A stretch of 23,430 nt of DNA from a virus, in the IMG/VR virus record IMGVR_UViG_3300003876_000009, positions 1 through 23,430 of that record; one strand, 5' to 3'. Below the pieces are notes generated by a model. The model made no database searches. It saw only the letters and a program-made list of their open reading frames with translations, and was not told the origin of the DNA. Both the position numbers and the translations under genes were made by a program. Below, in pieces: positions 1-23,430 of the stretch (positions are counted from its first letter, which is position 1; each line of letters opens with the position of its first letter).

Positions 1-67
1 TTTCCGGCTCAAGATATTCGAGCGTTGGCCGGACAATTTGTTCTCTGAATTGCTTGGCGTCCATCAT
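1..67 (-). CDS. Start of a lysis or virion gene, cut by the window edge
   Basis: Only the first 22 codons are present. The protein begins MMDAKQFREQIVRPTLEYLE and runs open through position 1. From memory, proteins starting like this (DAKQFRE..VRPTLE.L) occur in tailed phages near lysis and tail genes, and some have been suspected of a lysozyme-like role, but too little is visible to assign one. The start follows the TGA of the membrane-protein gene by one base, so translation is probably coupled. Two ATG codons are adjacent (67 and 64) and I cannot choose between them. Confidence 0.6.
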   Translation of the reverse strand, partial: MMDAKQFREQIVRPTLEYLEPE

Positions 68-68
68 A

Positions 69-371
69 TCAAAACCTCGCATCTGAGCCTGGATATGGCC
101 CCTCAATGTGGAGCCGCCGACGCATGTCGAGCGGCAGCGCAACTTTAGGCACCTCTATGACCGTCGGTTTCCTGAACGGCTGTGAGTAGCGCCACTGCTG
201 CAGCTCCTGGATCTGGCGAGCATTAGCTGCAACGTCTTTCGTGATTCCACGGATCTCCACCAGCACTCCGGTCATCTGCTGGCTCTGGTACGTCAGCGCC
301 CCGAGGATCAGCGTGGATGCAAATAATAGCCATCTCTGTAGATGCTCTGTGGCTGGTTGTTTTTGTTTCAT
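69..371 (-). CDS. Small single-span membrane protein, possible lysis accessory
   Basis: This 100-aa protein has a short charged N-terminus, one hydrophobic segment at about residues 14-28 (LLFASTLILGALTYQ), a polar helical stretch with coiled-coil character (about 33-62) and a proline-containing basic tail. That layout, N-in with a periplasmic coiled coil, resembles inner-membrane spanins or small holin-like proteins. It is short for an Rz-type spanin, and no lipoprotein partner is visible. It lies between the tail spike gene and a gene that may be lytic, where podoviruses often keep lysis functions. The ribosome binding site is poor, so it may depend on read-through from the spike gene 36 bases upstream. 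The lysis role is inferred from position and topology only. Confidence 0.6.
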   Translation of the reverse strand: MKQKQPATEHLQRWLLFASTLILGALTYQSQQMTGVLVEIRGITKDVAANARQIQELQQWRYSQPFRKPTVIEVPKVALPLDMRRRLHIEGPYPGSDARF

Positions 372-407
372 GCAATAGAAGATTTAGGATAGATAATTGT
401 GAAACAA

Positions 408-2204
408 CTACGAATATTCATACCACACACCGTTCCAATTTTTGAAAGAATATATTGCATTAACGGTTAATAGCTTGCTTGCTCCTGTGTTTGTTTTTAT
501 TGTAGCAGTATTATTTATTGTAGCAGCATGGCTTGCTAAGATTTTTATTGTCTGACCTGAGATTCCATCATCAAAATTTGTATAAGTATCAGCACCCCCA
601 GTCCTGAAAAATGAATACTGTTCAACACTAGGCGTTGCATCTGCTAAAGCGAATGTTTTAGGTGGGCCCTCGTGGAATCTTACAGACGATCCTGCGTAAT
701 CTACTGTATTAAATGGTGCAGTAACATTTAAGCTACCACTACAGTCATCGTAATAGTTCTTACCAGAATCTGAATTCACAGCATCGTTAAACCCATATTT
801 GGCCTTATTTGTATCAGAGCCGAGGCCGTCACCATTGCAATTTACAAATCTATTTGATCTAGAAGAAGAATCTATATCCCACTGGTTATAGGTGTCATTT
901 GCATCTTGTGAATTTCTTGTTCCTGAACAGTTCGTAAACCTGTTACTAGTGGCATTAACGAGCTGCCAGCCATGTCCTTGATTAAGATCAGCTCTACAAT
1001 TTACAAACCTAGAGTCGCTACAATCTACATAGATTCCAATATCTGCAATTTCGCCGATAATTCCATTTACAAAGTGATTAGCCCCTGATATTTTGATGGC
1101 GCATAGATATAAATTTGCATCAGATTTATTTGCTGTTCCACCTTGGCTAGTTGTTATTTCCATGATGCCAAACCAGTTATCATTAGCAGTTATGTCTAAT
1201 ACACCAATTTTCCCTGTTTGCGTTCTATCAAGAATACAGTTTTGAGCAAACAGATTTTGGTATATGGCAGCAGTCCCAGCATCCACCTTAGCAGCTTCAC
1301 CTGCAAAATTGTTAAAAGCACAATTGGTTAGATTAAACCTATGTAATGCTAATCCATAAACTCCGCGACCTACAATAGAAGATCCTGGGCCTTGAAACAT
1401 CATTCCATCTATAGCAAAGTTATACACTGCACCAGATGCTTGGTTAATTATGTGACTACCATTGCCAAGAGAAACAAATCTGGCTCCAGTAGACAGGCCA
1501 CCACTCATAGACCCTACAATTTCACCAGAAAGCGTAACGCCAGTTTTTGGTATAACATCTTCACAATTATAATCACCTGGAGGTAAATTAATTTTCCCTC
1601 CACCAATAGCGTTGAGTTCAGTAATCGCATTGTTTAATGCAAGTGAATGATCTGTTGTTGATATTCTCCCCCTTATTTTTGTATGATCACTTGGTGCTAT
1701 AAACCGTAATATAGATAAGGGGGCTCCATTTGCTATATCAGATGTTGTCTGTAAATATTCTGTTGAATAGATTTTATCTTGATGCACAATACCACGCGCA
1801 TCTATTGCAGGATTCACAGCAGCAGGCCCAAGCTGCACAGAGGCCAGCGAGGCTGTCAGTGAGCCGCTTGATAGCTCTACCGTGATGGTGGTGCCAGAAA
1901 CGTTAGTGATTACGCCATAGGCGTCTTCTGATGTCTTTACGCGGCGGCCATTGTGGAAGCTGGTAACGTCAGGGACTGTGAAGGTGGTTGCGCTTGCGTA
2001 TGTTGCTGATGATTTTAGAGGCCAATCTGCATCTGACCATGCAGCCTCTACGGCATCATTTATCGCATTACTGAATGTCTGTAATGGATCACCAAGCTTC
2101 GTCTTATGTTTAGACCAAGTGATTTCATTATTACTTCCAGTCGTCCCATCATCAGGCGGAGGGCTTGCGTTGTATCCTGATAATGATGGTTTTGTGTAAC
2201 TCAT
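408..2204 (-). CDS. Tail spike with beta-helix (pectate-lyase-like) domain
   Basis: This 598-aa receptor-binding protein starts with an anchor of about 55 residues (SGYNASPPPDDG, NEITWSKHK, KLGDP) shared with the upstream tail fibre. A small beta-rich module follows (about 68-128; FHNGRRVKT, YGVITNVSGTTITVE). At about 187-212 is a stretch typical of the start of pectate-lyase-3 right-handed beta-helices (ALNNAITELNAIGGGKINLP, then PGDY). The rest is rich in Asn/Gly/Ser repeats such as NRFTNCSG and SRFVNC, as expected for stacked helix coils, ending in a short C-terminal module (AIYSFKNWNGVWYEYS). Such spikes bind and often cleave surface polysaccharide, but no catalytic residues can be assigned by eye. 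The start overlaps the preceding stop as TAATG. Its central part is visibly more AT-rich than the head genes, which fits a swapped receptor-binding cassette. Confidence 0.85.
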   Translation of the reverse strand: MSYTKPSLSGYNASPPPDDGTTGSNNEITWSKHKTKLGDPLQTFSNAINDAVEAAWSDADWPLKSSATYASATTFTVPDVTSFHNGRRVKTSEDAYGVITNVSGTTITVELSSGSLTASLASVQLGPAAVNPAIDARGIVHQDKIYSTEYLQTTSDIANGAPLSILRFIAPSDHTKIRGRISTTDHSLALNNAITELNAIGGGKINLPPGDYNCEDVIPKTGVTLSGEIVGSMSGGLSTGARFVSLGNGSHIINQASGAVYNFAIDGMMFQGPGSSIVGRGVYGLALHRFNLTNCAFNNFAGEAAKVDAGTAAIYQNLFAQNCILDRTQTGKIGVLDITANDNWFGIMEITTSQGGTANKSDANLYLCAIKISGANHFVNGIIGEIADIGIYVDCSDSRFVNCRADLNQGHGWQLVNATSNRFTNCSGTRNSQDANDTYNQWDIDSSSRSNRFVNCNGDGLGSDTNKAKYGFNDAVNSDSGKNYYDDCSGSLNVTAPFNTVDYAGSSVRFHEGPPKTFALADATPSVEQYSFFRTGGADTYTNFDDGISGQTIKILASHAATINNTATIKTNTGASKLLTVNAIYSFKNWNGVWYEYS

Positions 2205-2464
2205 TACTTGATCCTTACCTTAATTCCTATCATATTCAAGCCAGCACCTTCTTCAACCGTACTAAGTCCACTAATGTGCTCGAAGTACACCTTATATCGT
2301 CCACTCTGAATACCGGCTTCCACAGTACCTAATGGATTGCTAAGCCTGACTTCTGGGCCATCATATGCGTTTGAGTGCATGGCAAGGCCAACATCTATGT
2401 AACCATCATCGTGCGCGGCTGCTCCACCGATGAGAACTGCAATGCCAAGAATAAGATCATTCAT
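2204..2464 (-). CDS. Small exported protein between the two tail fibre genes
   Basis: This 86-aa protein has a hydrophobic N-terminus (residues 4-18, LILGIAVLIGGAAA) followed by HDDGY, which reads as a signal peptide with a possible cleavage site after the AAA. The rest looks beta-rich and ends YKVYFEHISG...GLNMIGIKVRI, alternating like strands of a small outer-membrane or periplasmic barrel. A ribosome site (TAGGAT) overlaps the stop of the upstream fibre gene, and its own TAA overlaps the spike start as TAATG, so it is translated with both. A secreted product in a receptor-binding cassette could modify the host surface or block superinfection. That is speculation, and I do not recognise a named family. 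Confidence 0.7.
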   Translation of the reverse strand: MNDLILGIAVLIGGAAAHDDGYIDVGLAMHSNAYDGPEVRLSNPLGTVEAGIQSGRYKVYFEHISGLSTVEEGAGLNMIGIKVRIK

Positions 2465-2473
2465 GAAAATATC

Positions 2474-3505
2474 CTATCCATACAGTTGTGCCATCATCAT
2501 ATAATAAGTGAGAGTTCCACCTGTAGTGTTTCTCAATCTTGAGGCATGTGGAGAATCTATTATTGCAGTGAATGTTCCTGCTTTTTGCGCGCTCCCATCG
2601 AATACGGCATCTGTATACCAAGCGCCATTCAAATAATGCTCTAATACCATTCCGGCAGGCAGAAGAACGGTATAGATTCCCTCATACAGCGTTAATGAAG
2701 ATCCTGCTGTTCTTGTATACCCAATAGATTGGTCATTATATGGGTGGTAAAGATCAATCTTTATTACCAATTTACTACTTACTTCATCAATATAAATACT
2801 GCCATAAGTTGCATCTTGATTAAAACAGCTGGAAATATCCGATACTCTGCCTGCATCAATAACTGCTGAATAAGGTCTCAGTATATTCCCAGCAGCTAGA
2901 GTCTGAGAAGTGATATATTTCTTTGTATCAGTCCCAGCATCTACATCTGCCTGTGAGGCTTTAATTCCTTTAAGTGTTAACGGAGTAACAAACTTGCTAT
3001 CTTCAGTTCCTGCTGTTACTTCTGCCTGAGATGCTTTAGTAACGCCTTGCGGTCCACTCCAGTTGCTACCGTCCGATGTGATAATAATCCATCCGCCCGG
3101 ATCTAAATTAATCGTGGCAGATCCATTCACAGTCTCTGCGCCACTTCCATCTACGGTAATAATTCCAGATCCTGCATTCCTGATAGCTAATGGAAATCCA
3201 GTACCTGCGGATGAAGCAGATAGCAGTGTGATTGTGATCGTATTCTGGCAATCTAATAATGCACCTTGATCTGATGTTAAAACCGTGTAATTTGCAGAAT
3301 GACTTGAAACAGAATTCAAGAAAATATCAGCAAAGGCATTAAACGTAGCGGTATTTATGGCGTCTGCGTAATTCTTTACAGGATCACCAAGTTTGTCCTT
3401 ATGCTTTGCCCATGTGATCTCATTCTGAGCAATGGAAGTTCCATCATCAGGCGGAGGATTAGAATTGTAGCCAGATATTGACGGCTTACTGTACGGGTTC
3501 GACAT
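2474..3505 (-). CDS. Tail fibre protein, paralogous anchor to the spike
   Basis: This 343-aa protein begins with the same anchor as the spike: SKPSISGYNSNPPPDDGT, NEITWAKHKDKLGDP, then an Asp-Ala-Ile-Asn helix. After a beta-rich segment there are two copies of a tail-fibre repeat near residues 157-205, (K)ASQAEVTAGT..KFVTPLTLKG and KASQADVDAGT..KYITSQTLA, known from many phage side fibres. The C-terminal 130 residues are beta-rich and probably the receptor-binding tip. An in-frame ATG also lies at 3514, but GAGAGG abuts it. The ATG at 3505 has that site at a usable 9-base distance and matches the spike's MS...KPS start, so I chose 3505. It overlaps the end of the ejection-protein gene by 20 bases. 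Confidence 0.85.
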   Translation of the reverse strand: MSNPYSKPSISGYNSNPPPDDGTSIAQNEITWAKHKDKLGDPVKNYADAINTATFNAFADIFLNSVSSHSANYTVLTSDQGALLDCQNTITITLLSASSAGTGFPLAIRNAGSGIITVDGSGAETVNGSATINLDPGGWIIITSDGSNWSGPQGVTKASQAEVTAGTEDSKFVTPLTLKGIKASQADVDAGTDTKKYITSQTLAAGNILRPYSAVIDAGRVSDISSCFNQDATYGSIYIDEVSSKLVIKIDLYHPYNDQSIGYTRTAGSSLTLYEGIYTVLLPAGMVLEHYLNGAWYTDAVFDGSAQKAGTFTAIIDSPHASRLRNTTGGTLTYYMMMAQLYG

Positions 3506-5585
3506 TATCGTCATCCTCTCTTGCTATATTGTTCAACGTGGTCAATATAGCCGCTGCCATATTTTGATTATATGGTTTCGTTAAAGCATCCAATGCCTTG
3601 ATTCCTTCAGGATCAAGTAATGCTTTTGAAATTAGCTTTGGGGTGAATATTTCACTTCCAAGCCTGGCGACGAAAGTCGGATCACGAGAAGCAAGTACAC
3701 CTGCGAATTCTTTAAGCCTGGAAACGGTTTTACCGCCTGTACGCTGGTTATTCATTACAATACGCCTTGCTACATCAATTCCTTTTTTTACCAGCTTCTG
3801 AGACTCTGCATCATTGAACACAGCCTTGAATGCAGGATCTGTTCTAAGTTCAGCCATTTTTCCTGCTACGAATGGGAACACATCCTTACTGGCTGTCTTT
3901 GTGGCACCAAGCATCCATCGCTCAAGCCAGAATCTCTGTAATTGGCGTTGTAAGGTAGGATCTGCTTTTGCCAAAACCTGCATCGTCTCCTTAATAGCCG
4001 CTGGCTTCATCCTGAAGAATGAGTCTTCTATTGCGTCGATAGTAGGTTTCTTCGTAGCACCAAATAATGCCCCAATGCTTGATTCTGAAATCTCATCAAT
4101 CAATGCAGTGTTCATGGCATAGTTATTACGAGCATTAGCGAGAAGCTGTGCTATCTCAGTACCTCCTTCTGCGGCATCATCAAGATCCTTTGCGATAGCG
4201 CCATACAGCATTCTGTAAGGACGCTTATCAAAGCTTTCCTGTAATGATTTGAATATCTGTGTCTTGCCTTTAGCCGCACGACCATAATTATGAAGCAATA
4301 GCTGCATTTCTTTCCCGGTAGCAAGAGGAATTTCATCAAACCTCTCAAGTAGACCTGTAAGCTCTTTAGCAAGCCTTAACTGCTGACTACCGGCAGCACG
4401 GCCTGAATTCTCAGCAATAAGATCGGTAATGGTGTTCCTGAAGTTGTTAAGCTCAATAATTGGCTTATTCCCTGTAACTTTGTCAATTATGGCAAAGTCT
4501 TTCTTGGCTGTAACCGCACGTTTGCCAAGCAACCCAGTACCTTTCTTAACATCACCAAGAATTGAGTGGAATGCTTTATTTACCTGTTCACCGAACCTGA
4601 CTGAATTTGGATCTGCTGCCCTACGCAGTATTTTCGACTTAGGGAATAGTTTTGCAGCAGTACGCTTCCAGAGCTTGTATGACTGGACAATTTGCTTTGT
4701 TTCTATCTCCCTGCCAAGTCGTTCCCCAATCTCACTATCCCTTGCTACTCTCTCAAGCCATTCCTGGCGTACATCTCCAGTGATCTGTGACAGCTTTAGG
4801 TCAACGCCTGTATCATTGATAAGATCAAGACCTTCCTTGGCGAATCTAGCTTGCTTAATTAGTGCTTTGTCGGCCCCAATCAGCTTTGCGATTTCATCAT
4901 CTGCCTTATCAGGAAAGTCATCAATCGCTTTGATTATCTGGCGGCCTTTCTTTGAGACCCCTATCTGATTACGAAGGAATTTCCTGAAGGCAGGTACTGC
5001 ATTGATAATAGGCCCTAATGCACCAGTAGCAGCTCCAATTGCAACATTCTGTCCAAAGTTATCCTCAGTAAATTCTGCTGCACCAAATAATGCACCAGTA
5101 CCAACAGCACCTGGCAATCCTGCTCCGGCAGGGACAGCAAGAGCAGGAGCTAACCTCCCGAGAACTTCAGCAATAGTGAACGCGGCTTCATCGCCGAATT
5201 CCTTTCTGAATGATTCGTTGAACGCCTTACGGTCTTGCTTGGTCATCTTGTTGAATTCTTCAAGAGATCCTTTATCCATCAATCCAAGCTGTTCGCCGGC
5301 ACGAGTAAGAAGTTGGTGAAACCCTTGGAATGTCTCATTTACGCCTTTCGCAAAAGACATAAACTTGCCAGCCTCTACCTGCTGAGGATCAGTAATGAAT
5401 TCCTTGGTAATTCCTTCCTGAGAAGGGGCAGGAAATCCGCTCTGACCACTCGCAATGACAGGTTGAGGCTGCGTTATTTCGGCAGGCGCAGGAGAAGCTA
5501 AAAGCTCTTCTGTGAAATTCTCAGCAGGCTTCTTCGCAGGCTTTTCCTGCTTTTTAGACAACAGTAGGTCATCGGTAAAAGACAT
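3486..5585 (-). CDS. Large internal virion / DNA ejection protein candidate
   Basis: This 699-aa protein has a polar N-terminus carrying a short repeat (SFTDDLLLS at 2-10 and NFTEELLAS at 23-31). A glycine/alanine-rich hydrophobic region follows (about 143-198, RLAPALAVPAGAGLPGAVGTG and VAIGAATGALGPIINAV) that could insert into or cross a membrane. About 450 residues of charged, mostly helical sequence come next. Size, composition and place after the hub and before the tail fibres match ejection proteins of short-tailed phages (P22 gp16-like, T7 gp15/16-like in role), which leave the capsid with the DNA and build a channel through the envelope. No enzyme motif is seen. The start overlaps the upstream stop as TAATG. 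Role inferred from context and hydrophobic pattern. Confidence 0.7.
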   Translation of the reverse strand: MSFTDDLLLSKKQEKPAKKPAENFTEELLASPAPAEITQPQPVIASGQSGFPAPSQEGITKEFITDPQQVEAGKFMSFAKGVNETFQGFHQLLTRAGEQLGLMDKGSLEEFNKMTKQDRKAFNESFRKEFGDEAAFTIAEVLGRLAPALAVPAGAGLPGAVGTGALFGAAEFTEDNFGQNVAIGAATGALGPIINAVPAFRKFLRNQIGVSKKGRQIIKAIDDFPDKADDEIAKLIGADKALIKQARFAKEGLDLINDTGVDLKLSQITGDVRQEWLERVARDSEIGERLGREIETKQIVQSYKLWKRTAAKLFPKSKILRRAADPNSVRFGEQVNKAFHSILGDVKKGTGLLGKRAVTAKKDFAIIDKVTGNKPIIELNNFRNTITDLIAENSGRAAGSQQLRLAKELTGLLERFDEIPLATGKEMQLLLHNYGRAAKGKTQIFKSLQESFDKRPYRMLYGAIAKDLDDAAEGGTEIAQLLANARNNYAMNTALIDEISESSIGALFGATKKPTIDAIEDSFFRMKPAAIKETMQVLAKADPTLQRQLQRFWLERWMLGATKTASKDVFPFVAGKMAELRTDPAFKAVFNDAESQKLVKKGIDVARRIVMNNQRTGGKTVSRLKEFAGVLASRDPTFVARLGSEIFTPKLISKALLDPEGIKALDALTKPYNQNMAAAILTTLNNIAREDDDNVEPVQ

Positions 5586-6766
5586 TACAGATTAAACTCT
5601 TCTTTAAGAACTCCAAGCGCTTGTTCACGAGTCATCCCTTCGTCTTCCATAAGTTCCTTACCCCTTGCCTCAATCATTGACTCAAATTGGCGAATACTGA
5701 TAGGTGGTTCATCATTAGAATTGAAATCATACATAACACCATTCTTTCTGAGGAATAATGCTCGTGCATTGGCGAGCTTTGTTATTTTTACTGAATTTTT
5801 CAGTTTAGCGTAAAAAGTAGTTGGGTCATCTTTTTCAGGATCTGGAACCTGCTTTCTAAGCCTAACAGCTTCTTTTTCTGACATTTGGGCGCCAGTCATT
5901 GCCTTGATTGTCGAGTTAAGACCAGTGATTGCATCCTGGAAGAATACGGCGGCATCTTCAACCAACTTCTTGTTTTCAGGGCTAAGATCAATACCTAACT
6001 TAGAGCCTAGTTTTAATGCCCCTACTTTTGCTTGTGTTGGAAGTTCAAGAAACTTCGGGTCAAATGATTGCATTGTTGCATCAAGATTTGCGAGTGTATC
6101 ACCTATATTTATCAGCTTTTCTTCAAGCAATCCCTTTGCCTTACTGGTTAATCCAGATTCTTCACCAGTAAGCTGAGTTGATGCAGCATATGGTATCCAA
6201 TCTTCAGGCACTGGTGTGCCATCCTCGAAGGTTGTCTTCTTTGTAATCGGATCGAACACAACTCGCCTTACTGTTTTTCCGTCAGGAGATACAGCAACCT
6301 TCTGCTGTCCAGAGGTAGGGGAAGGGAATTGCTGGCCAACTTCTGCTTTAGCTGTCTCTACAGCAGCTGTTTCTTTGGCTTTTGCGGCCCTAAGATCAGC
6401 AGGTGTAGGCTGATTGAGGATACTTTGAAAACGCGCATCTACCTGTTCAGGCGGAAGCTGAAGCCCCTGTGCGAGTTGTAAAGCGCTTGGCTTCATAATC
6501 TCATCAATAGTCTTTCTTGTGTCAGCGATGAGCTTCTGGGCCTCTTCAGGCGGTAACGAGTCAGCTTTCTTTAGGGCTGATTCCCATAAGCCCGAAGCGT
6601 TAGCAATAGTGCCTTTCAACTGTTCGGCAGCTTTTTGCTGAATCTCTTGTATGGCAGTAAGCTTTTCCTGCTCACGTCTTGCTTTCTGTTCGTTTACAGC
6701 AAGGCCAATATTTACGCCTGAGCTAATACCCTGGGAAAGTCCGCCTGCTAATGTTCCAAAAGCCAT
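5585..6766 (-). CDS. Helical internal virion protein candidate
   Basis: This 393-aa protein starts MAFGTLAGGLSQGISSGVNIGL, a glycine-rich amphipathic N-terminus like those of phage ejection proteins. A long charged coiled coil follows (about 26-110; EQKARREQEKLTAIQEIQQK), then an Ala/Lys/Glu-rich linker and helical segments, ending in a helical tail (MTREQALGVLKEEFNL). It has no cysteine-rich or enzymatic motif. It sits between two other probable internal virion proteins and is coupled to the downstream 699-aa gene by TAATG, suggesting the two are made in fixed proportion and packaged together. The ribosome site before ATG 6766 is weak. A DNA-injection role is inferred from neighbours. Confidence 0.65.
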   Translation of the reverse strand: MAFGTLAGGLSQGISSGVNIGLAVNEQKARREQEKLTAIQEIQQKAAEQLKGTIANASGLWESALKKADSLPPEEAQKLIADTRKTIDEIMKPSALQLAQGLQLPPEQVDARFQSILNQPTPADLRAAKAKETAAVETAKAEVGQQFPSPTSGQQKVAVSPDGKTVRRVVFDPITKKTTFEDGTPVPEDWIPYAASTQLTGEESGLTSKAKGLLEEKLINIGDTLANLDATMQSFDPKFLELPTQAKVGALKLGSKLGIDLSPENKKLVEDAAVFFQDAITGLNSTIKAMTGAQMSEKEAVRLRKQVPDPEKDDPTTFYAKLKNSVKITKLANARALFLRKNGVMYDFNSNDEPPISIRQFESMIEARGKELMEDEGMTREQALGVLKEEFNL

Positions 6767-6838
6767 GGTTACACCAAATTTAACGCATTAATATTTTGAG
6801 CAGCACCTCAATCATGCAATCTAATGCTGTTCATTTAT

Positions 6839-7507
6839 CTACTGTCCACTAGTTGCCGCGATTCCAATCCCTGTACCAATCAGTTGTCCAGTTGCCTGAG
6901 CATTAGCAGCCTCAAGCTCAGTAATTGTTCGATAATTACTCTGCAACTGATTAGCTACTCCAGCAGCCATATTTGCACCAAGCTGCGCTTCAATATTCGA
7001 TTGAGACAGCAAAACATTGAATGCATCCAATTTAGCTGCTCCTTCTTGAAGGATAAGCTTGTTCGTTGCGTCAATCTCTTGCAGCTTTGTCTGTGCCCGA
7101 ATATCAGCTTCTTGCTTGGCGAATTCAGCCTCTGCCCTTGCCAATGTATCTTGGCCGAATGAGCTGCCTGCTACACGGCGTCTAGCGAGGTTCTCGCGCA
7201 GATTGCCTATAGCTCGTCGCCGCCTGTTCTCAAGGTTGCTTACAGCTGATTCAGTAAGTGCGCCAAATCCAGGCCGAAGCTGTGATTTCAATGCACCAAG
7301 TTCACCAGCAGTATTCAAAGATGTATCTTTAAGGTTTTTAAGGATTCCTTGCAATTCTGGCGATCTGGTTACATCGACAACACCTTTAGTAACATCAGCA
7401 GATAAACCGCCAGTTCTCAAGCCAACTGGGGTTGGAGCCCTATTCTTGGCTCGCCTTACAGCGGATCTACCTGTAATCTCATTAAAAGTATTTTCTATAA
7501 ACCACAT
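6839..7507 (-). CDS. Coiled-coil internal virion protein
   Basis: This 222-aa protein has a basic N-terminus and a central Arg-rich helix (ENRRRRAIGNLRENLARRR). The following stretch (SSFGQDTLARAEAEFAKQEA) and a long Ala/Gln/Glu coiled coil lead to a glycine-rich hydrophobic C-terminus (GQLIGTGIGIAATSGQ). The pattern (F..LTE..VS..E..RRRAIGNLRENLARR, then SSF.QD.LARAEAEF) is one I associate with virion proteins of short-tailed phages, usually of unknown or presumed DNA-ejection role. ATG 7507 is preceded by CGAGGTGA at good spacing, and that ribosome site overlaps the stop of the gene before. A 72-base gap without features separates it from the next gene. Confidence 0.7.
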   Translation of the reverse strand: MWFIENTFNEITGRSAVRRAKNRAPTPVGLRTGGLSADVTKGVVDVTRSPELQGILKNLKDTSLNTAGELGALKSQLRPGFGALTESAVSNLENRRRRAIGNLRENLARRRVAGSSFGQDTLARAEAEFAKQEADIRAQTKLQEIDATNKLILQEGAAKLDAFNVLLSQSNIEAQLGANMAAGVANQLQSNYRTITELEAANAQATGQLIGTGIGIAATSGQ

Positions 7508-7510
7508 AAT

Positions 7511-7939
7511 TCACCTCGATTGGAACATAGCAGCAGGCTCATTTTCATAAATGCCATCAAGTGTTCCAATTCGCTTCAATATTCCATGTCTGGCTACATG
7601 CACAAACAAGTTCTTGTCTTTCTGATTACACCAGCCAACCAATAGCTTGTTCTTCCGTTCTTCATTGAAGAATTTAACAATGCCTTCAATAACGTTACGT
7701 TTAGACGCCCATGGGAACCACATTATGTCGCCAATTATCTCAATTGGCCCCGCATAAAGTCCAAATATGACTCCGATTGGCCTGAATCCTTTTTTCGTCG
7801 TTGCCTCAATAATCCATGCATCATCATAACGAAGATCAATCTCTTCAATGACCGAATCAGCAAACTCTTTCGGGTCAATGATATCATCTGCCATTATTCT
7901 CTTTGCAGCCCATAGATACTTGATATCATCTTCAATCAT
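7511..7939 (-). CDS. GNAT-fold-like phage protein (T7 gp13-like in position)
   Basis: From ATG 7939 this gives a 142-aa protein starting MIEDDIKYLWAAKRIMADDI. Its alternating beta/alpha pattern includes AWIIEATTKKGFRPIGVIFG, a strand pair (EIIGDIMWFPWASKRNVIEGI), a helix with NEERK, and a C-terminal HGILKRIGTLDGIYENEPAAMFQ. This resembles acetyltransferase (GNAT)-fold proteins that several podoviruses encode between tail-hub and internal-virion genes, T7 gp13 being the best known. Whether it acetylates anything is unknown. The frame stays open to 8155, but residues before 7939 are Lys/Ser low-complexity sequence produced by overlap with the hub gene. The first ATG after the hub stop is the better start, although its ribosome site (GGAAGGAAAG) is about 13 bases away. 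Confidence 0.7.
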   Translation of the reverse strand: MIEDDIKYLWAAKRIMADDIIDPKEFADSVIEEIDLRYDDAWIIEATTKKGFRPIGVIFGLYAGPIEIIGDIMWFPWASKRNVIEGIVKFFNEERKNKLLVGWCNQKDKNLFVHVARHGILKRIGTLDGIYENEPAAMFQSR

Positions 7940-7979
7940 ATCCCGATAACTGACTTTCCTTCCAAGAGTCCGTGAAAGC

Positions 7980-9554
7980 CTAGGAACCCTTGAAGTTGAG
8001 GCCGATTTCCGAGATTTGGAAGTTCGTTTTACCGTCGACTTCGATTTCGACTTGGAATTCGTTACTTTGTCCTGCGATCCCGATAATTTGACGGTAGAGC
8101 CGCCCCGAGAATGATCCGTATCCTTCTCCTGAGTTGTAATAGCTTCCACCACCATACACCTTCCTGTTCGTAACTACCGGAATACTTACGGTTATTGTCT
8201 CATTATAGACGTTCATTCCACGATAATATATTGTAATGGTGACAGTAGCCGAATCGCCTGATCTGTACTTGATCCACCCTTCAATATTGTTCACCATCAA
8301 GTCAGACGGGGCCTGGATAAGGCCAGAGCGTCGTTTAGCTTTTACATTATTGGCACCACCGTCACCCTCATTTGTCTGCCCCTCAAGGCGGTAAAAATTA
8401 CCATTTGAATCACCGAAATATACATACTCAAGCCCATCAGCCGGGTCGAGCATATTCATGATTACTGTAGGGTTAAAAGCTGAAGAATGGACTGTCGTCC
8501 ACTTAGACCACGGTGAAAGATTAGAACCAACTAGCGGTTTGTGATAAACCCATATCTGTGATTCGCCAGTGGGCAAACAATAGATCCTCTGATTGCGCTG
8601 GTTGTAAACAACTGTCCATTCCTTGTAATTCTCAACAAGGTTGTAGATATCACTTGATAAGTCATTGCCATCAACGTCACCAAACTTGTCAGTGGCAATC
8701 ACAGACTCAAGACGACCATTTCTCCCGTAAGTAATATCATTACCTACGTTTGTTACTGATTCGTCTCCAGAAGCGCCTGAGCGTGCGAAGAACTCATTAA
8801 ATGCGAAGTCCTTTGCCGATGAACCGCTAAGGTTGAACAAACTTCCGCTTTTTGATGATGTGATAAGCTGATGGAACCCCTGCGTCATTCCATTTATGTA
8901 GCGATAGTCTGGCTGTATTAAGTAGAAAGGATCTTCTTCGCTCAATGCCGATGATGGACGGTTTGCAACCGTGATGATCGTGTAAGACCCACGTTGCGAG
9001 CCGACAATAAGATGAGGAGTGTCTGTGCCATTATCATTAACGTTGGCAAAAATTACCCGCTCCTCACTTACAGCACAATATCTTGCTTTGAAAGTACCGA
9101 AAGGTGTAGAGCCATCTTCAGTAGTGAAGCTGACGTTTTGCAGAGTAGTTCCATCCCATTCCATTACTGGCTGCTGGAGATTAAGATCGGTGATGATTAC
9201 TTTATCGTCTAGCTGCCAATTATGTTCAAGCTTGCCTCTCAGTTTTGCTGTAGGGACTACAGTTCCTACTGAAGTGAAAGTGGAAGATCCATCCCACTCA
9301 TATACTGTTCCTCCTGCCTGTACTAAAAGTGAAATAGAGCCATCACTTTTCTGTAAATTGGCAAACCCTCTGATCTCAAGCCCATTCGGGACTGTGCCGA
9401 TTAAATCAAATGGTTGTCGGTTCTTGAAGTCTCTATTCTGAGGATCAAGGTCAAAATTCTCGCCAGAAGTGCATTCCTTGGGATCAATGTCGCTTTCAGA
9501 TGCCCTTGAATGAACGCCTCCGCCGAATTCCAGTACCGTGTTAAAGTCAGCCAT
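7980..9554 (-). CDS. Tail hub / DNA stabilisation protein, beta-propeller-like
   Basis: This 524-aa, almost all-beta protein starts MADFNTVLEFGGGVHSRASE and has repeated blade-like segments with Gly-Asp, Trp-Asp-Gly and aromatic turns (VYEWDGSSTF, VMEWDGTTL, EYVYFGDSNGNFYRLEGQT). The N-terminus (FGGGVHSR, then a Cys and GENFDLDP) matches the family of phage stabilisation proteins that plug the portal-tail channel, like P22 gp10. Its position right after the adaptor protein and before internal proteins supports that. It overlaps the adaptor gene by 8 bases (ATGGCTGA). Its 3' end lies near the start of the GNAT-like gene. Family call from pattern and position; moderately sure. Confidence 0.75.
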   Translation of the reverse strand: MADFNTVLEFGGGVHSRASESDIDPKECTSGENFDLDPQNRDFKNRQPFDLIGTVPNGLEIRGFANLQKSDGSISLLVQAGGTVYEWDGSSTFTSVGTVVPTAKLRGKLEHNWQLDDKVIITDLNLQQPVMEWDGTTLQNVSFTTEDGSTPFGTFKARYCAVSEERVIFANVNDNGTDTPHLIVGSQRGSYTIITVANRPSSALSEEDPFYLIQPDYRYINGMTQGFHQLITSSKSGSLFNLSGSSAKDFAFNEFFARSGASGDESVTNVGNDITYGRNGRLESVIATDKFGDVDGNDLSSDIYNLVENYKEWTVVYNQRNQRIYCLPTGESQIWVYHKPLVGSNLSPWSKWTTVHSSAFNPTVIMNMLDPADGLEYVYFGDSNGNFYRLEGQTNEGDGGANNVKAKRRSGLIQAPSDLMVNNIEGWIKYRSGDSATVTITIYYRGMNVYNETITVSIPVVTNRKVYGGGSYYNSGEGYGSFSGRLYRQIIGIAGQSNEFQVEIEVDGKTNFQISEIGLNFKGS

Positions 9555-10251
9555 TTAAAGGATCTGTGTAATTAGTCGTTGATCTGATTGGCAGCCATGA
9601 GCGCTTCATCTGCTTTTTGGTCAACAGCCTGGACGCACGGCCCATTGAAGCCTTGTATATTCCTGCGTCAAATTCGCTTCGTTGATCGCGCTTCCATATT
9701 TCCGCAACAGCAGGGACTACAGCACGGAAGACAGCGTCAGAGAAAGGAACTGCATCAGCGGCTGCTGATAAAGAAATGTCCTTATCATATCGATATTTGT
9801 AGATTCGACCGTTAAATTCTGATGTTGGGGAGCGATCTACATAAAGCTTCCCGTCTGTTTCACGAATCGCACAATTAGTAGGAAGCCCTGTATAATTCCC
9901 AGGGTAAGACTGAGACATTACCATATCGATATACCCACCAGGGTATTTGATAATATACTGGCCATTCGTCTCATCTAGCAGTGGGAATCTCAGTTGAACA
10001 AGATCATCAGCAAGGGCATATTCTCTCGTATCAGTTGCGAGAGTAATTGTTGCTTCAGCAAGTTCTTGAGGGAACGGAAGGTCAGACTCGGAATAAAGCT
10101 GTTCTACAACCTCATTCCAAGCCTGAATTGCTACATCAATGTAGGTTTGACGAGGTGAGTCCGTGAGAGTCGCAAGAACTCCAGAATCACCATTGATAAT
10201 TCTGACTTTTTTGAGTACCTCATTCGTCGCATTTAGTAGTGTCTTGGCCAT
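9547..10251 (-). CDS. Head-tail adaptor (tail accessory factor, gp4/gp11-like)
   Basis: This 234-aa protein begins MAKTLLNATNEVLKKVRIIN, then TYIDVAIQAWNEVVEQLYSE, a helical pair seen in podovirus adaptor proteins that attach below the portal (P22 gp4, T7 gp11 in role). The middle is beta-rich (REYALADDLVQLRFPLLDETNGQ), and the C-terminus returns to helices (VVPAVAEIWKRDQRSEFDAG) with a basic end. The frame extends to a TTG at 10257, but ATG 10251 has AAGG nine bases before it, so I used that. The first 32 bases overlap the preceding gene and the last 8 overlap the hub gene, as usual in this packed block. Confidence 0.7.
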   Translation of the reverse strand: MAKTLLNATNEVLKKVRIINGDSGVLATLTDSPRQTYIDVAIQAWNEVVEQLYSESDLPFPQELAEATITLATDTREYALADDLVQLRFPLLDETNGQYIIKYPGGYIDMVMSQSYPGNYTGLPTNCAIRETDGKLYVDRSPTSEFNGRIYKYRYDKDISLSAAADAVPFSDAVFRAVVPAVAEIWKRDQRSEFDAGIYKASMGRASRLLTKKQMKRSWLPIRSTTNYTDPLNG

Positions 10252-10792
10252 CTTCAAGTACCTTGATTAGGTCTGGCTTCTTGTCGGTATTCTTCGTCTT
10301 AATGCCACGCTCCTTGCAGAGTTTCTTCAGCTCAAAATGGCCCATTGCAGATAGATCAAGATCACCTCCTTTTTCGGCTTCCTGGTCAGAAACAGATGAT
10401 TCAATAGGCTTTTCACCCATCATCTGCTCCATCATCTTGGTCAGCTTTTCAACTTGCGCTTTAAGCTTGGTATTCTCGTCTTCAACAACTTCCTTTGAAG
10501 ACAGCAATTCGTCGTAATTAATGTTCTTGAAAGATGAAGCGTGAGGCTTTTCAACAGGATACATTTCTACTGAAACGTTACCATTTTCATCTTTATTCTG
10601 TACCTGTTCCCAGTCTCCAGCAGACAGAGGGTTTACTCCAGCTCCTTCAAGGATTGGAATCATTACCGTCTTAGCTGCACCGTCAGGATAAGGAATATTG
10701 TTGGCCTTTGCCAAGTCCCATAGCTGCTTACGACGCATTCTCTGTAATAGAGGTCGACTATCTTCAGATACCAATCCAGCTAATCCAGCCAT
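10220..10792 (-). CDS. SAP/HeH-like domain protein between capsid and adaptor
   Basis: This 190-aa protein has two similar helix-extended-loop-helix-like segments. One is N-terminal (about 15-53, QRMRRKQLWDLAKANNIPYP) and one C-terminal (about 150-180, GHFELKKLCKERGIKTKN then DLIKVLE). Between them lies a coiled coil (about 100-125, EDENTKLKAQVEKLTKMMEQ). SAP/Rho-N-like modules of this kind bind nucleic acid in other proteins, and phages often carry one at the end of a head-completion protein. A link to DNA-filled capsids is plausible but unproven. The ribosome site GAGGAGG before ATG 10792 is among the strongest in the block, so the protein is probably abundant. Confidence 0.65.
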   Translation of the reverse strand: MAGLAGLVSEDSRPLLQRMRRKQLWDLAKANNIPYPDGAAKTVMIPILEGAGVNPLSAGDWEQVQNKDENGNVSVEMYPVEKPHASSFKNINYDELLSSKEVVEDENTKLKAQVEKLTKMMEQMMGEKPIESSVSDQEAEKGGDLDLSAMGHFELKKLCKERGIKTKNTDKKPDLIKVLEDGQDTTKCDE

Positions 10793-10841
10793 ATTACCTC
10801 CTCAAAGTGGGGCCGACCGAAGCCGACCCCTGTTTGGTTAT

Positions 10842-11915
10842 TTACAGACTCGTTGCACCAGAGCGGATGCCACGACCCCAGTTAGCATTGAGGAGCTGGC
10901 CAGTATGCCAAGCCTTCCATGCAATCGTAGAGATTTCATTGTAAGGATCGGAAGTACCACCAGAACCCAAACCCTTGACGATGAGTTCGACAGGGCCAAG
11001 CTCATCACCAGCAGTAAAGATGCCGTCACCATACGATTCACCGAATCCGACAGAACCGAGACAATCACGACCATAGATCACAGTGGTGTATAGATCGACG
11101 TTAGTAGTACCGTTCAAACCAGTAGAGCCGATACTAACGCCAGAATCAGCATCAACGCTCGCATCTTCACTGGAAATGAACCTTACGCCCTTTCCTGCGA
11201 CAGTCAACGTGCCGAACTCACCTGGCGCTGTTGCAGTCTGTCCAGCGTAGGTTTCAACACTCTTGAAACCAGCCAAATCAGTGATATCAACAGCAACATC
11301 AGGATGGGTCAGTCCCCAAAAAGCAGGAAGAATCGGCGTAGTACCGACATTCGAGCTTCCATTGGTCATCGGCATGAAGGTCGTAGCGCTGTTTTTATCC
11401 AGAGTATTGAGGACACTACGAATTGAAGACTTGGTGATCTTCGAGCTAACAGCCGCATCATTAGCTGCTCCACCTGCATAGACAAGCGTCAGATTGTCTT
11501 CAGCAATATCACGCTGGAGACGATTCACAGACTGACCAGCATTAATGCCGATAACTTCCATGATCTTGTCCATCTGTCCATTGAAGTTGAACAACTCAGC
11601 TTCTTCATTAAGAATGACAAAATTGCCATACTTGGAGACAGTCGCAGTGTAGTCAGTTACCGACAATGCAGCAGAACTACGGCCCTGCATATACGATGCA
11701 GTACCAGTCAACTCTGCAATGGCTGTAGTGGACGGAGTGAGGTTTTCAATCCGCCGCCAACTTACCGTTGCAGATCCTCGATTCTTCTGAAGTTCGCCAG
11801 GCATCGTGCCAATAAAATATGGGGCACGAACCTTGGCGTTCCGCAGAAGGGTCTGTTGAAATATCACGTTTACCGGCTTGGTAAGGTTCGTGGTATCAGA
11901 GACAGTTAAAGCCAT
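10842..11915 (-). CDS. Major capsid protein, N4-gp56 family
   Basis: This 357-aa protein fits the N4-gp56-type HK97-fold capsid family. It starts MALTVSDTTNLTKPVNVIFQQTLLRNA. It has the early segment GSATVSWRRIENLTP, a mid-region ELFNFNGQMDKIMEVIGINA helix, a PILPAFWGLTHPDVAVDI segment (in this family the Hx-DV stretch is conserved), and a C-terminus NEISTIAWKAWHTGQLLNAN that is characteristic. Length is within the family's usual 300-400 residues. AAGGAG lies just before ATG 11915, fitting high expression. The scaffold-like gene precedes it by 14 bases, and no separate protease gene is seen. Confidence 0.9.
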   Translation of the reverse strand: MALTVSDTTNLTKPVNVIFQQTLLRNAKVRAPYFIGTMPGELQKNRGSATVSWRRIENLTPSTTAIAELTGTASYMQGRSSAALSVTDYTATVSKYGNFVILNEEAELFNFNGQMDKIMEVIGINAGQSVNRLQRDIAEDNLTLVYAGGAANDAAVSSKITKSSIRSVLNTLDKNSATTFMPMTNGSSNVGTTPILPAFWGLTHPDVAVDITDLAGFKSVETYAGQTATAPGEFGTLTVAGKGVRFISSEDASVDADSGVSIGSTGLNGTTNVDLYTTVIYGRDCLGSVGFGESYGDGIFTAGDELGPVELIVKGLGSGGTSDPYNEISTIAWKAWHTGQLLNANWGRGIRSGATSL

Positions 11916-11929
11916 GATTTACTCCTTGC

Positions 11930-12481
11930 CTACTTTAGTCCTGCCTTGAATCTGGCGAATTCGGCATCGCTCATTTGATTCAGGTTAGGCATTTCTGTAG
12001 CAGGCGCTTGATTAGACGCATTACGAACAGCGTTAACCATGGCTGATGTGTCTTCTACAATCGGATTCGTATACTTATCACGGAACTTAGATCCCAATGA
12101 CTTGATTACCTTATTGAAAGCCTGTGGATTTGACTTGCGATTAGCCCAAGCAACACGAAGTCGCTCATCTTTACGGGCCTGCGTATCTATCCATGCCTCC
12201 ATAAAATCGTCATCGAAATCTGATTCGCCACGAATCTCTTTGACCACATTGGACATATCAGATTGGTATTCTTCCTGCTCAATACGCGTTTCGAGGGCCT
12301 TAATCCTCTCGGCGTAATCATCAGAAGATTGCTGTTCACCAGCAGGCTGTGCTTGATTAGCCTGCGTTTCAGTTTCGGATTCAAACTCACTCAGGAGAGA
12401 ATCCAGATCCTGTGCGTCACCATTGTCAACAGTCGGCTCTGCCACTGCATCCTCGGAGACCACGGCTTGCTCTTCACTCAT
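11930..12481 (-). CDS. Scaffolding protein candidate
   Basis: This 183-aa, strongly acidic N-terminal, helical protein begins with an Asp/Glu/Gln-rich low-complexity region (about 1-60). A coiled coil follows (about 62-90, DYAERIKALETRIEQEEYQS), then a helical domain rich in Arg/Lys/Asn and a C-terminal helix (QMSDAEFARFKAGLK). Composition, size and position immediately before the major capsid gene match podovirus scaffolds, which line the procapsid and leave before DNA fills it. Three possible starts exist. The TTG at 12496 lies inside the AAGGAG region. ATG 12484 is only 3 bases from AAGGAG, and ATG 12481 is 6 bases away, so I chose 12481. It overlaps the previous gene by 8 bases. Confidence 0.75.
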   Translation of the reverse strand: MSEEQAVVSEDAVAEPTVDNGDAQDLDSLLSEFESETETQANQAQPAGEQQSSDDYAERIKALETRIEQEEYQSDMSNVVKEIRGESDFDDDFMEAWIDTQARKDERLRVAWANRKSNPQAFNKVIKSLGSKFRDKYTNPIVEDTSAMVNAVRNASNQAPATEMPNLNQMSDAEFARFKAGLK

Positions 12482-12689
12482 CATATTCTCCTTCAAGAAT
12501 ATTTATAATTTCATCGTTTTCATCTAAACGACCACTCTCATAAGCCCAGTCATGGACTTTTGTATCACCATCACCCTTTCTATAGCGCACCTTCCGGTCC
12601 CTGCGTAATGATTCCAGGAAGCTGGCCCATTGCGGGTTCCGCTGTAACTCCCTCAACAGCATCTTGTCGTTTGAGGATAATATCAACAT
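12474..12689 (-). CDS. Small conserved phage protein overlapping the portal gene end
   Basis: This 71-aa basic-acidic protein contains LLRELQRNPQWASFLESLRR, a tract with RKVRYRKGDGD, then HDWAYESGRLDE and an acidic C-terminus. The combination 'LL.ELQ..P....L......RYR.G....WAYESG..D' recurs, from memory, in small genes between portal and scaffold of short-tailed phages. Its function is not known to me. About 110 bases lie inside the 3' end of the portal gene in another frame, so part of the DNA codes for two proteins. GAGAGGGG about 10 bases before ATG 12689 supports that start over the in-frame ATG at 12662. Its end overlaps the scaffold start. Confidence 0.7.
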   Translation of the reverse strand: MLILSSNDKMLLRELQRNPQWASFLESLRRDRKVRYRKGDGDTKVHDWAYESGRLDENDEIINILEGEYDE

Positions 12690-14388
12690 CTGTCCATTTC
12701 CCCTCTCTCAGAGTCTGCTCCATCGCTGCTTCCATATCGATTGAAGGTTTAATGCCTTGCGCTTGATATTGAGTATTGATCTGATCAATCTGCAAAGCAA
12801 GTTGCAGCGACGACATTCTGGCGCTTCTAATTGCTTCTTCTTCTGAAGGCCCGCCAGAGCCATGAGCAATAAAGAAAACATTTTCTGGCAATGTTTCTTT
12901 TGAAACAGTAACGAATGCTCCATAACTTTCTATAAAGATATCAGTGGATTGTAGTGTATCACGCCCCATTCTATATTCCATCTCCAGCCATCTCTTCAGC
13001 GGATTCTTCAATACAGATTTGACGTAATCTACCGTTCTTACAGTTCCTCTTGATAACTCTGCCTGCTTTGCAAAAGCAGTAGTATGTGAGACAGTTTGCG
13101 CCCCAAGTCGCGGGGCATTTACTCCAGTAACATCATTATACTGCTGTAGAAGCCCCATATAGATTGAGAATAATGCGCCTGCATCTCCAACAATTATAGG
13201 ATCAACGTCTCCTGTTGTCGGGATCGATGCCCCAGGATATAAACTTGGGCCACCATTTTTGGCAAAATAAGGATCATCAGCATCATAAGTTAGTGGTGGC
13301 TGTGTGTTAATTGCAGCAGCCATTAACATGCGATTTAGTGCCTCAACAGCGGCTATCTGAATCGGCATCCCCTTCATTAGAGGTGAAGTTGCATAAGGTG
13401 ATTCAATATTCTCGCAATGATACGGGAATTCGATATAAGTACACCCGTATGGGTTTTCTCTATATCTGATTACCCTATGCGCTGGCTCTTTGCCTTTCTT
13501 ACCTTCAATAACGGTAATGAGGACATTCGGAAGGAATAATGGTCGTCCTGTTTTCCTTGGAACGACCAAATCACCTTCATATTCAATAACTTGAATGTTT
13601 CCTGAATTATCACCTTCAATGCCTTGAAGATTTGAAGGAATCCAGCCTCCACCCATGTTCCTTGGGTCTTTATTCCCCTTTCTGGAAGAAAGCTGAATAT
13701 CTTTTAGTCGGTAATATTTACATTCAATTGTTCCAGGATTGATGAAAATTCCCTCATTCATTACCGCCGCCGGGCTATCATCCAGATAGGTATTTTTAAG
13801 GCTCCTTGGGACAAGAACTGGGATCATCTTCTCTGAAGCCTTACCATCACGATCAACAATGGTCTGCTTCACCATTCGCCCTCGACCTATGCCCGTTCCA
13901 TAAGCAAAGGCTTCAGCATTAATCTTGTCGAGGTTCCCCCAGAAATCATATTTTGAATGAAAATGATCCAGCGTACCGGCTACCAACTTATCGACATTAT
14001 CCTGATTTATCGTGCTCGGTACATCATTCTCGTCCCCTGAAATCATCGAAGTCAGATCAATACTATCAAGATAACTGTCAGTCACATTGGCGTGAGCCTG
14101 GAACCAAGGGCCTGAATCAGGAGACAATAGCCTGCGAGCATCTGCCGTCAGGACTTCGAGTGTCTGGGCTTGCAGAGGGAGTTCAGTTTCAGGCATCCAT
14201 GCCTTGTTAATATCAGGACGGCCATCGGCATCCAGCTTATAAGATATATCTGGAGTCATCGCAATCTGACGATCAATTGTCTTGATTGCCTTGTCTAAAT
14301 CTTTCCTGCGATCACGTCTCCGCTTTAGTTCATCTGTTATGAACGACGAAATGTGATTCCAGTCATCGCTAGTTATGCGTCTTGCCAT
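12580..14388 (-). CDS. Portal protein
   Basis: This 602-aa protein forms the dodecameric channel at the capsid vertex. It begins MARRITSDDWNHISSFITDE, with a long N-terminal helical/charged part and a PETELPLQAQTLEVLTADAR segment. An AFAYGTGIGRGRMVK motif (about 160-175) follows, then a stretch with PRSLKNTYLDDSPAAVMNEG. The C-terminal half has helices LMKGMPIQIAAVEALNRMLM and NDVTGVNAPRLG...TTAFAKQAELSRGTVRTVDYV, typical of podovirus portals. Length fits (T7 gp8 536 aa, P22 gp1 725 aa). A GTG at 14394 is in frame, but ATG 14388 is likelier; an ATGTGA sits just upstream out of frame. It overlaps the 112-aa gene by 20 bases. Confidence 0.85.
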   Translation of the reverse strand: MARRITSDDWNHISSFITDELKRRRDRRKDLDKAIKTIDRQIAMTPDISYKLDADGRPDINKAWMPETELPLQAQTLEVLTADARRLLSPDSGPWFQAHANVTDSYLDSIDLTSMISGDENDVPSTINQDNVDKLVAGTLDHFHSKYDFWGNLDKINAEAFAYGTGIGRGRMVKQTIVDRDGKASEKMIPVLVPRSLKNTYLDDSPAAVMNEGIFINPGTIECKYYRLKDIQLSSRKGNKDPRNMGGGWIPSNLQGIEGDNSGNIQVIEYEGDLVVPRKTGRPLFLPNVLITVIEGKKGKEPAHRVIRYRENPYGCTYIEFPYHCENIESPYATSPLMKGMPIQIAAVEALNRMLMAAAINTQPPLTYDADDPYFAKNGGPSLYPGASIPTTGDVDPIIVGDAGALFSIYMGLLQQYNDVTGVNAPRLGAQTVSHTTAFAKQAELSRGTVRTVDYVKSVLKNPLKRWLEMEYRMGRDTLQSTDIFIESYGAFVTVSKETLPENVFFIAHGSGGPSEEEAIRSARMSSLQLALQIDQINTQYQAQGIKPSIDMEAAMEQTLREGKWTDVDIILKRQDAVEGVTAEPAMGQLPGIITQGPEGAL

Positions 14389-14707
14389 ATTCACATTTCT
14401 CTATAAGAGTTCTGGCTTCTTTCAATGTCTTGTTGATTCTTGCTTGACGCTTTGCTTCTTGTGTCCAGCCTTCATCCTTGTCATGCAGCGCGTCGAACTC
14501 AATCCAGACGGCGAAATCCACCTTTCCTTTACTATTACGCCCGCCGACTGCATAAGCAGTCTGGTAATATCCTAGAGGATATTCACCAGGACGATCATTC
14601 TCCCAATCTGTTTCAGCAATCCCAATGATCGCTTCTGGGTCATCAACCTTTCTTACCGGCCTTAGACCCTTGATCTGGCAAAACCGCTCGAATTCAGGCC
14701 AATCCAT
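14369..14707 (-). CDS. Small protein between terminase and portal, unknown function
   Basis: This 112-aa, charged, soluble protein starts MDWPEFERFCQIKGLRPVRK. A mixed alpha/beta middle follows, with PLGYYQTAYAVGGRNSKGKV and DFAVWIEFD, then a basic helical C-terminus (QEAKRQARINKTLKEARTLI). It has no membrane segment and no cysteine motif. It lies exactly between large terminase and portal, with one base after the terminase stop, and overlaps the portal start. The place suggests a role in packaging or head assembly, but I recognise no family. Confidence 0.7.
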   Translation of the reverse strand: MDWPEFERFCQIKGLRPVRKVDDPEAIIGIAETDWENDRPGEYPLGYYQTAYAVGGRNSKGKVDFAVWIEFDALHDKDEGWTQEAKRQARINKTLKEARTLIEKCEYGKTHN

Positions 14708-14708
14708 A

Positions 14709-16202
14709 TTACATCCTCATCATAGGGGCCATTTTAGCCCTATTTGTCCGAATTGTCTGTGTAGAGGCAAAGCGTTTCATCATTATTGCATAGAAAACAG
14801 CTTTTAATGTGTCATCTCTACGGTCAACGATCTTTATCTTGCCGTCTTTTGCCTTAACATGGTAATTTCGTCGCTCTTCAAGATAAATCGAACAGGTCTT
14901 GAAGACCTTGAATCTACCAGTCCTCTCTCTCTCCTTTATCTCCTCAATGATTGGCCATTGAGGTTGAGCCCCGCCTTTATCGTTCTTGTACCTGGCAGAC
15001 CGGCTAAGCATGTTCACCCCATGCGTCTTATAGACCTCAAACAATCTGCGCCCAACTTCAGATCCCTTGTCCCTGTTTACGCCGTCATGTGGCCATGATA
15101 CTGGTATCCAGTCTCCCCTGGAATTAATAGCAGATGAGTGGTAGGTTGGAAGCTCACCTTTTTTCCTATAACAATCATAGACGTATATCGTATCTGTGTC
15201 GCGGTCATAAGCAACCCATCCAGCGCCAAACGGATGATCAATACCGAAATCTATTCCGCAAATCCTAGGCCAGTGACTGGGAATCTCTATAGGATCGATA
15301 GCTATTTCATCTTCACTTGTCGTAAAGATTCTACCCTCACCCATCATCGGCACGCCTTGAGTTCGCGCCTGAACCTCATGATCTGGATAGGATTCGATCA
15401 TTGAGGCCTTGTCTTCAGGGTTCAGATGGGGAGCATCGTCCCACGTCGCCGTTTCCATCCATACTTGAGAAGAGTTTGAATCCTGAAAGTGAAGGACGAT
15501 ATCTGTCTGCCCAAGCAAAGGGGTGAAAGTTACCATCATTATTCCTTTAGAGGTAAGCAGTCTAGTCAGCGCCTCAGTGTAAATCTTGAAGTCTTCAGGC
15601 TCCTCATCAAGCCAGACAACGTCAGGCTGCGTACCCTGCCACTTTCTCCAGCCCTGTTCATAGGTCTTCAGAACACAAGTGGAGATCCCTCCAGAGATAT
15701 GGCGTACTTTGAATGTGTCTACAACATCTGAAACACCGGCTTGCCGCATTTTTGGCCGGCCAATAATCATATTCTGCGGAAGAAAACCTGTACCAAGTTC
15801 TTCCTTCGATATTCCACCGAGCAGTTCTTTCTGCACGATATCACGAGAGGTTTCATTTGTTGGAGAGCCTGTCCAGATTAGAACAGGTTTACTGAATCTC
15901 TTGCCTTCCCACCAATCAGGATAATTCCCCGTCATGTGGAGAGATGTTTCGTATGCCGCTGAAATCGATTTTCCGACACGATTAGCGCAGATGATCATCC
16001 TTTCACGATGATTTGCACCTGCATTATGGAAGTCTAATTGCCATGGCTTATTTGACCACTTTGCCCATACCCCGCCTTCATTCTTTGCCTTCCATGTAAT
16101 GCCGGTTGTTAAAGTGTCAGGATGCCCATATGGAAGATGAATTTTCATCTTGTTGTATTTATAATAGTTAGCTACTACTTTTGCAGCTTCAGCAACATCC
16201 AC
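14709..16202 (-). CDS. Terminase large subunit (packaging ATPase-nuclease)
   Basis: This 497-aa motor pumps DNA into the procapsid through the portal and cuts it. The ATPase part has a deviant Walker A (ANRVGKS, residues 73-79), a Walker B with catalytic acid (VVWLDEE, 195-201) and a coupling motif (TFTPL, 225-229). The RNase-H-like nuclease shows GIDFGIDHPFG (Asp318) early and RRDDTLKA (Asp463/464) late, with WPHDG at 370-374 as in related terminases. The frame as read starts at GTG 16202. A better N-terminus with ATG lies at 16240 but needs a -1 shift (see findings). The small subunit is not adjacent but sits 2.7 kb upstream, behind five other coding regions and a non-coding gap. Confidence 0.92.
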   Translation of the reverse strand: MDVAEAAKVVANYYKYNKMKIHLPYGHPDTLTTGITWKAKNEGGVWAKWSNKPWQLDFHNAGANHRERMIICANRVGKSISAAYETSLHMTGNYPDWWEGKRFSKPVLIWTGSPTNETSRDIVQKELLGGISKEELGTGFLPQNMIIGRPKMRQAGVSDVVDTFKVRHISGGISTCVLKTYEQGWRKWQGTQPDVVWLDEEPEDFKIYTEALTRLLTSKGIMMVTFTPLLGQTDIVLHFQDSNSSQVWMETATWDDAPHLNPEDKASMIESYPDHEVQARTQGVPMMGEGRIFTTSEDEIAIDPIEIPSHWPRICGIDFGIDHPFGAGWVAYDRDTDTIYVYDCYRKKGELPTYHSSAINSRGDWIPVSWPHDGVNRDKGSEVGRRLFEVYKTHGVNMLSRSARYKNDKGGAQPQWPIIEEIKERERTGRFKVFKTCSIYLEERRNYHVKAKDGKIKIVDRRDDTLKAVFYAIMMKRFASTQTIRTNRAKMAPMMRM

Positions 16203-16240
16203 AGTTTCAGGCTCTAATCTCTAATGTCATTCATGCGCAT
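16203..16240 (-). other. Possible frameshifted N-terminal extension of large terminase
   Basis: ATG 16240 follows AAGGA by 10 bases and reads MRMNDIRD then TAG (16216-16214). The terminase frame just before its GTG reads R-LEPETVDVAEAA. Joining them by re-reading one T at 16217 gives MRMNDIRD-LEPETVDVAEAA, a smooth helical start. A missing T in GATT(T)AGAG would explain it. It could equally be a chance 8-codon leader before a GTG-started terminase. Confidence 0.4.
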
Positions 16241-16314
16241 ATAAGAGCCGTCCTTGGCACGGGAGGAACTTTTGGTAATCTGACTCTAAAACACCTGGAA
16301 GCAACACGAACAAG

Positions 16315-16665
16315 TTAAGTCAGGTCAGCAACAATAACCCGGATAGTCGTTGAAGCAAGATCGGCCGTCGCGCCAGATTCATTCTGCATCCGGTACTCAA
16401 CAGTGTTGGCAGCAGACACATAGGCAGTAAATGTCATGTCGACGATATCTACACCAGCCGAGACACCAATAACAGCATCTCCAAGCTCAACACCAACAAC
16501 AGTAAGAGATCCGGTCTCACCGGCACCATCGACCAGCGAACCGAAGTCGTGAGTCTCAGACCCATAGAAGAATCCCTTAATGTTGCCATCAGCAGTCAAA
16601 GCCAGAATATTGGCTGCCTGCTGCTCCTGAGTCTGAACAGCATTGAAATCAACTTCATTACCCAT
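16315..16665 (-). CDS. Small beta-rich virion protein, decoration candidate
   Basis: The 116-aa protein from ATG 16665 begins MGNEVDFNAVQTQEQQAANI and then forms a beta-sandwich-like domain. Strands include GSLTVVGVELGDAVIGVSAG, VDMTFTAYVSAANTVEYRMQN and a C-terminal STTIRVIV. The phrase 'GD.V.G......D..FTAYVSAA.TVE.R..N.SG...DLAS.T.RV.V' is one I know from small phage proteins near capsid or tail genes, some thought to be head decoration. GGAGAG at 7 bases before the ATG fixes this start. The frame stays open to a GTG at 16788, but those 41 codons overlay the end of the glycosyltransferase and are not protein-like. It lies before terL, not next to the capsid gene. Confidence 0.7.
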   Translation of the reverse strand: MGNEVDFNAVQTQEQQAANILALTADGNIKGFFYGSETHDFGSLVDGAGETGSLTVVGVELGDAVIGVSAGVDIVDMTFTAYVSAANTVEYRMQNESGATADLASTTIRVIVADLT

Positions 16666-16803
16666 GTTTCTCTCCAAACGGATCATGTCCGTATCTGTAT
16701 GAACCCCAATGGCCCAATTCAATTGAAGGGTCAAGAATGACCTTACCGCCCATTTTAGTCCATTTTCGGCAGAAACTGTAATCCTCACTCAACTGAATAC
16801 CAA
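16658..16803 (-). pseudogene. C-terminal part of the glycosyltransferase in the shifted frame
   Basis: In the frame one base away from the upstream glycosyltransferase, the minus strand reads GIQLSEDYSFCRKWTKMG, then GKVILDPSIELGHWGSYRYG, HDPFGEKHG and TAA (16660-16658). This is the expected C-terminus of phage GT-A enzymes: the acidic SED(Y).FC.RW segment and the HxGS near the end. No start codon precedes it in frame, so it can only be made by a frameshift. The TAA overlaps the decoration-like gene start at 16665. Confidence 0.7.
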
Positions 16804-17306
16804 ATAATCGGACAATCAAACCAACCATGGCATTTTCCTACATGACCTTCTTCATGATCTAGCTCAGGATATTGCGCCTGCATTGCGACAAAAACTTGAC
16901 GCTTGATCAGCATGAAGCCAGTGCCGGCATAATCTACCTCAGTAAGACCACTCAACTCATCAAGATCAACTAGCCTACCATCCTTCCACGCACTGACAGG
17001 TTTGTCAGGTCTCTTCATTGAATAAGCGCCTACAGCAACAGGCACATCAAGATTCCACAGCTTGGCCACGTCCTCAGCGGAAAACTCAATATCGGCATCG
17101 ATAAACATCAAACTTTCATAGTCAGTCTTGAGGAAAGTGGCTACCGAAGTATTCCTGGCCCTCTGGATCAGAGACTCATTAGACGTGAACAGGAAGTCAT
17201 GAGGAACTTCAGACGCCAGCAGAGACTCCTGAAGGGATAGAATAGACCTCATGTAGGGGACAGTGGCCTGACCACCATAACATGGCGTGCAAATTAAAAT
17301 GCTCAT
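16785..17306 (-). CDS. GT-A glycosyltransferase, N-terminal part (frame broken)
   Basis: The 173-aa frame covers most of a nucleotide-sugar glycosyltransferase of about 215 aa. It begins MSILICTPCYGGQATVPYMR, has an active-site-like region FLFTSNESLIQRARNTSVAT and a DxD-like metal site (LMFIDADIEF). A second part includes YSMKRPDKPVSAWKDG and AGTGFMLIKRQVF, typical of phage GT-A/GT2 enzymes. It stops after FDCPIIWYSVE at TGA 16787-16785. Removing one T from ATTATTTGG (16802-16804) restores FDCPII-GIQLSEDYSFC and the missing 48 C-terminal residues. Such enzymes may modify virion parts, phage DNA or host surface sugars. Start ATG 17306 overlaps the 87-aa gene as ATGA. The short frame lacks the catalytic SED segment, so it is probably inactive unless a shift occurs. 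Confidence 0.8.
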   Translation of the reverse strand: MSILICTPCYGGQATVPYMRSILSLQESLLASEVPHDFLFTSNESLIQRARNTSVATFLKTDYESLMFIDADIEFSAEDVAKLWNLDVPVAVGAYSMKRPDKPVSAWKDGRLVDLDELSGLTEVDYAGTGFMLIKRQVFVAMQAQYPELDHEEGHVGKCHGWFDCPIIWYSVE

Positions 17307-17566
17307 GATCCATCCCCAGTAACAGGGTCAATTCTTAGATCGACATTCACGTCCATTATGTCTCGCTGAAGAACGCTAATCTCTCCTAGAACTTTCATCA
17401 CATTCTCCTCTATGCTATTCCATCCATTACCACTACATCCATCAGACATTACTCCAATTATCGCTATACCAACAAGATCGCCAGACTTCGCTTGCTCAAG
17501 AAGACCCTCTATAAACTCTATAACATCAGGAACAGGCTTTTTCTCAGAAAGTTTAATGATAGTCAT
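17303..17566 (-). CDS. Small conserved phage/prophage protein, unknown function
   Basis: This 87-aa protein has VIEFIEGLLEQAKSGDLVGI, then AIIGVMSDGCSGNGWNSIEE, then LGEISVLQRDIMD. The pattern 'LLE.A..G...GIAI......D.....GW......LGE...L.R.IMD' is familiar from small proteins near phage regulatory or early genes in proteobacterial prophages, without a known function. It lies between the HTH gene and the glycosyltransferase and overlaps both by ATGA. I cannot assign a role. Confidence 0.7.
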   Translation of the reverse strand: MTIIKLSEKKPVPDVIEFIEGLLEQAKSGDLVGIAIIGVMSDGCSGNGWNSIEENVMKVLGEISVLQRDIMDVNVDLRIDPVTGDGS

Positions 17567-17772
17567 TCAACAATCCCCTTAACAACATCTCGAAATTTAT
17601 GCCAACTGGCCAACTCCGACTTCAATTCATCAATCTCAGACAACAGCTCAAGATGCCTCTCGGCATAGCCAGGAAGCTCTCCTTTCCACTTGCTGACAGT
17701 GCTAGGACTAACCCCCAACGACTCCGCAAAAGCCGATTTTGTGGCGAAATTACCATATTTCACAGATTCCAC
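17563..17772 (-). CDS. Small helix-turn-helix DNA-binding protein (Cro-like)
   Basis: This 69-aa protein has a helix-turn-helix at about residues 11-31 (TKSAFAESLGVSPSTVSKWK), where LGVSPSTVSKW is the turn and recognition helix. A C-terminal helix follows (HLELLSEIDELKSELASWHK) that could dimerise. Small size and lack of a sensor domain fit a Cro-like or late-gene regulator. Its start is probably GTG 17772; a second in-frame GTG lies at 17763. It is the first gene of the long leftward unit, coupled by ATGA to the next gene. A palindrome over the likely promoter (17803-17827) suggests self-regulation. Confidence 0.75.
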   Translation of the reverse strand: MESVKYGNFATKSAFAESLGVSPSTVSKWKGELPGYAERHLELLSEIDELKSELASWHKFRDVVKGIVE

Positions 17773-17802
17773 GATACCCGCCCCGTAGATTTCTAACTAA
17801 TG

Positions 17803-17827
17803 TGTGCGTTTTTGTGAATATAGCACA
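17803..17827 (-). promoter_or_regulatory. Promoter with overlapping palindromic operator for the leftward late unit
   Basis: On the minus strand, TGC-TATATT (17825-17817) is an extended -10 with no good -35, so it may need an activator. It lies inside a 25-bp imperfect palindrome with TGTGC at one end and GCACA at the other, plus inner TT/AA matches. The predicted start near 17810 is about 40 bases upstream of the HTH gene. Binding of the HTH protein here would control the whole unit. Predicted by eye only. Confidence 0.5.
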
Positions 17828-17960
17828 TCCGTTTGGATTTTGCTGGATATATTGTGGGTGCTAGCAGCTGCTTCCTCGGCCCAAGGGGGTGGGGGTGACC
17901 CCGTACCCATGCCACGCTGGCAACACAAGGGCAGGTGAGCAGTGCGCATAATATGTGATT

Positions 17961-18137
17961 ATGTTAAATCAAGCAGAGAAACATAACGATATCAATGGGT
18001 TGCGTTCTCGGTATGCAGTGAAGCTGAACAGAATGCCGGTTCAATGGCGGTTGTTGCTCAATAACAACGCTGCAGGCTGGTGGGATGCGAGGCAATTATG
18101 GCGTGAGAAGCCGTGTGAGGCGATATCTAACGCTTAG
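17961..18137 (+). CDS. Doubtful 58-aa ORF, Trp-rich
   Basis: The frame reads MLNQAEKHNDINGLRSRYAV, then VQWRLLLNNNAAGWWDARQL and WREKPCEAISNA. The composition is protein-like (four Trp) and not clearly a shadow of another gene. There is no ribosome site. A CATAAT at 17947-17952 ends 8 bases before the ATG, the same distance as at the 31-aa ORF at 21384, so a leaderless transcript is conceivable, but no -35 is visible. It runs against the leftward units and stands alone. I rate it as uncertain. Confidence 0.3.
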   Translation: MLNQAEKHNDINGLRSRYAVKLNRMPVQWRLLLNNNAAGWWDARQLWREKPCEAISNA

Positions 18138-18465
18138 GCAGGCATTGGTAGCTGGTTAGCTGTAGAAAGGCTTGTGAAGGCTGTCAGGGCTGGTGTCATG
18201 CGGTGCTGGCGGGTGCTGGCATTTGGATCTGGCAACACACGGGGCCAGCGCCAGCACTTTCCGCTTGTCCATTACTATTTGATTGAGTGATATTGGCTTG
18301 GTCAGGATTGGCTGCTATACGGTTTTGTTTGTGCGCAGGTTGTGAGTGAGTGTGTAGCTTGCGGTTGGTTTGTGTGGTGCTTGGTTGCTGGCAGTGTGCT
18401 GGTCTGCGGGGATGTAGTGCCGGCGGGATTGGTTGCCGTCCTTGGCTATGGGGCTGGTCGGTAGG
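18138..18465. other. Gene-free, G+T-rich stretch behind terS
   Basis: I see no convincing gene on either strand. The right two thirds are strongly strand-asymmetric: by hand count about 72-82% G+T on the plus strand from 18301 to 18470. At 18203-18211 and 18249-18257 lie perfect inverted arms (GTGCTGGCG / CGCCAGCAC, 37 bases apart), and GTGCTGGC occurs again at 18213. This could be a packaging (pac/cos) site next to terS, a replication origin, a terminator region or a non-coding RNA; the sequence alone does not decide. Confidence 0.5.
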
Positions 18466-18939
18466 TCAGTGTTTAACTGCGTCGGTATTGATACCCGCGC
18501 GGGCTAGTGTCTCCAGGGCTACCTCTAGCTCAGCCTCCTGGTTGATCGTGATCTCGGCCTTCTCGACCATGTGGCCGGCGCTCTTGCCCTTGTTAACTGT
18601 GGCGTTTACGGCTGCCCCCATATTGCCTGAGGCGACCGATAGCTGGCGCAACTCCTCTAGCTCGGCCAGGAACTGCTCGTGCGTGTAGTTCTGGGCTGTG
18701 ATTGTCTCCCGCTGGAGATAGCTTATCCATTGGCTAACCTTGGGATGAGTCTTTAGCTTGCTGGCCTCACACCACACAGTGTTTGGAGTGCTGTTCGACG
18801 TATCGTAGGCCGCACGATAGGCGTCAGACGCGGTCAATCCTTGGCGCAGCCCCTCGACGAATTTTAGTTGGCGCGGTGTCAGGTCAGGCAGCCCCTCGGC
18901 GTCCATGTCAATGCCGTCCGTTTTCTGATTCCGCGCCAT
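18466..18939 (-). CDS. Terminase small subunit
   Basis: This 157-aa protein recognises phage DNA and hands it to the large terminase. It has the typical order of an N-terminal LTPRQLKFVEGLRQGLTASD then AYRAAYDTSN, a helix-turn-helix-like ASKLKTHPKVSQWISYLQRE segment, and a central helical oligomerisation part (HEQFLAELEELRQLSVA). A C-terminal Glu/Ala-rich tail (EAELEVALETLARAG) probably contacts the large subunit. The frame also opens at GTG 18948, but GAGGTGATC lies 4-12 bases before ATG 18939, so I chose that. Unusually, it is not next to terL but forms its own leftward unit with its own promoter. Confidence 0.85.
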   Translation of the reverse strand: MARNQKTDGIDMDAEGLPDLTPRQLKFVEGLRQGLTASDAYRAAYDTSNSTPNTVWCEASKLKTHPKVSQWISYLQRETITAQNYTHEQFLAELEELRQLSVASGNMGAAVNATVNKGKSAGHMVEKAEITINQEAELEVALETLARAGINTDAVKH

Positions 18940-18961
18940 AACGATCACCTCTACTCGATAA

Positions 18962-18982
18962 TATCAGTATAACACACTGATA
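18962..18982 (-). promoter_or_regulatory. Promoter and palindromic operator of the small terminase gene
   Basis: TATCAGT (18962-18968) and ACTGATA (18976-18982) are perfect 7-bp arms around a 7-base spacer. On the minus strand the centre reads TGT-TATACT, an extended -10 (18974-18966), without a clear -35. A protein bound to the palindrome would cover the -10. The predicted start is about 20 bases before the terS ribosome site. Another reading is a small hairpin in an RNA from the opposite strand. Confidence 0.5.
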
Positions 18983-19007
18983 ATATAGGCATATATTTTA
19001 TCATTAT

Positions 19008-19037
19008 TTGATTATCTCTAATTGTTATTTCTATTAT
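19008..19037 (+). promoter_or_regulatory. Candidate promoter of the rightward small-gene set
   Basis: TTGATT (19008-19013), an 18-base spacer and TATTAT (19032-19037) resemble a sigma-70 promoter, in AT-rich DNA between the diverging terS and rightward genes. The start would fall near 19044, giving a leader of about 50 bases before ATG 19094. Divergent promoters on each side of the 18962-18982 palindrome could be regulated together. Confidence 0.4.
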
Positions 19038-19093
19038 TGGAACTGATTGTCTATTGTTTAGGTACACCAACACGAACCAGCAGGAGAACGATC

Positions 19094-19333
19094 ATGGCTA
19101 CTATCACTTACTACGCAGACAACGGCAGCATGGGAGATACCAGCGAGCACGATTGCGACAAATACCGCGAATGGGCTCAGCGTGAACTCGAACGGAAATA
19201 TCCCAGTCACAAAATCGAGGTTACGCAGGAACAGGCGACGGTTACCGCCCGGACTGATGACCTCGAAAATGAGGAGGAAATCCTCGATTTCTGCGCCCGC
19301 CTCTGGGATAGCTGCCCGTGGGATTGGGCGTAG
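19094..19333 (+). CDS. First small protein of the rightward set, acidic, unknown
   Basis: The 79-aa protein from ATG 19094 begins MATITYYADNGSMGDTSEHD, continues with DKYREWAQRELERKYPSHKI and ends in an acidic helix plus a Cys/Trp tail (DFCARLWDSCPWDWA). The frame is open further upstream, but AGGAGA 7 bases before this ATG decides the start. There is no known motif. It is small, acidic and expressed first from the likely early promoter, like many phage host-takeover or anti-defence proteins, though nothing in the sequence proves such a role. Confidence 0.7.
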   Translation: MATITYYADNGSMGDTSEHDCDKYREWAQRELERKYPSHKIEVTQEQATVTARTDDLENEEEILDFCARLWDSCPWDWA

Positions 19334-19357
19334 TCGTCCAGCGACAGGAGAGCACCC

Positions 19358-19507
19358 ATGATTATTAGCAAAAACTATGCATTGCGTCTAATCCGAGAGG
19401 GTAAAGCCCGCAAGGCTGGCAAACTGGAGCCCGACGACAGATATCGCGTATACGTGATAATCGACCGGCTGGATTTGCAGCGCGTGGATCACTACCTAGA
19501 GGGCTGA
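19358..19507 (+). CDS. 49-aa protein, basic, unknown
   Basis: This short gene reads MIISKNYALRLIREGKARKA, then KLEPDDRYRVYVIIDRLDLQ and a terminal VDHYLEG before TGA. AGGAGA sits 8 bases before the ATG, the same kind of site as its neighbours, and the stop is 2 bases before the next start (GTG 19510), so the two are probably coupled. The frame has balanced, protein-like composition. It is easily missed because of its length. No family recognised. Confidence 0.65.
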   Translation: MIISKNYALRLIREGKARKAGKLEPDDRYRVYVIIDRLDLQRVDHYLEG

Positions 19508-19509
19508 CC

Positions 19510-19695
19510 GTGTACACGCTAACCGTTACCCGAGAAATCAACGGCCGCACAATGTCGCGCAGGTATGAGGGACGCAATCTGCCGGTGCTGATCGTGCAGG
19601 CCGGCGAGTATGATACCGCCACAATCACTGACCCGGATGGGCGCACGGTTTACGCGCTCGAATTCCCATCTCTATTGGCCAATCAGGCCAGTTAA
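19510..19695 (+). CDS. 61-aa protein with GTG start, unknown
   Basis: The protein begins (V)YTLTVTREINGRTMSRRYEG and reads like a small beta-sheet (NLPVLIVQAGEYDTATITDP, then DGRTVYALEF). The GTG start is 2 bases after the previous stop, with GAGGG 7 bases before it. This points to coupled translation, and no ATG in frame offers an alternative near the 5' end. Function unknown. Confidence 0.6.
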   Translation: MYTLTVTREINGRTMSRRYEGRNLPVLIVQAGEYDTATITDPDGRTVYALEFPSLLANQAS

Positions 19696-19713
19696 ACCAA
19701 AGGAGGCAATACC

Positions 19714-19935
19714 ATGCCACATAAACAACTGGATTTGCTAGAGGGTAGGACGTACCGGACCCGGAACGGCGCCTCCGTTTCGCTCATTAGCCTTGATGAC
19801 AGAAACGGCACTAATTACCAGATACTCGGTATGGTTCACGGGGAGGAGTATACGCGGGTTTGGCTCCGTAGCGGGGCCTACCTGACCCCAAACTATGCGC
19901 ACGATTTAGACCTCATGCCCGACCAATCTATCTGA
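19714..19935 (+). CDS. 73-aa beta-rich small protein, unknown
   Basis: It begins MPHKQLDLLEGRTYRTRNGA and continues with strand-like stretches VSLISLDDRNGTNYQILGMV and a charged end (NYAHDLDLMPDQSI). AAAGGAGG seven bases before ATG is a near-perfect ribosome site. Short strands with Gly turns suggest a small barrel. The context is the rightward small-gene set. No family recognised. Confidence 0.65.
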   Translation: MPHKQLDLLEGRTYRTRNGASVSLISLDDRNGTNYQILGMVHGEEYTRVWLRSGAYLTPNYAHDLDLMPDQSI

Positions 19936-19953
19936 ATCAAAGGAGCACACGAA

Positions 19954-20373
19954 ATGAAATATAACAATCTCAGACTGACGCAGCCTACGGCGGAATACTC
20001 AATGCGAACGTGTGGACCGTACTGGTATCTAGTAACCACCAATGGCATCTCCCATGTGGCGTTTACCCGCCGCGAGTCACTCCTTAAGTGGCTTGATGAG
20101 CGCTCCCTTCAACTCTCTGCCGACCTAGTTGACGAGGGCGAATTCTCGACACAAGAGATAGTCGGGACGTATTCTGACGTAATGCACATGAGTCACCGCG
20201 CTCTTTACGATATACCGGAACCGATCCTAGAGACGAGGACGCTATCGAACGGCAAATATACGCGGGCTTACATAATTGACGGGCCTTGCGGGCGAGAGGT
20301 TCATTTCCTCAACTCAAATGTGAAAAATAGAATGGAATTTGACTACCAGGAAAGCCGCGCCCTATTTGGGTAG
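19954..20373 (+). CDS. 139-aa soluble protein, unknown
   Basis: It begins MKYNNLRLTQPTAEYSMRTC, with a central RRESLLKWLDERSLQLSADL helix and a C-terminal part that includes DIPEPILETRTLSNGKYTRA and DGPCGREVHFLN. The end reads ESRALFG, and its last 16 bases including the stop recur at 20729 (see findings). AAAGGAG lies before ATG 19954. There is no transmembrane, zinc-finger or nucleotide-binding motif I can name. It is one of the larger proteins of the set. Confidence 0.65.
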   Translation: MKYNNLRLTQPTAEYSMRTCGPYWYLVTTNGISHVAFTRRESLLKWLDERSLQLSADLVDEGEFSTQEIVGTYSDVMHMSHRALYDIPEPILETRTLSNGKYTRAYIIDGPCGREVHFLNSNVKNRMEFDYQESRALFG

Positions 20374-20421
20374 GGACGCCGCAACGATGCGCCAGTATTC
20401 ACACACAATGGAGGCACCATT

Positions 20422-20493
20422 ATGACACAGCAAGCGAAAACCGCCTTCTATGCGCTGGCACTGCCTTCATCACTGGCCCCGCAGGCCATCTAA
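20422..20493 (+). CDS. 23-aa peptide ORF, hydrophobic
   Basis: The reading is MTQQAKTAFYALALPSSLAP then QAI and TAA. GGAGG lies 7 bases before ATG 20422, and the ORF fills an otherwise empty 135-base gap between two genes with the same spacing habit. The peptide is short and hydrophobic in the middle, with no clear membrane span. It may be a real micro-gene or chance; its ribosome site is the main support. Confidence 0.35.
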   Translation: MTQQAKTAFYALALPSSLAPQAI

Positions 20494-20508
20494 CTGAGGA
20501 TCGAAACC

Positions 20509-20721
20509 ATGAGTAATTTAGACGAACTATTCGACGGCTGCTACGTAAAGAGTATGGGCAAATTTTTTAAAGTGCGCAAAATTGCGATTAATGATGACGA
20601 GGCCAACGCATTTTGTGCAACTCACCATGATACTGGTGTGATCGCGTGCGACCGACATAGCGGGCTAGTTTTTATCGCCGATATCTATTCATCGCCATGC
20701 CGGTCTGATTGTATCGACTAG
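20509..20721 (+). CDS. 70-aa Cys/His-containing protein, unknown
   Basis: It begins MSNLDELFDGCYVKSMGKFF and includes NDDEANAFCATHHDTGVIAC, DRHSGLVFIADIY and a Cys-rich tail (PCRSDCID). Five Cys and three His are present, at residues spread through the chain. A small metal-bound fold is conceivable, but the spacing fits no zinc-finger pattern I know. GAGG stands about 8 bases before the ATG. Member of the rightward set. Confidence 0.6.
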   Translation: MSNLDELFDGCYVKSMGKFFKVRKIAINDDEANAFCATHHDTGVIACDRHSGLVFIADIYSSPCRSDCID

Positions 20722-20764
20722 ATGAGATGCGCCCTTTTTGGGTAACGCACAAGGAGAATTTGTA

Positions 20765-21367
20765 ATGCAATATTACTACTTGATCGACGACAGCAAACCA
20801 TTCCGCGGGTTCGCTAAGATGGTTTTCCGCTGTGAATCTGTCGACGCCGCGAGAGGGCTGGCCGCTGAATATGAGGCGGCTAACCCGGAAAAATCCCTGC
20901 GATTGGTTTATGAGGATAAATTCTTTACGCTGGTTGGACAGTTTGAGGAATCGTTGATTACTGCTCCGCTACCAATCACTGAAGCCGAGTATACCGAGGC
21001 GCTGGAGGTTCTTCCCCCATGCCGCTGGCATAACGTAGCCGGGTTTTCAGTGTTCCATTCCCTGGAGAGACTAACCGGCAAACTGGTTAACTGGTATGCC
21101 ACAAGCTCAGGTAAATATTGGGTGTGGATCGACTACGATAATACGCCCGATGAGGATCTGGCGACGAAACTGAGGGAGATCAACACTGAGGGAGATCAAC
21201 TCATGACAATGCAAGCACAGATTGCCATCTACGCAGCCCAACATGTTCACCAATGGGGCCACTTTGCAGCACGTCGCTATGCGATGGCTCGCGGTGTCTC
21301 GCCTCGTCTTTACCGGATTGCCAGGCAATGCGAAGCGCTCTATGGTTTACGTTATTGGAACACGTAG
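20765..21367 (+). CDS. 200-aa protein, probably a fusion; N-part resembles DUF1419
   Basis: The start MQYYYLIDDSKPFRGFAKMV is supported by AAGGAG about 8 bases before ATG 20765; the frame opens earlier at a TTG (20738) without a site. The N-terminal 140 residues include TEAEYTEALEVLPPCRWHNV, AGFSVFHSLERLTG and VNWYA, reminiscent of DUF1419 phage/plasmid proteins (from memory, not searched). The last 54 residues (from ATG 21203) are a basic helical unit, HFAARRYAMARGVSPRLYRI and ARQCEALYGLRY. A perfect 16-bp tandem repeat at the join (21169-21200), not a multiple of 3, indicates that two overlapping genes were fused by duplication. The function of either half is unknown. Confidence 0.65.
   Translation: MQYYYLIDDSKPFRGFAKMVFRCESVDAARGLAAEYEAANPEKSLRLVYEDKFFTLVGQFEESLITAPLPITEAEYTEALEVLPPCRWHNVAGFSVFHSLERLTGKLVNWYATSSGKYWVWIDYDNTPDEDLATKLREINTEGDQLMTMQAQIAIYAAQHVHQWGHFAARRYAMARGVSPRLYRIARQCEALYGLRYWNT
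21169..21200. repeat. Perfect 16-bp tandem duplication inside a gene
   Basis: ACTGAGGGAGATCAAC occurs twice in a row (21169-21184 and 21185-21200). Deleting one copy changes the frame: the upstream gene would end ...KLREINS with TGA, overlapping ATG 21203 as ATGA. The unit also contains a Shine-Dalgarno-like GAGGGAG, so the duplication doubles a ribosome site. Confidence 0.9.
21203..21367 (+). CDS. Possible separate 54-aa gene by internal start
   Basis: From ATG 21203 the frame encodes MTMQAQIAIYAAQHVHQWGH, then FAARRYAMARGVSPRLYRIA and RQCEALYGLRYWNT. GGGAG with 8-base spacing stands before the ATG, so this unit could still be started on its own even though it is now also read as the C-terminus of the 200-aa fusion. 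It is basic and helical with an Arg-rich middle. Function unknown. Confidence 0.4.
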   Translation: MTMQAQIAIYAAQHVHQWGHFAARRYAMARGVSPRLYRIARQCEALYGLRYWNT

Positions 21368-21375
21368 GCTATAAT
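21346..21375 (+). promoter_or_regulatory. Promoter of the second HTH gene, with a spacer palindrome
   Basis: TTTACG (21346-21351), an 18-base spacer and a perfect TATAAT (21370-21375) form the best sigma-70-like promoter in the window. It lies at the end of the preceding gene. TACGT (21348-21352) and ACGTA (21362-21366), 9 bases apart, form a small palindrome between the two boxes, a place where a repressor could block RNA polymerase. The transcript would start about at 21382-21384. Confidence 0.55.
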
Positions 21376-21383
21376 GCGCGCCC

Positions 21384-21479
21384 ATGTACTTGCGTCCATT
21401 CTATTACAAAGGAAAGTTATACTTCGTGCCGTCTAATTCAGGCGGCTACGAGCCTTTCCTGTGGGAGTTCATATTGTGA
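21384..21479 (+). CDS. 31-aa ORF, probably leaderless, coupled to the HTH gene
   Basis: The reading is MYLRPFYYKGKLYFVPSNSG then GYEPFLWEFIL and TGA. The ATG is 8 bases after TATAAT, i.e. at or within two bases of the expected transcription start, so there is no room for a ribosome site; leaderless starts of this kind are known, lambda cI being the example. The composition is aromatic-rich and coherent. Its stop overlaps the GTG of the HTH gene (TTGTGA), so it may act as a leader that couples translation. Confidence 0.5.
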   Translation: MYLRPFYYKGKLYFVPSNSGGYEPFLWEFIL

Positions 21480-21661
21480 AAGAGCAAGAGCTAAGGGGTT
21501 TGATTAAGTCAATGCCTGGTAATACCTGGGCTGATAAAGTAGAGGCGTGCGCTAACTTAACACAGCGATCAAAAGGGACAGTTTACAAATGGCTGGGCAA
21601 TACCCCGCCAGTCCCTGACCACATGCTAGACGTTATCCGCTACCGCACCGCCTCAAATTAG
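21476..21661 (+). CDS. Second small helix-turn-helix protein
   Basis: The 61-aa protein from GTG 21476 starts (V)KEQELRGLIKSMPGNTWADK. It has a helix-turn-helix-like middle (ACANLTQRSKGTVYKWLGNT, turn LTQRSKG, recognition helix GTVYKWL), then VPDHMLDVIRYRTASN. GGGAG lies 8 bases before this GTG; an earlier GTG at 21461 lacks a site. The architecture (small domain, W-[LK]-G after the recognition helix, and a final helix) parallels the leftward 69-aa HTH protein, so the two may form an antagonistic pair. The gene ends 3 bases before the stop of the opposing coiled-coil gene. Confidence 0.6.
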   Translation: MKEQELRGLIKSMPGNTWADKVEACANLTQRSKGTVYKWLGNTPPVPDHMLDVIRYRTASN

Positions 21662-21664
21662 TAC

Positions 21665-22192
21665 CTACAAGCTAGCAAGAATGCGCTTTTTCTCTTCAAT
21701 AGCGTCTAGGGCTGCTGTGACCTCGGCTTCTCTGGCGTCAAGTGCTGCGGATCGCTCCTTTGCCTCTTTTTCTGCCTTTTCTAGCAGGGCCTCGCGCTCT
21801 GACAATTCAGCGCTTTTTGCCTTGGTCAGCATCTCATACTTGCTGCGCTCTGCTTCAGCCTTTTCCAGATCCTCTTTTGCCCTCGCTATGAGGTTGAGTG
21901 ATTCGCTTTTTGCCTCGTCAAGGATCTTCTGCGCCTCCTTGACGGCCTTCTCGTTAAGCCCGGCGACTCGATCCCTATCTGCTTTTGCAGCAGAATAGAG
22001 TTTGTCAATCTCGTTTGCCTTACCGACCTTTTCAATGGCAGTATTTGCCTCCGCTATGAGGCCAGTTATTTCTTCAGCATAGCGCTGATATTCCTTACGA
22101 TCATCAAGGAAACGGATAAGGGAAAACAGATCGGTTACGCCAGGAGGATAATCGACACTTTTGAATCGAACTTTAGATGCTGAGCCCATCAT
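21665..22192 (-). CDS. Coiled-coil virion-type protein
   Basis: This 175-aa protein has a short N-terminal segment including VDYPPGVTDLFSLIRFLDDR and a long Ala/Glu/Lys coiled coil (about 35-170, e.g. AKEDLEKAEAERSKYEMLTK). Two adjacent ATG codons (22192, 22189) follow AGGGGGAT, which overlaps the stop of the gene before. No catalytic motif is seen. It ends the leftward block of four genes that continues from the right edge and is probably structural. Alternatives such as a scaffold- or fibre-associated chaperone cannot be excluded. Confidence 0.65.
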   Translation of the reverse strand: MMGSASKVRFKSVDYPPGVTDLFSLIRFLDDRKEYQRYAEEITGLIAEANTAIEKVGKANEIDKLYSAAKADRDRVAGLNEKAVKEAQKILDEAKSESLNLIARAKEDLEKAEAERSKYEMLTKAKSAELSEREALLEKAEKEAKERSAALDAREAEVTAALDAIEEKKRILASL

Positions 22193-22204
22193 TTTGATAT
22201 CCCC

Positions 22205-22501
22205 CTAAGTAACCGCTGCTACTTTTTGTCCTTTGACGACTCCGAAGAATTCTGGAGTATCGGCCTGCACATTTACCCCCTGAGCTGTGACAGCTGTTGG
22301 GCTTGCTCCGAATTTCAAGAAAGCCTCGGTATCACAGGAGATCCTTACAAATCGCGTTCGTTCATTAAACGCCGCACTTGCAGTTGATACGGTGAAAGTA
22401 ATGTTTTGTTCTGCAATAGCAGGTTCTTGACCTGCCTGCACAACATTACCACGACCATCTACTGCAAGGTCTTCATATTCTGAGATAAGCATGATTGCCA
22501 T
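22205..22501 (-). CDS. Small beta-rich virion-like protein
   Basis: This 98-aa protein begins MAIMLISEYEDLAVDGRGNV, then a beta-sheet with FTVSTASAAFNERTRFVRIS and an ending TPEFFGVVKGQKVAAVT. 'SAAFN..TRFVRI..D', then '..FG..PTA', then 'EFFGV..GQ' is a familiar signature of small structural proteins in many tailed phages (pattern memory, not a search). Its TAATG overlap with the preceding 51-aa gene supports ATG 22501. Confidence 0.7.
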   Translation of the reverse strand: MAIMLISEYEDLAVDGRGNVVQAGQEPAIAEQNITFTVSTASAAFNERTRFVRISCDTEAFLKFGASPTAVTAQGVNVQADTPEFFGVVKGQKVAAVT

Positions 22502-22656
22502 TATCGCATTCCTAACTTGTTGATATTGCTGATGAATCGCCTGACATTTTTAATTGGTGAGACCACTGCTTCAGCCTTTGCTGTGATGGTTAATTTTTTC
22601 GCTGTTCCGTTAATACTAGCCCCAATCCTTGTGAATTGCGACCCGCTTACTGCCAT
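22501..22656 (-). CDS. 51-aa protein, basic, easily missed
   Basis: The reading is MAVSGSQFTRIGASINGTAK, then KLTITAKAEAVVSPIKNVRR and FISNINKLGMR, stop. ATG 22656 overlaps the previous TAA as TAATG, and its own TAA overlaps the next ATG as TAATG, so both ends are locked into the block. The composition is Lys/Arg-rich with beta-like stretches. There is no known motif. Confidence 0.65.
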   Translation of the reverse strand: MAVSGSQFTRIGASINGTAKKLTITAKAEAVVSPIKNVRRFISNINKLGMR

Positions 22657-23430
22657 TAGATAAGTCTCGCAGTATGGCTAGATGTTATAGCTACAGGGAC
22701 AGCTGTGACAGTGACCTCATTAGTTGTTCCGTCATATCCAGTAATGTCAGTCACTACATCATTCAATGATCCGGCATTGAATACCAGCAGCCTACCTTTA
22801 TATTGATCATTTGTAGAGCTCGGCGTTGTACTATCAACAAGTGCTAATGTTCCAGTGGTGGTCGTCCCTGTCCCTGAGAATGTAACTGGTACTCCTGTAG
22901 CTGCGTTTGCGGTGATATATGCAAGCTGCGCTGCTGTAGGTGTCCTTGCTTCCATCTCTGCGTTGGTCGGTGGATCATAATCGGCTAATGCTGTGTCTGC
23001 CTCTGCGTTTACCTCGGCCTTCATACCGACAGACATACCGCCAAGATCCGTAAGCCCGGCACCTGCTGTTCCTAATGTATTAATAATTGCATCGAGATCG
23101 GTACTATTCGCATCCATTTCCTGCCTGATTGCGATTACAGTTGGCGGTGTGGTTGTATTCGCGCCGTCAGTACCCCGCATATCCGTGTTTGTAGTGCATG
23201 TGTCTACTGTGTCCACATTAACAACCGCTCCTGATAGCGTTGTAATCGGCCCGGCGCTTACGATGTCAGTAGCAGCTACATCGTTCAGCGCCGTAATCTG
23301 CGCCGGAATATCGGTAGTGGTGTCTGTCTGGATGATATCAACCTGATTAGCCATTTTCCCGGCTGTAGCCGCATCTAGTTCAGACAGCCTTGTCTCTGTG
23401 ACAACGCTCGCCAATGCTGCGTTATCCGTG
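22656..23430 (-). CDS. Tail-fibre-like virion protein, 5' end outside the window
   Basis: The frame is open through the right edge (TDNAALASVVTETRLSELDA at the edge), so the true start lies beyond 23430. The internal TTG at 23414 is only a formal start. At least 257 residues are Ala/Thr/Asp-rich, with VTETRLSELDAA, MRGTDGANTTTPPTVIAIRQ and EMDANSTDLDAIINTLG, repeated phrases I know from fibre or virion proteins of podoviruses. The C-terminal 90 residues are beta-rich (FSGTGTTTTGTLALVDSTTP, then a strand-rich end). Likely part of the tail or baseplate-like structure; no enzyme motif. Confidence 0.7.
   Translation of the reverse strand, partial: TDNAALASVVTETRLSELDAATAGKMANQVDIIQTDTTTDIPAQITALNDVAATDIVSAGPITTLSGAVVNVDTVDTCTTNTDMRGTDGANTTTPPTVIAIRQEMDANSTDLDAIINTLGTAGAGLTDLGGMSVGMKAEVNAEADTALADYDPPTNAEMEARTPTAAQLAYITANAATGVPVTFSGTGTTTTGTLALVDSTTPSSTNDQYKGRLLVFNAGSLNDVVTDITGYDGTTNEVTVTAVPVAITSSHTARLI

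Follow-up and report, generated by a model that had tools for sequence, protein, structure and literature searches.

Two kinds of change that resemble the one described here have been published, namely indels that fuse overlapping neighbouring genes and tandem duplications that are reversible; the kind of event is thus already known. In Mycobacterium tuberculosis and M. bovis, five fusions with an overlapping ORF came about via indels, and the changes were called reversible (PMC1501019). There, as in the present locus, a small change in repeat number at a gene border joins ORFs that are separate in relatives; however, the mycobacterial indels lie in tracts of 1-2 bp units, whereas here a 16-bp unit is duplicated. 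Unlike those tracts, this unit carries the ribosome site of the downstream gene, so that the downstream start survives, and the fusion has no one-copy sister among the sequences found.

The second system is the penA beta-lactamase gene, in which de novo two-copy tandem repeats gave 9.3e-7 to 3.6e-5 revertants (PMC4169377). The likeness consists in a two-copy tandem duplication (9-60 bp in penA) within a gene, whose reversion restores the original. The penA repeats, in contrast, are multiples of 3, which keep the frame and alter a single protein, whereas 16 bp shift the frame; moreover, three are bordered by matching direct repeats, whereas the unit studied here has no border homology. No report closer than these two emerged when the literature was searched for overlapping phage genes fused by a duplication. 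By analogy with tandem duplications elsewhere, the present one would be expected to be reversible.

The Tandem Duplication and the Reading Frames It Joins

The DNA analysed, hereafter the window, comprises 23,430 bases from the genome of an uncultured phage. Its minus strand encodes terminase, portal-like and major head genes, and a run of small genes occupies the plus strand at 19.7-21.7 kb. At the opposite end, the neighbouring tail-spike-like genes at 408-2204 and 2474-3514 have a start region in common, located at 2058-2198 and 3353-3493 (both on the minus strand), with the pattern PSxSGYNxxPPPDDGT...NEITWxKHK, 71-77% identical DNA and a spacing of 1295; the pair looks like a duplicated virion-attachment part.

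Within the run of small genes, the unit ACTGAGGGAGATCAAC is present in exactly 2.0 copies with a period of 16 and 100% identity, the perfect doubling reported in a preliminary description of this DNA. The periodicity ends at both borders, with 0 matching bases beyond either side. This is the sole exact tandem repeat with an 8-60 bp unit in the window, and it has the top score among the seven rows returned by Tandem Repeats Finder; 100 first-order Markov windows, searched for units of 10-60 bp, contained two 10-bp repeats and none longer than 10 bp. A window-wide search that tolerated up to 3 mismatches gave no further copy of the unit, and a role as a direct-repeat operator was dropped on this ground. 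A special RNA fold across the repeat was also discarded, the z-score being -0.55, which is not better than shuffles.

Exact tandem repeats with 12-60 bp units are uncommon in the related viral and other loci, about 616 kb in all, and outside the CAT-rich arrays of L003/L004 every unit length is divisible by three; in a densely packed phage genome, a duplication that shifts the frame is therefore unusual. In one of these loci (L004:3796-3942, MG592458.1) the annotation presents the CAT-type microsatellite arrays as two CRISPR spacers plus a phosphate transporter gene, and is probably wrong.

The features of the locus are collected in Table 1. ATG 20765 opens the fused frame and TAG 21365-21367 closes it. 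The second copy of the repeat encodes the linker, and all 54 residues of B then follow from ATG 21203; directly 3' of the repeat, ...LREINS-TGA is still encoded in the original frame of A. The direct tandem copy (16 bp x 2.0) thus lies at the gene border and has a length that three does not divide. The preliminary description had argued that a single copy would let gene A terminate at ...KLREINS-TGA and gene B begin from its own ATG with an ATGA overlap, and that two copies give a single 200-aa frame as 16 cannot be divided by 3; the reading frames agree with it throughout.

Table 1. Coordinates in the window of the fused gene, its two parts and the duplicated unit.
Feature	Position	Strand	Basis
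Fused ORF, 200 aa: A 1-140, linker TEGDQL 141-146, B 147-200	20765..21367	+	ORF translation
Gene A part, 140 residues (one-copy form: plus S and stop, 141 aa)	20765..21184	+	relatives; distant DUF1419 kin
Gene B (54 aa) with its own ATG; the two-copy form puts it in frame with A	21203..21367	+	translation; relative in L001
TGA in the old A frame, stop of one-copy A; overlaps the B start as ATGA	21204..21206	+	sequence
Repeat copy 1, ACTGAGGGAGATCAAC	21169..21184	+	sequence; Tandem Repeats Finder
Repeat copy 2, identical, with the gene B ribosome site GAGGGAG	21185..21200	+	sequence; duplex energy

It had also been proposed that the repeated unit carries the ribosome site of B, and this is borne out by a GAGGGAG located 8 nt upstream of ATG 21203, whose duplex energy to the anti-SD sequence is -8.5 kcal/mol. 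This value equals that of the site of gene A itself and beats 95% of random 20-mers from the window (5% tail, -6.3); in the B relative described below, a GAGGGA is found at nearly the same distance from the ATG. As both the ATG and a strong ribosome site persist inside the fused gene, B is probably still made alone.

Relatives of the Two Genes

When the two halves were searched separately, as the preliminary description had suggested, nine distinct relatives of A and one of B were retrieved, all of them stand-alone genes. Fused relatives devoid of a repeat, which would have spoken against a fusion by duplication, were looked for among the relatives of A and of B and were not found.

Gene A has relatives in phages, viral contigs and plasmids; ten were translated and aligned, nine of them distinct (L003/L004, L058, L059 and L063-L068). 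Two near-identical Shewanella-host phages (L003/L004) were identified by tblastn and two viral contigs (L058, L059) by an alignment-based scan; L059, used as a query, led to a Marinobacter phage (L066), while L058 led by tblastn to 86 plasmid records, some of which are annotated as DUF1419 (E 3e-5). The family has a conserved core, LPPCRWHxxxGYSVFHxxERLTGxxVxWYA, over which two relatives show weak matches to DUF1419 (PF07215), a family of plasmid proteins: L058 with E 0.056 and 14.1 bits, and L003 with E 0.19 and 12.4 bits, both below the curated cut-off of 23 bits, which no A relative reaches. Because these scores are below the cut-off and the A protein of the window gives no match to the PF07215 model at E <= 1, it is not filed as a DUF1419 member; from the sequence comparisons it appears to be a distant relative of the plasmid DUF1419 proteins. 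At the DNA level, no relatives of the region 20400-21700 were found in phages or in E. coli genomes.

All nine distinct A relatives end between about 7 residues before and 14 residues after the one-copy stop, the distance being at most 2 residues for the four closest. Their C-termini, such as ...SQIANILKGI, ...EKLVKILNAYW and ...AQIAKKLQTKGL, each directly followed by the stop, compare with ...EDLATKLREINS in the window. A B-like piece is present neither in these nine genes nor elsewhere in their loci.

An AlphaFold2 model of the fused protein, built from four sequences, has a mean pLDDT of 72, with 10-residue block means of about 67-90 for residues 1-140 and of 39-54 for residues 141-200. The drop in confidence after residue 140 indicates that A is a complete domain ending at the old stop. 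A PDB fold search with the model gave a best E of 0.016 with a TM of about 0.2, which is meaningless.

The sole relative of B was found in the viral contig 3300026519_000027 (L001), with 72% identity across residues 1-46. It is a stand-alone gene that begins at the same MT and overlaps the upstream gene by ATGACTGA; this upstream gene, of 168 aa, is unrelated to A, and B thus stands without A in this contig. In both L001 and the window, B is followed by another small gene, which by eye looks HTH-like, and an upstream piece at 19561-19698 of the window is also common to the two, indicating that the neighbourhoods are related and that the slot occupied by A differs. Searches for B in phages, plasmids and genomes gave nothing credible; a match in the genome contigs (L060) was rejected, as it runs antisense within an integrase-like ORF. 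None of 47 viral contigs with a related terminase carries A or B; the same search also retrieved L001, the known carrier of B. The neighbouring gene at 19954-20373 gave no relatives when used as a query of the viral contigs. Among the sequences found, the adjacency of A and B is confined to this window.

Origin of the Fused Gene

For either part, the relatives (nine for A, one for B) are separate genes whose ends fall at the join, in agreement with the one-copy stop and with ATG 21203, as the preliminary description had anticipated in speaking of two overlapping genes that were fused. The reading according to which two ancestrally separate, overlapping genes were fused by the 16-bp tandem duplication is therefore well supported, with a probability of roughly 0.77. 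The viral-contig scans gave no close relative covering the site and no one-copy sister was found in them; the state before the duplication is accordingly reconstructed from relatives that are 34-72% identical.

The ancestral neighbours would have been A, with 141 aa, and B, with 54 aa, two phage genes of the early region that overlapped by ATGA. Duplication of 16 bp at the end of A would shift the A frame by one base, so that the TGA at 21204-21206 is bypassed and translation of A continues through the six residues TEGDQL into B, in B's own frame. The cost would be small, with A losing its last residue (S) and B remaining intact, and the second copy would keep the ribosome site of B 8 nt ahead of its ATG. 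The expected products are thus an A-B fusion and, by internal initiation, B alone; free A would no longer be made, and B would no longer be coupled to termination of A. The duplication may have been tolerated because the border was copied whole together with the ribosome site, at the expense of one residue of A and none of B, and its effect may be nearly neutral.

A gene border is indeed a place where a frame-shifting duplication can survive. One in three duplication lengths at the A/B border would fuse the frames, and chance plus survival would therefore suffice to account for the event. As for the cause of the duplication, simple slippage via border homology was dismissed, there being 0 homologous bases on either side. 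The two identical copies are compatible with a duplication that is possibly recent, and slippage between them could reverse it.

The second copy could also be an artefact of assembly or sequencing, or else a minority variant caught in the consensus, of a phage that normally has one copy and two genes. We consider this unlikely. In its favour, the duplication is known from one contig only, the separate state is found in all relatives, and the window has at least one further indel that is dubious or unfavourable. The latter emerged from the comparison with a second contig, 3300003877_000013 (L005), which equals positions 1-18287 of the window except for one substitution (550) and a 2-bp deletion in the window at 16802/16803. 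The deletion cuts the gene at 16785-17306 (minus strand), which encodes 173 aa in the window and 216 aa in L005; accordingly, the match to phrog_1574 extends to position 234 of 240 (124 bits) with the L005 version and to 188 (92 bits) with that of the window. This is a second frame-changing indel in the window, real or erroneous, and since L005 does not share it, an assembly or minority-variant explanation becomes likelier. Against such an explanation, the 18.3 kb common to the two contigs differ, that indel aside, by one base. In addition, short-read errors do not usually take the form of an exact tandem duplication of 16 bp, and repeats are more often collapsed than created by assemblers.

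The L005 contig stops at window position 18287, 2.9 kb before the duplication, and none of the other contigs in the collections searched extends over the site. Short imperfect tandem repeats (18032-18052 and 18202-18220) lie at this boundary, where L005 begins, and may mark an assembly break. At the other side the same contig (3300003877_000013, bases 13000-20137, L061) reaches about 1.85 kb past base 1 of the window, and this extension does not match the opposite end of the window; the window is therefore part of a longer genome, which measures at least 25 kb.

The preliminary description had also seen in the repeat an on/off switch. In such a phase-variable locus, the copy number of the unit would vary frequently enough for one-copy genomes with split A and B to coexist in the population with two-copy genomes making fused A-B and free B, as a selected translational switch with the ribosome site inside the repeat. 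The geometry allows it, one copy giving the split and two copies the fused proteins, and precedents are offered by the reversion of two-copy duplications in a bacterial gene at the frequencies reported for penA (PMC4169377) and by the fusion and fission of overlapping ORFs through indels, drawn as reversible in mycobacteria (PMC1501019). However, with only two copies and no microsatellite the array is not long enough to be hypermutable; no relative has a repeat at the A/B border, the second state is absent from all sequences found, and B is probably not switched off, since its start and ribosome site remain. The switch is thus unsupported and we regard it as very improbable. That the 200-aa protein is ancestral and the repeat an in-frame coincidence is scarcely credible: the frame is open as present, but every relative of either half is separate, and removal of one unit restores the ends found in the relatives.

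Significance of the Probable Fusion

If two separate genes were fused by the duplication, as we favour, the locus shows a gene fusion arising in one small step, and both proteins would survive the frame change because the overlapping border, with the downstream ribosome site, sits within the duplicated unit. Should both forms coexist, they would make it possible to watch a fused phage gene emerge.
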